From NCBI GenBank assembly GCA_024397995.1, contig CP073746.1, forward strand, positions 3,222,001 to 3,286,000: a stretch of DNA of 64,000 nucleotides, read 5' to 3'. The notes under the pieces were generated by a model. That model was not told where the DNA came from. It was given only the letters and a program-made list of their open reading frames with translations, and ran no database searches. The position numbers were made by a program, and so were the translations under genes. The DNA is from a bacterium SCSIO 12827. Its GTDB lineage: Bacteria > Pseudomonadota > Alphaproteobacteria > Rhodospirillales > Casp-alpha2. Below, one piece after another: positions 1-64,000 of the stretch (position 1 is the stretch's first letter; every line of letters starts with the position of its first letter).

Positions 1-327
1 TATCTCGAAGAACGCTGCGCCCATCCAGTGCAGCGTTCTTCCCGTGGCCGGCACCCCGAAGAAGTCGTCCTGATGGACGCCTTCAAAGTACATCTGAGCG
101 GCGATACGTCCCCCTGCCGCCACCATGTCGCGGATGGTGCAGGTATAGCCGCCGAGCGCTTTGTGAACGCCTTTGTTGTAATCAATGAAGCCCTCGACGC
201 CCTGACGTTCATCGTCGAGGGAGCCGCGGAATTTAAAGTCCTTGGCGATGATGCGCCTTGCCTGGTCGTAATCCCGGCGGTTCCATACATCGGCATAGAA
301 ACTTTCGACGATTTCGGTTGGTGTCAT
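1..327 (-). CDS. SnoaL-like / ester-cyclase family protein (3' end outside window)
   Basis: Only the first 109 residues are in the window; the gene runs leftward off the edge. The translation starts MTPTEIVESFYADVWNRRDYDQAR and continues with a GxxGF(I)DYNKGVHKALGGYT segment and FxGVPATGRTLHWMGAAFFEI. This is the usual layout of SnoaL-like polyketide-cyclase/NTF2-fold proteins: an N-terminal helix, a mid-domain plasma-like HxALGGY stretch and the PxTGR strand. The ATG at 327 is the natural start. These proteins are small one-domain enzymes or binding proteins of varied, often unknown substrate, so no reaction is assigned. Positions 7-18 and 30-41 within the gene form a perfect 12-bp inverted repeat. 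Confidence 0.75.
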   Translation of the reverse strand, partial: MTPTEIVESFYADVWNRRDYDQARRIIAKDFKFRGSLDDERQGVEGFIDYNKGVHKALGGYTCTIRDMVAAGGRIAAQMYFEGVHQDDFFGVPATGRTLHWMGAAFFEI

Positions 328-356
328 GGCTGGTTTCCTTCCCGTTCCCAAGCAAC

Positions 357-388
357 AAAAAAGGGGCACCCGATGGTGCCCCTTTTCC
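357..388 (-). terminator. Rho-independent terminator of rpsD
   Basis: An inverted repeat with arms AAAAGGGGCACC and GGTGCCCCTTTT surrounds a 4-nt loop. Read on the minus strand it lies about 35 nt past the rpsD stop and ends in a run of T residues. It also separates rpsD from the downstream SnoaL-like gene. Confidence 0.9.
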
Positions 389-423
389 GGCGCGGAGAAA
401 ACCGCGCCAATCCGTGAATCCCC

Positions 424-1038
424 TTAGCGGGAATAGAATTCGATGACCAGGTTCGGTTCCATCTGAACCGGATAGGGCACATCGGCCAGCTTCGGCGTGC
501 GCAGGAAGGTACCGGCCAATTTCTTGTGGTTCACTTCCATGTAGTCGGGCACGTCGCGTTCGGACGATTCGATGGCCAGCAGCACCAGGGGCATTTCCCG
601 GGACTTGTCCTTGACCTCGATAAGATCGCCTTCGCTGACCTGATAGGAGGAGATGTTGACCTTCTTGCCGTTCACCTTCACATGGCCGTGGTTGATGAAC
701 TGGCGAGCGGAGAACACCGTCGGCACGAATTTCATGCGATAGACGACGGCGTCCAGGCGGCGCTCCAGCAAGCCGATCAGGTTTTCCGAGGTGTCACCCT
801 TGCGGCGCGAGGCTTCGGCGTAATACTTGCGGAACTTCTTTTCCGAGATATTGCCGTAGTAGCCCTTCAGCTTCTGTTTGGCCATCAGCTGGGTGCCGAA
901 GTCGGACGGCTTCTTGCGCCGCTGACCATGCTGGCCGGGGCCGTATTCGCGGGTGTTGACGGGGCTTTTCGGGCGACCCCAAAGGTTTTCGCCCAAGCGG
1001 CGGTTAATCTTGTACTTCGAGGCAAGACGCTTCGACAT
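424..1038 (-). CDS. rpsD: 30S ribosomal protein S4
   Basis: The 204-residue product is a full-length S4, a primary 16S rRNA binder that nucleates assembly of the small-subunit body. The N-terminal domain begins [28 protein letters not shown] followed by [14 protein letters not shown]. The S4 RNA-binding fold spans roughly residues 94-156 ([29 protein letters not shown]). There are no cysteines at the N-terminus, so this is the zinc-independent form common in Alphaproteobacteria. The gene stands alone, away from the rpoA operon, with its own strong promoter at 1204-1231 and a terminator at 357-388. A leader of about 160 nt precedes the start and could carry autoregulation, which is known for S4 in other bacteria but not shown here. 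Confidence 0.98.
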
Positions 1039-1203
1039 GACTTATCAGTCCTTTTTGCTTTGCCGGCGGCCGGTTTTTATCGCCGCGGCGGTCTACGTTG
1101 TCCCGGTAGGCCTTGATCCCTCCCTGGCCCTTGTGGGCTTCAGGAGGGGGCGGGATGGGCCCGATATGCAGCGACATCCACGTTCCCGGAAAGGAAGCGC
1201 GGG

Positions 1204-1231
1204 AGTATAGGCATTACGCCCCCTTTGTCAA
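1204..1231 (-). promoter_or_regulatory. Sigma-70-type promoter of rpsD
   Basis: Read on the minus strand there is a perfect -35 TTGACA (1226-1231) and a -10 TATACT (1204-1209) separated by 16 nt. Transcription would start near 1197, leaving a leader of about 160 nt. Within that leader, positions about 1119-1151 can fold into a hairpin (a GCCC/GGGC inner stem flanked by CCTCC/GGAGG). No other gene is seen in the 1039-1369 interval. Confidence 0.75.
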
Positions 1232-1305
1232 CGCATGTGGCGGATTTCCGCGCCCTGTACCCGTTTTCTCCCGGCGGGCGGTTGCGGGGTGCCGCCCGGT
1301 CCTCT

Positions 1306-1334
1306 ACCTTGGCCAGGATCACGGCACGTATAAT
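1306..1334 (+). promoter_or_regulatory. Putative promoter of the PotABCD-type operon
   Basis: A perfect TATAAT lies at 1329-1334, with only a weak -35 candidate (ACCTTG at 1306-1311, 17-nt spacer). Transcription would begin near 1341, shortly upstream of the TTG start at 1370. No copy of the four-fold phosphonate-regulon motif is present here. Confidence 0.45.
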
Positions 1335-1369
1335 GTTTTAACCGCGGAAACAGACCGTACGGATCGGTA

Positions 1370-2518
1370 TTGAATATTCAACGCAGCAGCGAACCGACAG
1401 AGACAATTGCCCCCGCCACCGGCGGCACGGGCGCCAGTGTCCGCTTTGAGAACGTTCAGAAGAGCTATGACGGCGAAACCCTGGTCATCAAGGATCTGAA
1501 CCTGGACATCGCCCGGGGCGAATTCCTGACCATGCTGGGACCATCGGGATCGGGCAAGACGACCTCCCTGATGATGCTGGCCGGGTTCGAGCCTGCGACC
1601 CACGGCGAAATCTACCTGAACGACCAGCCCATCAACGCCGTACCGCCCCACAAGCGGGGCATCGGGATGGTGTTCCAGAACTACGCCCTGTTCCCGCATA
1701 TGACCGTGGCGGAAAACCTGGCTTTCCCCTTAAGCGTGCGCAAGATGCCCAAGGCCGAGATCGCGGCCAAGGTCGCCCGCGCGCTGGAGATGGTCGAACT
1801 GCCCGATTTCGGCAGCCGCCGCCCGGCGCAACTGTCCGGCGGCCAGCAGCAGCGCGTGGCCGTCGCCCGTGCCCTGGTGTTCGAGCCGGACCTGATCCTG
1901 ATGGACGAGCCCCTGGGCGCGTTGGACAAGCAGCTGCGCGAGCAAATGCAGTACGAGATCAAGCATATCCACGACAATTTGGGCGTCACCGTGGTCTATG
2001 TCACCCATGATCAGGCCGAGGCCCTGACCATGGCCGACCGCATCTGCGTGTTCGACCAGGGCGTGGTGCAGCAGTTGTCGACGCCGGACGAACTTTATGA
2101 AAAGCCTGCCAATTCCTTCGTCGCCCAGTTCATCGGTGAGAACAACCGCCTGTCCGGGCGTATAACGGACATCCAGGGCGGTGAATGCCGCGTCGATCTG
2201 GACGGCGGCGGCAGCGTTACCGCGCTGGCCGTCAATGTCGCCGGCGCCGGCGAACGGGCGACCCTGTCGATCCGCCCGGAACGGGTGGCGCTGGTCGCGC
2301 CCGGGGACGACAGCCTGGCCAACCGCCTGATCGGCCGCGTCGAGGAATTGATCTACCTCGGCGACCATATCCGCGTACGCATGACCGTGGCCGGTAACGA
2401 CGGCTTCGTGGTCAAGCTGCGCAACGACGGGGAACGCCCTTCCGTCAAGATGGGCGACACCGTCGCCATCGGCTGGCAGGCCGCCGATTGCCGCGCGCTC
2501 GATCCCATCGACACTTGA
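1370..2518 (+). CDS. ABC transporter ATP-binding protein, spermidine/putrescine (PotA) type
   Basis: This is the ATPase of a polyamine/opine-type importer. The order of motifs is Walker [10 protein letters not shown] (residues about 57-65), Q-loop [11 protein letters not shown], signature LSGGQQQR (about 155-162), Walker B LILMDEP, H-loop VTHDQ, and a C-terminal TOBE-like regulatory domain (about 285-370). The 382-residue length is typical of PotA. The start is uncertain: the frame opens with TTG at 1370, about 22 residues before the first conserved strand, and no ATG or GTG lies in between. It heads a four-gene operon of ATPase, binding protein and two permeases. The substrate cannot be read from the sequence; polyamines are only the family default. 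Confidence 0.9.
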
Positions 2519-2553
2519 AACGAATGACTTAACGGATGCAGGAGAAGACCAAG

Positions 2554-3645
2554 ATGACCGCCTTCAAACCGATTGCCGTCGCTACCCTTGCCGCGGGACT
2601 GGTGCTGGCCGGCCAGCCCGCAACCGCCGGAGAAATCACCGTCGTGTCCTGGGGGGGCGCCTATACAAAAAGCCAGGTCGAGGCCTATCACAAACCCTGG
2701 ATGACCCAGACAGGGCACAAGATCAAATCCGTCGATGCCCCCAACCCGGCCGCCCCCATCAAGGCGCAGGTCAAGGCGGGTAACGTGTCCATCGACGTGG
2801 CCGACGTGGAATATTCCGATGCCGTGCGTTACTGCGACGAAGGTCTTTTGGAAACCATCGACCCCTCGGTCCTGCCGCCGGCCCCCGATGGCACGCCCGC
2901 GACCGAGGACTTCATCGAAGGTGCCTTGACCGATTGCGCCGTCGCCAACATCGTGTGGTCGACCGTGTTCGCCTATGACGCGGCCAAGTTCAAAGGGGCG
3001 GAACCCAAGACCATCGCCGACCTGTTCGACGTCAAGAAATTCCCCGGTAAGCGGGGCCTGCGCAAAGGTGCCAAGCCGAACCTGGAAATGGCATTGATGG
3101 CCGACGGCGTGCCGGCGGCCGAGGTCTACAAGCTGCTGACCACGGATGCCGGCGTTGCCCGCGCGTTCAAGAAACTGGACACCATCAAGAAACACGTCGT
3201 GTGGTGGGAAGCAGGCGCCCAGCCGCCGCAGCTGCTGGCCGACGGCGAGGTTTCCATGACCACCGCCTATAACGGCCGCATCTTCAACGCCGCCATCGGC
3301 GAGGACAAACCCTTCAAGATCGTGTGGGACGGCCAGGTGTTGGACTTCGACCTGTTCGTCATCCCCAAGGGCGCCCCCAACAAGGACCTGGCCCTGGAGT
3401 TCATCAAGTTCGCCACGGACACCCAGCGCCTGGCCGATCAGGCCAAATACATCGCCTACGGCCCGGCGCGGAAATCGTCGGGCAAGCTGGTCGGCCTGTA
3501 CCAGGACGGCAAGACCCAGATGGCCCCGCATATGCCGACGGCGGCGGCCAACATGGGCAATGCGCTGGTCAACAATTTCGAATTCTGGGCTGATCGGGAT
3601 TCGGAACTGAACGAACGCTTCAACGCCTGGATCGCCTCCAACTAG
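2554..3645 (+). CDS. Periplasmic substrate-binding protein, PotD/extracellular solute-binding family
   Basis: The 363-residue precursor opens with a clear Sec signal peptide (MTAFKPIAVATLAAGLVLAG then QPATAG), cleaved near residue 26. The mature protein begins EITVVSWGGAYTKSQ, the typical start of PotD-like binding proteins. I chose the ATG at 2554 because AGGAGAAG sits 7-14 nt upstream; an in-frame ATG at 2536 lacks a ribosome site. The gene follows the ATPase by 35 nt and precedes the permeases by 22 nt, so it supplies ligand specificity for this importer. The ligand is likely a small cationic or amino compound, by family only. Confidence 0.9.
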   Translation: MTAFKPIAVATLAAGLVLAGQPATAGEITVVSWGGAYTKSQVEAYHKPWMTQTGHKIKSVDAPNPAAPIKAQVKAGNVSIDVADVEYSDAVRYCDEGLLETIDPSVLPPAPDGTPATEDFIEGALTDCAVANIVWSTVFAYDAAKFKGAEPKTIADLFDVKKFPGKRGLRKGAKPNLEMALMADGVPAAEVYKLLTTDAGVARAFKKLDTIKKHVVWWEAGAQPPQLLADGEVSMTTAYNGRIFNAAIGEDKPFKIVWDGQVLDFDLFVIPKGAPNKDLALEFIKFATDTQRLADQAKYIAYGPARKSSGKLVGLYQDGKTQMAPHMPTAAANMGNALVNNFEFWADRDSELNERFNAWIASN

Positions 3646-3667
3646 GCGGCAAGGGCAGGAACCGGGG

Positions 3668-4945
3668 ATGCCGACGGCAACCGACACCGTGGCGGCGGGC
3701 GACCTTGGCCCGCTGACCACCGGCGACGGCACGCCGCTGAAGACCGCCCTGGCGCGGGCGACCCGACGCGCGCGCCTGAAGGCCTTGTTCCTGGTCGCGC
3801 CCCTGCTGCTGTTCGTGATCGTGACCTTCGCCGTGCCGATCGGCCAGATGCTCTATCTCAGCATCTACAATCCCGTGTTTTCCGACAACATGCCGCGCCT
3901 GTCATCCTGGTTGCGCGCCCATGACGTGACGCAGGTGCGGGGGGAAGACGCCTTCAAGGCCCTGGTCCTCGACCTTACGGAAGCGCGCGCCAACCGCACC
4001 CATGCCCAGGTCGGCACGCGCATCAATTACGAACGCACGGGCGCCACCAGCCTGTTCAAGTCGACCGCGCGCAAGATCAAGCGGATCAAGGGCCCGCCCT
4101 ACAAGGATCAGCTTCTCGCCCTCAACGAGGAATGGGGTGAATTGCACCTTTGGACCGTAATGACCCGTGCCGCCGCGCCACATACCGCCGCCTTCTACGC
4201 CCAGGCCCTGGACCTTTCCTATGACGCCGAAGGCGATATCGTCCGCGCACCTGAAAACCGGCGCATCTATGGCCACCTGTTTTTGCGCACCCTGCTCCTG
4301 TCGGCCCTGGTCGCCGGGCTCTGCCTGATCCTGGGTTATCCGGCAGCGCATCTTCTGGCCAGCCTTCCGCTCAAGTATTCCAACCTGCTGATGGTCATGG
4401 TGCTGCTGCCGTTCTGGACGTCTCTGCTGGTGCGCACGACGTCCTGGATCACCTTGCTGCAAAGCCAGGGAGTGCTGAACGACATGCTGGTCTCGGTCGG
4501 TATTCTCAGCGACAACGGGCGGCTGGAGCTTATGTACAATCAATGGGGCACGGTCATCGCCATGACCCATATCATGCTGCCGTTCATGATCCTGCCGCTC
4601 TATTCGGTGATGAAGACCGTGCCCAAGGACTTCGTGCGCGCCGCGCGGTCGCTGGGCGCCGGGCCGGTGACGGCGTTTCTGCGCGTTTACCTGCCGCAGA
4701 CCGTGCCCGGCATCGGCGCCGGCATCCTGTTGGTGTTCATCATCAGCGTCGGCTACTACATCACGCCGGCCCTGGTCGGCGGCTCGTCCGGGCAGCTGAT
4801 TTCCAATCAGATCGCCTTCCACATGCTGCAAAGCCTCAACTGGGGTCTGGCGGCGGCGCTCGGCGCCTTGCTGCTCGGCGGTGTGATCCTGCTGTACTGG
4901 CTGTATGACCGGCTGGTCGGCGTCGACAACATGAAGCTGGGATAG
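3668..4945 (+). CDS. ABC transporter permease 1 (PotB-like) with enlarged loop after TM1
   Basis: A 425-residue inner-membrane permease. The first membrane segment (about residues 39-60, LFLVAPLLLFVIVTFAVPIG) is followed by an unusually long polar stretch of about 130 residues (about 75-205, rich in Arg/Lys and Asp/Glu). The five-helix permease core follows, with the EAA-type loop VRAARSLGAGPVTAFLRVYLPQT near residue 330. Ordinary PotB proteins are about 285-300 residues, so the extra length lies in this loop. The second permease begins 9 nt after its stop, so the two are surely co-translated. Confidence 0.88.
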   Translation: MPTATDTVAAGDLGPLTTGDGTPLKTALARATRRARLKALFLVAPLLLFVIVTFAVPIGQMLYLSIYNPVFSDNMPRLSSWLRAHDVTQVRGEDAFKALVLDLTEARANRTHAQVGTRINYERTGATSLFKSTARKIKRIKGPPYKDQLLALNEEWGELHLWTVMTRAAAPHTAAFYAQALDLSYDAEGDIVRAPENRRIYGHLFLRTLLLSALVAGLCLILGYPAAHLLASLPLKYSNLLMVMVLLPFWTSLLVRTTSWITLLQSQGVLNDMLVSVGILSDNGRLELMYNQWGTVIAMTHIMLPFMILPLYSVMKTVPKDFVRAARSLGAGPVTAFLRVYLPQTVPGIGAGILLVFIISVGYYITPALVGGSSGQLISNQIAFHMLQSLNWGLAAALGALLLGGVILLYWLYDRLVGVDNMKLG

Positions 4946-4954
4946 GTCCAGAAA

Positions 4955-5863
4955 ATGCCCATGCCTCCGCACGCAACGACGTTCGAGCGCATCTGGCGAC
5001 GCCTCTACCTGGCGTTCTGCGCCGGGGTGTTCCTGTTCCTGATCGCCCCCATCATCGTCATCGTGCCGCTGTCGTTCAATGCCGAGCCCTATTTCACCTT
5101 CACCCGCGACATGCTGGCGCTCGACCCCGACGGCTTTTCCCTGCGTTGGTACGACCGGCTTTTGACCTACGGCATGACCGCGCCCGACGCGGTGCGTGAC
5201 GGGGCCTGGTGGGCGGACGCCTGGGCCAATTCGCAATGGATCCACGCGGCCAAGAATTCCTTCGTCATCGGCATCTCCTCGACCCTGATCGCGACGGCGC
5301 TGGGCACCCTGGCCGCACTCGGCCTGTCGCGCCCGGAAATGCCGTTCCGCCGCGCGATCATGGCGTTGCTGATCTCGCCCATGATCGTGCCGATGATCAT
5401 TTCCGCGACGGGTCTGTTCTTCTTCTATTCAAAGGCCGGGCTGGCCCATACCTACATCGGCATCGTGTTGGCCCATGCCATGCTGGGCATCCCGTTCGTC
5501 ATCATCACCGTGACGGCGACCCTGTCCGGCTTCGACCGCTCGCTGATCCATGCCGCGGCCAGCCTGGGGGCATCACCCGTGACGACCTTCCGCAAGGTGA
5601 TCTTGCCGCTGATCCTGCCTGGGGTGATTTCGGGGGCGCTGTTCGCCTTCGTCACCTCGTTCGACGAGGTTGTCGTGGTCCTGTTCGTCGCATCCTACGA
5701 TCAGCAGACCATCCCGTTGCAGATGTGGAACGGCATCCGCGAACAGATTTCACCGACCATCCTGGCGGCGGCGACGATCCTGGTCTTGTTCTCGATTGCC
5801 TTGCTGACGACGCTGGAACTGCTGCGTCGGCGCACGGAACGCCTGCGCGGGCTGACCGGCTAG
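4955..5863 (+). CDS. ABC transporter permease 2 (PotC-like)
   Basis: A 302-residue inner-membrane permease with a membrane segment at about residues 18-38 and a moderate periplasmic loop (about 45-100). The binding-protein-dependent transport core has the EAA loop IHAAASLGASPVTTFRKVILP (about 195-215). The C-terminus ends in LLRRRTERLRGL. It pairs with permease 1 to form the channel and completes the operon. Its stop is only 4 nt from the end of the convergent gene at 5868, so the two transcripts must overlap or share a terminator. Confidence 0.9.
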   Translation: MPMPPHATTFERIWRRLYLAFCAGVFLFLIAPIIVIVPLSFNAEPYFTFTRDMLALDPDGFSLRWYDRLLTYGMTAPDAVRDGAWWADAWANSQWIHAAKNSFVIGISSTLIATALGTLAALGLSRPEMPFRRAIMALLISPMIVPMIISATGLFFFYSKAGLAHTYIGIVLAHAMLGIPFVIITVTATLSGFDRSLIHAAASLGASPVTTFRKVILPLILPGVISGALFAFVTSFDEVVVVLFVASYDQQTIPLQMWNGIREQISPTILAAATILVLFSIALLTTLELLRRRTERLRGLTG

Positions 5864-5867
5864 ACGG

Positions 5868-7580
5868 TCAGCCGTCTTCCCGCTTGGGCTGAACGCCCAG
5901 GGGCAGGGTCGCGTCCCGGTCCCGGCTTTGCTTTTCCGCGGCATCCTCGATCAGGCGGCTTTCCGTGAGTGCGCCCATGCGTTCCAGGATCGGATAGGCG
6001 ACCGAGGTCAGATGGCTGTTGACCCGTTTGAGGTCGCGCAGCACGTCCAGATGCAGGGCGCTTGAATCCAGGGTATCCGGACGTCGTTCGCCCATGCGGC
6101 GGAAATGGTTTTCCACATAGCGGCGTTCCAGATCTCGGATTTCAGTCTTCTCGTGCAGCAGCCGGCGCGCGGCATCCTCATCGGCCGACACGAAAACATG
6201 CAACGCCAGATCCAGGTTCTGCATGATGCGGTTGTGGAAGGCTTCCAGCTCCCGATAACCTTCATCGGAAAAGTTGATATGGCCCTTGATCTTCTTACCC
6301 GCCAGTTCCATCAGGTTCTTGTCGATGATGTCGCCGACATGTTCCAGATTGGTGGTGAAGCTTAGAATTTCGATGCTACGCTGGCTTTCCGCCTTGTCCA
6401 TTTCCTCTTCGGTCAGACGGGTCAGGTAAAGCTTGATCGCCTCATGCAATCGGTCGACCACGTCGTCCTGGGCTTCGACCGTCTTGCGCAGGCCCGCGTC
6501 GTTGGTGCGCAGTACGTCGCGCGTGGCGGACAGCATGGATTTCACGGCATCGCCCATGCGCAAGGTTTCGCGCGCCGCCCCGGTCAAAGCCACGGAGGGC
6601 GTATCGAGCGCCCCCTCGTCGAGATAGCGGGGGCTGCCGGGATCGTCGGTCGCCGGGCGGTCGGGGGCGATGCGCCGGGCAGCCCAATCGACCAGGGCCA
6701 GCGCCGGCAGGAACACCACGACCAGGGCCAGGTTGAACCCCGTGTGGAAATTGGCGAGCAGGCGCGCCGGCGTGTCGCCGGCCACCGCCAGATAGGGTTG
6801 CAGGTAGGGCACCAAGGGCAACACGGCGAACACGCCGATCATGCGCATCAACAAATTGCCGAGCGGCACGCGGCGCACCGCCGGCAGGGACTTGGCCGTC
6901 AACCCGACCGCGGCCAAAGCACCGCCCAGGTTAGCGCCCAGAACCATGGTCATGGCCAGCTGCACGTTCAGGACCTGCATGCCCGCCAACGACAGGATCA
7001 ACAGCACCACGGCGACGGACGAATGGGACGCCCAGGTCAGGGCCGCCGCGAACACCACGGCCAGCAGCGGTTCGTTGGTCAGGGGATGGACCAGCACCGC
7101 CATGGCCTCGCTTTCGCGGAACGGCAGGGAGCCCATGGCGATCAGACGCAGGGACAGCAGCATCAGACCGAGCCCGAGAAGAGCGCGGGCAATGGCGCGA
7201 CGGCGGCTATTTTCCGTGGACAGGAACAGAAATACGCCGGCCGAAATCAGCACCGGCGACAGCCATTCCAGATCAAGTGACAGGGCCTGCACGATCATGG
7301 TCGAGCCGACGTCGGCGCCGAGCATGATGGCCAGCGCCGCGACGCCGCCCAGCAGCCCCTGCCCGGCGAAGGACGAAACGATCAGCGCCGTGGCGGTCGA
7401 ACTTTGCAGGATGGCGGTGACGCCGAACCCGGCGGCCAGGCCCGTCACCCGGTTGCGGGCCGACGCCGCGAGCGCATGGCGCAGGTCCGCGCCGAACGAC
7501 CGGGTGATCCCCGTGCGCACCATGCGGATGCCCCACAAAAGCAGGGCGACGCCGCCGACGATGTTGATGATGGTTTCCAC
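5868..7580 (-). CDS. Na+/phosphate cotransporter-like protein with C-terminal PhoU-like domain
   Basis: A 570-residue protein with two Na/Pi-cotransporter repeats in the N-terminal 310 residues. The first repeat carries GGVALLLWGIRMVRTGITRSFG and GVTAILQSSTATALIVSSF; the second carries TMVLGANLGGALAAVGLTA. A cytoplasmic helical region (about 335-550) resembles PhoU. This is the NptA/YjbB-like arrangement; E. coli YjbB has been linked to phosphate efflux. The start is a GTG at 7580 with AAGG close upstream. It lies directly after the phosphonate-degradation genes and on the same strand. A role in handling phosphate released from phosphonates is plausible but inferred only from position. Confidence 0.88.
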   Translation of the reverse strand: METIINIVGGVALLLWGIRMVRTGITRSFGADLRHALAASARNRVTGLAAGFGVTAILQSSTATALIVSSFAGQGLLGGVAALAIMLGADVGSTMIVQALSLDLEWLSPVLISAGVFLFLSTENSRRRAIARALLGLGLMLLSLRLIAMGSLPFRESEAMAVLVHPLTNEPLLAVVFAAALTWASHSSVAVVLLILSLAGMQVLNVQLAMTMVLGANLGGALAAVGLTAKSLPAVRRVPLGNLLMRMIGVFAVLPLVPYLQPYLAVAGDTPARLLANFHTGFNLALVVVFLPALALVDWAARRIAPDRPATDDPGSPRYLDEGALDTPSVALTGAARETLRMGDAVKSMLSATRDVLRTNDAGLRKTVEAQDDVVDRLHEAIKLYLTRLTEEEMDKAESQRSIEILSFTTNLEHVGDIIDKNLMELAGKKIKGHINFSDEGYRELEAFHNRIMQNLDLALHVFVSADEDAARRLLHEKTEIRDLERRYVENHFRRMGERRPDTLDSSALHLDVLRDLKRVNSHLTSVAYPILERMGALTESRLIEDAAEKQSRDRDATLPLGVQPKREDG

Positions 7581-7743
7581 GTGCCTTCGCGCTTTCCGGT
7601 GCAGGTTTCAGACGCGGGGCCCCGGACGGACTCCTCGCCCGGCGGCCGCCATGATGCTCGCCCACCCCTCAATAGACGCACTGAGTGCGCTTATAATCCG
7701 AAAATCCAGCCCCGACAATCGGATGATCTGGGAAAAAGGTCTA

Positions 7744-9201
7744 TCAGCTGAGCCACGGCATGGAGAAGGTCTTCACGTTGGTGAAGCTCTTCATGGCCTC
7801 GATCACGCCTTCCTTGTAGCCCAAGCCCGAATCCTTGATCCCGCCGAACGGCGACATTTCGATGCGGAAGCCGGGAACCTCCCAGACGTTGACCGTGCCG
7901 ACGACCAGATCGTCGATGAACCGGGTGATGTACTCCATGTTGTTGGTGCACACGCCCGACGACAGGCCGAAAGCCGTGGAGTTCGAGATCTTGATGACCT
8001 CGGCGATGTCGTCGGGGCAGCGGATGATCGGCACCACGGGGCCGAAGGTTTCCTCGCGCACCAGTTCGCAATCGAAGGGCACGCGGTCGACCAGGGTCGG
8101 GGAATAGAGCGCGCCGTCCCGTTTGTTGCCGTAAAGAAGTTCCGCCCCGTTGGCGACGGCGTCGTTGACCCGCCGTTCGAACTGCATGGCCGCCTTCTCG
8201 TCGATCACCGTGCCGACGTCCGTCGCCGGGTCCATGGGATCGCCGTACTTGATGGCCTTGACCTTTTCCAGGGCGATCTTGACGAATTCGTCGGCGACCG
8301 CGTCGACCACCAGGATGCGTTTCACCGCCGTGCAGCGTTGACCCGAGTTCTTGGTGGCACCCGCGACGGCCAGGGTCGCGGCTTTTTCCAGGTCGGCGTC
8401 TTCCATGACGATCAGGGGGTCGTTGCCGCCCAGTTCCAGCACCATGCGGCGATAGCCCGCGTGTTCGGCTATGTACTTGCCGACCGCCACGCCGCCGGTG
8501 AAGGTCACCAGGTCGGCATGCTCGTTGGTGATCATCTCGTCGGCGATCTCCGCCGGATCACCGGTGATGACCTGGAACATTTCCGGCGGCAGGCCCGCTT
8601 CGTACAGAACGTCGGCCAGAAGCAGCGCCGTCAGCGGCGTCTTTTCCGTCGGCTTCAGGACCATGCAGTTGTTGGTCGCGACCGAGGGTGCGATCTTATG
8701 CGCGACCTGGTTGAGCGGATGGTTGAACGGCGTGATGGCGCTGATCGCCCGCAACGGCTGACGCGTGGTGAAAATCTTACGCTTCGGGCCCGAGGGCGAG
8801 ACGTCGCAGGAAAACACCTCGCCATCGTCCATCAGGGTCAGGGCGGCGGACAGGTTGAACACACTGTTGGAGCGCCCGGCTTCATACATCGAATCCTTTT
8901 TCGACAGGCCGCATTCGGCGGTGATCAGGTCGGACACCTGTTCACGGCGGGAATAGAGGATTTCGCCGGTCTTCTTGAGGATTTCCGCGCGCTCGTGACG
9001 GGTCAGGGTCGGCTTGTATTCAGCAGCCGTCTTGAACGCCTTCTTGACATCGGCGACCGACGCCTTCGGCACCGTGCCGACGACCTTGTTGGTGTAAGGG
9101 TTCATGACCTCGATGCGCTCGTCGCGCACGCCGCTGTCTCCGACAATGCGGAGCTTTTCGTGGATCACTTCGTCCTTGAGGTCGGTAACGGCGCTGTCCA
9201 T
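7744..9201 (-). CDS. phnY: Phosphonoacetaldehyde dehydrogenase
   Basis: A 485-residue NAD(P)-dependent aldehyde dehydrogenase that would oxidise phosphonoacetaldehyde to phosphonoacetate. Catalytic features are Glu256 in LELGGNDP and nucleophile Cys290 in GQRCTAVKR, with FTGGVAVGK and EETFGPVVP further along. The N-terminus ([27 protein letters not shown]) fits the phosphonoacetaldehyde dehydrogenase subgroup. I chose the ATG at 9201 because GGAGG stands 8 nt upstream; the frame is open back to a TTG at 9216. It lies 67 nt behind phnA in the same leftward operon, and phnW is 4 kb upstream. Together these three enzymes make up the PhnW-PhnY-PhnA route from AEP to acetate and phosphate. Confidence 0.93.
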
Positions 9202-9268
9202 GGAATTATCCTCCAAACGTCCCCTGGCGGGGTGTTGTTTAATGCTGTGTTGTTTCAGGCGGCGTTCA

Positions 9269-10540
9269 TCAGGCCGCGTTTTGGGCGAGCGCCGTGTGAT
9301 TCAGCGCCACGTCGAAGATGTCGAAATTGCGGAGCCGCCGGTTGTTGTCGACGGAGGCCGTGCGGGTCACGATCAAGGGGACTTTCTGTTCCGTCACCCC
9401 GCCGTGGGAGCGCAAGGGCTCCTTCAGTTGGCTGAGGTCGTGACGATCGGACGAGGTGCCCAGAACCTTGGCTTTGTCGGACACCACGATCAGGTCGCCC
9501 AGGCGGTCTTCCGGCAGTTCGAACTCGGCGCAGCCGTGTTTCTTGTCGTAGACCTTCTGCACGCCGGAAACCGCGGCCAGCTTGGAGATGACGGTGGATG
9601 TATCCGCGTCCGGCGGCAGGTAGACGGTGGCGAAGGAGCCCAAGGCCCCGTGGTGCACGACATAGGGGTCGGTAATCGGCAGGATCACCCGCGCCTTGCC
9701 CGCCCCCAGGATACCGTCGAGCACTTCCTGCAGATAAATCACGTCGGGCTGGCCGTCGCTGCCGAACTTGGCGTTCATGCCATGGTCGGCGGTCATCGCC
9801 AACACGGCGCCGAGCGCATCCAACTTGGCCCAATAACCGTCCATCATGGCGTAGAAGGCATTGGCCACCGGCGTGCCGGGGGCGTGCTTGTGCTGGATGT
9901 AATCCGTTGTCGACAGATACATGATATCGGGGCGCATGGTTTCCATCAGCTTGACGCCCGCATCGAAGATGAATTCGGACAGGTCCGCCGAATAGACATC
10001 CGGGATCGGCCGCCCGACCAGGGCTTGCGCGTTGTCGATGCCGTTTTCGGCCTTATTGGTCTGGTCCGCCTTTTCCGACGAGAACGACACGGCGCGGCCC
10101 GAGGTAAAGTCGAGGCCATGACCCAACAGGCGGCGCAGCTTGTCCTTGGCGGTGACGATGGCGATCTTGGCGCCGGCGTCGTGGAAGGCCTTGAAGATGG
10201 TATCCGTGCGCAGGAACTTGGGATCGTTCATCATCACTTCCTCGCCCGTGTCCGGATCGAGGAAGAAGTTGCCGGAAATGCCGTGCACCTTGGGCGGCAC
10301 GCCGGTGACGATCGACAGGTTGTTGGGGTTGGTGAAGCTGGGCACCACACATTCGGCGCGCAGGTCGGACCCACCCTTCAGCGCCTTTTCCAGGAACGGC
10401 ATGTGCCCGCCGGCGATGGCCTGTTCGATGTAATCAGGCTCCGATCCGTCGATGCAGACGACCACCAGGGGCTGGCTGGGCCAGGCATAGGTACGGCTGT
10501 TGACGGAAACGCTCTGAGGATGGGATGGGGTCTGGTCCAT
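9269..10540 (-). CDS. phnA: Phosphonoacetate hydrolase
   Basis: A 423-residue alkaline-phosphatase-superfamily enzyme that hydrolyses the C-P bond of phosphonoacetate to acetate and phosphate using two zinc ions. The expected residues are visible: Asp31 in [11 protein letters not shown], nucleophile Thr70 in [14 protein letters not shown], the [10 protein letters not shown] metal motif, the MTADHGMN pair and a late SHGG histidine. It opens the phnA-phnY operon; the regulon motif begins 81 nt upstream. Two starts are possible: ATG 10540 with AAGGTGAG upstream, or the in-frame GTG at 10552. This is the phosphorus-releasing step of the pathway. Confidence 0.95.
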
Positions 10541-10620
10541 GATGCTGCTCACCTTTGAAATCGTCCGGCACGCGGGGACGTGCCCTGGTTTCGGGAATTC
10601 TCGTGACCAGCCAAGGATAT

Positions 10621-10652
10621 GTCAAATCGCTAATAACTATGTGATTGATAGG
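10621..10652. promoter_or_regulatory. Phosphonate-regulon motif, copy A (phnA-phnY promoter)
   Basis: The copy reads GTCAAATCGCTAAT, then AT at motif positions 19-20 and 28-29 and G at position 31. It lies in the 183-bp gap between phnA and the upstream FAD/folate gene. On the minus strand its edge forms a -35 TTGACA (10620-10625), followed after 17 nt by GAGAAT (10597-10602). The site therefore overlaps a likely promoter for phnA, as expected of a LysR-type activator. Confidence 0.7.
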
Positions 10653-10723
10653 TTAAATCAATATGACGACACGCCCGGCCCGGGCCTGGGTCAGGCATCG
10701 ACTTGACGCATTAACCTGGGAAA

Positions 10724-13177
10724 TCAGCCGCGCAGGCGAGATGACGCGGGATCGTAGAGAGGCTTGAGCGACGCCTGTGCCGGATACCGCACCCCGGCGA
10801 TCTCAATCTCGTAGGCATGGTCGTCGATCCCCGTCTGGCCGCTGTCCGGTACGCTCACATAGCCCATGCCGACAGCACCACCCAACGTATGGCCGTATAT
10901 GCCGGAGGTCACTTTGCCGACGATCTCCCCGTCCCGCCAAATCGGCTCGTTGTGATAGAGCAGCGGATCGGGATCACGGACCAGGAACTGCAGCAAGCGG
11001 CGCGTGCTCCCCGCCTCCCGCTGCTTCAGCAGCGCCTCGCGGCCGATGAAGCCTCCGGGTTTGTCCCAGGCGACGGCGAAACCGAGACCGGCCTCAAGCA
11101 CAGTGTCCTCATCGGAAATGTCATGACCCCAATGGCGGTAGGCCTTTTCGATGCGCAGGGAATTCATGGCATGCATGCCCGCGTGGACCAGGCCAAAGTC
11201 CCGGCCCGCCGCGGTGACGGCTTCATAGACATGGGCCGCGAATTCGGTCGGCACCATGATTTCCCAGCCCAGTTCGCCCGCATAGGAAATACGGGTCATG
11301 CGCGCCATCGCCATCGCGAATTCAACCTCGCGGCTGGCACCGAAGGGAAAGGCGTCGTTGGCGAGGTTTTCCGGCGTCAGCACCGCCAACAGATCACGAG
11401 ATTTGGGCCCGGCGACGCCGATCACCGCATGGCCCGAGGTCACGTCGGTGACGGTGCAGCGCTCATGAGCCTGCACATGGCCCTTGAGCCAATGAAAATC
11501 GCGCACCTGACAGGCACCGGAGGTGACGACCAGGAAGGCATCCTCGGTAAGGCGCGTCACGGTCAGGTCAGCCTCGATCCCGCCCCGGTCGTTCAGCCAT
11601 TGGGTATAGACGGCGCGGCCCGCGCCGCCCGCGACGTCGTTGGCCGACACCCGCCCCAGAACCTTGGCCGCGTCCGGGCCCTCAACCCGGAACTTGGCGA
11701 AAGACGTCAGATCGAACAGGGCGACACCTTCCCGCGCCGCGCGGTGCTCGCCAGCGGAGGCATCGAACCAGTTCTGGCGGCCGTAGCTGTATTCGTATTT
11801 GGGCTCCGTCCCTTCCGGCGCGAACCAGTTGGCGCGCTCCCACCCGGCGCTTTCGCCGAAGCAGGCATTGGCCGCCTTCAGGTGTTCGTGGAGCGGCGAG
11901 CGGCGCAGGCCGCGCCCCGTCGTGTACTGCTGGAACGGCCAATGGGTGGCGTAGAGCAACCCTAAGCTTTCCGACACCCGATCGCGCAGATAGGCCCGGT
12001 TGGCCTGGAACGGCATTTGGCGTCGGATGTCGACTTCCCACAGATCCATGGGGGCATGACCCGACTTGATCCAGTCCGCGACCACGCGGCCGATGCCGCC
12101 CGCCGACTGGATGCCGATGGAATTCAGCCCCGCCGCGATCATCAGGCCGTCCAAGCCCGGGGCGGGGCCCAGGTTGTAGCGGACATCCGGCGTGAAGCTT
12201 TCCGGGCCGTTGAAGAAAGTCTGGATACCGGCATTTTCCAACGCCGGCAGGCGCGCCATGGCGGCTTCCAAAATCGGCTCGAAATGATCGAAATCGTCAG
12301 GCAGTTGATCGAATTCGAAGTCGTCGGGAATACCGTCCATGCCCCAGGGCTTGGCCTTGGGCTCGAACGCGCCGATCAGCATCTTGCCGGCGTCTTCCTT
12401 GTAATAGGCGCATTCGTCGTAAACCCGCAGCACCGGCAGGTCCGGCGTCATGCCCTCGAAGGGTTCGGTGACGATGTAGAAATGCTCACACGCATGCAGC
12501 GGCAAGGTCACGCCGACCTTTGCCGCCATGTCACGGCCCCACATGCCCGTAGCCAGAACGACCCAGCGGGCGTGGACCTCGCCCGCCTCTGTCCGCACGC
12601 CGACGGCGCGGCCGTTCTCGACGATGATGTCATCGACCTTGGTGTCCTCGAACAGACGGGCACCGCCCATGCGCGCCCCCTTGGCCAGGGCCAGGGTGAT
12701 GTCGGCCGGATTGCCCTGCCCGTCCGACGGAATCCAGGTGCCGCCCAGGACATCGCCGGTTTCCACCAGGGGATGACGTTCCTTGACCTCTGCCGGCGAA
12801 ATGATGTCGACCTGCAGGCCGAATACCTTGGCCATGGAGGCATTGCGGCGGAATTCCTCCATCCGCCCTTCGTGGAGTGCCACGGAGACGGATCCGTTCT
12901 GCTTCAGGCCCGTGGCCTGGCCGGTCTCGCCCTCCAGCTCGCGGTAAAGCTCTGCCGTGTATTTGGCCAGCCGCGTCATGTTGGCGCTACCGCGCAACTG
13001 TCCGATCAGCCCGGCCGCATGCCAGGTGGTGCCGGAGGTCAGCTTGCGCCGCTCCAGCAGCACCACGTCGGTGATGCCGATTTTGGTCAGATGATAAGCG
13101 ATGGAACAGCCGATGACCCCGCCGCCGATGACGACGACCTCACAGGTCGCGGGTGGCATCTTGGCGGCGTCGGTCAC
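10724..13177 (-). CDS. FAD-dependent amine dehydrogenase fused to a folate-binding GcvT-like domain (dimethylglycine/sarcosine dehydrogenase type)
   Basis: An 817-residue two-part enzyme. Residues about 12-365 form an FAD oxidoreductase (DAO) domain with VVVIGGGVIGCSIAYHL and TTWHAAGLIGQ; His53 in that motif corresponds to the histidine that binds FAD covalently in dimethylglycine dehydrogenase. A short linker domain follows, then aminomethyltransferase GcvT N- and C-domains (about 420-805) that bind tetrahydrofolate and capture the one-carbon unit. Such proteins oxidise N-methyl groups. The gene starts (GTG) 9 nt after phnW and so is cotranscribed with it. I infer that it demethylates N-methylated AEP or a related aminophosphonate. 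FAD oxidases acting on N-methyl-AEP are known from AEP clusters, but I do not recall this folate-fused form there. An ordinary glycine-betaine-route enzyme is the alternative. Confidence 0.85.
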   Translation of the reverse strand: MTDAAKMPPATCEVVVIGGGVIGCSIAYHLTKIGITDVVLLERRKLTSGTTWHAAGLIGQLRGSANMTRLAKYTAELYRELEGETGQATGLKQNGSVSVALHEGRMEEFRRNASMAKVFGLQVDIISPAEVKERHPLVETGDVLGGTWIPSDGQGNPADITLALAKGARMGGARLFEDTKVDDIIVENGRAVGVRTEAGEVHARWVVLATGMWGRDMAAKVGVTLPLHACEHFYIVTEPFEGMTPDLPVLRVYDECAYYKEDAGKMLIGAFEPKAKPWGMDGIPDDFEFDQLPDDFDHFEPILEAAMARLPALENAGIQTFFNGPESFTPDVRYNLGPAPGLDGLMIAAGLNSIGIQSAGGIGRVVADWIKSGHAPMDLWEVDIRRQMPFQANRAYLRDRVSESLGLLYATHWPFQQYTTGRGLRRSPLHEHLKAANACFGESAGWERANWFAPEGTEPKYEYSYGRQNWFDASAGEHRAAREGVALFDLTSFAKFRVEGPDAAKVLGRVSANDVAGGAGRAVYTQWLNDRGGIEADLTVTRLTEDAFLVVTSGACQVRDFHWLKGHVQAHERCTVTDVTSGHAVIGVAGPKSRDLLAVLTPENLANDAFPFGASREVEFAMAMARMTRISYAGELGWEIMVPTEFAAHVYEAVTAAGRDFGLVHAGMHAMNSLRIEKAYRHWGHDISDEDTVLEAGLGFAVAWDKPGGFIGREALLKQREAGSTRRLLQFLVRDPDPLLYHNEPIWRDGEIVGKVTSGIYGHTLGGAVGMGYVSVPDSGQTGIDDHAYEIEIAGVRYPAQASLKPLYDPASSRLRG

Positions 13178-13186
13178 CGATGCGGC

Positions 13187-14320
13187 CTATTCGGCGGCCT
13201 GAGGGGCGCCTGTCTTGACCCCCATTTCGGCCAGCACTTCCGACATGGCCTTGAGCGCCGCCTTCATCTCGGCCGCCCCCAAATGCCCGATGCAGCCGAC
13301 GCGGAAGCTGGGCGCCACGGTCAGCTTGCCGGGATAAAGCACGAAGCCCCTGTCCTTGACCTTGTCGTAGAACACCTGGAAATCGAAGTTCGGGGCCGAC
13401 GGCATATGGAAGGTGACGATGATCGGCGCCTGCAAGCCCTGGGGCAGCAGGGTTTGGAAGCCCAGTTCGGCCATGCCGTCGATCAGAATTTTGCAGTTGT
13501 TGGAATAGCGCTTGAAGCGGCCCGGCTGACCGCCCTCGGCCTCGAACTGCTCAATTGCCTTGGCGAAGGCGAAGATGACATGGGTCGGCGGGGTGAAGCG
13601 CCACTGACCGTTGGCCTCCATCGCCTTCCACTGGTCGTAGAGGTCAAGCGCCAGGGAATGAGAATTGCCTTCGCAGGCTTCCAACACCGTCTTGCGGATC
13701 AGGGCGAAGCCCATGCCGGGCACGCCTTCCAGGCATTTGTTAGACGACGCCATGACGGCGTCGAAGGGCACCTTGGCGAGATCCAGTTCGATCGCGCCGA
13801 ACGCGCTCATGGCATCGATGATCAGCGAACGGCCGGCGTCCTTCACCACATGAGCGATGTCGGCGATGGGGTTGAGAATGCCCGAGGTGGTTTCGCAATG
13901 AACGACCAGGACATGGGTGATGGCGGTGTCAGCGGCCAATTTGGCGGCCAGGGCGGCGGCGTCCGGCGGCACGTCCTCGGCGGTTTCGGAAATCTCGAAC
14001 GGACGCCCCGCGTATTCCAAAATCTTGCCCATGCGCTTGCCGTAGGCGCCGTTGGCCAGGATCAGCGCCTTGCCGGTCTTGGGGATCAGGGTGCAGAGCG
14101 CCGCCTCGACCACGAAGGTGCCGGAACCCTGCAGGGGCACGCAGACATGGGTCGCGGCGGCATTGGCGATTTCCAAAAGCTTGCGGCGCACGGCGGCATT
14201 GGCGTCGATGAAGGCCTGATCGCGCGAGCCCCAATCGTGGCGCATGGCGTCGCGGGTTTCGGCGGCCGTGGTCAGCGGGCCGGGCGTGAGGAGAAGAGGG
14301 TCACCGGGTGTCAACGTCAT
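13187..14320 (-). CDS. phnW: 2-aminoethylphosphonate:pyruvate transaminase
   Basis: A 377-residue fold-type I PLP enzyme that transfers the amino group of AEP to pyruvate, giving phosphonoacetaldehyde and alanine. Lys195 in MASSNKCLEGVPG binds PLP. LLTPGPLTT at the start, QGSGTF near residue 65 and TTSGILNP near residue 145 are the family motifs. It begins the phnW-FAD/folate operon; the ATG at 14320 follows a promoter region carrying the regulon motif 91 nt upstream. It supplies substrate to PhnY and PhnA, encoded in the next operon down the same strand. Confidence 0.94.
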   Translation of the reverse strand: MTLTPGDPLLLTPGPLTTAAETRDAMRHDWGSRDQAFIDANAAVRRKLLEIANAAATHVCVPLQGSGTFVVEAALCTLIPKTGKALILANGAYGKRMGKILEYAGRPFEISETAEDVPPDAAALAAKLAADTAITHVLVVHCETTSGILNPIADIAHVVKDAGRSLIIDAMSAFGAIELDLAKVPFDAVMASSNKCLEGVPGMGFALIRKTVLEACEGNSHSLALDLYDQWKAMEANGQWRFTPPTHVIFAFAKAIEQFEAEGGQPGRFKRYSNNCKILIDGMAELGFQTLLPQGLQAPIIVTFHMPSAPNFDFQVFYDKVKDRGFVLYPGKLTVAPSFRVGCIGHLGAAEMKAALKAMSEVLAEMGVKTGAPQAAE

Positions 14321-14410
14321 GGTTGGGCCTTTCCAACTTTGTCATTAGGGCCGCGGCCGGGCCGTTCGGGCAGCCGGTCGCGCGGAGTTTCGGGCGGGAT
14401 GGGTCAATTC

Positions 14411-14442
14411 GTCAAATCGTTAATTTGGATATCATCCATAGA
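14411..14442. promoter_or_regulatory. Phosphonate-regulon motif, copy B (phnW promoter)
   Basis: This copy has the exact 14-mer GTCAAATCGTTAAT, with AT at motif positions 19-20 and 28-29, A at 30 and G at 31. It also contains the short palindrome CAAAT-CGTTA-ATTTG. It lies between the importer permease gene (ends at 14479) and phnW (starts at 14320), in the same orientation relative to the leftward gene as copies A and D. Confidence 0.7.
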
Positions 14443-14478
14443 CCTGAGCGATGAAATGCCTGCGGGCGGATTGCCCGC

Positions 14479-16182
14479 TCAGCGCTTTCGCCAAGCCTGG
14501 GTGCGCGAGAGAATACCGCGTGTCAGTCCCGCATGCACCAGCCGAACCGCCGCCGCCGTGCCGACGATCATCATGCCCATGGCGGCGGCCGGCGCGACAT
14601 CGCCGGCATCGTCCATGTTGAGAATCGCGACCGAGGCCAGGGCCGTGTCCGGCGAATAGAGGAACACCACCGCTGAGACGGTCGTCATGGCGTTGACAAA
14701 CAGATACATGGAGATGTCCAGGATCGCCGGCATGCAGACCGGCACGGTGATGCGGAAGAAGGTCTTGTAGAACGGCACCTTGAGCGACTGCGACACGCTT
14801 TCGAATTCGCCGTCCAATTGCTTCAGCGCCGTCGCCGCCGTCAGATGCGCGACCGTATAGAAATGGGTGACCGTGCAGATCACCAGGATCGGCATGGTGT
14901 GATAGAGAAAGCCCAGCGGGTTGTTCGGCGCGTTGAAGAAAAACACATAGGCCAGACCCAGCACCAGCCCCGGCACCGCCATGGGAATCATGCACAACAG
15001 CTGCATGGCGGCGCGGCCGGAATGGAAGCCTTTGCTTTTTTCCACCAGATAGGCACCGGTGAACACCATCGCCGTTCCGATCACCGCGGTCCAGGCCGCC
15101 AGTTCGATGGAATTCCAATAAGCATCCCAACTGCCGCCGTCCATCAGGTCGAAGTTGTAATGCTTGAGCGACAGGGTCAGGTCATAGGGCCAGAACTTGG
15201 CGAAGGAGGCGAAGCAGGCCATGCCCAGGATCGACACCATGATCAGGCCGATCAGGCAGCAGAAGATCAGCATGCCCGTATCAATGACCGTGTTTTTCTT
15301 GGGCTGATACGGCACCGCGCGGGCCGACAGCAGGGCGACCTGGCGGCGCTGCACGATGCGGTCGGCGGCAAAAGCGAACAGGGCCGGCAACAGCAGGACC
15401 ATGGAAACCACCGCCCCCATTTCGAAATCCTGACGCCCGACCACCTGCTTGTAGATGTCGGTGGCCAGCACGTTGTACTTGCCGCCGACGACCTTGGGCA
15501 CGCCGAAGTCGGTGATGACCAGGGTGAAGCAGACGAAGAAGGCCGAGACCACGCCGTAGCGCACGCTGGGCAGGGTCACCGTGAAGAAGGTCTTGATCCT
15601 GGAAGCACCCAGCGCGTCCGACGCCTCATACAGGCGCGCATCCGAATTGGCCATGGCGATCAGCATGATCGTCAGCACATGGGGGAACACATAGAAGCAT
15701 TCGCCCATGACGATGCCGATGGGGCCGTAGATTTCGTAGCCGAACAGCCAGTCCTTGATGATGCCCTGGTTGCCGAACAGATAGACCAACGCGATCGCCG
15801 GCAGCAGCGACGGCATGAGGATCGGCAGCAGCGCCACGCCCTTGAACAGCGACTTGAACGGGATGCAGGTGCGGGTCAGGGCATAGGCATAGATGAAGGC
15901 CAGCGTGACCACGATGACGCAGCAGATCAGCGTCACCGTCAGGCTGTTCTCGATCGACCAGAACAGGGCCGGGGTGGAAAAGAAATTGACGTAGTTGGCC
16001 AGCCCGACGAACAGGCCGTCGGCGTTCTTGAAGCTTTTCGACAGGATCGCGTAAAGCGGCAGCAGGATCGAGACGGTGAGGTACAGCGCGATGCCGACCA
16101 GCACCGCGCGCATGATCCAGTCTTCGCTGCTGACCTTGGGCGTGATCTTGGGCGCTTCGGCGACGACGGCGGCCTCCCGCAT
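14479..16182 (-). CDS. AEP ABC transporter permease, two fused permease domains (PhnU/PhnV type)
   Basis: A 567-residue inner-membrane protein in which two permease domains are joined in one chain with about 12 membrane segments. EAA-type loops appear in both halves: EASDALGASRIKTFFTVTLPS (about 185-205) and SVSQSLKVPFYKTFFRITVP (about 450-470). The fused form is typical of iron(III)- and AEP-type importers. It ends a three-gene operon of binding protein, ATPase and permease, with only 3 nt to the ATPase gene, and sits next to phnW. The AEP assignment therefore rests on gene order plus family. Confidence 0.9.
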   Translation of the reverse strand: MREAAVVAEAPKITPKVSSEDWIMRAVLVGIALYLTVSILLPLYAILSKSFKNADGLFVGLANYVNFFSTPALFWSIENSLTVTLICCVIVVTLAFIYAYALTRTCIPFKSLFKGVALLPILMPSLLPAIALVYLFGNQGIIKDWLFGYEIYGPIGIVMGECFYVFPHVLTIMLIAMANSDARLYEASDALGASRIKTFFTVTLPSVRYGVVSAFFVCFTLVITDFGVPKVVGGKYNVLATDIYKQVVGRQDFEMGAVVSMVLLLPALFAFAADRIVQRRQVALLSARAVPYQPKKNTVIDTGMLIFCCLIGLIMVSILGMACFASFAKFWPYDLTLSLKHYNFDLMDGGSWDAYWNSIELAAWTAVIGTAMVFTGAYLVEKSKGFHSGRAAMQLLCMIPMAVPGLVLGLAYVFFFNAPNNPLGFLYHTMPILVICTVTHFYTVAHLTAATALKQLDGEFESVSQSLKVPFYKTFFRITVPVCMPAILDISMYLFVNAMTTVSAVVFLYSPDTALASVAILNMDDAGDVAPAAAMGMMIVGTAAAVRLVHAGLTRGILSRTQAWRKR

Positions 16183-16185
16183 GGC

Positions 16186-17301
16186 TCAGCCTCCGCCCAC
16201 GGGGCGGTAGATGCGCACGAATTCGGGCGGCAGGGCCGCCTGCACGGCCATGCCCTCGCGGATGCCCAGGTCGCGGGCGCGGCCCGCCGACAGGTCGATC
16301 ATGAAATCGATGTCCTTGCCGAAGGTCTGCCCCGCACCGTTGACCGGCATCACGTGGCAGCGATGGAAGGAGCCCAGGAATTCAACGTCGGTGATGGTCA
16401 CCGGAATACCCGCGCCGCCGCCGTCGGTCGACACCTGCACGTCCTCGGGCCGGATGCAGACCGTGACCATGTCGCCGGGGTTGAGCCCGTCCAGGGCCGC
16501 ACCGCAGTCGATGGCGACACCGGCGACGGAGACCCGCCCGCCGGCCTGAACCTCGCCGTCGACGAAATTGGTCGTGCCGATGAAATCAGCGACGAAGGGC
16601 GAGGCCGGGTCGGCGTAAATATCCTCGGGCGAGCCGACCTGTTCGATCACGCCGTGATTCATCACCACGATGCGGTCGGCCATGGCCAGCGCCTCTTCCT
16701 GATCGTGGGTCACCATGATGGTGGTGATGCCGATCTTTTCCTGCAGTTCCTTGATCTCGTGGCGCAGGTGAACGCGCACCTTGGCGTCGAGCGCCGACAG
16801 CGGTTCATCCAAAAGCAACAGGCCCGGCGAGGTCGCGAGTGCCCGGGCCAGGGCCACGCGCTGCTGCTGGCCGCCCGACAGCTGCGACGGATATTTGGTT
16901 GCATGGTCGCGCAGGCCGACGAGGTCCAGAAGGTCGGACACCCGGGCCACGATATCGGCCTTCGGCATGTTCCGGTTTTCCAGGCCATAGCCGATGTTGC
17001 GGGTCACGCTCAGGTTCGGGAACAGGGCATAGGACTGGAATACGATGCCGAAATCGCGTTCGTTGGGCGGCAGCGCGGAAATGTCGCGGCCGGCCTGTTC
17101 GACCGTGCCCATGGTCTGAATGTCCAGGCCCGCGATGGCGCGCAGCAGGGTCGTCTTGCCGCAACCGGACGGCCCCAGGAAACAGACGAATTCACCCTCG
17201 CTGACGTCCAGCGACACGTTCTTCAGCGCCGTGAACTCGCCGAATTTCTTGGTCAGGTTACGGACCCGAAGATAGGCCTCGCCGTTATTGTCGTTCGCCA
17301 T
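16186..17301 (-). CDS. AEP ABC transporter ATP-binding protein (PhnT type)
   Basis: A 371-residue ATPase with Walker A LGPSGCGKTT (about 42-51), Q-loop VFQSYALFPNL, signature LSGGQQQR (about 140-147), Walker B LLLDEPLSALD, and a C-terminal TOBE-like domain (about 285-365). I chose the ATG at 17301 (MANDNNGEAYLRVRNL) because GGAGGGCAGG directly precedes it; the frame is open about 29 codons further upstream with no ribosome site. It drives import of AEP through the adjacent fused permease. A hairpin between this gene and the binding-protein gene probably lowers its expression relative to the latter. Confidence 0.92.
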   Translation of the reverse strand: MANDNNGEAYLRVRNLTKKFGEFTALKNVSLDVSEGEFVCFLGPSGCGKTTLLRAIAGLDIQTMGTVEQAGRDISALPPNERDFGIVFQSYALFPNLSVTRNIGYGLENRNMPKADIVARVSDLLDLVGLRDHATKYPSQLSGGQQQRVALARALATSPGLLLLDEPLSALDAKVRVHLRHEIKELQEKIGITTIMVTHDQEEALAMADRIVVMNHGVIEQVGSPEDIYADPASPFVADFIGTTNFVDGEVQAGGRVSVAGVAIDCGAALDGLNPGDMVTVCIRPEDVQVSTDGGGAGIPVTITDVEFLGSFHRCHVMPVNGAGQTFGKDIDFMIDLSAGRARDLGIREGMAVQAALPPEFVRIYRPVGGG

Positions 17302-17371
17302 CCCTGCCCTCCATGGCTGAATTCTATCAGACCGCGGCCCGCGGGCACACGGCCTCAAAGATGCTGAAATA

Positions 17372-17408
17372 GCAAGCCCCGGCCCCATACGCGGGAGCCG
17401 GGGCTTGC
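17372..17408 (-). terminator. Intergenic hairpin between binding-protein and ATPase genes
   Basis: The arms GCAAGCCCCGGC and GCCGGGGCTTGC form a 12-bp stem around a 13-nt loop. On the minus strand it lies 32 nt after the binding-protein stop and is followed only by TATTTC, so it is a weak terminator or a 3'-end protector. Such hairpins often let the binding protein be made in excess over the membrane parts. Confidence 0.6.
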
Positions 17409-17439
17409 CGTTCAGATCAGTCGAGAAAAGATAACCTTA

Positions 17440-18480
17440 CTACTTCGGCTCGGACTTTCCGTCGTAGCGCTTGCGCCACTCGTCCAGGATGCGGATGCGG
17501 TTGGCGGCCGCCCACTTGAAGTCGTTCTTGATCATCTTGTCTTCGATGCCGACGGGGAAGTTCTTCACGGGCTTGGCGACGCCGGGCATGGCGACGACCG
17601 CGTATTCCTCGTTGTAGATTTCCTGCGCCGTCTTGGACACGGACCAGTCGGCCAGCGCCTGGGCGGCCTTCAGGTTCTTGGTGTTCTTGACGATGCCGAA
17701 GGATTCCAGATCCCAGCCCACGCCTTCGGACGGCGCGATGACTTCGAGCGGCGCCCCTTCGTTCTTGGACTTGGCCCCCCGATAGGCGAAGGAAATGCCG
17801 ATGGCGATTTCACCCTTGGCCGCCAGCTTGCAGGGCTTGGAGCCCGAATGCGTGTAGCGCGCGATGTTTTCGTGCAGGGCATCCATGTACTTCCAGGCCT
17901 TTTCCTCGCCCTGGATCTGGATCCACGACGACACGTCGAGGAAGCCCGTGCCCGAAGAGTTCGGGTTCGGCATGATGACATGGCCCTTGTAGACCGGCTT
18001 GGTCAGGTCTTCCCAGGTCGCGGGGATCGGCAGCTTGTGCTTTTCGCCTTCGACCGTGTTGAAGCAGACCGACGCGATCCAGGCGCGCTGCCCGACCCAC
18101 AGCGGCGGGGTGTTGGTGGTGTCGTAATACTTCTTCGACAGCTTATCCAAGCCCTTGGGCGCATAGCCCTGGAAATAATCGTAATCGGCCAGCAGCAGCA
18201 GGCTGGTCGCCGCCACGCCCCAGACGATGTCCGCCTTGGGGTTTTCTTTCTCGGCCAGCAGCTTGGAGGTGATGATGCCCGTGGAATCGCGGACCCACTT
18301 GATGTTGACGTCCGGATTGTCTTTTTCGAAGGCGGTTTTGAACTTCTTCAGCTCATCCGCCTCGACCGCCGTGTAGACCAGAAGATCGGTCTTCGCCTTG
18401 GCGGGCGCGGCACCCAGGATGGCGGCCGTCGCCACCGTCGCCAGCCCCAAGCCGAGGCTGCTGAACCATGTTGATTTCAT
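17440..18480 (-). CDS. AEP ABC transporter periplasmic binding protein (PhnS type)
   Basis: A 346-residue precursor with a Sec signal peptide (MKSTWFSSLGLGLATVATAA, cleavage near residue 29 after AKA). The mature protein starts KTDLLVYTAVEADELKKFKTAFEK and belongs to the iron/AEP extracellular solute-binding family 1. The segments YHALP-like MPNPNSSGTGFLDVSSW and GVGWDLESFGIVKNTKN are characteristic. It is the first gene of the importer operon. It is divergent from the lysR gene across a 254-bp region holding motif copy C, 215 nt upstream of its start. Confidence 0.92.
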   Translation of the reverse strand: MKSTWFSSLGLGLATVATAAILGAAPAKAKTDLLVYTAVEADELKKFKTAFEKDNPDVNIKWVRDSTGIITSKLLAEKENPKADIVWGVAATSLLLLADYDYFQGYAPKGLDKLSKKYYDTTNTPPLWVGQRAWIASVCFNTVEGEKHKLPIPATWEDLTKPVYKGHVIMPNPNSSGTGFLDVSSWIQIQGEEKAWKYMDALHENIARYTHSGSKPCKLAAKGEIAIGISFAYRGAKSKNEGAPLEVIAPSEGVGWDLESFGIVKNTKNLKAAQALADWSVSKTAQEIYNEEYAVVAMPGVAKPVKNFPVGIEDKMIKNDFKWAAANRIRILDEWRKRYDGKSEPK

Positions 18481-18694
18481 CGAAATACTCCCTGTTTGAT
18501 CGCCGGATTATCAGGATGTGCTGTTACCGGCATGTGACAGTTTTAACCAATTCTGCGGTGACGTGACAGGATTTGTTCGGCACTGCACCAAATCCCCCTG
18601 GTGTCCGTGCCTTCGTCGGCGCCGACCCTGAACCCCGGGCAAATTCGCCGTTATGCGGGGTTCATGTAGACTCAATCGCATTGGGGAAATATAA

Positions 18695-18726
18695 GTCAAA
18701 TCGTCAGTTTATATAGATCGTATAGG
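18695..18726. promoter_or_regulatory. Phosphonate-regulon motif, copy C (lysR / importer divergent region)
   Basis: This copy reads GTCAAATCGTCAGT, with AT at motif positions 19-20, AT at 28-29 and AGG at 30-32. It ends 8 nt before the lysR start codon, so a bound regulator would cover the lysR promoter or ribosome site. It also faces the binding-protein gene 215 nt away. This fits autorepression plus divergent activation, the classic LysR arrangement. Confidence 0.68.
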
Positions 18727-18734
18727 CTTCATCT

Positions 18735-19601
18735 ATGTACTATTCGCAACTGCGCGCGTTCCATGCGGTCGCCACGCAGGGCGGCTTCTCCAAGGCCGCC
18801 GAACACCTGCATCTGACCCAGCCGACCCTGTCCGACCAGGTCCGCAAGCTGGAAAAGGATTTCGACGTTCTGTTGTTCAACCGCACCTCGCGCTCGGTCG
18901 CCCTGACCGATGCCGGGCGGCACCTGCTCGCCATCACCAACCGGATGTTCGAATGCGAGGGCGAGGCGCTGGAATACCTCAAGGAATCGCAGAACCTGCT
19001 GGTCGGCTCCCTGACGCTCTCGGCCGACGCGCCCTTTCATGTGCTGCGCATCGTGCGCGCCTTCCGCAACCGCTATCCGGGCGTGACCGTGAACCTGAAG
19101 ATCGGCAACTCGGAAGACATCCTCAATCAGCTTTACGATTTCGACGCCGACGTCGGCGTGTTTTCCCATGTGCCCGACGACGCCAGGCTCAAGGTGCTCA
19201 GCCTGCGCGACGACCCCCTGGTCGCCGTCATCAACCGCGACCACTCCTGGGCCGGGCGCGGCGCGGTCAAATTCAAGGAACTGGCCGGCGAGCCCCTGGT
19301 GCTGCGCGAACGGGGCTCGACCACCCGCCGGCTGGTCGAACAGGAATTCGCCCGGCTGGAGCTACAGATGGGCACGGTGATGGAGGTCGAAGGCCGCGAA
19401 AGCATCCGCGAGGCCGTCGCCACCGGCAACGGCATCGGCTTCGTCTCCAAACCCGAATTCGGCTTCGACTCGCGCCTCGTGATGATCGAGCTCAAGGACT
19501 GCAAACTGCCCATGCACGAATACATGGTCTGCCTGGAAAACCGGGCCGAAACGCGGGTGGTTCGGGCGTTCTGGGAGCTGGCGGTGACGGAGCGGGATTA
19601 G
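18735..19601 (+). CDS. LysR-family regulator of AEP catabolism
   Basis: A 288-residue regulator. The N-terminal winged helix-turn-helix (residues 1-60, MYYSQLRAFHAVATQGGFSK then TQPTLSDQVRKLEKDFDVLLF) is followed by a linker helix and a two-lobe inducer domain (about 90-285). The MYYSQLRAFHAVA opening and FNRTSRSVALTDAG are typical of the phosphonate-associated LysR subgroup. It is divergent from the AEP importer operon. I infer that it binds the four GTCAAATCGYTAAT motifs. AEP, phosphonoacetaldehyde or phosphonoacetate are possible inducers; none can be read from the sequence. Confidence 0.9.
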   Translation: MYYSQLRAFHAVATQGGFSKAAEHLHLTQPTLSDQVRKLEKDFDVLLFNRTSRSVALTDAGRHLLAITNRMFECEGEALEYLKESQNLLVGSLTLSADAPFHVLRIVRAFRNRYPGVTVNLKIGNSEDILNQLYDFDADVGVFSHVPDDARLKVLSLRDDPLVAVINRDHSWAGRGAVKFKELAGEPLVLRERGSTTRRLVEQEFARLELQMGTVMEVEGRESIREAVATGNGIGFVSKPEFGFDSRLVMIELKDCKLPMHEYMVCLENRAETRVVRAFWELAVTERD

Positions 19602-19727
19602 ATCAGCTTGGACCTTAGCCTTGTTATTGAATGATACGACCGCTAGCAGCCAAAATCCGGGGCTCATTCCTCACGCTTTCTAGCGGCTGGAAATGGGTCG
19701 ATCCGAGCCCAGCGCACTAGGGAATTC

Positions 19728-19747
19728 TTTACCTAGCGCTAGGTAAA
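19728..19747. promoter_or_regulatory. Perfect 20-bp palindrome, probable operator of the toxin-antitoxin operon
   Basis: TTTACCTAGCGCTAGGTAAA equals its own reverse complement over all 20 bases. It lies 27 nt upstream of the antitoxin start. The antitoxin has an N-terminal helix-turn-helix, so the palindrome is a natural site for autorepression. No other copy was noticed in the window. Confidence 0.65.
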
Positions 19748-19774
19748 AAGGTAAAAGCGGTCCGGGAGACAAAT

Positions 19775-20467
19775 ATGCGCGGCCAAGACTTCGACATGAT
19801 TGGGGTGGGGCTCTACACGATCCCTGAGGCTGCCCGCTTAGTTGGGGTAAGTTCTCAACGAGTACGCCGCTGGGTTTCTGGTTATAGATTCCGCACTAGG
19901 GACGGTCGCGAAGGTGCGTCCTCTCCAATCTGGAATTCAGATGCACCCTCGACAGACACTACTGTCGGCCTAAGCTTCCTCGATATGATGGAAGTTCGGA
20001 TGGTCGATGCATTCCGAGCGCATGGCGTGTCATTTAAAGCGATTCGTGAGGCGGCATCTTATGCCTGTCACGTCCTTAACGACCCGCATCCCTTCACGAT
20101 GAGAGAGTTCTCGACAGACGGTAACCGTATCTTTGCCGAAGCGTTGGAAGGCAAAGACGAGCGGGTGCTCGATATGAACCGGGGGCAGTACGTCAGCAAA
20201 ACCATCGTACAGCAGAGCCTCTTTAAAGGGATAGAATTTGAACACGGGCAAACAGCCCGGTGGTTCCCGGTTGCGAGCAGAAAGATTGTCATTGACCCTG
20301 ATCGCAGCTTCGGGCGGCCGGTTCTCGCTCGTTCCGGTGTGCCGACAGAGGCACTGTTCGCAGCGTACGAAGCTGAGGACTCAATTGAGACCGTGGCCAA
20401 TTGGTACGAGGTTTCAAGAGCTGAAGTCCGCGCTGCCGTCGACTTCGAGAAGAAAGCGGCAGCTTGA
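19775..20467 (+). CDS. Antitoxin-like protein with MerR-like HTH and C-terminal DUF433 domain
   Basis: A 230-residue protein. Residues about 13-45 (YTIPEAARLVGVSSQRVRRW) form a MerR/Xre-like helix-turn-helix. The middle region resembles the large HTH antitoxins, and residues about 165-225 match DUF433 (IVIDPDRSFGRPVLARSGVPT, then VANWYEVSRAEVRAAVDFE). DUF433 proteins are commonly antitoxins of PIN-like DUF5615/Mut7-C toxins, and such a gene follows directly with a 4-nt TTGA overlap. Base composition is visibly lower in GC than the flanking phosphonate genes, suggesting separate acquisition. A palindromic operator precedes the gene. Confidence 0.8.
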   Translation: MRGQDFDMIGVGLYTIPEAARLVGVSSQRVRRWVSGYRFRTRDGREGASSPIWNSDAPSTDTTVGLSFLDMMEVRMVDAFRAHGVSFKAIREAASYACHVLNDPHPFTMREFSTDGNRIFAEALEGKDERVLDMNRGQYVSKTIVQQSLFKGIEFEHGQTARWFPVASRKIVIDPDRSFGRPVLARSGVPTEALFAAYEAEDSIETVANWYEVSRAEVRAAVDFEKKAAA

Positions 20468-20868
20468 GGTTCTTCATCGACAATAACCTACCACCACAAT
20501 TTGCCAGGGCTCTGGACGCCCTAAGTCACGCTGAGGGGCACAGCGTCCAACATCTTAGAGATCTATTCCCTTCTGACACGCCAGATCATGTCTGGCTTAA
20601 CGTTCTCGCTGACGAAGGTAATTGGATCATCATCACGCAAGACCGCATCCGAAAAAATGACCTGGAAAAGATGGCTCTCCGGCGCACCGGAATCGTCACC
20701 TTCATGCTAAAAAAATCATGGAGTGACCACAAATTCTGGGAGAAAGCACAAAACTTAGTGAAATGGTGGCCACGCATTATGGAGCATGCGGAAGGGGTGA
20801 CGAATGGTGTGTTTCTCGTCGACTGGCGTATGTCCGGGAAGGGTAAGTTCGAGACCGTCACGGTTTAG
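20464..20868 (+). CDS. PIN-like (DUF5615/Mut7-C type) toxin
   Basis: A 134-residue protein starting at a TTG that overlaps the antitoxin stop as TTGA, which couples their translation. The opening MRFFIDNNLPPQFARAL holds the first acidic residue of PIN-like nucleases. Further acidic or active-site candidates are DTPDHVWLNVLADEGNWIIITQDRI (about 38-63), with the conserved TxD of the fold. The likely activity is RNA cleavage, blocked by the upstream antitoxin. It lies tail-to-tail with the glutamine-synthetase-like gene and shares the lower GC of its partner. Confidence 0.75.
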   Translation: MRFFIDNNLPPQFARALDALSHAEGHSVQHLRDLFPSDTPDHVWLNVLADEGNWIIITQDRIRKNDLEKMALRRTGIVTFMLKKSWSDHKFWEKAQNLVKWWPRIMEHAEGVTNGVFLVDWRMSGKGKFETVTV

Positions 20869-20942
20869 TCGAATTCTGAACGTCCCTCATCTTTAGTCCT
20901 CATACATAACGACTGTCGCGCTCCCGGCGCTCGGGCCTTGCG

Positions 20943-22310
20943 CTAAATAATCTCGAAATACCGCTCCATCTCCCAGTCGGTGATGGCGCGGCGGAATTCG
21001 CGTTCTTCCCATTCGCGGGTCGCGGCGTAGTGGTCGACGAAGGCGTCGCCGAACAGGCCGCGCGCGGGCTTCGACGTCTTGAGCATCCCGGCCGCGTCCA
21101 TCAGGGTGCGCGGCAGGTTGAGGCGTTTGGGGAAGGTCTTGTCATAGGCGTTTCCCTCAACCGCCTTGTCGGGCTCGATCTTGTTTTCGATCCCCCACAG
21201 CCCGGCCCCGATGCCGGCGGCCAGCGCCAGATAGGGGTTGGCGTCGGCGGCGGCGATGCGGAATTCCACGCGCTGCGATTTTTCCGAGCCGGGGATGATG
21301 CGGATCGCGCAGGTCCGGTTGTCGACCCCCCAGGTCGAATCCGTCGGCGCCCAGAAGCCCGGCACCAGGCGGGTGTAGCTGTTGACCGTGCCGGCGATCA
21401 TGGAAAGGAATTCGGGCAATAATTTCTGCTGCCCGCCGACGAAGTGGCGCATGGTGTCGCTCATGCCGTGCGGCTTTTTCCGGTCCAGGAACACCGGCTT
21501 GCCCGCCTTGGTCGTCAGCGACATGTGGATATGGCCCGACTGCCCCGGCCAGTCCGGCGACCAGCGCGCCATGAAGGTCGCCATCAGGCCGCGCTTCTGC
21601 GCCATGATCTTGGCAAACGTCTTGAACAGCACGGCCTTGTCGGCGGCCGCGAGCGCCCCGTCGACCTGAATGGCCGCTTCGAGCACGCCCGGCCCCGTTT
21701 CCTCGTGCAGGCCCTCCAGCGCCATGTCCATCTTCAGGCAGCCGTCGAGGATGTCGCGGTACAGGTCGCTTTCGACCGTGGAGCGCAGCATGGAATAGCC
21801 GAAGAAGCCCGGCTGGATCGGCTTCAAATCGCGGTAGTTCTTTTCGCGCACGGTTTCGGGTGTTTCCTCGAACATGAAGAACTCGTATTCGAGGCCGGCC
21901 AGCACCTTGAAGCCCATCTTCTCGGCCTTGGCCAGGGTCCGGCGCAGCACGGCGCGGGGGCAGACTTCTTCATACTTGCCGTCGAATTCGCCCAGGAAGA
22001 ACAGCATGTCGTCTTCCCAGGCGATCTCGCGGCAGCTTTCGGGGATGACGCGCACGGGGGCATCGGGATAGCCCGTGTGCCAGCCGGTGACGGAGACATT
22101 GTCGTACAACTGATCCTTGGAATCCCAGCCCAGCACCACGTCACAGAAGCCGAAGCCCTTATCGAGGGAGGAGATGAACTTGTCGGCCTTCATGTATTTG
22201 CCGCGCATGATGCCGTCCATGTCGACCACGCCGACCTTCACGTATTCGCATCCGCGCTCGGCGATGATCTTCTTGGCGTCTGCCGCCGTCTTGACCTGTC
22301 TCGGTTTCAT
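20943..22310 (-). CDS. Glutamine-synthetase-family ligase (gamma-glutamyl-amine synthetase type)
   Basis: A 455-residue ATP-dependent ligase of the glutamine synthetase superfamily. Visible motifs are the metal-binding GLEYEFFMFEE (about 140-150), GQSGHIHMSL (glutamate and ATP site), VDNRTCAIRI, and VEFRIAAADANPYLALAA. The adenylylation tyrosine motif of GlnA is absent (KRLNLPRTL is found in that region), and it is unlike a GlnA in operon context. These proteins generally join glutamate to an amine such as putrescine or ethanolamine. It is the last gene of an operon headed by a phosphonate-regulon motif. I infer that the acceptor may be an aminophosphonate or its product, but polyamine ligation is equally possible from sequence alone. 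Confidence 0.8.
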   Translation of the reverse strand: MKPRQVKTAADAKKIIAERGCEYVKVGVVDMDGIMRGKYMKADKFISSLDKGFGFCDVVLGWDSKDQLYDNVSVTGWHTGYPDAPVRVIPESCREIAWEDDMLFFLGEFDGKYEEVCPRAVLRRTLAKAEKMGFKVLAGLEYEFFMFEETPETVREKNYRDLKPIQPGFFGYSMLRSTVESDLYRDILDGCLKMDMALEGLHEETGPGVLEAAIQVDGALAAADKAVLFKTFAKIMAQKRGLMATFMARWSPDWPGQSGHIHMSLTTKAGKPVFLDRKKPHGMSDTMRHFVGGQQKLLPEFLSMIAGTVNSYTRLVPGFWAPTDSTWGVDNRTCAIRIIPGSEKSQRVEFRIAAADANPYLALAAGIGAGLWGIENKIEPDKAVEGNAYDKTFPKRLNLPRTLMDAAGMLKTSKPARGLFGDAFVDHYAATREWEEREFRRAITDWEMERYFEII

Positions 22311-22343
22311 CTGCCTGTCCCCCTTATTGGAAATCGTTCGGCC

Positions 22344-23519
22344 CTAGAATTCCAGACGCCCCCCATGGGCGTCCAGGAACAATGCCGCGTATTGGTCCTT
22401 GGTGAATGGGATCGGGTTGCCCCCCGCCGTCGGATCCTCGACCGCCATGGCGCCGACCGTGTCGGCATCGTCGCCGGGAATGTTCATCTCGGCCAGGGTG
22501 TGCGGAATGCCGATCTCGGCCCGCAGGTCCAGGATCCAGCGGATCACCCCGGCGGGCGAATGCTCGGCAAGATCGAGGGCGCGGGCCAGGTCCGTCAGGT
22601 CCTTTTCAATCGCCGCCTTGTTAGCGTTGACCACATAGGGCATGAGCACGGCGTTCAAGAGCCCGTGGTGGGCGTCGTAAAGTGCCCCCAGCGGATGGGC
22701 GAGCGCATGAATGCCGCCGAGGCCGCGCTGAAACGCCGTCGCCCCCGCCATGGCCGCCGCCATCATGTGGGAGCGGGCCTCGATATTCTTGCCGTCCGCA
22801 ACCGCGGTCGGCAGCCAGTCCTTGACCAGCCGCATGCCCTCCAGCGCCACACCTTTCGCAAACGGGTGATAGAACGGCGCCAGATAGGCTTCTAGATTGT
22901 GCGAGAGCGCGTCCATGCCCACCGCCGCCGTGACATGCGCCGGCAGGCCGATGGTCAGGGCCGGATCGGCGATGGTCACGCTCGGCATCATCTTGGGATG
23001 AAAGATGACCTTTTTCACGTGGCGGGCACTGTCCGTAATGACCGAGGCGCGGCCCACGTCCGATCCCGTGCCGGACGTGGTTGCGACGCAGACGTTGGGG
23101 GCGATCCCGGCCGGGTCGGCGCGGGCCCAGTTGTCGCCCACGTCCTCGAAATCCCACAGCGGCCGGGTCTGACCCGCCTGAAAGGCGATGGCCTTCCCGG
23201 CGTCCAGCGCGCTGCCGCCGCCGAAGGCGATGACGCCGTCGTGATTGCCCGCCTTGAACGCGGCGACCCCGGCCTCGACATTCTCCAGCGTCGGGTTGCC
23301 CTTGATGGCGGAGAACACCTGGACCGAAAGCCCGGCCCCTTCGACTGCGGATACGGCCTCGGCCACCATGGGCAGGGCCGCCAGGCCCGGGTCCGTCACC
23401 AAAAGCGGATTGGCCATGCCCGCCTGGGTGCAGGCCTCGCCCAGTTCCGCGAGGCGCCCGGCGCCGAAGCGGATGGCCGTGGGGTAGTTCCAGTTTCCTT
23501 TAAGGGGCATCGTTGTCAT
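22344..23519 (-). CDS. Iron-containing alcohol dehydrogenase
   Basis: A 391-residue NAD(P)-dependent group III alcohol dehydrogenase. The nucleotide-binding segment FGGGSALDAGKAIAFQ lies near residue 100. Metal ligands appear in VGMDALSHNLEAYL and HALAHPLGALYDAHHGLLNAVLMP, which hold the expected Asp and His residues. Fe-ADHs are recurrent in phosphonate clusters, where they act or are thought to act on phosphonoacetaldehyde or hydroxyethylphosphonate. The gene lies 5 nt after the aldehyde dehydrogenase gene, so the pair is tightly coupled; an alcohol-to-aldehyde-to-acid sequence is a reasonable but untested reading. Confidence 0.9.
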   Translation of the reverse strand: MTTMPLKGNWNYPTAIRFGAGRLAELGEACTQAGMANPLLVTDPGLAALPMVAEAVSAVEGAGLSVQVFSAIKGNPTLENVEAGVAAFKAGNHDGVIAFGGGSALDAGKAIAFQAGQTRPLWDFEDVGDNWARADPAGIAPNVCVATTSGTGSDVGRASVITDSARHVKKVIFHPKMMPSVTIADPALTIGLPAHVTAAVGMDALSHNLEAYLAPFYHPFAKGVALEGMRLVKDWLPTAVADGKNIEARSHMMAAAMAGATAFQRGLGGIHALAHPLGALYDAHHGLLNAVLMPYVVNANKAAIEKDLTDLARALDLAEHSPAGVIRWILDLRAEIGIPHTLAEMNIPGDDADTVGAMAVEDPTAGGNPIPFTKDQYAALFLDAHGGRLEF

Positions 23520-23524
23520 GGGGG

Positions 23525-24916
23525 TCAGACCTGCGTGCGAAGGTGAAAGGACATGGGCCGGGTCAGGTGATCGTAGCCCAGGGGCGACAGGGTGCAGCCC
23601 CGGCCCGAATTCTTGACCCCGGTCCAGGCCAGGGCCGGGTCCAGATAGTCGGCCCGGTTCATGAAGAGCGTTCCCGTCTCGACGCGGGCACCCAGCGCCA
23701 GGGCCGCGTCCGCATCCGCCGTCCAGATGCTGGCGGTCAGGCCGAAGTCGCTGTCGTTCATCAGGGCCACGGCCTCGTCGTCGCCGGAAACCTTCATCAC
23801 GCCGACCACGGGGCCGAAGGATTCTTCCGTCATCACCCGCATGCCGTGGTCGACGCCGACCAACACCTGCGGCGCCATGTAGGCGCTGCCCGCCCCGTCG
23901 CGCGGAAAGGCCTTGGGATCGATCAGGGCCTGGGCCCCGGTCTGGACAGCGTCGGCGATCTGGCCGCGCACGAAGTCGGCGGCCTTGGGCCGCACCATGG
24001 GGCCCAGGGTCGTGGCCGGATCAAGCGGGTCGCCCAGGACATAGCCCTTGGCGATCTCCACCATGCCCTGAACGAAGTCGTCATAGACGTCGGCGTGGAC
24101 ATAGACCCGCTCGATCCCGCAGCAGCTTTGCCCGGAATTGAAGAACGCCCCGTCGGTCACGTTCTCGATGGCGTGGGGCAGGTTGGCGTCGGCCCGCACA
24201 TAGGCCGGATCCTTGCCGCCCAGTTCCAGCCCGATGCCGATGAAGCGGCCCGCCGCCGCCTGCTCCATGGCCGCCCCGCCGGGGACGGAGCCGGTGAAGG
24301 CGACGAAATCGATCTCGGGGGATTCCACCACGCGGGCGGTCTGGTCGTGGGTCAGGTGCAGGACCTGGAACAGGCCATCGGGGGCCCCCGCGGCCTCGAA
24401 CGCGCGGGCGATGCGCTCCCCACACAGCGGCGTCTGCGTCGCGTGTTTCAGGACCACCGCGTTGCCGGCCATGATCGCCGGGACGATGGCGTTGACCGCC
24501 GTGAGGTACGGATAGTTCCAGGGGGCGACGACCAGCACGACGCCCAAAGGCATGCGGCGGATGAAGCGGGTGAAGCCGGGCTTGTCCGGGGCCGGCCGGT
24601 CGGCAAGCACGTCTTCCGCAATCGCGATCATGTGCTGTGCCCGTTCCGCGAAGCCGTTGACCTCGCCCGCGCCATAGCGCGCGGGCCGGCCCATCTGGCG
24701 GGCCAGTTCCTCGGAAATGTCTTCGGGGTCTTTGATGAAGGCATCGACCATGGCCGTGCACAGCGCCGCCCGCTCGGCGACCGGCACATGGCGCCAGGCG
24801 ACCTGACAGGCCCGGGCGCGGTCGAGCGTGGTCTGAATATGGGCATCGGCGGCGGCGGGACGTTCGGCGTAAACCGCGCCATCGACGGGAGAAATGCATG
24901 TAAGGGTTTCGGTCAT
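23525..24916 (-). CDS. Aldehyde dehydrogenase (second, distinct from PhnY)
   Basis: A 463-residue NAD(P)-dependent aldehyde dehydrogenase. Catalytic Glu231 is in LELGGKDP and nucleophile Cys265 in NSGQSCCGIERVYV; PWNYPYLTAVNAIVPA and FTGSVPGG mark the cofactor fold. It is about 20 residues shorter than PhnY at 7744-9201 and clearly not its duplicate. It sits between the D-2-hydroxyacid dehydrogenase and the iron alcohol dehydrogenase. The substrate is unknown; candidates from context are phosphonoacetaldehyde or a gamma-glutamyl-amino aldehyde made after the operon's ligase. Confidence 0.9.
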   Translation of the reverse strand: MTETLTCISPVDGAVYAERPAAADAHIQTTLDRARACQVAWRHVPVAERAALCTAMVDAFIKDPEDISEELARQMGRPARYGAGEVNGFAERAQHMIAIAEDVLADRPAPDKPGFTRFIRRMPLGVVLVVAPWNYPYLTAVNAIVPAIMAGNAVVLKHATQTPLCGERIARAFEAAGAPDGLFQVLHLTHDQTARVVESPEIDFVAFTGSVPGGAAMEQAAAGRFIGIGLELGGKDPAYVRADANLPHAIENVTDGAFFNSGQSCCGIERVYVHADVYDDFVQGMVEIAKGYVLGDPLDPATTLGPMVRPKAADFVRGQIADAVQTGAQALIDPKAFPRDGAGSAYMAPQVLVGVDHGMRVMTEESFGPVVGVMKVSGDDEAVALMNDSDFGLTASIWTADADAALALGARVETGTLFMNRADYLDPALAWTGVKNSGRGCTLSPLGYDHLTRPMSFHLRTQV

Positions 24917-24986
24917 GGAGCACTCGGTCTGTGGGCCGGGGAAAGGCGGACGTTAGCCCGCCGGTCCGGCGCGCGCCAGGGTGTTT

Positions 24987-26003
24987 CTAGCCCTCGAACC
25001 GCACGCCCTGAGTCTGAGCGCGCAGGCGCGGGTCGGGCGATTTCACGGTCACGGGCCGTCCCTCCAGAACCTCGCGGCAGCGCTCCAGGGTCTCAAGCTC
25101 CAGGCGCTCCATGGCCTCATGGGTGAAGAAGGTCAGATGCGGCAGCAGGATCACGTTGTCCATGCCGAACAGGGGGCTTAGGGGATGGCCTTCGAGCATC
25201 AGCGGCTCCTGGCTGTAGACGTCGAGGCCGGCACCCGCGATGCGGCCTTCCAGCAAGGTGCGGACCAGGGCCGCCTCGTCGATGACCGCCCCCCGCGCCA
25301 CGTTCAAAATGATCGCCGTCGGCTTCATGGCCGCCAATTCCTTGGCCCCGATCAGGCCCCGCGTTTCGTCGTTGAGAACCGAATGGACAGAGACGACATC
25401 CGATCGCGCCATCAGGTCCATCAGGTCCGCCACGGGCTCGATCCCGATGCGCATCAATTCGGCGGGCGGGGTATGGGGGCTGTAGGCGATGACATGCGCG
25501 CCGAACCCCGCCCCGGCCATCTGCGCGAAGGCGCGGCCGATGCGCCCGGCCCCCACGATGCCCACGGTCTTGCCCGCGATGTCATTGGCCAGCCATTTTT
25601 CCTCGGGCCAGGCCCAGCCGTCGGCCCGCATGGCGCGGTCCAGCGGGATCAGCTTTTTCGCCAGCGCCAGCATCAGGGTGAAGGCCCCTTCGGCCACCGT
25701 GCGTTCGGCATATTCCGGGATGTTGACCACGGGGATGCCCCGCGCCCACGCGGCCGCCATGTCGATGGCGTCGATACCGACGCCGTATTTGACGATGCCC
25801 TTGAGTTTCGGGGCCGCCGCGATCACCCGTTCGGTGATCGGCGTATAGCACATGAGGATCAGGTCCGCGTCGGCGACAGCGTCGAGCAGAACGTTCTCCC
25901 CCGCCCCGTCGGGCACCAGAACCAGATCGACGCCCATGTCGCGCAGGCCTGCGTCGATCACTGGGCATTGCAATTCGCGGTCCGTGCGGACGACCTTGAC
26001 CAT
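24987..26003 (-). CDS. D-2-hydroxyacid dehydrogenase family protein
   Basis: A 338-residue NAD(P)-dependent oxidoreductase of the D-isomer 2-hydroxyacid dehydrogenase family. The Rossmann motif is VGIVGAGRIGRAFAQM (about 150-165). The catalytic Arg is in LNVARGAVIDE, followed by a Glu in DVYSQEP and the His in LLPHLTFFTHEA. I chose the ATG at 26003 because AAGGAACACAG precedes it; the frame runs open to 26189 inside the aminotransferase gene, which is not coding. In an operon under the phosphonate motif it may reduce or oxidise a phosphono-2-hydroxy acid, but this is inference. Confidence 0.88.
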   Translation of the reverse strand: MVKVVRTDRELQCPVIDAGLRDMGVDLVLVPDGAGENVLLDAVADADLILMCYTPITERVIAAAPKLKGIVKYGVGIDAIDMAAAWARGIPVVNIPEYAERTVAEGAFTLMLALAKKLIPLDRAMRADGWAWPEEKWLANDIAGKTVGIVGAGRIGRAFAQMAGAGFGAHVIAYSPHTPPAELMRIGIEPVADLMDLMARSDVVSVHSVLNDETRGLIGAKELAAMKPTAIILNVARGAVIDEAALVRTLLEGRIAGAGLDVYSQEPLMLEGHPLSPLFGMDNVILLPHLTFFTHEAMERLELETLERCREVLEGRPVTVKSPDPRLRAQTQGVRFEG

Positions 26004-26035
26004 CTGTGTTCCTTCCCTTGCCGGGTTGTTGTCGT

Positions 26036-27439
26036 TCAAGCCAGGCCTGCTTCGCGGGTGGCATCCGTGATGGCGCGTTCCAGCACGTCGAGGGCCTGAT
26101 CCATCTGGTCCCGCGTCACCACCAGGGGCGGCGTCAGGGTCAGCGTGTTGCCCATGGAGATTTTGAACGACAGGCCGCCGTCCAGGCAACGGTAGAGAAC
26201 GTCTTCAACAAGATCCGCCGCCGGCGCTTTCCCGGCCTTGTCCATGACCAGTTCGACCCCCATCAGGAACCCCCGCCCGCGCACGTCGCCGATGACGCCG
26301 ATGCGCCCCTTCATGTCATGCAGGCGGCCGAGAGCATAAGCCCCCAGGGTCGCCGCGTTCTCGACCAGGTTTTCGTCCTCGATGATCTCGATCGTGGTCA
26401 GCCCGGCCCGCGTGGTCACCGGGTTTTTCTCGTGCGTGTAATGGCCAAAGGCGTAATCGCCGGCGACGTCCAGGCCCGGCCGGGCGATGACGGCGGCGAT
26501 GGGCAGGATGCCGCCGCCGAGCCCCTTGCCCATGACCAAGATGTCCGGCACGACATCATCATGGTCACAGGCGAACATGCGCCCGGTCTTGCCCAGGCCC
26601 GTGGGGATTTCGTCGAAGATCAGAAGCGCGCCGACGTCGTCGCAGGCCTGGCGCACGGCGGCCCAGAACCCGGGCGGCGGCACGAAGGGCACGGCGCGGG
26701 CCGGTTCGGCGATCACGGCGGCGACGTCGCCTTCCTTTTCCAGCACGTAGCGCACCATGTTGGCGCAGGTCATCTTGCACAGGTTCAGGTCCGGCTGGCC
26801 GTCCGTTTCGGGATATCCATAGGGGCAGCGGTAGCAGGCGAAGGGGGCGACGTGCTCGGTCCCCGCCAGCAGCGGGCCGACCAAGTTCGATCTGAACAAC
26901 TGTTCCCCGCCGACCGACGACGCCCCGAATCCGGCGCCGTGAAAAGCGTCCCAGAACGACACGGTCTTGAACCGCCCGGTGGCCGCGCGGGCCAACTTCA
27001 GCGCGACCTCGACCGCGTCGGACCCGCCCGTGGTGAACAGCACCTTGGACAAATCGCCCGGCGCGATGTCGGCCAGTTTGCGCGCCAAGGCCGTCGCGGG
27101 CGCGCACGCAAACCGGCGGGGCGCGAACGGCAAGGCGTCCATCTGATCGGCGATGGCCTTCTTCAGGCGCGGATGGCCATAGCCGATGTGATGCACGTTG
27201 TTGCCGTGGAAATCGAGATAGCGCCGTCCTTCGGCGTCCTCGATCCACGGCCCCTCGGCCTTGGTGATCACCGACAGGCAGGGCGTGGACACGGACTGGT
27301 GCAGGAACAGGTCTGCGTCCTCGGCAAGTTGTGTCTGCGACGCCGCCCCCAGGGCCCCCGCCGCCCATTCCCGGCGCCGGGGCGAGGCATTGCTTTCGCC
27401 CTCGGACGGGGCCGGAATGGCGGGTTTCTCAATGGGCAT
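26036..27439 (-). CDS. Class III aminotransferase-fold PLP enzyme, candidate (R)-1-hydroxy-2-aminoethylphosphonate ammonia-lyase (PbfA-like)
   Basis: A 467-residue fold-type I PLP enzyme. Lys305 in LVMGKGLGGG binds PLP, with Asp276 in LLIFDEIPTGLGKTG and TTGGSDAVEVALKLAR for the phosphate. The N-terminal LDFHGNNVHHIGYGHPRL and FAPRRF are family-typical. PbfA, an ammonia-lyase with this fold, converts 1-hydroxy-AEP to phosphonoacetaldehyde and is recurrent in AEP clusters, where databases usually label it aspartate aminotransferase. I place the ATG at 27439; a TTG frame start at 27502 falls inside the regulon motif and is unlikely. It leads the five-gene operon and its promoter carries motif copy D 59 nt upstream. 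An ordinary transaminase remains possible. Confidence 0.72.
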   Translation of the reverse strand: MPIEKPAIPAPSEGESNASPRRREWAAGALGAASQTQLAEDADLFLHQSVSTPCLSVITKAEGPWIEDAEGRRYLDFHGNNVHHIGYGHPRLKKAIADQMDALPFAPRRFACAPATALARKLADIAPGDLSKVLFTTGGSDAVEVALKLARAATGRFKTVSFWDAFHGAGFGASSVGGEQLFRSNLVGPLLAGTEHVAPFACYRCPYGYPETDGQPDLNLCKMTCANMVRYVLEKEGDVAAVIAEPARAVPFVPPPGFWAAVRQACDDVGALLIFDEIPTGLGKTGRMFACDHDDVVPDILVMGKGLGGGILPIAAVIARPGLDVAGDYAFGHYTHEKNPVTTRAGLTTIEIIEDENLVENAATLGAYALGRLHDMKGRIGVIGDVRGRGFLMGVELVMDKAGKAPAADLVEDVLYRCLDGGLSFKISMGNTLTLTPPLVVTRDQMDQALDVLERAITDATREAGLA

Positions 27440-27497
27440 GGACAGCACGCGTTCCCCTGGATTGGTCGACGGAGTGTCGCCAGGGGTCCCGGTATAC

Positions 27498-27529
27498 GTC
27501 AAATCGTTAATGCCGATAGAATTTATCGG
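27498..27529. promoter_or_regulatory. Phosphonate-regulon motif, copy D (five-gene operon promoter)
   Basis: This copy has the exact 14-mer GTCAAATCGTTAAT shared with copy B, with AT at motif positions 19-20 and 28-29 and G at 31. It also contains the perfect palindrome GCCGATA-GAATT-TATCGGC at 27512-27530. It is the only copy outside the 9-19 kb AEP locus and lies 59 nt upstream of the PbfA-like gene, in the same orientation as copies A and B. Confidence 0.68.
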
Positions 27530-27574
27530 CAGGGCCTATGTAGGAACCATTCGACGACGGCGTGACGGCAGCCC

Positions 27575-27605
27575 TTGACCTTCCAGTAACTGGAAGCCTT
27601 ATGTA
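27575..27605 (+). promoter_or_regulatory. CueR-type promoter of the copper ATPase operon
   Basis: The -35 box TTGACC (27575-27580) and -10 candidate TATGTA (27600-27605) are separated by 19 nt, the long spacer typical of MerR-family promoters. The spacer carries the inverted repeat CTTCCAG-TAA-CTGGAAG, which matches the CueR operator. A cueR gene lies in the operon it drives, so copper-induced activation with autoregulation is expected. Confidence 0.82.
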
Positions 27606-27664
27606 GAAGGCCATGATGACCGCCGCGGGCCTGCCGCCCGCGCCGAAACCGAAGGTTTTCCGCC

Positions 27665-30052
27665 ATGTCCGCACATTCACACGCTCCTACCGACACACCG
27701 AAAAGCGGTGGTTCCTGCTGCGCCGGGGGGCACGATCATGGTGCCGAGACCGCCAAGGACCCGGTCTGCGGCATGACCGTGACCTTGGGTCAGGGCAAGC
27801 CGACCTTCGACCACGGGGGGGAGACCTATCATTTCTGTAACCCCGGCTGCCGCACCAAGTTTCAGGCCGACCCCGATCATTACCTGTCGGGTGCCCACAA
27901 AAAGCAGGCCGAGGCCATGCCCGCCGGCACCCAATACACCTGCCCCATGCATCCGGAGATCATCACCGACAAGCCCGCCGACTGTCCGATCTGCGGCATG
28001 GCTCTGGAACCCATGGGCATCCCCACCGGCGACGCAGGCCCCAATCCCGAACTGGTCGATTTCACGCGCCGCTTCTGGGTCGGCGCGGTGCTGACCCTCC
28101 CGCTGCTGGTCCTGACCATGGGTCCCATGCTGGGCCTCGGCATCCGCCAGACGATCGGTGAGGGGACGGCGCAATGGGCCGAACTGATGCTCGCGACCCC
28201 GGTCGTGCTGTGGTCGGGCTGGCCGTTTTTCGTGCGCGGCGTGAAGTCCGTCATTACCGGCAATCTGAACATGTTCACCCTGATCGCCATGGGCGTGGGG
28301 GCATCCTTCCTGTTCAGCATCGCCGCCGTGCTGGCCCCCGGCATCTTCCCCGACGGCTTCCGCGACGCCGGCGGCCATGTCGGCGTGTATTTCGAGGCCG
28401 GGGCCGTAATCGTCGTCCTGGTCCTGCTGGGTCAGCTGATGGAACTGGGAGCCCGCGACCGGACCGGCGCGGCGATCAGGGCATTGCTGGACATGGCCGC
28501 CAAGACCGCCCGCGTCATCCGCGCCGACGGCCGGGAAGAGGAAATCCCCCTGGAAGACGTCAAGGTCGGAGACCATCTGCGGGTGCGGCCCGGCGACAAG
28601 GTGCCCGTGGACGGCGTGGTCCTGGAAGGGCGCTCGTCAGTCGATGAAGCGATGATTTCCGGCGAACCCCTGCCCGTCGAAAAAACCGCGGGCGACGAAC
28701 TCACCGGCGCCACGATCAACGGCACCGGCAGCCTGATCATGGAGGCCCGGCGCGTCGGAGCCGACACCATGCTGAGCCGGATCGTCGAAATGGTCGCGAG
28801 CGCCCAGCGGTCGCGCGCCCCCATTCAGAAGGTCGCCGACAGCGTCGCCGGCATCTTCGTGCCGGCGGTGGTCGCCGTCGCGGTCATCGCCTTCATCGCC
28901 TGGTCGATCTGGGGACCGGCTCCGGCCCTGGCCTATGGGCTGGTCGCCGCCGTGGCTGTGCTGATCATCGCTTGCCCCTGTGCCCTCGGCCTGGCGACAC
29001 CGATGTCGATCATGACGGCGACGGGCCGGGGGGCGCAGGCAGGCGTGCTGATCAGGAATGCCGAAGCGCTGGAGCGCTTCGCCAAGGTCGACACCCTGAT
29101 CGTCGACAAGACCGGCACCCTGACCGTCGGCAAGCCGAAACTGGTCGCCGTGCTGCCCGAGCCAGGCCATGACGAGGTCGAGGTGCTGCGCCTGGCCGCC
29201 AGTCTGGAGCGGGGATCGGAACACCACCTGGCCGAGGCCATCGTCGCCGGTGCAGAAGACCGCAACATCACCCTTGCCAAGGCTGACGACTTCGCGGCCG
29301 TCACCGGCAAGGGCGTCACCGGCGTGATCGACGGCAAGCGGGTCGCCCTCGGCAACGCCCGCCTGGCGGCCGACCTGGGCCTGGACGGCGATGCGTTGTC
29401 GGCCACGGCGGACGCCCGGCGCGATCAGGGCGAGACGGTCATGTTCGTGATCATCGACAAGGAAATCGCCGGCCTGATCGCCGTCGCCGACCCGGTCAAG
29501 GAGACCACCGCGGATGCCATCAAGGCGCTGCACGCCCAGGGCTTCCGCATCGTCATGGCGACGGGCGACAACGAACGCACGGCCCGCGCCGTGGCGTCGA
29601 AGCTCGGCATCGACGAGATCCGCGCCGACGTCCTGCCCGAGGACAAGGCGCGGATCGTCAAGGACCTGCAGACCGAGGGCCGCAAGGTCGCCATGGCGGG
29701 CGACGGGGTCAACGACGCGCCCGCCCTGGCCCAGGCCGATGTCGGCATCGCCATGGGCACGGGTGCCGACGTGGCCATCGAAAGTGCGGGCACCACCCTG
29801 ATCAAGGGGGACCTGAACGGGATCGTCCGCGCGCGGAACCTGGCCCGCGCAACCATGCGCAACATCAAACAGAACCTGTTTTTCGCCCTGGTCTATAACG
29901 CGCTGGGCGTGCCGGTGGCGGCAGGGGTTCTTTATCCCGTGTTCGGCATCCTGCTGTCGCCCATGTTCGCCGCCGCCGCCATGAGCCTGAGTTCCGTTTC
30001 CGTGATCACCAACGCGCTGCGCCTGCGCAGGGTCAGGATCGAGGAGGAATAA
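27665..30052 (+). CDS. copA: Copper-translocating P-type ATPase with YHS and heavy-metal-binding domains
   Basis: A 795-residue P1B-type ATPase that would export Cu(I) from the cytoplasm. Instead of CxxC HMA domains, the N-terminus has a His/Cys-rich tail, a YHS domain (about 31-75, KDPVCGMTV then [10 protein letters not shown]) and a heavy-metal-binding domain (about 90-117, YTCPMHPEI and [10 protein letters not shown]). The membrane metal site is CPC (about 437-439), the phosphorylated Asp is in DKTGT (about 481) and the hinge GDGVNDAP follows. The gene begins 59 nt after the CueR-type promoter, and cueR starts 4 nt after it. The CPC motif favours copper or silver. Confidence 0.94.
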
Positions 30053-30056
30053 GCCC

Positions 30057-30449
30057 ATGAACATCGGTGAAGCAGCGAAGCATTCCGGCCTGCCGGCCAA
30101 GACCATCCGCTATTACGAGGAAATCGCGCTGGTCGTGCCGGGACGCAGCGACAACGGCTACCGCACCTATTCGCCGACCGACGTGCACAAGCTGCAGTTC
30201 GTGCAGCGGGCGCGCGGGCTCGGCTTTTCCGTCGAGGACTGCCGCGCCCTGCTGTCACTGTACGAAGACGACCACCGCGCCAGCGCCGATGTGAAGGCGA
30301 TCGCCACGGAACACCTTTCGGAAATCGAAGCCAAGATCGCCGAGCTCAAGGCCCTGCACAAGACGCTCAAGCATCTGGTCGATCATTGCCACGGCGACGA
30401 TCGCCCCCATTGCCCGATCATCGACGACCTGGCGGGACCGGACCATTGA
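30057..30449 (+). CDS. cueR: MerR-family copper-responsive regulator CueR
   Basis: A 130-residue regulator with an N-terminal MerR helix-turn-helix (NIGEAAKHSGLPAKTIRYYEE), a long dimerisation helix and the metal loop HCHGDDRPHC, in which Cys111 and Cys119 correspond to the copper ligands of CueR. It binds Cu(I)/Ag(I) and untwists promoters with 19-nt spacers; two such promoters are seen at 27575 and 30957. It follows copA by 4 nt. The next gene begins at a TTG overlapping its stop. Confidence 0.93.
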   Translation: MNIGEAAKHSGLPAKTIRYYEEIALVVPGRSDNGYRTYSPTDVHKLQFVQRARGLGFSVEDCRALLSLYEDDHRASADVKAIATEHLSEIEAKIAELKALHKTLKHLVDHCHGDDRPHCPIIDDLAGPDH

Positions 30450-30931
30450 CCGCGGGGCGCACCAAGATTTTGGGGGCCGGCGCCATCTTGGCCGCCGTCG
30501 CGCTCGGCAGTGCCGTCTGGCTCGGCTTGGCCCCAGACGACGGCACGGTCGAACTGCGGCCCGACGACGCGGCGACCGTCGCCACGGGCAAAGGCATTTA
30601 CGAAGAACATTGCGCAAGCTGCCATGGCGCGAACCTGGAAGGTCAAGTGAACTGGCGCGAGCGCCTGCCCACGGGCCGCCTGCCCGCCCCGCCCCACGAC
30701 CGCACGGGCCATACCTGGCACCACCCGGACGCCCAACTGTTCGACATCACCAAGCGCGGCCCCGCCGCCGTGGTCGGCGGCAGCTATGAAAGCGACATGC
30801 CGGGTTTCGACGGCGTGCTGAGCGACGCCGAAATCATCGCCGTCCTGTCCTATATCAAGAGCACCTGGCCCGCGGGCATCCGCGCCCGCCACGACGACCT
30901 GAACCGCCGCGCCCAGGCAGACGGAAAATAA
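30446..30931 (+). CDS. Membrane-anchored c-type cytochrome
   Basis: A 161-residue protein. An N-terminal anchor or signal (ILGAGAILAAVALGSAVWLG) is followed by one haem site CASCH (about residues 55-59, IYEEHCASCHGANLEGQ). The methionine ligand is probably in ESDMPGFDGVLSDAEIIAVLSYIKS. It begins with a TTG overlapping the cueR stop codon (TTGA), so translation is likely coupled; the frame is open upstream into cueR but lacks a better start. Cytochromes of this type occur in copper and heavy-metal gene groups and may pass electrons to the periplasmic multicopper oxidase or a terminal oxidase. Its exact partner is unknown. Confidence 0.83.
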   Translation: MTAGRTKILGAGAILAAVALGSAVWLGLAPDDGTVELRPDDAATVATGKGIYEEHCASCHGANLEGQVNWRERLPTGRLPAPPHDRTGHTWHHPDAQLFDITKRGPAAVVGGSYESDMPGFDGVLSDAEIIAVLSYIKSTWPAGIRARHDDLNRRAQADGK

Positions 30932-30956
30932 GGCACCTGGAACAAACCGTTTCACC

Positions 30957-30987
30957 TTGACCTTCCTGCAGGTGGAACCTTTAAAAT
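30957..30987 (+). promoter_or_regulatory. Second CueR-type promoter (periplasmic copper-resistance operon)
   Basis: The -35 TTGACC (30957-30962) and the -10 TAAAAT (30982-30987) are separated by 19 nt, with a CCTTCC/GGAACC-type dyad in the spacer. This matches the first CueR promoter and lies right after the cytochrome gene. It should drive the genes from 31035 to 35182 in response to copper. Confidence 0.8.
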
Positions 30988-31034
30988 TCTACGTAATGCC
31001 GCAAGACATGAGCCAATCACCGGACCAAAGACCC

Positions 31035-31451
31035 ATGGCGCGCACAAACCCAGGAACAGCAGTTACAGAACGGCGCATGCGCCGCGTGTGCTGTGTGTTT
31101 CTGGCCATTGCCGTCCTGTTCTCCGGCTTCGGCGCCGGCCATGCGGCCATGGCGATGTCCGCGGATGGGGCACATCAGGCCCATAACGCCTCGGCCTGGG
31201 TGCAGACCGCCGCACCCGACCATCAGAAGTGCCACGATCAGGCACAGCCGCAGGAACAGACCCCGCCGCCGTCACAGCACGACATGGGCGGCTGCTGCGT
31301 CAACGCCTGCTTCTCACCGGCCCTTCCCCGCGATGTGCTCAGCTTCACGCCCCCTGCTTTTGAAATTCAGAAGGTACAGCCAAGCACCGATCAAGCCCCC
31401 GCGCTGACCGCCCCCGCCGGCCTGTTCCGGCCACCGCGAGATCGCGCCTAG
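31035..31451 (+). CDS. Small secreted Cys/His-rich protein, copper-linked, function unknown
   Basis: A protein of about 138 residues. A signal peptide (RRMRRVCCVFLAIAVLFSGFGAG) is followed by a His/Met/Cys-rich mature part (AMAMSADGAHQAHN, HQKCHDQAQPQ, QHDMGGCCVNACF) and a C-terminus FRPPRDR. Small proteins of this kind, often ending in PPR, sit in proteobacterial copper operons and resemble CopL/DUF2946-like proteins, though I cannot name the family firmly. Start choice: the frame is open from 30957, but that codon lies in the CueR-type -35 box, so I use the ATG at 31035; 31077 is also possible. It is the first gene of the second copper operon and may bind periplasmic copper. Confidence 0.65.
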   Translation: MARTNPGTAVTERRMRRVCCVFLAIAVLFSGFGAGHAAMAMSADGAHQAHNASAWVQTAAPDHQKCHDQAQPQEQTPPPSQHDMGGCCVNACFSPALPRDVLSFTPPAFEIQKVQPSTDQAPALTAPAGLFRPPRDRA

Positions 31452-31604
31452 CCTCCGCTCGGCCGATTTCACCTGCACCTGCGCGGACCCCAGGTCCGGT
31501 CCACCCAATACGATCCCCGAGCGGAAATCCGACAAGGCGGCGAAGCCTTAAGTCTTCGCCATGGCCGCGTCACAGACGCGATCCCCGATCAAAAGGATAT
31601 TCCG

Positions 31605-32243
31605 ATGAAAGTCTCTCAAGATTTCACCTTTCCCACGTCCATCCGTTCCGCCGCCGTCGCCCTTGCCGTGTTGGCGGCGGCATCCCCCGCCCTGGCCGGA
31701 TCCGGCCAACCCGGCCACGGTCACAGCGACATGCCCATGCAGGGCCATATGAAGGAAGGCATGAAAATGGGCGGCCACGGTTCTCCGGGCCACCACCGCG
31801 GCATGGCCGCCATCGGCGAACCCGGCAAGGCAGCGGACGTCACCCGCACCATCGACATCACCATGCAGGACAATTTCTATGAGCCGGAGAGCATCTCGGT
31901 AACCGCCGGGGAAACCATCCGTTTCAAGATCACCAACAAGGGTGCTTACCTGCACGAATTCGGCCTGGGCACCGCCGCCATGCATGCCGCCCATCAGAAG
32001 CAGATGATGACGATGATGGAGCACGGCATGATCGAAGCCGACCGCATCAACCATGAGAAGATGAAGATGGACCATGGCGACGGCCACATGATGAAGCACG
32101 ACGACCCCAACAGCATCCTGCTGGAGCCGGGCAAGTCGGGCGAGATCATCTGGAAGTTCACCAAGCCGATAAAGCTGGAATTCGCCTGCAACGTCCCGGG
32201 GCATTACGAATCCGGGATGATGGGCAAAATCCGGTTCAAGTAG
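31605..32243 (+). CDS. Periplasmic cupredoxin-domain copper-binding protein (CopI-like)
   Basis: A 212-residue precursor with a signal peptide ending near ALAGSG, then a His/Met-rich linker (PGHGHSDMPMQGHMKEGMKMGGHG). The cupredoxin fold covers about residues 78-212. Type 1 copper ligands are visible as a His in KGAYLHEFGLG and Cys, His and Met in FACNVPGHYESGMMG. A second Met/His cluster (MMTMMEHGMIEADRINHEKMKMDHGDGHMMKHDD) is inserted within the fold. Such proteins give copper tolerance in several Proteobacteria. It precedes the multicopper oxidase by 24 nt. A small hairpin (GGCGAAG/CTTCGCC) lies in the 153-bp gap upstream. Confidence 0.87.
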   Translation: MKVSQDFTFPTSIRSAAVALAVLAAASPALAGSGQPGHGHSDMPMQGHMKEGMKMGGHGSPGHHRGMAAIGEPGKAADVTRTIDITMQDNFYEPESISVTAGETIRFKITNKGAYLHEFGLGTAAMHAAHQKQMMTMMEHGMIEADRINHEKMKMDHGDGHMMKHDDPNSILLEPGKSGEIIWKFTKPIKLEFACNVPGHYESGMMGKIRFK

Positions 32244-32267
32244 CGGCACAGGGAACGGGAGAGACCC

Positions 32268-33995
32268 ATGCGACATTCAATCCATTCCCTGATCGGGTTG
32301 GCGGCCGTCCTGGCCGCCACCCTGGCGGGGGCACCGCCGGCACAGGCCGGCACCTACAACCTGGAAATCGCACGCGGCGCCATCGACGTCGCCGGCCGGC
32401 CGCAAGACGCCATGACCATCAACGGCGGCATCCCCGGCCCGGTCCTGCGCTTCACCGAGGGCGAGGACCTGACCATCAACGTCACCAACAAGATGGACGT
32501 GGACACCTCGATCCATTGGCACGGCCTGATCCTGCCCTATCAACAGGACGGCGTGCCGGGCATCAGCTTTCCCGGCATCAAGCCGGGCGAGACCTTCACC
32601 TATACCTTCCCGGCGCAACAAAGCGGCACCTACTGGTATCACAGCCATTCGGGGCTGCAGGAACAGTCAGGGGTCTACGGCTCGATCATCATCGATCCGA
32701 AAACCCGCGAACCCTTCCGTTATGACCGTGAATACGTGGTCGTTCTGTCCGACTGGCACAAAACCGACACGCCCAAGACCATCCTGTCCAACCTGAAGAT
32801 CATGGCGGACTACTACAACTATCAGCAACGCACCCTCGGCACCCTGCTGGACGACGTCAAAAAGATGGGCTTCGGCGCGGCCCTGGCCGACCGCATGGCC
32901 TGGGGCGACATGCGCATGATGCCGTCCGACATCGCCGACGTCTCGGGCTATGTGTTTCTGATGAACGGCCGTAACCCCGACCAGAACTGGACCGGCCTGT
33001 TCAAACCCGGCGAGCGCGTCCGCCTGCGCTTCGTCAACGCCGCCGCCATGACGTTCTTCGACGTGCGCATTCCGGGATTGAAAATGACCGTGGTGCAGGC
33101 CGACGGCAACAACGTGCGCCCGGTCCCCGTGGACGAATTCCGCATCGCCGTCGCCGAAACCTATGACGTCATCATTCGCCCGACCGAGGACAAGGCCTAT
33201 ACCCTGTTCGCCGAAAGCATGGCCCGTACCGGCCATGCCCGCGGCACCCTGACCCCGGAAATGGGCCGGACGGCGGCGGTCCCCGATGCCCGCCCGAAAC
33301 AGTTTCTCACCATGGCCGACATGGGCATGGCCCACGGCGACATGCCCGGCATGGATCATGGGGCGATGAAAATGGATCATGGAAAAATGAGCCATGGCGC
33401 CATGAAGATGCCCGGGGGCGACCACATGATGCCCGACGGCACCATGATGAAGGGAATGGACCACGGCAAAATGGGCCATGGGGCCATGGCGTCGAACCCC
33501 AAGGACGACCCGTTCTATGCCCCCGGCAGCGGGCTGATGCCCAAGGCAGCCGAGGGCGGCAAGTTCCTGTCCTATGCGGACCTGAAGGCGTTCAGGCCGC
33601 TGTATCCGGACCGCGAAGCCACACGGGTCATCGAAGTCCGCCTAACCGGCAACATGGAGCGCTACATCTGGTCCATCAACGATGTGAAGTATTCCGATGC
33701 CGAGCCGATCAAGCTCAAGTTCGGCGAACGGGTGCGCTTCAAGTTCATCAACGAAACCATGATGACCCATCCCATGCATCTGCACGGCATGTGGCAGATC
33801 CTGGACAACGGATCCGGTAAATACAATCCGGCCAAGCACACCATTTCCATTGCGCCGGGCACCACGGTGGAGGCCGATATCGAGGCCGACGCCGAAGGCC
33901 AATGGGCCTTTCACTGTCACCTGATGTACCACATGGCGTCGGGCATGTTCCGTAAGGTCGTGGTCGAACGTGAAACGGCGGAGATTGCCCGATGA
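32268..33995 (+). CDS. Multicopper oxidase CopA/PcoA of periplasmic copper resistance
   Basis: A 575-residue three-domain multicopper oxidase that would oxidise Cu(I) to less toxic Cu(II) in the periplasm. Copper ligands appear in order as HWHG, YHSHSG, HPMHLHGMW and HCHLMYHMASGM. A Met/His-rich region (about residues 345-405) repeats MDHGAMKMDHGKMSHGAMKM-like units and probably binds copper. The signal peptide MRHSIHSLIGLAAVLAATLAG is unusual: CopA proteins normally carry twin arginines for Tat export, and none is visible. The copB gene overlaps its stop by 4 nt (ATGA). Confidence 0.93.
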   Translation: MRHSIHSLIGLAAVLAATLAGAPPAQAGTYNLEIARGAIDVAGRPQDAMTINGGIPGPVLRFTEGEDLTINVTNKMDVDTSIHWHGLILPYQQDGVPGISFPGIKPGETFTYTFPAQQSGTYWYHSHSGLQEQSGVYGSIIIDPKTREPFRYDREYVVVLSDWHKTDTPKTILSNLKIMADYYNYQQRTLGTLLDDVKKMGFGAALADRMAWGDMRMMPSDIADVSGYVFLMNGRNPDQNWTGLFKPGERVRLRFVNAAAMTFFDVRIPGLKMTVVQADGNNVRPVPVDEFRIAVAETYDVIIRPTEDKAYTLFAESMARTGHARGTLTPEMGRTAAVPDARPKQFLTMADMGMAHGDMPGMDHGAMKMDHGKMSHGAMKMPGGDHMMPDGTMMKGMDHGKMGHGAMASNPKDDPFYAPGSGLMPKAAEGGKFLSYADLKAFRPLYPDREATRVIEVRLTGNMERYIWSINDVKYSDAEPIKLKFGERVRFKFINETMMTHPMHLHGMWQILDNGSGKYNPAKHTISIAPGTTVEADIEADAEGQWAFHCHLMYHMASGMFRKVVVERETAEIAR

Positions 33996-34714
33996 ATTAC
34001 TCAAACAGCTTCCTCCCTGCCGCCATCCTGGCGACCGCCGTTTTCATCCCGACATCCATCGCTCGGGCGGCGGAGATGGACGATGCGATCTATTGGCAAT
34101 TTCAGGTCGATCAATTGGAGTCCCGGGCAGGCGACGGTGCCGATGTCGTCGCCTGGGACGCCAACGCCTGGATCGGCAACGACGACCATCGCCTGGCGTT
34201 CAAGTCGGAAGGGGAGAACCCCATCGGCAAGCGCCTGGAAAAGGCGGAGCTACAGTTTCTGTACCGCCGACCGATCTCCACGTTCTTCGACCTCAACGCC
34301 GGCATCCGCCACGACCTCAGGCCGGACCCGGACCGCACTTATGCTGTGATCGGCGTCCAGGGTTTGGCCAAGCAGTTCGTGGAAACCGACGCCAATCTGT
34401 TCCTCAGCGAAACCGGCGACCTGTCGGCCCGGCTGGAAGCCGAGGTCGACTGGCGCCTCACCCAACGCTTGATCCTGCAACCAACGGCGGAGATCAACGT
34501 CGCATTCTCCGAGGACCGGCGCATCCATTCCGGGGCCGGGATCAACACCGTCGAGGCGGGCCTGCGTCTGAAGTACGAAATCCGCCGCGAATTCGCCCCC
34601 TACGTCGGCCTGCATTATGAACGCAAAGTCGGCGCCACCGCCAATTTTGCCCGCGGAGAGGGCGAGGATACGGACAGCCTGCGCTTCGTCGCGGGTGTCA
34701 GCTTTTGGTTTTAA
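33992..34714 (+). CDS. copB: Outer-membrane copper resistance protein CopB/PcoB
   Basis: A 240-residue precursor with a signal peptide (MNYSNSFLPAAILATAVFIP, cleavage near ARAAE) and an all-beta mature part typical of PcoB: DAIYWQFQVDQLESR, AWDANAWIGNDDHRL, LDLNAGIRHDLRP-like, and a C-terminal aromatic residue (RFVAGVSFWF) for outer-membrane insertion. It is shorter than CopB proteins with long Met-rich N-termini and begins almost directly with the barrel. It partners the multicopper oxidase encoded just upstream. Confidence 0.92.
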   Translation: MNYSNSFLPAAILATAVFIPTSIARAAEMDDAIYWQFQVDQLESRAGDGADVVAWDANAWIGNDDHRLAFKSEGENPIGKRLEKAELQFLYRRPISTFFDLNAGIRHDLRPDPDRTYAVIGVQGLAKQFVETDANLFLSETGDLSARLEAEVDWRLTQRLILQPTAEINVAFSEDRRIHSGAGINTVEAGLRLKYEIRREFAPYVGLHYERKVGATANFARGEGEDTDSLRFVAGVSFWF

Positions 34715-34729
34715 ATGGAGGAGACATTC

Positions 34730-35182
34730 ATGCGCCTATACAAAACCCGCGCCGTACTGGTGGCGATCCTGCTTCTTTTCCCCGCCGCCGCCTTCGCCGC
34801 TGAAGTCACGGTCTACAAGTCGCCCTACTGCGGCTGCTGCGGCGCTTGGGTCAAACACATGAAAGACCACGGCCACGACGTGAAAACGATCGAGATGGAA
34901 GACCTGACGGCGATCAAGAAAATGACCGGCGTCACCGAGCCCCTGCAGTCCTGCCATACGGCGGTGGTCGACGGATACGTCATCGAAGGTCACGTCCCGG
35001 CGATGGATGTTGCACGGCTGCTTCAGGAAAAACCCCAGGCCAGGGGGCTTGCCGTTCCCGGCATGCCCATCGGTTCGCCGGGCATGGAAGGACCCGACCC
35101 GCAAGCCTATGAAGTGCTGTTGTTTCAGGCCGACGGAACGTCGGCGGTCTATGCCCGTCACCAGGGCAAGCCGACGCCGTAG
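34730..35182 (+). CDS. DUF411 metal-binding protein (CopG-like)
   Basis: A 150-residue periplasmic protein. I chose the ATG at 34730 (MRLYKTRAVLVAILLLF) because GGAGGAG lies 8 nt upstream; a frame start at 34715 has none. The signal peptide ends near FAAEV. The mature protein has the DUF411 motif KSPYCGCCGAWVKHMKDHG with a CxCC-type cluster, and HTAVVDGYVIEGHVPA. DUF411 proteins are frequent last members of copper-resistance operons and bind Cu(I). It closes the island; the HNH gene on the opposite strand ends 3 nt later. Confidence 0.9.
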   Translation: MRLYKTRAVLVAILLLFPAAAFAAEVTVYKSPYCGCCGAWVKHMKDHGHDVKTIEMEDLTAIKKMTGVTEPLQSCHTAVVDGYVIEGHVPAMDVARLLQEKPQARGLAVPGMPIGSPGMEGPDPQAYEVLLFQADGTSAVYARHQGKPTP

Positions 35183-35185
35183 CCT

Positions 35186-35746
35186 CTAAGGTTCCAGTTC
35201 CGTATCCCAGTACAGGAAATCCCGCCAGCTTTCATGCAGATAGTTCGGCGGGAAAGCGCGGCCGTTTTCCTGCAACAGGAAATTCGACGGCTGTTCCGGT
35301 TCGCGCAGGGGCACCATCCCACATTGCCGGGGCAGGCGGTGGCCTTTCTGAAGATTGCAGGGCGAGCAGGCGGTGACCACGTTGGACCAGGACGTGCGCC
35401 CGCCCCGCGCGCGCGGGATGACGTGGTCGAAGGTCAGATGGTCAGCCGGAAAATGTTCGCCGCAATACTGGCAGTGGAAGGCGTCGCGCAGGAACACATT
35501 GAACCGGGTGAAGGCCGGGCGCCTGCCCATGGATACGTATTCCTTCAGCGCGATGACGCTGGGCAGGCGGAATTCCTGGCTGGGGGAATGGACGATCCGG
35601 TCGTATTCGGAGACCACGTTGACCCGGTCGAGGAACACCGCCTTGAGGGTGTCCTGCCAGGACCACAGGGAAAGGGGGAAGTAGCTCAACGGCCGAAAGT
35701 CGGCGTTGAGAACGAGAGCGGAACAGCTTTCGGCGGAAGCGCTCAC
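35186..35746 (-). CDS. HNH endonuclease family protein
   Basis: A 186-residue protein that starts at a GTG. The HNH fold has zinc pairs CQYCGEHF and CSPCNLQKG and the catalytic stretch HLTFDHVIPRARGGRTSWSNVVTACSPCN. The N-terminal half (SALVLNADFRPLSYFPLSLWSWQDTLKAVFLDRVNVV) is typical of the widespread stand-alone HNH proteins of Alphaproteobacteria. No partner methylase, phage or intron context is visible, so this is probably a chromosomal housekeeping nuclease of unknown target rather than a mobile element. Confidence 0.9.
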   Translation of the reverse strand: MSASAESCSALVLNADFRPLSYFPLSLWSWQDTLKAVFLDRVNVVSEYDRIVHSPSQEFRLPSVIALKEYVSMGRRPAFTRFNVFLRDAFHCQYCGEHFPADHLTFDHVIPRARGGRTSWSNVVTACSPCNLQKGHRLPRQCGMVPLREPEQPSNFLLQENGRAFPPNYLHESWRDFLYWDTELEP

Positions 35747-35894
35747 GGGGTCGAAACCTCATATCTCCTACCTGATGGCGCGGAGGATACTACATATTGC
35801 GATTCCGCGCCAAATGTTCCCGCCGTGAACCTTTTCTGACAACCGCCTGCATGATCCGGTTACAGATTTGCGGCGTCGGGGCCGGTCCCGAAGA

Positions 35895-37079
35895 TTATTT
35901 GTAGAGGTCGGCGACGACACGCACGGTCGTCATGCGTTCCGGCACCTTGGGCCGGTTGGCGGGCTTCAGCGCCTTCAGGTACTGCATCCCGGCGACGACC
36001 CGGCCCCAGGCCGTATACTTGCCGTCGAGGGTCCGCGCCGTCGGGCCCAGGGCGAAGAAGAACCGACTGTCGGCGCTGTCGGGATCATTCTTGAGGCGCG
36101 ACATGCCGACCATCCCTTCGCTAAAGGGGGTGGACGAGAATTCGGCGGCGATGGCCGTGCCGCTGCCCCCCGTTCCGCCCCCGCCGCCCGGCGTGAACGA
36201 CGGATCCCCGGTTTCTGCGACATAATCCTGACGCACGAAATGAAAGGCGAGACCGTCATAGAATTGCTGCCGCACCAGTTGCTTGATCCGCCGCACATGC
36301 ACAGGTGCCAGCCCGGGCAGCAGTTCGACATAGACCTTGCCCGCAGGCAGATCCACGACCAGCAGGTTTTCCTTATCCTTGTTCGCCAGGAACGGCGGCA
36401 GGATGATCACCCGGGTTTCTTTTTGCGGGTACGGGGCGGCCTGAGGAGCGATGCCGCCACCGTCCGCAAGCATGGTGACCATGAACTCGATGGCTTGGCT
36501 CATGCCGGGCGAGCGCGCGTCGGCAAAGGCCGCGCGTCGGGTCGTGACCTGATAGACTTGACCACTGCGCACGTCGGCGATGCCGAACTGGGACTGCACG
36601 ACGACCACGCCCTCGACCACAGCGACCTCGGTGCTGCCGTCCTTGACCAGGACGTCGAACTGCGTGCCGCGAATGCCGATGGTCGCCGTCGGCGTCTTGA
36701 TCAGGAAATCCATGGGCACGCCGGCGGAAGCGAAGCGGATGACCCCCGACATCATGCGGAAGGCCCCGGTGACCTTGTTCTGATCGCGGCCGTAGACGAG
36801 GTCGTCCAGGATCAGTTCGGAATTTTCGCCGATGCTCAACGACGACTGGTCGGCCAGCCGGATGTCGATGGCGCTGCGGTCTTTTGTAATGACGGTTTCG
36901 TTGGCGACCAGGCCGTCGCCGGTCTGCACCGACTGTCCGAACGACCGGGTGACGACGTCATTGACCACGCGTTTCGCCGTGCCGACGTTTTCCGCCGCCA
37001 TGGCCGTGCCTGGAATGGCCGCCGCCCAGCACAGCGCAAGCGACAGACAAAGAACGGCGAAAAAACGGGAGATGTTCAT
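35895..37079 (-). CDS. FecR domain fused to a degenerate cyclophilin-type peptidyl-prolyl isomerase domain
   Basis: A 394-residue exported protein with a signal peptide (cleavage near TAMAAE). Residues about 35-175 form a FecR domain (LADQSSLSIGENSELILDDLVY, TPTATIGIRGTQFDVLV). After a linker, residues about 238-390 form a cyclophilin fold (VVDLPAGKVYVELLPG, SRFFFALGPTARTLDGKYTAWGRVVAGM). Cyclophilin catalytic sites are altered: the Arg of the FHR motif is Phe281 (FHFVRQDYVAETGDP) and the His of the KH motif is Tyr. Isomerase activity is therefore doubtful, although the FFF stretch is kept. I know FecR proteins as anti-sigma or surface-associated factors, not normally fused like this. The esterase gene ends 26 nt upstream on the same strand. 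Confidence 0.85.
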   Translation of the reverse strand: MNISRFFAVLCLSLALCWAAAIPGTAMAAENVGTAKRVVNDVVTRSFGQSVQTGDGLVANETVITKDRSAIDIRLADQSSLSIGENSELILDDLVYGRDQNKVTGAFRMMSGVIRFASAGVPMDFLIKTPTATIGIRGTQFDVLVKDGSTEVAVVEGVVVVQSQFGIADVRSGQVYQVTTRRAAFADARSPGMSQAIEFMVTMLADGGGIAPQAAPYPQKETRVIILPPFLANKDKENLLVVDLPAGKVYVELLPGLAPVHVRRIKQLVRQQFYDGLAFHFVRQDYVAETGDPSFTPGGGGGTGGSGTAIAAEFSSTPFSEGMVGMSRLKNDPDSADSRFFFALGPTARTLDGKYTAWGRVVAGMQYLKALKPANRPKVPERMTTVRVVADLYK

Positions 37080-37105
37080 AAGGCGGTCTTGGGCGCGGGC
37101 GACGT

Positions 37106-37846
37106 CTAGGACGTGCGGCCGGCAACCTCGAGAACGTCTATGCCGAACATTTCGGCCAGGAATTCCATGCCCAGCTGGATGCCCATGTCGTCGAGACCGT
37201 GGCCCAGGTTGGGCGACAGATAGGCCGCCACGGGCACACCCGCCGCCTTCAGGGTGTCTTCCGCATGGTACATCAGGTCGGGCGGCACGATAGGATCCGC
37301 CTCGCCGTGCATGAGCAGAACCGGCGGCTTGGACTTGATCTCGGACGCCAAAAGCTCATCGCCAACCAAGGCACCGGAATAACCGATGATTCCGGCCAGC
37401 GGTTTGACCCGCCGGGGGCCGACATGCAGCGCCATCATGGTGCCCTGGGAAAAGCCGATGATCGCCATCTTGCTTTCGTCCAGGCCCAGTTCGGCCAACA
37501 GATGGTCGATCAGCGCGTTCAGGATGGGGGCCGCCATCTTCACGCCCTCAAGTTTCTTTTCCTTGGACGGATCGGCAAGGGAGAACCACTGGAAGCCCAT
37601 GGGCCCGCCGTCGAATCGGAAAGGCGCGTTGGGCGCGATGAACACCGCCTTGGGCAGCACCCGCCCGAAATAGGTCGCCAGATTGATCAGGTCGTCGCCG
37701 TCGGAGCCAACGCCGTGCAGCAGCAGAACCACCTGTTCCGGCTTGGAGCCGTCACGCGGCAGCACCATGGGGCCCGTCAGATGCGGGATATCCTCTTCCT
37801 TAGGAAGGTCGGGGGCGAGTTTTGCGGGCTTCTTGATTTTGCTCAT
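37106..37846 (-). CDS. Alpha/beta hydrolase, phospholipase/carboxylesterase family
   Basis: A 246-residue serine hydrolase of the YpfH/carboxylesterase type. The nucleophile elbow is IIGFSQGTMMA, the acid is in MHGEADPIVPP, and the histidine in LSPNLGHGLDD. The N-terminus carries VVLLHGVGSDGDDLINLA, the oxyanion region. Substrates of this family are short acyl esters or thioesters. The gene lies 26 nt upstream of the FecR-cyclophilin gene on the same strand and may be cotranscribed with it. Confidence 0.9.
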   Translation of the reverse strand: MSKIKKPAKLAPDLPKEEDIPHLTGPMVLPRDGSKPEQVVLLLHGVGSDGDDLINLATYFGRVLPKAVFIAPNAPFRFDGGPMGFQWFSLADPSKEKKLEGVKMAAPILNALIDHLLAELGLDESKMAIIGFSQGTMMALHVGPRRVKPLAGIIGYSGALVGDELLASEIKSKPPVLLMHGEADPIVPPDLMYHAEDTLKAAGVPVAAYLSPNLGHGLDDMGIQLGMEFLAEMFGIDVLEVAGRTS

Positions 37847-37977
37847 GGCGGCGGGCTCGTCTATTCCATTACGTGAACGGTATTATGGCTGGTACCGGTT
37901 CACCTTGTTACCCCAGAATGGTTAACGAATGGTGCCATAGGGCGCCAAATCCCGCAGAAAGGGCCGATAGATTCCCC

Positions 37978-38841
37978 ATGTCCGCAGATACCACCGTCAC
38001 CCGTTTCGCGCCGAGCCCGACCGGCCGCCTGCACCTGGGCCATGTCTATTCGGCCTGGGTCGCCTGGAACCAGGCAGCCGCCGACGGCGGACGGTTTCTG
38101 CTGCGGATCGAGGACATCGACCAGGGCCGCTGCCGGCCCGAGTTCGAGGACGGCATTGTCGAGGATCTACGCTGGCTGGGCCTGACCTGGGAAGCCCCGG
38201 TGCGCCGCCAGTCGGACCACCTTGAAGACTACGCAACGGCCCTGGGCCGCCTCCGGGACCGGGGGTTGATCTATCCCTGCTTCTGTACCCGCAAGGACAT
38301 CGCGGCGGAAATCGCCGCTGCCGGGCACGCGCCGCACGGTCCCGATGGGCCGCTTTATCCCGGCACCTGCCGTACCCTCGACCCGGCCCGGGCCGAAGAC
38401 CGCATGGCCGCGGGCGAGGCCTATGCTCTGCGCCTCAAGATGGATGCCGCGGCGGCGATGGCCGGCCCCCTCACCTGGGTCGATCTGGACCAGGGCGAAC
38501 AGACCGCCCGGCCCGAATTGTTCGGCGACGTGATCCTCGCGCGCAAGGACACGCCGACCAGCTATCACCTGTCCGTCACCACGGACGACCACATACAGGG
38601 CGTGACCTGCGTGACCCGGGGTCAGGACCTGTTCGAGGCGACCCACGTTCACCGCCTGCTGCAGGCGCTGCTCGGCCTGGACACGCCCCTCTACCGCCAT
38701 CACGGCCTTCTGACGGGGCCGGACGGCAAGCGCTTGGCCAAACGCGATAAGGCCGAAACCATCGAAAGCCTGCGGGCAGGCGGCCATTCACCTGCTAATG
38801 TATGGGCCATGGCGGGCGTGTCGGCGGAGGCAATGCCATGA
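37978..38841 (+). CDS. gluQ: Glutamyl-Q tRNA(Asp) synthetase
   Basis: A 287-residue truncated glutamyl-tRNA synthetase that attaches glutamate to queuosine at tRNA(Asp) position 34. The HIGH-type motif is FAPSPTGRLHLGHVYSAW, the zinc site is near YPCFCTRKD and GTC, and the KMSKS counterpart is GKRLAKRDKAE. The anticodon-binding domain of full GluRS is missing, as expected for GluQRS. I chose the ATG at 37978; the frame opens at 37873 without a conserved extension. The stop overlaps the nuclease start at 38838 (ATGA). Confidence 0.95.
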   Translation: MSADTTVTRFAPSPTGRLHLGHVYSAWVAWNQAAADGGRFLLRIEDIDQGRCRPEFEDGIVEDLRWLGLTWEAPVRRQSDHLEDYATALGRLRDRGLIYPCFCTRKDIAAEIAAAGHAPHGPDGPLYPGTCRTLDPARAEDRMAAGEAYALRLKMDAAAAMAGPLTWVDLDQGEQTARPELFGDVILARKDTPTSYHLSVTTDDHIQGVTCVTRGQDLFEATHVHRLLQALLGLDTPLYRHHGLLTGPDGKRLAKRDKAETIESLRAGGHSPANVWAMAGVSAEAMP

Positions 38842-39629
38842 AGTTCACGGCCATCCTGATCGGACTTGTTCTATGGGCCGCCCCGGCGGCGGCGCAGGAT
38901 TCATTGACCCCCGGCGAACAAGCCGTGGTCACCGCCGTGGTCGACGGCGACACGGTGTTCCTCGACCGGGATATCGTCGGTGCCTCGCAGGTTCGCCTGA
39001 CCGGCATCCAGGCGCCCAAGCTGCCTTTGGGCCGCGTCGGTTTCAAGGAATGGCCGCTGGCCAAGGAATCCAAAGCCGCACTTGAAGATATTCTGTTGAA
39101 CCAGCCCGTGCAGCTGTTTTACGGCAATGCCCGAATGGACCGTCATGGGCGGCTTTTGGCCCATCTGATCGGACAGAACGGTATTTGGGCCCAGGGCGAG
39201 ATGCTGACGCGCGGTATGGCCCGGGTCTATACCTTCCCCGACAATCGGGAACGCGCAGCCGAGATGTACCGCCTGGAAGCCGTCGCCCGCGCCGCCGGGC
39301 GCGGCATCTGGGCAGATCCGTACTATGCCGTCCGCGCCGCCGATCCCGAAGCCCTGGCCCGCGACATCGACACCTTTCATGTCGTTGAAGGCCGGATCAT
39401 CGACGCAGCCGATGTGCGCGGCGTGATCTACCTGAACTTCGGCGCCAACTGGCGCACGGATTTCACGGTGCGCATCGACCGCAAGGCGGCCCGCCGGTTC
39501 AAGCGCGCGGGTCTGGGGCCGGATGCCTATCAGGGCCGTGAGGTGCGCGTGCGCGGCTGGCTCAAGAACTGGAACGGCCCGATGATCGAGGCCAGCCATC
39601 CGGAACAAATCGAGGTTCTGGCAAAGTAG
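38838..39629 (+). CDS. Thermonuclease-family (SNase-like) exported nuclease
   Basis: A 263-residue precursor with a signal peptide (MKFTAILIGLVLWAAPAAAQ). The staphylococcal-nuclease fold covers about residues 20-155, with DGDTVFLDR, the arginine in VRLTGIQAPKLPLGRVG and MDRHGRLLAHLI followed by GMARVYTFPDN. Residues about 165-255 form a second domain (VEGRIIDAADVRGVIYLNFGANW, VRVRGWLKNWNGPMIEASHPEQIE) that resembles an OB-type domain. I chose the ATG at 38838 because CGGAGG lies 8-14 nt upstream and the protein starts with a good signal. A predicted DNA/RNA-cleaving periplasmic enzyme; substrate unknown. Confidence 0.9.
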   Translation: MKFTAILIGLVLWAAPAAAQDSLTPGEQAVVTAVVDGDTVFLDRDIVGASQVRLTGIQAPKLPLGRVGFKEWPLAKESKAALEDILLNQPVQLFYGNARMDRHGRLLAHLIGQNGIWAQGEMLTRGMARVYTFPDNRERAAEMYRLEAVARAAGRGIWADPYYAVRAADPEALARDIDTFHVVEGRIIDAADVRGVIYLNFGANWRTDFTVRIDRKAARRFKRAGLGPDAYQGREVRVRGWLKNWNGPMIEASHPEQIEVLAK

Positions 39630-39654
39630 TGCCGTTCCTCCCTATATTGCTGAC

Positions 39655-41127
39655 ATGCGCCCGCTGATTTCCGCCCTCGCCCTGATCGCACCGCTGCTGT
39701 TCGCCGCGGCCTGCTCGACCAATCCGGCAACGGGGGAGCAAAGCTTCACCGCCTTCATGTCGGAAACCGACGAGCTTCGCGTCGGCGCCGAGGAACATCC
39801 GAAAATCCTCAAGGAAATGGGCGGGACATACAAAAACCCGACGATCCAGACCTATGTCGACTGGGTCGGCGAGAAACTGGCCAAAGCCTCGGACCGACCC
39901 GACCTGAAGTTCACCTTCACGGTCCTCAATGATTCGAACATTAACGCCTTCGCCCTGCCCGGCGGCTATGTCTACATCACCCGCGGCCTGATCGCCCTGG
40001 CGGAAAACGAAGCGGAAATGGCCGGTGTCCTGGCCCATGAGATCGGCCATATCACCGCGCGCCACACGGCGCAGCGTTATTCGGCCGCCATGGCGACCAA
40101 CCTGGGATTGATCGGCGCCAGCATCCTGGGATCGGTATTCGGCGTGCCCGGCGACTTTAACCGTCTGGCCGGACAGGTCGGGCAGCTCTACCTGCAGTCC
40201 TATTCCCGCGAACAGGAACTGGAGGCCGACATGCTGGCCGTGCGCTACATGTCCAAGGCCGGCTACGATTCCAGAACCCTCGAAACCTTCTTCCGCAAAA
40301 TGGCGCAGCACACCTCGATCACTCAGCGCGTGCGCGGCCGGCCCGACGAAGACCCTGCGGACAACATCATGTCGACCCACCCGCGCACGTCGGACCGCAT
40401 CGCCCAGGCCATCACCCTGGCCCGGGTGCCGCCCAACGCCGACCCGCGCGTCGGGCGCGGGGACTATCTGGCCCGCATCGACGGCATGCTGTGGGGCGAT
40501 TCGCCGGAGGAAGGCGTGGTCCGCGGCCGGGTGTTCGAACACCCGGAACTGCGCATCCACTTCGAGGTACCGCCCGGTTTCTACCTGATCAACTCACCGT
40601 CCCAGGTCTCCGCCCACGGCCCGGACCGCACGGTCATCCTGTTCAACCAATTGAACCAGAAGGAAGTTGCCCAGGTCCGCGACATGCGGGGATACGTATC
40701 GTCATGGGGCGGCGGGCGCCTGCGCGGGGTCGAACGGATCGACGTCAATGGGCTGGAGGCCGCCACGGGCAGCGCGCGCGTCGATACCTCGGAAGGAGTC
40801 CGGGACGTGCGCCTGGTCGCCATCCGCTTTGCAAAGGACCGTATCTATCGCTTCCTGTTCCTGACCCTGCCCGAAGCAACGCCACGTCGCAGCGAAGACC
40901 TGCGCCGCGTGACCTACAGTTTTCGCGCCCTGACGGAGGCCGAGGCCAAGGCGGTCAAGACCCTGAAACTGCGCGTGCTGACGGTGAACCCGGGCGACAC
41001 CCCCGACAAGCTGGCGAACATCATGCCGCTGGAATCCTACAAGCTGGATTGGTTCCTGGCGCTTAATGGTCTCGCGCCGGGGGACAATCTGGCGCCCGGC
41101 GCCAAGGTCAAGGTCGTCACACCCTGA
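39655..41127 (+). CDS. M48-family metalloprotease lipoprotein
   Basis: A 490-residue lipoprotein; the lipobox LLFAAAC places the lipid on Cys20. The zinc motif HEIGH is at residues 128-132 and the third ligand is in QELEADMLAVRYM. The protease part (about 30-280) resembles BepA/YfgC-like M48 enzymes that act on outer-membrane assembly in the periplasm. The C-terminal 200 residues hold a further domain and a LysM-like end (LRVLTVNPGDTPDKLANIM then DNLAPGAKVKVV). The gene lies 25 nt after the nuclease gene on the same strand. Confidence 0.92.
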   Translation: MRPLISALALIAPLLFAAACSTNPATGEQSFTAFMSETDELRVGAEEHPKILKEMGGTYKNPTIQTYVDWVGEKLAKASDRPDLKFTFTVLNDSNINAFALPGGYVYITRGLIALAENEAEMAGVLAHEIGHITARHTAQRYSAAMATNLGLIGASILGSVFGVPGDFNRLAGQVGQLYLQSYSREQELEADMLAVRYMSKAGYDSRTLETFFRKMAQHTSITQRVRGRPDEDPADNIMSTHPRTSDRIAQAITLARVPPNADPRVGRGDYLARIDGMLWGDSPEEGVVRGRVFEHPELRIHFEVPPGFYLINSPSQVSAHGPDRTVILFNQLNQKEVAQVRDMRGYVSSWGGGRLRGVERIDVNGLEAATGSARVDTSEGVRDVRLVAIRFAKDRIYRFLFLTLPEATPRRSEDLRRVTYSFRALTEAEAKAVKTLKLRVLTVNPGDTPDKLANIMPLESYKLDWFLALNGLAPGDNLAPGAKVKVVTP

Positions 41128-41150
41128 GCCGGACTTGCGATCCCGGCTGA

Positions 41151-41726
41151 TCACAGGATCAGATAGAGTGGGTCCGTTTCTGTCCGCACCGATCCGAAAA
41201 TAACCACACCGATCCCGTAATTGACGGCCTTGCCATCCGGCGAGCAGGGAAAATACAGCGTCGTCGACTGCTTGAAGCGCTCCCTCGGCCCGTCTTGATC
41301 GAACACGACCGAGCGGCGGGCGAAAAACGGACGACATTCAGAAATCGCCCGGTAATGAAGCGGGAAATAATGCGCGGCGCCGTCACTGCCGGTGTAGACG
41401 TCCTCGACATAGCGGCCCTGAAGAACCTTGCCGTAATGTTCGTCGATGGCGGTGCCGGAAAACTTCACCAGCATGCCTTGCTCGATCCCACCGCGATAAT
41501 CGTGGACGAAGACATGCGGGGCGAGGTGCGGGACCTTCATCAGGTCGATGGTTTCGTATGCCGGCAACGCACGACCGTCCAGACCCGCGATGATGAAATC
41601 GCAGAATTCCCGCACCATGGACAAATCCGTCAACGCCGCAACACGGTCGCGGACGGCGGCAAGCCCTATCCTATCGGGTGGCGTCTCCATCACTGGCAAG
41701 CTCTCCCCATTCCCCGGAATGAGCAT
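41151..41726 (-). CDS. PAS-fold (PAS_5) domain protein
   Basis: A 191-residue protein (179 if it begins at the ATG at 41690, which has the better GGGGAGAGC ribosome site). The middle matches alphaproteobacterial PAS_5 proteins: LPAYETIDLMKVPHLAPHVFVHDYRG, FSGTAIDEHYGKVLQGRYVEDVY, and PLHYRAISECRPFFARRSVVF. No output domain or membrane segment is present, so it is probably a stand-alone signalling or ligand-sensing module. It points toward the M48 gene, tail to tail with a 23-nt gap. Confidence 0.85.
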   Translation of the reverse strand: MLIPGNGESLPVMETPPDRIGLAAVRDRVAALTDLSMVREFCDFIIAGLDGRALPAYETIDLMKVPHLAPHVFVHDYRGGIEQGMLVKFSGTAIDEHYGKVLQGRYVEDVYTGSDGAAHYFPLHYRAISECRPFFARRSVVFDQDGPRERFKQSTTLYFPCSPDGKAVNYGIGVVIFGSVRTETDPLYLIL

Positions 41727-41803
41727 ATCTTTTTATGTCAAAAGGTGGAGAACTTATTGGTCTGTGCACGCGACTTTTCACCGCCGGCATCACCCGGAAA
41801 CGG

Positions 41804-41854
41804 AAAACGGCCGGGAATCCGTCTCCGCGAGGAGATCAGAAACTCCGGCCGTTT
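41804..41854 (-). terminator. Possible terminator of carD
   Basis: Arms AAACGGCCGG and CCGGCCGTTT form an inverted repeat around about 29 nt containing a smaller CTCC/GGAG hairpin. It lies 40 nt past the carD stop on the minus strand. The trailing T-run is short, so this could be a Rho-assisted terminator or a stabilising 3' structure. Confidence 0.45.
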
Positions 41855-41897
41855 GCCTTAACGGTCGCCCGACGCGCGGGCAACGCCCTGCCTGAAA

Positions 41898-42401
41898 TCA
41901 GGCGGCGCGTAGAACTTTTTCCAGCTTTTCCGTCGCTTTTTCCACGTCCGTCTTGTCGACGGCCGCCAATTCCGCGGCCAGACGGTCGCGGGCGGCTTCG
42001 TAGATCTGGCGTTCGGAGAACGACTGGTCAGGCTGGCCCACATTGCGGTGCAGGTCGCGCACGACCTCGGCAATGGACACGGGATTGCCCGAATTGATCT
42101 TGGCTTCGTATTCCTGGGCCCGGCGGCTCCACATGGTGCGTTTGACACGCGCCCGGCCTTTGAGGGTGGTCATCGCCTCTTCCATGATCTTGCGCGTCGA
42201 CAGCTTGCGCAGGCCCGAGGTCGGGGCCTTGGACACGGGCACCCGCAGGGTCATCCGGTCCTTATCAAAGGAAATGACGAAAAGATCGAGCTTGTGGCCC
42301 GCAATTTCTTCGGTTTCGACGCCGATGACCTTGCCGACGCCGTGCGTCGGGTAGACGACATAGTCGCCGGTATCGATCTGCAGTTCTTCTGGTTTGGACA
42401 T
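41898..42401 (-). CDS. carD: CarD/CdnL-family RNA polymerase-binding regulator
   Basis: A 167-residue regulator that binds the RNA polymerase beta subunit and stabilises open promoter complexes, especially for rRNA and growth genes. The N-terminal CarD Tudor-like domain holds DYVVYPTHGVGKVIGVE (about 11-27) and FDKDRMTLRVPVSKAP; the C-terminal helical domain has the DNA-contacting RKIMEEAMTTLKGRARVKRTMWSRRAQEYEAKI and ends in GQPDQSFSERQIYEAARDRLAAELA. I chose the ATG at 42401 (MSKPEELQIDTGD), since the longer frame adds an unconserved tail. fdxA lies upstream on the same strand, separated by a 420-bp region rich in hairpins. Confidence 0.93.
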   Translation of the reverse strand: MSKPEELQIDTGDYVVYPTHGVGKVIGVETEEIAGHKLDLFVISFDKDRMTLRVPVSKAPTSGLRKLSTRKIMEEAMTTLKGRARVKRTMWSRRAQEYEAKINSGNPVSIAEVVRDLHRNVGQPDQSFSERQIYEAARDRLAAELAAVDKTDVEKATEKLEKVLRAA

Positions 42402-42506
42402 AGGTGAGGTCAACTCCGATATTACCCTTCTTGTCATTGGGCGGCCCAGGCCCGCCACGGCCCGCTCTCCCTGACGATTACGGTCCGGCGGCATGCTTCA
42501 GAGAGT

Positions 42507-42645
42507 ACAAAAACCGTCCGGCGGCACTGACCGTGGCCGCTGACCGATCCAATCCTGAAGCGGGCGACTGTCTTCCCCGGCAGGCGCTTTGGCGCCTATC
42601 CCACGGCCGAATGTTGGCCGTAAAAATCCCCCCGGACGGACAGAT
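42507..42645 (-). other. Structured region upstream of carD; possible small RNA or leader
   Basis: Read leftward, CCGTCCGG (complement of 42632-42639) can pair with CCGGACGG (42514-42521), enclosing about 110 nt. Inside are two local hairpins: ACGGCC/GGCCGT (about 42602-42621) and AGGCGC/GCGCCT (about 42581-42596). A run of five T residues follows the closing arm, just as at a terminator. The product would be about 135 nt. No convincing promoter was found (only a TATGTC at 42661-42666 with no good -35), and I do not recognise a known RNA family. The rest of the 42402-42822 gap shows only short hairpins and nothing coding. Confidence 0.3.
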
Positions 42646-42788
42646 GGGCGTTTCCGAGGGGACATAGACCTTAGGGCCAACAATTGACGACTGTAACACA
42701 AATGGTGGGTAAAAACCACCCTCAGGTTCGCAAGTGCACAAATCCCGTGCATTCGGCGGGAATCCCCCCGAATTAAAAGCGAACAGCA

Positions 42789-42811
42789 CCGCGCGCCCAT
42801 TGGGCGCGCGG
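42789..42811 (-). terminator. Terminator-like hairpin after fdxA
   Basis: Arms CCGCGCGCC and GGCGCGCGG form a GC-rich stem 12 nt past the fdxA stop on the minus strand. A CTTTTAA stretch follows about 10 nt later. It probably ends the fdxA transcript, although the T-run is offset. Confidence 0.55.
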
Positions 42812-42822
42812 GGTGTGCCGGA

Positions 42823-43158
42823 TCAGGAACCTTGGCCGGGATTCGGGCTCAGCAGTTCTTTCTTGCCGTCCTTGCCGTTCCAATCGTCGGCATCGGCCGG
42901 ACAATCACCCTTGGAGGTGATGTTGGGCCATTGGGCCGCGAACTTGGTATTGATCTCCAGCCAGTCCTCGACGCCGGGTTCCGTATCAGGAACGATGGCT
43001 TCGGCCGGGCATTCGGGCTCGCAAACGCCGCAGTCGATGCACTCGTCGGGATGGATGACCAGGAAGTTTTCACCTTCGTAGAAGCAATCCACGGGGCAGA
43101 CTTCCACGCAGTCCTGGAATTTACATTTGATGCAGTTTTCTGTGACGATATAGGTCAT
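42823..43158 (-). CDS. fdxA: Ferredoxin FdxA (7Fe type)
   Basis: A 111-residue electron carrier. Cysteine motifs [17 protein letters not shown] and [12 protein letters not shown] bind a 3Fe-4S and a 4Fe-4S cluster, as in the seven-iron ferredoxins of Alphaproteobacteria and Azotobacter. The C-terminal extension ([20 protein letters not shown]) is also typical. I chose the ATG at 43158 ([12 protein letters not shown]) because GGAG lies 7 nt upstream. The neighbour carD often follows fdxA in this class. Electron partner unknown. Confidence 0.96.
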
Positions 43159-43252
43159 TGCGGGCTCCATAAGGTCGATGAGTTCGATAAATCCAGAAAG
43201 CCGTTAGGCCAAGCAAGCAATAAGTTTGCGAAATACCGGCAAGGGCATCTAC

Positions 43253-43729
43253 TTACGCCCTATCCACGCCATGCTCAAGGCGCGCCCGGGCGCGTTTGCG
43301 GGCGGCGCCGTTGTCGCGGTCGGATACGTGCAGAAGCCCGGCAACCCGGCGTGCCAGGCTCGCCTCGAAGTCGTGAAGTTCACCGTCCGCATAGGCCACG
43401 GCCCAGACCATTTCGAGAACCCGGGCCCGATCCTCGGGCGCCATGCGCTCCTTGATGGTGCGGGTCATACCGTAAAATTCGACCGAGGTGTCGGCGTGTG
43501 TCTTGGCATCGGCGATCAGGGTATCGGCCTCACCGTCATCCAGATTGAATTCCTCGGTCAACAGGCTGCGGATCGCCGCTTCCTCGCCGGCGTCGAAATC
43601 GCCGTCAAGGGACGCCGCCTCGACCAGCAGCAGGGCCGTGGCGGCTTCAAGTTCGCGGGTCTCGGCTGCGGGGGCCGTGGACGCATCCGTGGAAAGGCGG
43701 TCGGCCCAGGATTTCAATTTGGCAAGCAT
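43253..43729 (-). CDS. TerB-family protein (tellurite-resistance/DUF533-like)
   Basis: A 158-residue, all-helical, acidic protein matching the TerB fold: AATALLLVEAASLDGDFDAGEEAAIRSLLTEEF (about 28-60) and VLEMVWAVAYADGELHDFEASLARRVAGLLH (about 103-133). TerB-like proteins bind metal through conserved acidic residues, and their cell role is unclear. No other ter gene is present, so a tellurite role cannot be claimed. It stands alone between fdxA and the DUF938 gene. Confidence 0.85.
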   Translation of the reverse strand: MLAKLKSWADRLSTDASTAPAAETRELEAATALLLVEAASLDGDFDAGEEAAIRSLLTEEFNLDDGEADTLIADAKTHADTSVEFYGMTRTIKERMAPEDRARVLEMVWAVAYADGELHDFEASLARRVAGLLHVSDRDNGAARKRARARLEHGVDRA

Positions 43730-43825
43730 GAAAGTCAGTTAGCACGCACGGGCGATCCCCTCAACCACAGCAAAGTTGCGGGTTTTCCTTGCCCCCGCCG
43801 ATTGCCCCTCCTAAACCTCGGGGCC

Positions 43826-44449
43826 ATGACCTCATCGCCCGACGATCCTCGCCTGAATTTTCCCGCGACCGGCCGCAACCAGGCCGCGATCCTGGAGGTT
43901 CTGACCCGCGTGCTCCCGGCCGAAGGCCGGGTGCTGGAGATCGGATCCGGCTCTGGCCAGCATATCGCCGCCTTCGCCCAAGCCCTGCCCCGTCTGGACT
44001 GGCAGGCCTCGGACCCGGACCCGGCGTACCGCGCCTCCATCGACGCCTGGGCGCGCCACGCCGGACTGGATCTGCCGCCGGCCTTCGACCTTGACGCGAC
44101 CCGCCATCCCTGGCCGGTGACCGATGCGGCGGCGGTGATGTCCGTGAACATGATCCATATCGCCCCCTGGGCCGCCTGCCTGGGATTGCTGACCGGCGCC
44201 CGGGACATCCTGCCCGAAGGCGGGGTGCTGTACCTGTATGGCCCCTTCACCGTGGGCGACATGCATACGGCCGAAAGCAACGCCCGTTTCGATGCCAATC
44301 TGCGCGCCGAAAACCCCGACTGGGGCGTGCGCAACCTGGACGACGTGGCTCTGGAAGCCCGCGGGCGCGGCCTGCATCTGGTCGAAACGGTGCGGATGCC
44401 CGCCAACAACCTGTCGGTGATTTTCAAGAAACGCGCAGGCATGGCCTAG
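43826..44449 (+). CDS. DUF938 family SAM-dependent methyltransferase-like protein
   Basis: A 207-residue protein with the class I methyltransferase motif VLEIGSGSGQHIAAFAQ (about 37-53) and the acidic-loop strand DWQASDPDP (about 61-69). Later motifs are MIHIAPWAACLGLL and LYLYGPFTVGDMHTAESNARFD, characteristic of DUF938. Start MTSSPDDPRLNFPATGRN at 43826; the long upstream open frame overlaps the terB gene and is not used. The methyl acceptor is unknown. Confidence 0.9.
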   Translation: MTSSPDDPRLNFPATGRNQAAILEVLTRVLPAEGRVLEIGSGSGQHIAAFAQALPRLDWQASDPDPAYRASIDAWARHAGLDLPPAFDLDATRHPWPVTDAAAVMSVNMIHIAPWAACLGLLTGARDILPEGGVLYLYGPFTVGDMHTAESNARFDANLRAENPDWGVRNLDDVALEARGRGLHLVETVRMPANNLSVIFKKRAGMA

Positions 44450-44461
44450 GCACCTTTGCGC

Positions 44462-44862
44462 TCAGGCGTCCGCGTCCTCGCCGCGCAGGCGGTCCGTTTC
44501 CCGCCGCTCACGCTTGGTCGGCCGTCCGCTGCCGGCATCCCGCAGGGCGACCTTGCCCGGCCGGTCAATGTCGGTGGCATCCTTCGCCGGCGGCGGGGGT
44601 GACAGATCCTCGTACAACGCCTGGGCTTCCGGTGCCGGGCCGCGCCGCGTCCCCAGGTCCAGGACCTTCACGACCTTAACCCCCGCCCGCATGGGAAAGG
44701 TCAGCACGTCGCCGATCTTCACGGCATAATGCGGCTTGGCGATGATCGCCGTGTTGACCCGCAATTTGCCCGACTGCACGTACTTAGTCGCCAACGACCG
44801 GGTCTTGAAAAACCGCGCGAACCACAGCCATTTGTCCAGGCGCAGATTGCCGCCGCCATCCG

Positions 44863-44866
<4 letters not shown>
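44462..44866 (-). CDS. S4-domain RNA-binding protein (Hsp15-like)
   Basis: A 134-residue protein with an S4 RNA-binding domain at residues about 6-65 (NLRLDKWLWFARFFKTRSLATKYV then GKLRVN and KIGDVLTF). It has a basic C-terminal tail (GRPTKRERRETDRLR). It resembles HslR/Hsp15, which in E. coli binds 50S subunits carrying stalled nascent chains. It overlaps the stop of the upstream helicase gene by 4 nt (ATGA), so the two are translationally coupled and probably act in the same RNA process. Confidence 0.9.
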
Positions 44867-47418
<2,552 letters not shown>

Positions 47419-47461
47419 GGTGCATTAAATGTCGCCCCGTCGGCGGCCCGGCGCAAGAGCG

Positions 47462-48145
47462 TTAGTCCGGCTGTTTTCCCTTCACCATGGGCACGAAGGC
47501 GACGGGCAGGACGCTGTCGACGGTGACCTTGCCGTCCGCGCCCTTGACCACCAGGGTCAGGGTCTGGCGGTCATGGGCGCGGCCGATGGGAACGATCATG
47601 CGCCCGCCGGGGCGCAACTGGGTGAGCAACGCTTCGGGGATTCGCTCCGGCGCCGCCGTCACGATGATTGCGTCGAAGGGCGCTTCCTCGGGCCAGCCTT
47701 GATAGCCGTCGCCGATGCGCACGAACACGTTCCCGTAATGCAGGTCCTTGAGCCGGTCCGCCGCCGCCCGGCCCAATTCCTCGACGACCTCGATCGTGAA
47801 TACCCGGGCCGCGGCATGGGCCAGCACGGCCGCCTGATAGCCGGACCCGGTGCCGATCTCCAGCACCTTTTCCGTGCCGTCGAGATCCAACAGGTCGGTC
47901 ATCAATGCCACGATATAAGGCTGGGAAATGGTCTGGCCGTGGCCGATCGGCTGCGGGCGGTTGATATAGGCCACGACTTCGTCCCCATCCCGCATGAATT
48001 CATGGCGGGGTACGGCGGCCATGGCCGCCATGGTTCTGTCTGAAAAAGCTTTGCGCCCGGTCCAGAATGCCGTGTCGCGGGCATCTTGTGCGATTTCGTC
48101 CAGCAGGCGCCGGTGCTTTTCCGCGAAGGAATCGTGTTCCGCCAT
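47462..48145 (-). CDS. pcm: Protein-L-isoaspartate O-methyltransferase
   Basis: A 227-residue class I methyltransferase that methylates L-isoaspartyl residues to start their repair. The SAM site is VLEIGTGSGYQAAVLAH (about 82-98); the family-typical NRPQPIGHGQTISQPYIVALM comes first. AAPERIPEALLTQLRPGGRMIVPIG and the C-terminal end also fit. I chose the ATG at 48145 (MAEHDSFAEKHRRL); the frame is open upstream but not conserved. It is divergent from htpG across 116 bp, so both share a promoter region. Confidence 0.93.
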   Translation of the reverse strand: MAEHDSFAEKHRRLLDEIAQDARDTAFWTGRKAFSDRTMAAMAAVPRHEFMRDGDEVVAYINRPQPIGHGQTISQPYIVALMTDLLDLDGTEKVLEIGTGSGYQAAVLAHAAARVFTIEVVEELGRAAADRLKDLHYGNVFVRIGDGYQGWPEEAPFDAIIVTAAPERIPEALLTQLRPGGRMIVPIGRAHDRQTLTLVVKGADGKVTVDSVLPVAFVPMVKGKQPD

Positions 48146-48261
48146 GGTGCCGCCGCCTTCGGGGGTTGCAAACTTCGGCCCAGCGTCACATATCTCGCCC
48201 TCCAAGAGCAAGACGCGCCGAAACCGGCGCCCCGCGACCACGAATTGGGGGTAAATGCGCC

Positions 48262-50193
48262 ATGACCACGGAAACCAAAGTCGAAACCCATGCCTTTCAG
48301 GCGGAAGTGGGCAAGCTTCTCGATATCGTCGCCCACTCGCTGTACAGCCAGAAGGAAATCTTCCTTCGCGAGCTGATTTCCAATGCGTCCGACGCCTGCG
48401 ACAAGTTGCGCTACCGGGCGCTGACCGAACCCAAGCTGATCGAGGGCGATCCCGGCTTTCGCATCACGCTTTCGCTGGATGAGAAAGCCAAGACGCTGAC
48501 CGTTTCCGACAACGGTGTCGGCATGGACAAGGACGAGTTGACCGGCATCCTGGGTACCATCGCGCGGTCGGGCACGCAGGCTTTCGTCGAAGGACTTTCC
48601 GGTGACAGCAAGAAAGACAAGGACAAGGCCGTATCGCTGATCGGTCAGTTCGGCGTCGGCTTCTATTCCACCTTCATGGTCGCTGATTTGGTCGAAGTCG
48701 TGACCCGCAAGGCCGGCACCGACACGGCCTTCAAATGGGCATCCGACGGGCGCGGCCAGTTCACCATCGAGGATGCGGCGCGCGATACCCGCGGCACCGA
48801 CGTCATCGTGCATCTGAAGAAAGACGAAAAGGAATATCTGGAACCTGCCCGCATCGAACACATCGTGCGGACCTATTCAGACCATATCGGCATTTCCATC
48901 GTTCTGGCCGGCGACGGCAAGGACGCCGCGGAAAAAACCCTGAACACGGCGTCGGCGATCTGGACTCGCGACAAGAAGGACGTGACGGACGAACAGTACA
49001 CGGAGTTCTACCACCACGCGGCCCATGCCTTCGACGACCCCTGGATGACCCTGCACAACCGGGTCGAAGGCGTGGTCAGCTATACCAACCTGCTGTTCAT
49101 TCCCTCCATGCGGCCGTTCGACCTGTTCAACCCGGACCGCGCGGGACAGGTGAAGCTGTACGTCAAACGGGTGTTCATCACCGACAACTGCGAGGGACTT
49201 TTGCCGCCTTACCTCCGGTTCGTGAAGGGGGTCGTGGACTCGGAAGACCTGGCGCTCAACGTCAGCCGCGAAATGATGCAGCACAATCCCGTGGTCGCGA
49301 AAATCTCCCAGGGTCTGACCAAGCGCATCTTCGGCGAACTGAAGAAGTCGGCGGAGAAAAAGCCCGAGGACTATCAAAAATTCTGGGAAACCTTCGGCCC
49401 CGTGCTGAAGGAAGGCCTGTACGAAGACGGCGACAACCGCGAGAAGATTTTGGAGCTTGCCCGCTTCAGAAGCTCGGAACGCGACGGCTGGATCAGCCTG
49501 GCCGACTACGTCGCCGCCATGAAGGACGGCCAAGACGCGATCTTCTATATCTCCGGCGAAGACCCGGAAGCGGCCCTCGCCAGCCCGCAACTGGAAGGCT
49601 TCAAGGCCAAGGGGGTCGAGGTCCTGCTGATGACCGACCCGGTCGATGAATTCTGGCTGTCCCATGTCGGCGCGTTCCAGGAAAAAGCCTTCAAATCGGC
49701 AACCCGGGGCGGCGCCGACCTGGCCAAGATCGCCAAGGGCAAGGACGCCGATACGGACGCGGCCAAGGACGATGCGGACAAATCCAAGGATGACGCCCAG
49801 AAGCCCGGCATGGATCAGCTGATCGCCGCGTTCAAGGTGGCGCTGGGCGACAAGGTCAAGGACGTGCGCCCGTCGGAACGCCTGACCGACAGCGCGGTCT
49901 GCTTGGTCGCCGACGACGGCGACATGGACATCAACCTGGAACGCCTTCTGAAACAGCACAAGCAACTGGACGGGCGGAACCTGTCGCCGCGCATTCTGGA
50001 ACTCAACCCGGATCACGCCCTGGTCACCAAGCTGGCCAAACTGGCGGAGGACAAGAACGCCAAGGACCCGGCCCTCGACGACGCGGCCTTCCTGCTGCTC
50101 GATCAGGCGCGCATCCTGGAAGGCGAGCCGGTGATCGACTCCCAGGCCTTCGCCAAACGGCTCAGCAACCTGATGGCCAAGGGCTTGGCCTAA
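48262..50193 (+). CDS. htpG: Molecular chaperone HtpG (Hsp90 family)
   Basis: A 643-residue ATP-dependent chaperone. The N-terminal GHKL ATPase has FLRELISNASDACDKLRY, DNGVGMDKDELT, GTIARSGTQAF and GQFGVGFYSTFMV. The middle domain (about 230-480) includes LPPYLRFVKGVVDSEDLALNVSREM. The C-terminal domain (about 515-643) dimerises. A short low-complexity segment (about 490-515, GKDADTDAAKDDADKSKDDAQKP) separates the middle and C-terminal domains. I chose the ATG at 48262 (MTTETKVETHAFQAEVG), where the conserved protein starts. Confidence 0.96.
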   Translation: MTTETKVETHAFQAEVGKLLDIVAHSLYSQKEIFLRELISNASDACDKLRYRALTEPKLIEGDPGFRITLSLDEKAKTLTVSDNGVGMDKDELTGILGTIARSGTQAFVEGLSGDSKKDKDKAVSLIGQFGVGFYSTFMVADLVEVVTRKAGTDTAFKWASDGRGQFTIEDAARDTRGTDVIVHLKKDEKEYLEPARIEHIVRTYSDHIGISIVLAGDGKDAAEKTLNTASAIWTRDKKDVTDEQYTEFYHHAAHAFDDPWMTLHNRVEGVVSYTNLLFIPSMRPFDLFNPDRAGQVKLYVKRVFITDNCEGLLPPYLRFVKGVVDSEDLALNVSREMMQHNPVVAKISQGLTKRIFGELKKSAEKKPEDYQKFWETFGPVLKEGLYEDGDNREKILELARFRSSERDGWISLADYVAAMKDGQDAIFYISGEDPEAALASPQLEGFKAKGVEVLLMTDPVDEFWLSHVGAFQEKAFKSATRGGADLAKIAKGKDADTDAAKDDADKSKDDAQKPGMDQLIAAFKVALGDKVKDVRPSERLTDSAVCLVADDGDMDINLERLLKQHKQLDGRNLSPRILELNPDHALVTKLAKLAEDKNAKDPALDDAAFLLLDQARILEGEPVIDSQAFAKRLSNLMAKGLA

Positions 50194-50208
50194 GACCGAA
50201 CGACCGAC

Positions 50209-50233
50209 GGCCCGGCGGTTTTCCCGCCGGGCC
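50209..50233 (+). terminator. Hairpin after htpG
   Basis: Arms GGCCCGGCGG and CCGCCGGGCC form a 10-bp GC-rich stem 16 nt past the htpG stop, with a T-rich 5-nt loop. No clear T-run follows, so its efficiency as an intrinsic terminator is uncertain. Confidence 0.55.
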
Positions 50234-50258
50234 GCAGGGCCGTGTTCCCAGGGGAGTT

Positions 50259-50459
50259 TTAGAAGGAACTTTCCGCCGCAAGCATCTGGCGGAACAAAAG
50301 ACGCGCGCGCGCTGACGACACCACGTCGCGCATGTCGTCCAGGGTCACGCCATCACGCGCCATGACCAGATGGACCAGGGGATCGCTCAGGACATCGTCC
50401 ATCTGCGGTTCGCGCCGGGGGTTCAGGTAATACCGGGACATCATTGCCACTTCGTTCAT
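50259..50459 (-). CDS. Small conserved-looking protein of unknown function
   Basis: A 66-residue protein. The ATG at 50459 has GAGGAG 9 nt upstream, so it is probably translated. The sequence has MNEVAMMSRYYLNPRREPQMDDVLSDPL at its start and a helical C-terminal half (LDDMRDVVSSARARLLFRQMLAA). No signal peptide or known motif is visible. I do not recognise the family. It lies between htpG (tail to tail) and acnA. Confidence 0.55.
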   Translation of the reverse strand: MNEVAMMSRYYLNPRREPQMDDVLSDPLVHLVMARDGVTLDDMRDVVSSARARLLFRQMLAAESSF

Positions 50460-50637
50460 CGCGTGGGACTCCTCATTGGCCGCACAGGGGTTTGAGATCG
50501 GCGTCAGGCGTCCCGCATCCCCGCGTCCCCCCGGGTCCGGCCGCCATCGCCGCTTGCCGGGACCATAGATTTGCAAGATGAACCGGGGATGACAGGCCGG
50601 TGAAGGTCGCACGGCAATTTGATGCCCCCGCCATACG

Positions 50638-50666
50638 AAAAAGGCCGGCCCAATCGGGCCGGCCTT
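50638..50666 (-). terminator. Rho-independent terminator of acnA
   Basis: A perfect 11-bp stem, AAGGCCGGCCC and GGGCCGGCCTT, surrounds the loop AATC. Read leftward from acnA it follows the stop by about 23 nt and ends in TTTTTC. This is a strong intrinsic terminator. Confidence 0.92.
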
Positions 50667-50688
50667 CTCTGTTCGAAGGATCGAACCC

Positions 50689-53376
<2,688 letters not shown>

Positions 53377-53820
53377 ATGGGGAACCTCCGCTTGGCGCTG
53401 GCGCATGATTTGCGCATGCTGGACTTAGCACTAATCCCCCTTCTGTCTATAGCTATGGTGCCCCGTGAGCCAGGTCAACCAGGAAGCGGACAGCTCTTCA
53501 CGCTCACGCAAGGGCGGTGGGCTAATCCGCGCCCCTTATCAGGAACCCTCTGCGATGAAGGTTTCGACTGGCGTTGACGTATGATCACGCAAGCAGAGAG
53601 ATAAGGAGAATTTTCCAAGCCAACCGCTTCGTTTTCGTCTGATCCCGGCACGACCGCTGATTCGGAATGAAACCGAACTAAACCCTAGCATATCAAGCGA
53701 TTGGATTCACCTTGCAAGCCGAACTAGGCTAAACTAAACCATCCCCGGCGTTATTTCGGCGAGATCGTCTACTCGATCCGCCGTTCATTTGTCGAGAACA
53801 CCCAGTATCGCGGAGCAATC
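53377..53820. other. AT-richer divergent region between acnA and acnB
   Basis: This 444-bp gap holds no gene. It is visibly richer in A and T than its surroundings. CCGAACTA occurs twice (53673-53680 and 53719-53726) and ACTAAACC twice (53677-53684 and 53733-53740), about 46-56 bp apart. These repeats lie in the likely promoter zone of acnB, about 80-150 bp upstream of its start, and could bind a regulator. A weak promoter candidate is TTCACC (53706-53711) with TAAACT (53730-53735, 18-nt spacer). Confidence 0.4.
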
Positions 53821-56586
53821 ATGAGCTTGTACACGGATTATTTGGCCGAAATCGCAGAACGTAAAAAGCAGGATTTGCATCCGAAACCGATCGAAGACGG
53901 CGCGCTTGTCGAAGAACTGATCGCGCAGATCAAGGACACCGGGAACGCGCATCGGGAAGACTCGCTGAAGTTCTTTATTTACAACACGTTGCCGGGAACG
54001 ACGAGCGCCGCCGGCGTCAAGGCGGCCTTCCTGAAAGAGATCATTCTCGGCCAGGCCGACGTCAAGGAGATCACGCGGGACTTCGCATTCGAGCTTCTCT
54101 CGCACATGAAGGGCGGGCCGTCGGTCGAGGTGCTGCTGGATTTGGCGCTGGGCGACGATGCCGACATCGCCAAGGCCGCGGCCGACGTTCTGAAAACGCA
54201 GGTCTTCCTATACGACGCGGACACGGACCGCCTGCAGGCTGCCTACAAGGCCGGAAACCCGATTGCCAAGGACATCCTGCAAAGCTACGCCGATGCCGAA
54301 TTCTTCACCAAGTTGCCGGAGATTGAGGACAAAATCGACGTCGTGACCTACGTCGCGGCGGAAGGTGATATCTCCACCGACCTGATGTCCCCGGGCGCCG
54401 AGGCGCATTCCCGCGCCGACCGGGAACTGCACGGCAAAAGCTTCATTTCGGAAAAAGCCCAGAAAGAGATCCAGGCGCTCAAACTTCAGCATCCAGGCAA
54501 GCGCCTGATGCTGATCGCCGAGAAAGGCACCATGGGCGTCGGCTCGTCGCGCATGTCCGGGATCAACAACGTGGCGTTGTGGATGGGGGAGCAGGCCAGC
54601 CCCTACGTGCCGTTCGTCAACATCGCGCCGATCGTTGCCGGCACCAACGGTATTTCGCCGATCTTCCAGACCACGGTGGGCGTCACCGGCGGCATCGGCG
54701 TGGACCTTAAGAACTGGGTCAAAAAAGTGGACTCGGACGGCAATGCCATCATCAACAACGACGGCAGCCCCGTGCTGGAGGAAAAATACTCCGTCGCCAC
54801 GGGCACGACCCTGACCATCGACACGAAAGCCAAGAAGCTCCTGAACGAAGACGGCACCGAAGAATTGGCCGACGTTTCGAAGGCCTTCTCACCGCAATCG
54901 ATTGAGTTCATGAAGGCCGGCGGCTCCTATGCCATCGACTTCGGCAAGAAACTCCAGATCTTCGCCGCCGAAACGCTGGGCGTGGAACCGAAACCGGTGT
55001 TCGCGCCCGCCAAGGTGGTTTCCCACCCGGGCCAGGGTCTGACGGCGGTCGAGAAAATCTTCAACAACAATGCCGTGGGCGTTCCGGAAGGAACCGTTCT
55101 GCACGCGGGTTCCGACGCCATGGTGAAGGTCAACATCGTCGGCTCCCAGGACACGACCGGCCCGATGACCGTTCAGGAACTGGAGGCCATGGCCGCGACC
55201 GTGATCTCCCCGGTTCTGGACGGCGCCTACCAGTCCGGCTGTCACACGGCGTCCGTGTGGGACAGTAAAGCGCAGGCCAATACGCCCAAGCTCATGGCCT
55301 TCATGAACAAGTTCGGGCTGGTTACCGGCCGCGACCCGAAAGGCGTCTACCCGGCCATGACGGACGTCATCCACAAGGTCCTGAACGACATCACCGTCGA
55401 CGACCGGGCGATCATCATCGGCGGAGATTCGCACACCCGGATGTCCAAAGGCGTCGCTTTCGGGGCCGACTCGGGCACCGTTGCGCTGGCGCTGGCCTTG
55501 GGCATGGCGAACATCACCGTTCCTGAATCCGTTAAAGTGACCTTCAAAGGCAAGATGGCCGACCACATGGACTTCCGGGACGTGGTCCACGCGACCCAGG
55601 CCCAGATGCTGGCCCAGTTCGACGGGGAAAACGTTTTCCAGGGCCGCATCATCGAAGTCCACATCGGCACGCTGCTGGCGGACCAGGCCTTCACCTTCAC
55701 CGACTGGACCGCCGAGATGAAGGCCAAGGCGTCGATCTGTATTTCCAATGATGAAACCCTGATCGAGTCCCTGGAAATCGCCAAGTCCCGCATCCAGATC
55801 ATGATCGACAAGGGCATGGAAATCCCGTCTGGGATGCTTCAGGGGCTGATCGACAAGGCGGACAAACGCATCGCGCAAATCAAATCCGGAGAGCAGCCCG
55901 CGCTGCGTCCGGACGACAACGCCAAATACCATGCGGAAGTCGTCGTTGATCTGGACCAGATCAACGAGCCGATGATCGCCGACCCCGACGTCGACAACAT
56001 CGATGTCGCGAAACGCTATACGCACGACACCATCCGCCCGATTTCCTATTACGGCGGCAACAAGAAAGTCGATTTGGGCTTCGTCGGTTCCTGCATGGTG
56101 CACAAAGGTGACCTGAACATCGTCGCGCAAATGTTCCGGAACCTGGAAAAGGCCAACGGCAAGATCGAGTTCAACGCGCCGCTGGTTGTCGCACCGCCGA
56201 CCTACAACATCGTCGATGAGTTGAAGGCGGAAGGCGACTGGGAAATCCTGCAAAAATACGCCGGGTTCGAATTCGACGACACGTCACCCAAGACCGAGGC
56301 GCGTAAGTCATACGAAAACACCCTTTATCTGGAGCGTCCCGGTTGCAACCTTTGCATGGGCAACCAGGAAAAAGCGGAAAAGGGCGATACGGTCATGGCG
56401 ACGTCGACCCGCCTGTTCCAGGGCCGGGTTGTGGCGGACTCCAATGAAAAGAAAGGGGAGTCGCTGCTGGCGTCGACACCGGTCGTGGTGTTGTCGACAA
56501 TCCTCGGGCGGACACCCAGCGTTGACGAGTACAAGTCCGCGGTGGATGGCATCAACCTGACCAAGTTCACGCCGCCGCTGGCGTAA
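53821..56586 (+). CDS. acnB: Aconitate hydratase B, divergent (Bacteroidetes-like) form
   Basis: A 921-residue AcnB-type aconitase, also capable in this family of 2-methylisocitrate dehydration. Cluster cysteines are in CMVHKGD, near YQSGCHTASVW, and in PGCNLCMGNQEKAEKGD. The N-terminal HEAT-like domain spans about residues 1-160. The usual proteobacterial AcnB is about 865 residues; this one is about 55 longer and resembles, from memory, the Bacteroidetes AcnB (LHPKPIEDGAL, SHMKGGPSVEVLLDLALGDD, NGISPIFQTTVGVTGGIG). Codon usage and base composition are less GC-rich than acnA, notably in the first 200 nt. It may have been acquired by transfer. Confidence 0.9.
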   Translation: MSLYTDYLAEIAERKKQDLHPKPIEDGALVEELIAQIKDTGNAHREDSLKFFIYNTLPGTTSAAGVKAAFLKEIILGQADVKEITRDFAFELLSHMKGGPSVEVLLDLALGDDADIAKAAADVLKTQVFLYDADTDRLQAAYKAGNPIAKDILQSYADAEFFTKLPEIEDKIDVVTYVAAEGDISTDLMSPGAEAHSRADRELHGKSFISEKAQKEIQALKLQHPGKRLMLIAEKGTMGVGSSRMSGINNVALWMGEQASPYVPFVNIAPIVAGTNGISPIFQTTVGVTGGIGVDLKNWVKKVDSDGNAIINNDGSPVLEEKYSVATGTTLTIDTKAKKLLNEDGTEELADVSKAFSPQSIEFMKAGGSYAIDFGKKLQIFAAETLGVEPKPVFAPAKVVSHPGQGLTAVEKIFNNNAVGVPEGTVLHAGSDAMVKVNIVGSQDTTGPMTVQELEAMAATVISPVLDGAYQSGCHTASVWDSKAQANTPKLMAFMNKFGLVTGRDPKGVYPAMTDVIHKVLNDITVDDRAIIIGGDSHTRMSKGVAFGADSGTVALALALGMANITVPESVKVTFKGKMADHMDFRDVVHATQAQMLAQFDGENVFQGRIIEVHIGTLLADQAFTFTDWTAEMKAKASICISNDETLIESLEIAKSRIQIMIDKGMEIPSGMLQGLIDKADKRIAQIKSGEQPALRPDDNAKYHAEVVVDLDQINEPMIADPDVDNIDVAKRYTHDTIRPISYYGGNKKVDLGFVGSCMVHKGDLNIVAQMFRNLEKANGKIEFNAPLVVAPPTYNIVDELKAEGDWEILQKYAGFEFDDTSPKTEARKSYENTLYLERPGCNLCMGNQEKAEKGDTVMATSTRLFQGRVVADSNEKKGESLLASTPVVVLSTILGRTPSVDEYKSAVDGINLTKFTPPLA

Positions 56587-56642
56587 ATATCGGTCAAGTT
56601 CGCGGCACCGTTATTGGCCGAGAATTAGAATGGGAGCTTGCG

Positions 56643-56686
56643 GCCCGGTGGGATGCGTCGACGTCCTGAAACGCATCTCACCGGGC
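56643..56686 (+). terminator. Long hairpin after acnB; rest of gap without genes
   Basis: Arms GCCCGGTGGGATGCGT and ACGCATCTCACCGGGC form a 16-bp stem (one G-U pair) around 12 nt, starting 57 nt past the acnB stop. The T-run is missing, so it may need Rho. The remaining 318 bases up to 57005 show no gene or clear motif; the ribosome site for the ligase gene (AGGGAGAC) ends it. Confidence 0.55.
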
Positions 56687-57004
56687 GCTCCCTGAATTCG
56701 GCGCTGCCGCCGGCGCACTAGGCTCAGCGGCACCTTCCCTTTCTTCATATCCATCGCATGCGATGATCAGCACGTCGTCAACGGGGATGATTGTCCCCGC
56801 ATCGGCCCCGTCGGACCGTATGATGACGTGGCGTCAACTGCGAAAGTTCATACATGCTTGTTCAGCGCCGGGACATTTCGGCTTGCGTCTTTCGGGGCAA
56901 TCTGCATCCTATTTCCCCATAGCGCTCGGCAAGAGGCGTCGACCATAAAAAAATCCTAAAGCACATCTGACTTAAGAAGGCTGAGGATTTACAGGGAGAC
57001 ATCG

Positions 57005-58966
57005 ATGTCCGGCGATCATGCGGCGGGCCTAGACACTTTTCCCAAACTGTTGGCCGCGAACGCGCGCATCCGGGGGGGCAAACCCGCAAGCCGCGAAAAA
57101 GATTACGGGATCTGGCAGACCTGGACATGGTCCGAGGTCGCCGACGAGGTCCGCGCACTCGCCTGTGGCCTGGCGGCGTTGGGATTCAAACGGGGCGACC
57201 GGTTGGCCATCATCGGCGACAACCGGCCTCATCTGTACTGGTCCATGCCCGCGGCCCAGGCCGTGGGCGGCGTGCCGGTGCCGATCTATCAGGATTCCGT
57301 CGCCGACGAGATGCAGTACGTGCTGGCGCATGCGGAATGCCGTTTCGCCGTGGTCGAGAATCAAGAGCAGGTCGACAAGCTGCTGGAGATCAAGGCCCGC
57401 CTGCCCTTGCTGGAAACGATCATCTACCATTTCCCCCGCGGTATGCGTCATTACACGCAGGATTTCCTCCACCTGTACGCCGACGTGCAGGACAAGGGCC
57501 GCGAATTCGACGCAGCCACCCCCGACTTCTATGACGGCGAGGTCGCCAAAGGCGCGGGCGCGGACCTTGCCATCATGGTCTATACCTCGGGCACCACGGG
57601 CCGGCCCAAGGGCGTCATGTTAAGCGCCGACAATCTGATCCAGACGGCGCGCAACGCCGCCGACTGGGAAGGCCTGACGGACGCCGACGAGATGCTTGCC
57701 TATCTGCCCATGGCCTGGGTCGGCGACCACATCTTCTCGGTCGCCCAGGCCTTCACCCACGGGTTCTGCGTCGCCTGCCCGGAAAGTGCGGAAACGGTGC
57801 TGGAGGATCTGCGTGAAATCGGCCCGACCTATTTCTTCGCACCGCCGCGCATCTTCGAAAACATCCTGACCACAGTGATGATCCGGATCGAGGACGCCGC
57901 CCCCTGGAAACAGCGCATGTTCCATTATTTTATGGACCTGGCCGGCCGGGTCGGGCGCGATATCCTGGACGGCAAACCGGTCCCCTTCACGGACCGCGTG
58001 AAATACCGGCTGGGTGAATTCCTGGTCTATGGGCCGCTCAAGAACGTACTGGGTCTGACGCGCATGCGGCTCGGTTATACGGCGGGTGAGGCCATCGGCC
58101 CCGACATCTTCGATTTCTACCGCTCGCTTGGCCTGAACTTGAAGCAGCTGTACGGCTCGACCGAGGCCTCGGTGTTCATCACCATCCAACCCAACGGCGA
58201 CATCCGCTCCGATTCCGTGGGCGTGCCGGCCCCCGGGGTCGACATCCGGGTCGCCGATACGGGCGAGGTCCTGTTTAAAAGCCCCGGCGTGTTCCATGCC
58301 TATTACAAGGACGACGACGCCACGGCCGAGACCAAGACCGCCGACGGCTGGGTCCATACCGGCGATGCCGGGTTCCTGGACGCCGACGGACATCTTAAGA
58401 TTATCGACCGAGCCAAGGACGTGGGCAAGCTGACCGACGGCACGCTGTTCGCACCCAAATACCTGGAAAACAAATTGAAGTTCTTCCCCTTCGTATCCGA
58501 GGCCGTGACCTTCGGCGACGGTCGGGATTATGTCGCGGCGTTCATCAACATGGATCTGGAAGCGGTCGGCAACTGGGCCGAGCGCCGGGGGCTTGCCTAT
58601 ACGGGTTATACGGACCTGGCCGGCCGGCCCGAGGTTCTGGAGTTGATCGCCGACTGCGTCGACAAGGTCAACGCCGACCTGGCCCAGGACGACAAGCTGG
58701 CGGGATCGCAGATCAAGCGGTTCCTGATCCTACACAAGGAACTGGACGCCGACGATGGCGAGTTGACGCGCACCCGCAAGGTTCGGCGCAGTGTCATCAC
58801 CGAACGCTACGGCGACCTGATCGCCGCCCTTTATTCGGACCAGGACCATTGCGAGGTCACCGCGACCGTGACCTTCGAAGACGGCCGCACGGACACCATC
58901 CACGCCGATCTGAAAATCCGCGATGCCAAGGTGATCCCACCCGGCGCGGCACAGGCGGCAGCATGA
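57005..58966 (+). CDS. Acyl-CoA synthetase (long-chain type AMP-dependent ligase)
   Basis: A 653-residue AMP-binding ligase that activates a carboxylic acid as an acyl-adenylate and then an acyl-CoA. The P-loop-like motif YTSGTTGRPKGVML is near residue 193; later motifs are YGSTEASVF, the hinge DGWVHTGDAGFLDADGHLKIIDRAKD, and a C-terminal lysine region (about 500-620). Large N-terminal and C-terminal extensions suit the FadD15-like group. It heads an ABC importer operon with LivG 37 nt later. Linking ligase and importer suggests that the imported compound is a carboxylate. Confidence 0.9.
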   Translation: MSGDHAAGLDTFPKLLAANARIRGGKPASREKDYGIWQTWTWSEVADEVRALACGLAALGFKRGDRLAIIGDNRPHLYWSMPAAQAVGGVPVPIYQDSVADEMQYVLAHAECRFAVVENQEQVDKLLEIKARLPLLETIIYHFPRGMRHYTQDFLHLYADVQDKGREFDAATPDFYDGEVAKGAGADLAIMVYTSGTTGRPKGVMLSADNLIQTARNAADWEGLTDADEMLAYLPMAWVGDHIFSVAQAFTHGFCVACPESAETVLEDLREIGPTYFFAPPRIFENILTTVMIRIEDAAPWKQRMFHYFMDLAGRVGRDILDGKPVPFTDRVKYRLGEFLVYGPLKNVLGLTRMRLGYTAGEAIGPDIFDFYRSLGLNLKQLYGSTEASVFITIQPNGDIRSDSVGVPAPGVDIRVADTGEVLFKSPGVFHAYYKDDDATAETKTADGWVHTGDAGFLDADGHLKIIDRAKDVGKLTDGTLFAPKYLENKLKFFPFVSEAVTFGDGRDYVAAFINMDLEAVGNWAERRGLAYTGYTDLAGRPEVLELIADCVDKVNADLAQDDKLAGSQIKRFLILHKELDADDGELTRTRKVRRSVITERYGDLIAALYSDQDHCEVTATVTFEDGRTDTIHADLKIRDAKVIPPGAAQAAA

Positions 58967-59003
58967 GCGGCACCCGCGGCGCATAGGAGCGAAAGGAACC
59001 TAA

Positions 59004-59813
59004 ATGCCGGACGGCCCCCAGACACCCACCGGACGCGTGATCGGCGACGTCATCATGAAGGTGGAGAACGTGTCGCTGTCGTTCGGCGGTGTGCGCGCGC
59101 TCGACAACGTGTCGTTCGACGTGCGCGAACATGAAATCCTCGCCATCATCGGGCCCAACGGGGCCGGCAAATCGTCCATGCTGAACTGCATCAACGGCTT
59201 TTACCACCCGCAGGAAGGGGCCATCACCTACAAGGGCAAGCGCCGCGACACGGCCAAGCCCTATGAGGCGGCCGAGGAAGGCATCGCCCGCACCTTCCAG
59301 AACATCGCCCTGTTCAAGGGCATGTCGACGCTCGACAACATCATGACCGGGCGCGGGCTGAAGATGAAACGCAACCTGTTCTGGCAGGCGCTTTATTACG
59401 GCCCGGCGCTGCGGGAAGAACTTGAACATCGCGCCAAGGCGGAAGAGGTCATCGACTTTCTGGAGATCGAGGCAATCCGCAAGACGCCCGTGGGCCGCCT
59501 GCCCTACGGCCTGCAAAAGCGGGTCGAACTGGGTCGGGCGCTGGCCGCCGAACCGGACCTGCTGCTGCTCGACGAGCCGATGGCCGGCATGAACCACGAG
59601 GAGAAGGAGGACATGGTCCGCTACATCCTCGACGTGAATGACGAATACGGCACCACCATCGTTCTGATCGAGCACGACATGAGCGTGGTCATGGACATAT
59701 CCGATCGGGTCGTGGTGCTGGACTACGGCAAGAAACTGGCCGCCGGCACGCCGGACGAGGTCAAGCGCAACCAAGACGTGATCGACGCCTATCTGGGCGT
59801 CAGCCACGACTAG
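59004..59813 (+). CDS. Liv-type ABC transporter ATP-binding protein (LivG-like)
   Basis: A 269-residue ATPase of the hydrophobic amino-acid uptake family. Walker A GPNGAGKSS is at about 51-59, the Q-loop region ARTFQNIALFKGM follows, the signature is PYGLQKRVELGRAL, and Walker B LLLLDEPMAGMNHEEK. The signature replaces the usual LSxGQ with LPYGLQ, an allowed LivG variant. Ribosome site GAAAGGAACC precedes the ATG. It works with LivH-, LivM- and LivF-like proteins encoded downstream. Confidence 0.92.
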   Translation: MPDGPQTPTGRVIGDVIMKVENVSLSFGGVRALDNVSFDVREHEILAIIGPNGAGKSSMLNCINGFYHPQEGAITYKGKRRDTAKPYEAAEEGIARTFQNIALFKGMSTLDNIMTGRGLKMKRNLFWQALYYGPALREELEHRAKAEEVIDFLEIEAIRKTPVGRLPYGLQKRVELGRALAAEPDLLLLDEPMAGMNHEEKEDMVRYILDVNDEYGTTIVLIEHDMSVVMDISDRVVVLDYGKKLAAGTPDEVKRNQDVIDAYLGVSHD

Positions 59814-59834
59814 GGCGCGGGGGGAACGACACTT

Positions 59835-60776
59835 ATGGAATTTCTCGAATCGATCCTAGTCACCCCGTTCATCGAGATATGGGAAAGCCCGTACTATTTC
59901 ATCGAACTGGTGCTGGTCGGCCTGTCCACGGGCGTTCTCTATTCCCTGGTCGCGCTGGGCTTCGTGCTGATCTTCAAGGCATCCGGCATGTTCAACTTCG
60001 CCCAGGGGGCGATGGTTCTGTTCGCGGCCTTGACCCTGGTCGGCCTGATGGAACACGGCCTGCCGCTGTGGGCGGCGCTGATCCTCAGCGTCGCCACCAT
60101 GGTCGGGCTCGCCTTCCTGGTCGAACGCTTCATGTTGCGCCATCTCGTCAACCAGGAAGGCCTGATCCTGTTCATGGCGACGATCGGCCTCAACTTTATC
60201 CTCGAAGGCACGGGCCAGCTGGTGTGGGGATCGGACGTCAAACGCCTTGAGATCGGCATCCCGGACCAGCCGTTCGACATTCTCGGCGGCAAGGTATTAC
60301 TCAACACCTTCGACGTGACCGCCGCCTTCATCGGCGCACTCCTGGTGATCACGCTTGCCGTGTTCTTTCAGAAAACCCCCATGGGCCGGGCACTCCGCGC
60401 CGTCGCCGACGATCATCAGGCGGCCCTATCCGTGGGCATTCCCTTGAAGACCATCTGGATCGCCGTGTGGACCATCGCCGGCCTCGTGGCATTGGTCGCC
60501 GGCATCGTCTGGGGGGCCAAGTCGGGGGTGCAGTTCTCGCTGTCGCTGATCGCGCTGAAGGCCCTGCCGGTGCTGATCCTGGGCGGGTTCACCTCGGTTC
60601 CCGGCGCCATCGTCGGCGGCCTGATCATCGGCGTCGGCGAAAAGGTGGCGGAAGGGTTCTGGGGCCCGGCCCTCGGCGGCGCCATCGAAAACTGGTTCGC
60701 CTACATGCTCGCCCTCGCGTTCCTGGTGTTCCGGCCCCAGGGACTGTTCGGCGAGAAAATCATCGAGCGCGTGTAG
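59835..60776 (+). CDS. Liv-type ABC transporter permease 1 (LivH-like)
   Basis: A 313-residue inner-membrane permease with about eight membrane segments. Family motifs include GLSTGVLYSLVALGFVLIFKASGMFNFAQGAM, and PMGRALRAVADDHQAALSVGIPLKT, the cytoplasmic ATPase-contacting loop, followed by AGIVWGA and LGGFTSVPGAIVGGLIIG. It pairs with the LivM-like protein encoded 15 nt downstream. Confidence 0.93.
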   Translation: MEFLESILVTPFIEIWESPYYFIELVLVGLSTGVLYSLVALGFVLIFKASGMFNFAQGAMVLFAALTLVGLMEHGLPLWAALILSVATMVGLAFLVERFMLRHLVNQEGLILFMATIGLNFILEGTGQLVWGSDVKRLEIGIPDQPFDILGGKVLLNTFDVTAAFIGALLVITLAVFFQKTPMGRALRAVADDHQAALSVGIPLKTIWIAVWTIAGLVALVAGIVWGAKSGVQFSLSLIALKALPVLILGGFTSVPGAIVGGLIIGVGEKVAEGFWGPALGGAIENWFAYMLALAFLVFRPQGLFGEKIIERV

Positions 60777-60791
60777 GAAGGAACCGGACAG

Positions 60792-61868
60792 ATGTTTTAC
60801 AGAGAAGCCGGCCAGTTCAAGACCACCTACCAGGACGACCAGGCCGTTTTCCCGGTGCTCCAGGACAAGGTCGCCGTGATCCTGCTGATCCTTGCCGCCT
60901 ATGCGGTGCCGTTCGTCGCCGACGAATACTGGCTGCAGGCGATCTTCATCCAGTTCCTGGTATTCGCCCTGATGGCGATCGGGTTGAACATCCTGATGGG
61001 CTACGCGGGGCAGGTCTCGCTCGGCACCGGGGCCTTCGCCGCCGTCGGCGCCTATGCCTGCTACAAGCTGACGACCAACATCGAAGGCATGAACATCATC
61101 GTCGCCATCCTGCTGTCGGGTGGCTGTGCCGCCGCCGTCGGCGTGGTGTTCGGCCTGCCCAGTCTGCGCATCAAGGGCTTTTATCTGGCCGTCGCGACCC
61201 TGGCCGCCCAGTTCTTCATCCTGTGGCTGTTCAACAAGGTCGGCTGGTTCTACAACAACAACCCGTCGGGCACGATCACGGCACCGCCGCGCGAACTTTT
61301 CGGGGTGCTGATCACCGGACCCTCGGCCTCGCCCGAGGCCCGCTATATCGTCTGCCTGACCTTCCTGATCGTCTTCGCCTGGTTCGCGAAAAATTTGGTG
61401 CGCGGACGCATCGGGCGTAACTGGATGGCAATCCGCGATATGGACATCGCCGCCGAAATCATCGGCATCCGCCCGCTGCAGACCAAGCTTATGGCCTTTG
61501 CCATTTCGTCGTTCTATTGCGGCGTGGCGGGGGCCTTGATGATTTTCTGCTGGCTCGGCTCGGCGGAGACGGAGGCCTTTGACCTGGCCAACGTGTCGTT
61601 CCGCGTGCTGTTCATGATCATCATCGGCGGCCTGGGGTCGATCGGCGGCTCCATCATGGGGGCCGCGTTCATCATTCTGGTGCCGATCTTCCTGACCAAT
61701 TTTCCGCCCATGGTCGGCCTGGATATTTCCACGGCTTTGCAGAAGCACCTGGAGGAAATCATCTTCGGCGTGATGATCGTGTTTTTCCTGATCGTCGAGC
61801 CGGAAGGCTTCGCCCGGTTGTGGCAGATTTTGCGCGAGAAGCTCAGGAAATGGCCGTTCCCGTACTGA
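60792..61868 (+). CDS. Liv-type ABC transporter permease 2 (LivM-like)
   Basis: A 358-residue inner-membrane permease with about ten membrane segments. Motifs are QFLVFALMAIGLNILMGYAGQVSLGTGAFAAVGAYA and RNWMAIRDMDIAAEIIGIRPLQTKLMAFAISSFYCGVAGAL, the ATPase-contacting loop, plus VLFMIIIGGLGSIGGSIMGAAFI. The N-terminal 25 residues (FYREAGQFKTTYQDDQAVFPVL) are cytoplasmic and specific to this subgroup of LivM proteins. The stop is 182 nt before the binding-protein gene; that gap holds only weak hairpins. Confidence 0.93.
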   Translation: MFYREAGQFKTTYQDDQAVFPVLQDKVAVILLILAAYAVPFVADEYWLQAIFIQFLVFALMAIGLNILMGYAGQVSLGTGAFAAVGAYACYKLTTNIEGMNIIVAILLSGGCAAAVGVVFGLPSLRIKGFYLAVATLAAQFFILWLFNKVGWFYNNNPSGTITAPPRELFGVLITGPSASPEARYIVCLTFLIVFAWFAKNLVRGRIGRNWMAIRDMDIAAEIIGIRPLQTKLMAFAISSFYCGVAGALMIFCWLGSAETEAFDLANVSFRVLFMIIIGGLGSIGGSIMGAAFIILVPIFLTNFPPMVGLDISTALQKHLEEIIFGVMIVFFLIVEPEGFARLWQILREKLRKWPFPY

Positions 61869-62050
61869 CGGGACGGCCCGAAGGTTTTTTGAAGTGACGC
61901 GGCGCGACTGCCGCCAAGACCAATAACAAGCGATGTTGGAAACCGGATTGTGCGCGCTGGGCCCCTTGCCCGGCCGTGCACAACCCGAAGGACAATCAAA
62001 AGGACCAAGCCCCACAATAACCGGGGCGTCCGCAACTGGGAGACACAACC

Positions 62051-63370
62051 ATGAAGTTCCGTAAACTGGTATTGGCCACGGCAGGCGCCGTGGTTTGCCT
62101 CGGCACCTTCGCCGCGGCGGAGGCCGCCAAGGCCGACGAACAATTCTTTCCCATGCTGGTCTACCGCACCGGTGCCTATGCACCGTCCGGCATTCCCGTC
62201 GCCAACGGATTCCGCGACTACTACACCCTGCTTAACAAGCGCGACGGCGGCATCAACGGCGTCACCGTGACCTTCGAAGAATGCGAAACCCAGTACAAGA
62301 CCAACCTGGGCGTCGAATGCTACGAGAAGCTGAAGGGCAACGGCCCGACGGGGGCCTCGCTGTTCAATCCCTATTCGACGGGCATCACCTATCAGCTGAT
62401 CCCGAAGGCCAGCGTCGACAAGATCCCGATCCTCTCCATGGGTTACGGCCGCACCTCGGCGGCCGACGGACGGGTGTTTGAATGGGTCTTCAACCCGCCC
62501 GCCACCTATTGGTCGCAGGCATCGGCGGTCATCAAGTACTTCTCCCGCCGGGTCGGCGGATACGACAAGCTGGCCGGCAAGAAGATCGTCCACCTGCACC
62601 ACAACTCCGCCTATGGCAAGGAAGCCAACCCCACCCTTGAGGTTCTGGCCGAACGCTACGGCTTCAAACTGACCCTGGTCCCGGTCGACCATCCCGGCCA
62701 GGAACAGGCATCGCAGTGGCGGCAAATCCGCCGCATCAAGCCGGACTTCATCTTCATGTCCGGTTGGGGCGTCATGAATCAGGTCGCGATCAAGGAAGCC
62801 GGCAACATCCGCTATCCCATGGATCAGTTCGTCGGCAACTGGTGGTCCGGTTCGGACGCCGATGTGGTGCCCGCCGGCGACGGCGCCAAGGGCTACCTGT
62901 CAACCACCTTCCATGGCGCGGGGTCTGACTTCGGCGTTCATGCCGACATCATCAAGCATATCTACGGCGGTGATGCGGCGGCGGCCAAGGAAAACAAGGT
63001 CGGCGAGGTTCTGTACAACCGTGGCGTCGTCAACGCCATGTTCGCCACCGAAGCCGTGCGCACGGCCCAGGCCAAATTCGGCAACAAATCCCTGACCGGC
63101 GAACAGGTCCGTTGGGGCCTGGAAAACCTGAACATCACCCAGGAAACCCTGGACAAGCTCGGGTTCAAGGGGATGGTCAGCCCGCTCAAGATCACCTGCG
63201 AAGACCATGAAACCATGGGGCCGGTGATCATCCAGAAATGGGACGGCGCCAAATGGTCCTATGCCAGTGAATGGCTGACGCCGATGCGCGACATCGTCCG
63301 CCCCCTCGTGGAGGCCGATGCCGCAGCCTACGCGAAGGAAAACAACATCACCCCCCGCAACTGCAACTAA
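62051..63370 (+). CDS. Liv-type ABC transporter substrate-binding protein
   Basis: A 439-residue precursor of the Leu/Ile/Val-binding protein-like family. The signal peptide is MKFRKLVLATAGAVVCLGTF with cleavage near EAAKADE. The mature protein begins EQFFPMLVYRTGAYAPSGIPVANGFRDYYTLLN, the typical first lobe, and has KKIVHLHHNSAYGKEANPT in the second. The ligand is not known; the adjacent acyl-CoA ligase suggests an organic acid rather than an amino acid. Confidence 0.92.
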   Translation: MKFRKLVLATAGAVVCLGTFAAAEAAKADEQFFPMLVYRTGAYAPSGIPVANGFRDYYTLLNKRDGGINGVTVTFEECETQYKTNLGVECYEKLKGNGPTGASLFNPYSTGITYQLIPKASVDKIPILSMGYGRTSAADGRVFEWVFNPPATYWSQASAVIKYFSRRVGGYDKLAGKKIVHLHHNSAYGKEANPTLEVLAERYGFKLTLVPVDHPGQEQASQWRQIRRIKPDFIFMSGWGVMNQVAIKEAGNIRYPMDQFVGNWWSGSDADVVPAGDGAKGYLSTTFHGAGSDFGVHADIIKHIYGGDAAAAKENKVGEVLYNRGVVNAMFATEAVRTAQAKFGNKSLTGEQVRWGLENLNITQETLDKLGFKGMVSPLKITCEDHETMGPVIIQKWDGAKWSYASEWLTPMRDIVRPLVEADAAAYAKENNITPRNCN

Positions 63371-63414
63371 GCGGTTGCGACGGGTCCCCGGGCAGAACAC
63401 GAAAGGCGAGGTTC

Positions 63415-64000
63415 ATGGCACAGGCTGTTGAACGCAAGACCGAGGCGGCCGCCCAGACGTCACCGCTCGTGGTCAACAACATCGAGGTCATCTACGACCA
63501 TGTGATCCTGGTGTTGAAGGGGGTATCGCTTGAGGTTCCCGAGGGGGGCATCGTCGCCCTCCTCGGGGCCAACGGCGCCGGCAAGACGACGACGCTGAAG
63601 GCCATTTCCAACCTTTTGGGGGCCGAACGCGGCGAGGTTACCAAGGGCGAGATTCTGTTCCGCGGCGAACGCGTCGACAGCCTGACGCCCAACGAACTGG
63701 TCAAGCGCGGCGTCATCCAGGTCATGGAAGGCCGCCATTGCTTCGAACATCTGACCGTCGAAGACAATCTGATGACGGGTGCGTATACCCGCCGCGACGG
63801 CGCCGCCGCCGTCGCCGAAAGTCTGGAGAAGGTCTACCACTATTTCCCGCGCCTGAAGGAACGCCGCACCTCGCAGGCGGGCTATACCTCCGGCGGCGAA
63901 CAGCAGATGACCGCCATCGGCCGTGCGCTGATGGCCAACCCCAACACCATCCTGCTGGACGAGCCCTCCATGGGCCTGGCCCCGCAGCTGGTCGAGGAAA
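63415..64000 (+). CDS. Liv-type ABC transporter ATP-binding protein (LivF-like), 3' end outside window
   Basis: The first 195 residues are present; the frame has no stop before the right edge. Walker A is GANGAGKTTT (about 50-59), the signature is TSGGEQQM, and Walker B is TILLDEPSMGLAP. The N-terminus (MAQAVERKTEAAAQTSPLVVNN) is a short lead-in. It is the second ATPase of the importer and completes the usual ligase-LivG-H-M-binding protein-LivF order. Confidence 0.92.
   Translation, partial: MAQAVERKTEAAAQTSPLVVNNIEVIYDHVILVLKGVSLEVPEGGIVALLGANGAGKTTTLKAISNLLGAERGEVTKGEILFRGERVDSLTPNELVKRGVIQVMEGRHCFEHLTVEDNLMTGAYTRRDGAAAVAESLEKVYHYFPRLKERRTSQAGYTSGGEQQMTAIGRALMANPNTILLDEPSMGLAPQLVEE

Follow-up and report, generated by a model that had tools for sequence, protein, structure and literature searches.

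A predicted operon joins HAEP breakdown genes and a gamma-glutamyl-ethanolamine-type gene trio behind an AEP-type operator

We analysed a 64,000-nt stretch of DNA (the window) and studied five adjacent genes in it. This predicted operon probably combines two known modules, both placed under control of the AEP regulator: pbfA-pbfF for HAEP breakdown, and an ethanolamine-type trio of a gamma-glutamyl ligase, an iron-containing alcohol dehydrogenase (Fe-ADH) and an aldehyde dehydrogenase (ALDH). The original prediction was a possible undescribed phosphonate branch. Most of this is not new, since PbfF has been published and the trio is of the gamma-glutamyl-ethanolamine type. What is new is that the trio module recurs beside AEP genes and that, in the window's genus, it shares an operon and an operator with pbfA-pbfF. 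Searches of open-access literature found no report plainly joining the ligase/ethanolamine module to AEP clusters, and none of a gamma-glutamylated route for phosphonates.

Organization of the operon and the phn cluster

The features of the operon are:

27498..27531, minus strand, operator/promoter box upstream of pbfA (core TTAACGATTTGAC at 27498-27510, dyad at 27511-27531)
26036..27439, minus strand, pbfA (NF049939, 653.5 bits against a cut-off of 525; start codon and ribosome-binding site assigned by inspecting the sequence)
24987..26003, minus strand, pbfF, predicted NAD-dependent HAEP racemase of the 2-Hacid_dh family (PbfF clade, identity, motifs)
23525..24916, minus strand, ALDH, predicted gamma-glutamyl-aminoacetaldehyde dehydrogenase (PF00171; GQSCCG motif)
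22344..23519, minus strand, Fe-ADH, predicted gamma-glutamylethanolamide dehydrogenase (PF00465/PF25137)
20943..22310, minus strand, GS-like gamma-glutamyl ligase, predicted ethanolamine gamma-glutamylase (PF00120)

As predicted for a single leftward operon, all five ORFs read from the minus strand; from first gene to last they are separated by 32 (pbfA to pbfF), 70, 5 and 33 nt. Profile searches placed the products, in the same order, in the families Aminotran_3, 2-Hacid_dh, ALDH, Fe-ADH and GS catalytic domain. The most likely start codon of pbfA is the ATG at 27439, and not the start of the longer ORF at 27502. The spacing, the common strand and the single operator suggest that the genes form an operon and would be read as one transcript. 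The 70-nt gap between pbfF and the ALDH gene contains no reported terminator-like site; region-wide there are five such sites (4.9 expected), every one on the opposite strand. A terminator splitting the operon was considered and rejected: none is listed in the gap, the fold z-score is -1.07, and the hairpin is not conserved in locus L059.

The surrounding cluster contains the following genes and boxes:

18735..19601, plus strand, LysR-type regulator (PF00126/PF03466)
18695..18707, minus strand, variant box (CTGACGATTTGAC) between lysR and phnS (motif search)
17440..18480, minus strand, phnS2, AEP ABC transporter substrate-binding protein (TIGR03261, 506.4 bits against a cut-off of 392.75)
14411..14423, minus strand, box upstream of phnW, same as the pbfA box (motif search)
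13187..14320, minus strand, phnW, AEP-pyruvate transaminase (TIGR02326, 484.7 against 400.8)
10724..13177, minus strand, FAD oxidoreductase with GcvT domains (PF01266 and PF01571)
10621..10633, minus strand, box upstream of phnA (TTAGCGATTTGAC), same as the pbfA box (motif search)
9269..10552, minus strand, phnA, phosphonoacetate hydrolase (TIGR02335, 573.6 against 407.55)
7744..9216, minus strand, phnY, phosphonoacetaldehyde dehydrogenase (TIGR03250, 807.2 against 635.65)

From its PF01266/PF01571 domains, the FAD oxidoreductase possibly belongs to the group acting on N-methyl-AEP.

PbfA and PbfF

PbfA had been named as a known companion of AEP catabolism, and its score of 653.5 bits passes the NCBIfam equivalog cut-off NF049939 (525). 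The D-2-hydroxyacid dehydrogenase had been thought to have no known tie to AEP. It is PbfF, a predicted NAD-dependent HAEP racemase; PbfF is a phosphonate enzyme that was published in 2025 (PMC12366243). It is 66% identical to a homologue (L212) from Mesorhizobium plurifarium STM8773, the species of the assayed CDX32929, and carries the NVARG, EP and PH motifs. The PbfF clade of 80 rows (the window and 79 of 80 loci, one having been lost to the stop/length filter) is split from six generic relatives at 100% SH-aLRT.

PbfF relatives are not mainly found without phosphonate genes: among the best 80 of 143 loci, PbfA is in the flank of 64 and missing from 16. The window resembles the S/R-HAEP route as described (PMC8154272, PMC12366243) in that pbfA adjoins pbfF near a phnWYA-type set and a LysR regulator, but in the window these two genes come first in a distinct operon, ahead of the ethanolamine-type trio. 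The PbfF list, as published, covers Hyphomicrobiales and Rhodobacterales (PMC12366243, PMC8154272). The range is now extended beyond these two alphaproteobacterial orders to a lineage titled Rhodospirillaceae (three congener records).

A shared operator

The promoter motif predicted to be common to the operon, phnW and phnA was borne out. Only three exact copies of TTARCGATTTGAC exist in the 3.93-Mb genome, and they precede phnA, phnW and pbfA in this cluster. One additional site contains a mismatch, and one match was obtained with the reversed pattern used as a control. With up to two mismatches, TTAACGATTTGAC has five matches in the window against 0.63 expected, and none of 100 shuffles reached five. 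The 9-base core CGATTTGAC alone has four matches against 0.87 expected, a number reached by one of 100 shuffles. The longer box (dyad and core) recurs in four congeners, for promoters within the fetched stretches. Because the box stands before phnA, phnW and pbfA and recurs in congeners, the operon is very probably a member of the AEP regulon. The LysR-type protein is the probable regulator of the four boxes; it is AepR-like by position and adjoins one of them. The AEP ABC transporter is the sole importer seen with the operator. In Pseudomonas putida BIRD-1, a LysR-type regulator also adjoins the AEP genes in the AepR-controlled phnWX system (PMC9311074), whereas the window has the box at four promoters, including that of the HAEP and ethanolamine-type genes.

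The ligase, Fe-ADH and ALDH trio

The trio matches the known gamma-glutamyl-ethanolamine pathway module as judged from sequence, and it most likely breaks down ethanolamine. The ligase, alcohol dehydrogenase and aldehyde dehydrogenase are encoded together, as in that pathway. In Phaeobacter sp. MED193 the described cluster contains RpiR, GGAH, EtoVWX, ETAGA, GAADDH and GETADH, in the order EtoVWX, ligase, aldehyde dehydrogenase and alcohol dehydrogenase; several of its proteins were raised on phosphorylethanolamine, and ethanolamine binding by the SBP was measured (PMC10132767). Compared by gene content, the two share the three enzymes, but the window's operon lacks EtoVWX, RpiR and the amidotransferase and has an AEP-type operator in front. 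The GlnA4 pathway of Streptomyces coelicolor likewise uses a gamma-glutamylethanolamide synthetase, a dehydrogenase and an aldehyde dehydrogenase, followed by amide hydrolysis; its first dehydrogenase is annotated as a short-chain enzyme rather than an Fe-ADH, and no phosphonate link appears in the accessible text (PMC6529630).

The best PDB matches of the ligase are 11zs and 5dm3, and it is about 35% identical to the Boseongicola EtoX-cluster ligase. In many other genomes Fe-ADH relatives adjoin GS, and ALDH relatives adjoin GS and Fe-ADH. Relatives of both dehydrogenases are also neighbours of EtoX in other genomes. In the g36 genus the GS-ALDH-FeADH set occurs with TRAP genes at 11 of 11 loci and with a class I GATase at 10 of 11, and the g36 SBP matches PDB 4uab/4xf5 at 565 bits. 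In a single tree, ligases with phn linkage are intermingled with those linked to eto genes; the tree was made by a quick method with SH-aLRT only, with some long branches flagged and the outlier L096 (43% identity) retained. The idea of a separate clade of phn-linked ligases was therefore rejected: the phn label changes 11 times, at least nine of them forced. Columns separating phn-linked from eto-linked rows exist for all three enzymes. Since the nearest relatives of the Fe-ADH lie outside its own family, the trio is a mosaic.

Other assignments were rejected. As GlnA, type III GS and gamma-glutamylputrescine synthetase, the ligase scored 236, 211 and 191 bits against NCBIfam cut-offs of 429, 470 and 650. 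The Fe-ADH is under every NCBIfam cut-off listed, including that of the phosphonate Fe-ADH PsrA (TIGR03405, 130.6 against 423.7 bits).

Distribution of the trio and its partner genes

Of 26 genomes with both the ligase and PhnW, 15 (in 6 of 12 families) have the two no more than 20 kb apart, against about 0.25 genomes expected, and phn linkage of the ligase recurs in 7 of 15 genera. No linkage label was given to genome G191, whose locus is split over two contigs (L061, L104). The five-gene set had been expected to occur mainly with phosphonate genes. For the trio this was not refuted in the window's order, with a phosphonate gene beside the ligase at 18 of 39 loci, but it was refuted class-wide, where phnW, phnA, phnY, phnX or pbfA is within 10 kb at 5 of 60 fetched loci and none of them at 55. 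The 10-kb counts are lower bounds because several fetched stretches stop at contig ends. The order sample had 48 ligase-bearing genomes (40 loci and three more distant ones fetched, four distant ones left out), and G360 (50%) was left out of the class sample. Seven plasmid loci (L050-L056) have no phn gene above the threshold; L051 holds a PhnW-like gene (39%) below it.

The EtoX-type ethanolamine-binding TRAP protein was found at 1e-80 in 14 of 32 genomes examined, and in none of five of the window's genus. EtoVWX lies elsewhere, with no ligase beside it, in six related genomes (G027, G046, G060, G119, G141, G033); an ALDH is at this locus in three of them (L267-L269), and at L270 the contig stops 1.5 kb past EtoX. 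Among the two ligase types searched, only the phn-linked one was found as a partner for the unlinked ethanolamine-type TRAP transporter of these six genomes. Only G114 among 32 genomes has a second ligase. EutB, a sign of another ethanolamine route, is missing from all eight genomes searched, the window's included (the E. coli control was positive). The window's genome has an unlinked class I GATase homologue (G000:C1:1398252-1399070), 39% identical to that of g36 and 51% to the GATase of a genome of the same family.

Proposed function and alternatives

In the HAEP route, PbfF would invert S-HAEP to R-HAEP, and PbfA would eliminate ammonia from R-HAEP. The resulting phosphonoacetaldehyde would be converted by PhnY and PhnA through phosphonoacetate to acetate and phosphate. 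In parallel, the ligase would join glutamate and ethanolamine, the Fe-ADH would oxidize the alcohol of the product to an aldehyde, the ALDH would give gamma-glutamylglycine, and a class I amidotransferase encoded elsewhere would release glycine and glutamate. The predicted logic of gamma-glutamylation followed by alcohol and aldehyde oxidation was right in kind, as a known pathway, but its aminophosphonate substrate gives way to ethanolamine as the probable one.

It is unlikely that the substrate is instead an aminophosphonate, with the ligase adding glutamate to HAEP or a similar hydroxy-aminophosphonate and the dehydrogenases oxidizing the product, perhaps with release of phosphite or phosphate through an intermediate resembling an acylphosphonate. 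The operon and operator shared with pbfA-pbfF, the missing EtoX in the genus, the genus-specific Fe-ADH changes and the recurrent phn linkage are consistent with this, but the regulon already has a complete HAEP route (PbfF, PbfA, PhnY, PhnA), and PhnW was not found at 1e-75 in 34 of 60 ligase-bearing genomes (hand-picked for a ligase on a contig of at least about 60 kb). The interleaved ligases and the six genomes with the phn-linked ligase as the only partner for EtoVWX also argue against it. There is a small chance that, in the window's genus, the AEP regulon has captured the trio and re-tuned it to an amino alcohol arising inside the phosphonate pathway (HAEP, or a compound imported by the AEP transporter). 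Phosphonate catabolism would then include a gamma-glutamylated route, with the altered Fe-ADH as a sign of the shift. The Fe-ADH of the window's genus has 19 residues absent from all 70 other rows, against six in the ligase and nine in the ALDH. The changes include E154D and M258A (E and M kept in 70 of 70 others), A144C (A kept in 69 of 70) and D/E222K (D/E kept in 68 of 70). They may mean an altered substrate; in alignments with PDB chains none could be placed surely in the active site.

That the trio is a mere passenger, read through from the pbfA promoter by a historical accident of gene order, seems distinctly improbable. The 70-nt gap and weak hairpin separate pbfF from the ALDH gene, and among the loci examined one genus only holds the five-gene set. 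However, pN/pS among congeners is low in all five genes (0.07-0.27), the genome-wide pattern search found no further exact core copy upstream of the trio, and the ligase-PhnW proximity is far above expectation. We give very little weight to the idea that the substrate of the ligase is not ethanolamine but methylamine, or some other amine, freed when the FAD enzyme oxidizes N-methyl-AEP. The FAD enzyme belongs to the same phn cluster, its homologue adjoins FeADH in three ligase clusters (L126, L130, L142), and PbfC/PbfD are described as releasing methylamine rather than formaldehyde (PMC10590968). But methylamine lacks the alcohol group that the Fe-ADH and ALDH would need, the match to the glutamate-methylamine ligase (PDB 9qur) reaches 125.9 bits while that to 5dm3 reaches 233, and congener G111 retains the trio with no FAD-enzyme match between phnW and phnA.

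Both ethanolamine and AEP are common as head groups of lipids and contain nitrogen. If the two modules are joined as we propose, a shared supply is the likely reason: AEP, HAEP and ethanolamine (or phosphoethanolamine) would come as head groups of the same lipid kinds. The shared operator and the repeated linkage in several genera suggest that some bacteria treat both head groups as one resource. In the accessible parts of the literature, ethanolamine breakdown and AEP breakdown are mostly described separately.

Gene organization of the operon

The leftward five-gene operon with small gaps that the original prediction had described was borne out, and its ORFs carry the domains claimed for them. 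Five minus-strand ORFs occupy 20943-27439. Read from the left, the gaps separating them measure 33, 5, 70, and 32 nt, and the ORFs contain, in turn, the GS catalytic, Fe-ADH, ALDH, 2-Hacid_dh, and Aminotran_3 domains of Pfam. To the left of the operon are PhnY, PhnA, PhnW, and PhnS2, each exceeding its NCBIfam cut-off, as well as transporter ORFs. The operon and other neighbouring genes are:

10724-13177, left of the operon, FAD/GcvT enzyme (Pfam)
18735-19601, LysR gene (Pfam)
19775-20868, DUF433/HTH_66 gene and then a PIN-like gene, resembling a toxin-antitoxin pair, in the interval from lysR to the ligase operon
20943-22310, minus strand, GS-like ligase
22344-23519, minus strand, Fe-ADH
23525-24916, minus strand, ALDH
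24987-26003, minus strand, 2-Hacid_dh-family protein (PbfF)
26036-27439, minus strand, aminotransferase-fold enzyme (PbfA)

As judged from ORF translations only, the region 27665-35182 past the operon contains a divergent copper-type P1 ATPase ORF accompanied by a MerR-family-like regulator and by cytochrome-like and multicopper-oxidase-like genes.

The label of an undescribed phosphonate branch was mostly wrong, because two of the genes encode published phosphonate enzymes and the other three (the trio of ligase, Fe-ADH, and ALDH) match a known ethanolamine-type module. The new part is the joining of two known gene sets and the recurrence of that joining.

PbfA and PbfF

PbfA exceeds its NCBIfam equivalog cut-off. 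The 2-Hacid_dh-family protein matches PbfF, described as an NAD-dependent racemase that converts S-HAEP (hydroxylated AEP) to R-HAEP and so supplies PbfA (PMC12366243), and a racemase role is predicted for it. In a quick tree it fell within the 80-row PbfF clade, separate from six generic relatives. Scanning named genomes turned up 143 relatives, and the best 80 of their loci were retained. These include loci of Mesorhizobium plurifarium STM8773 (66% identity to the window protein), Labrys sp. WJW, Bosea lupini, M. ciceri WSM4083, and Boseongicola aestuarii; all of these taxa are in Table 1 of PMC12366243, which places PbfF in two orders of Alphaproteobacteria. Six matches lie outside these orders, in MAGs titled Burkholderiales, Burkholderiaceae, Granulosicoccaceae, or Gammaproteobacteria (L213, L225, L239, L245, L249, L257; assigned by MAG title, with binning unchecked). 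Three records from congeners of the window's bacterium carry the title Rhodospirillaceae.

PbfA was in the flank at 64 of the best 80 (of 143) PbfF loci and was not found in the fetched flank at the other 16, some on short contigs. Since some PbfA-less loci (L182, L184, L185, L187, L232, L238, and others) are long stretches with unrelated neighbours, PbfF may there have an unlinked partner or another role.

A shared operator

The tie of the operon to the AEP regulon, proposed from a promoter motif common to phnW and phnA, is well supported. When up to two mismatches are allowed, the window contains five TTAACGATTTGAC sites, where 0.63 would be expected. Genome-wide, TTARCGATTTGAC has three exact sites, upstream of phnA, phnW, and pbfA, and one more with a mismatch, while its reversed control pattern matched once; this search found no additional exact site inside the operon. 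The interval from lysR to phnS contains a variant box. The longer box, in which a dyad precedes the core, was found in four congeners (G103, G095, G111, G191): at pbfA (L057, L058, L059, L104), phnW (L057, L058, L061, L263, L264), phnS (L057, L058, L059, L061, L263), and phnA (L263 and L264, no other stretch extending as far as this gene). In Pseudomonas putida, LysR-type AepR regulators adjoin AEP genes (PMC9311074). We infer that the window LysR protein binds the boxes.

The trio across genomes

Of the 199 genomes in the order sample, 48 had a ligase match (threshold 1e-80). Forty loci were fetched and 39 labelled for linkage: phnW, phnA, phnY, phnX, or pbfA lay within 10 kb in 18, EtoX/EtoW (ethanolamine-type TRAP transporter) was present in 14, and seven had neither. 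In the class sample (62/385 genomes with a ligase match, threshold 1e-130), the listed phn genes were within 10 kb at five of the 60 fetched loci and EtoX at one. Many remaining loci are plain GS-ALDH-FeADH or GS-FeADH, and some add a class I amidotransferase (GATase). The 11 loci of genus g36 have the order regulator c6, TRAP genes c9, c8, and c7, GS, ALDH, and Fe-ADH, and GATase c3 closes the row in ten. The solute-binding protein c7 scored 565 bits against PDB 4uab/4xf5; in L052 the c6 homologue is annotated as RpiR family and the c3 homologue as class I glutamine amidotransferase. The Phaeobacter ethanolamine cluster described in PMC10132767 has the same parts, with its amidohydrolase gene at another place, and the g36-type gene set also fits the chemistry that PMC6529630 proposes for GlnA4 of Streptomyces. 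A Legionella lytica plasmid (L050) carries what looks like a complete gamma-glutamyl amino-alcohol module, with a gene annotated 'GMP synthase' after GS-ALDH-FeADH.

Linkage was measured in 60 ligase-bearing genomes picked for long contigs. PhnW (1e-75) was present in 26 and absent from 34. The ligase was within 20 kb of it in 15 of the 26 genomes (about 0.25 expected under random gene placement), or in 7/15 genera and 6/12 families, the fairer measure given that same-genus genomes are non-independent. PbfA occurred in ten of the 60, and in seven, from genera g1 and g126, it was within 20 kb of the ligase. Two g126 genomes (G239, G365) have much the same layout as the window, a LysR gene separating the trio from phnS, a transporter, pbfA, and phnW. 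Boseongicola (L242, EtoX present) has a trio with another ligase type abutting pbfA-pbfF, and in Bosea thiooxidans (L228) such a trio is near that pair. The full five-gene set occurred in the window and its congeners and nowhere else among the loci examined; the ligase was in three of the best 80 (of 143) PbfF loci, every one a congener.

Ethanolamine or aminophosphonate

Ethanolamine is the likely substrate of the trio. When 105 ligases were placed in one tree, phn-linked rows were intermixed with EtoX-linked ones; phn linkage requires 11 changes, at least nine forced by supported branches. Six genomes with a phn-linked ligase (G027, G046, G060, G119, G141, G033) have EtoVWX at a separate locus with no ligase adjoining, the G141 contig ending 1.5 kb past EtoX. 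With the second ligase type as query, G114 was the only one of 32 genomes to show a separate copy; there was no match at 1e-60 in G119 and G041, and in the rest the match was the genome's first-type ligase itself. The phn-linked ligase is thus the only candidate of the two ligase types searched that was found in the six genomes, and more distant GS-like proteins also exist. EutB was absent from all eight genomes searched. Counting against ethanolamine, EtoX was found in none of five genomes of the window's genus, and the GATase homologue of the window genome, which shares 51% identity with its counterpart in a same-family genome, is unlinked to the operon. A second Fe-ADH (47%) lies roughly 4 kb from this class I GATase homologue, at G000:C1:1398252-1403985 (L259).

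That the trio acts on an aminophosphonate is improbable, and a main reason for keeping this reading is a set of genus-specific residues in the Fe-ADH, which may mean a new substrate. There are 19 of these, absent from all 70 other Fe-ADH rows, compared with six in the ligase and nine in the ALDH; E154D, M258A, A144C, and D/E222K are common to all four genus rows and T200V to three. The Fe-ADH gene has a low pN/pS. Since the nearest ligase rows outside the genus are from the same family (L064, L065) and the nearest Fe-ADH rows from other families (L152, L120, L146), the trio has been reassembled; the ALDH set holds no same-family row.

At L126, L130, and L142, a homologue of the window FAD/GcvT oxidoreductase adjoins FeADH in the ligase cluster, which may point to N-methylated ethanolamine or AEP as an additional substrate.
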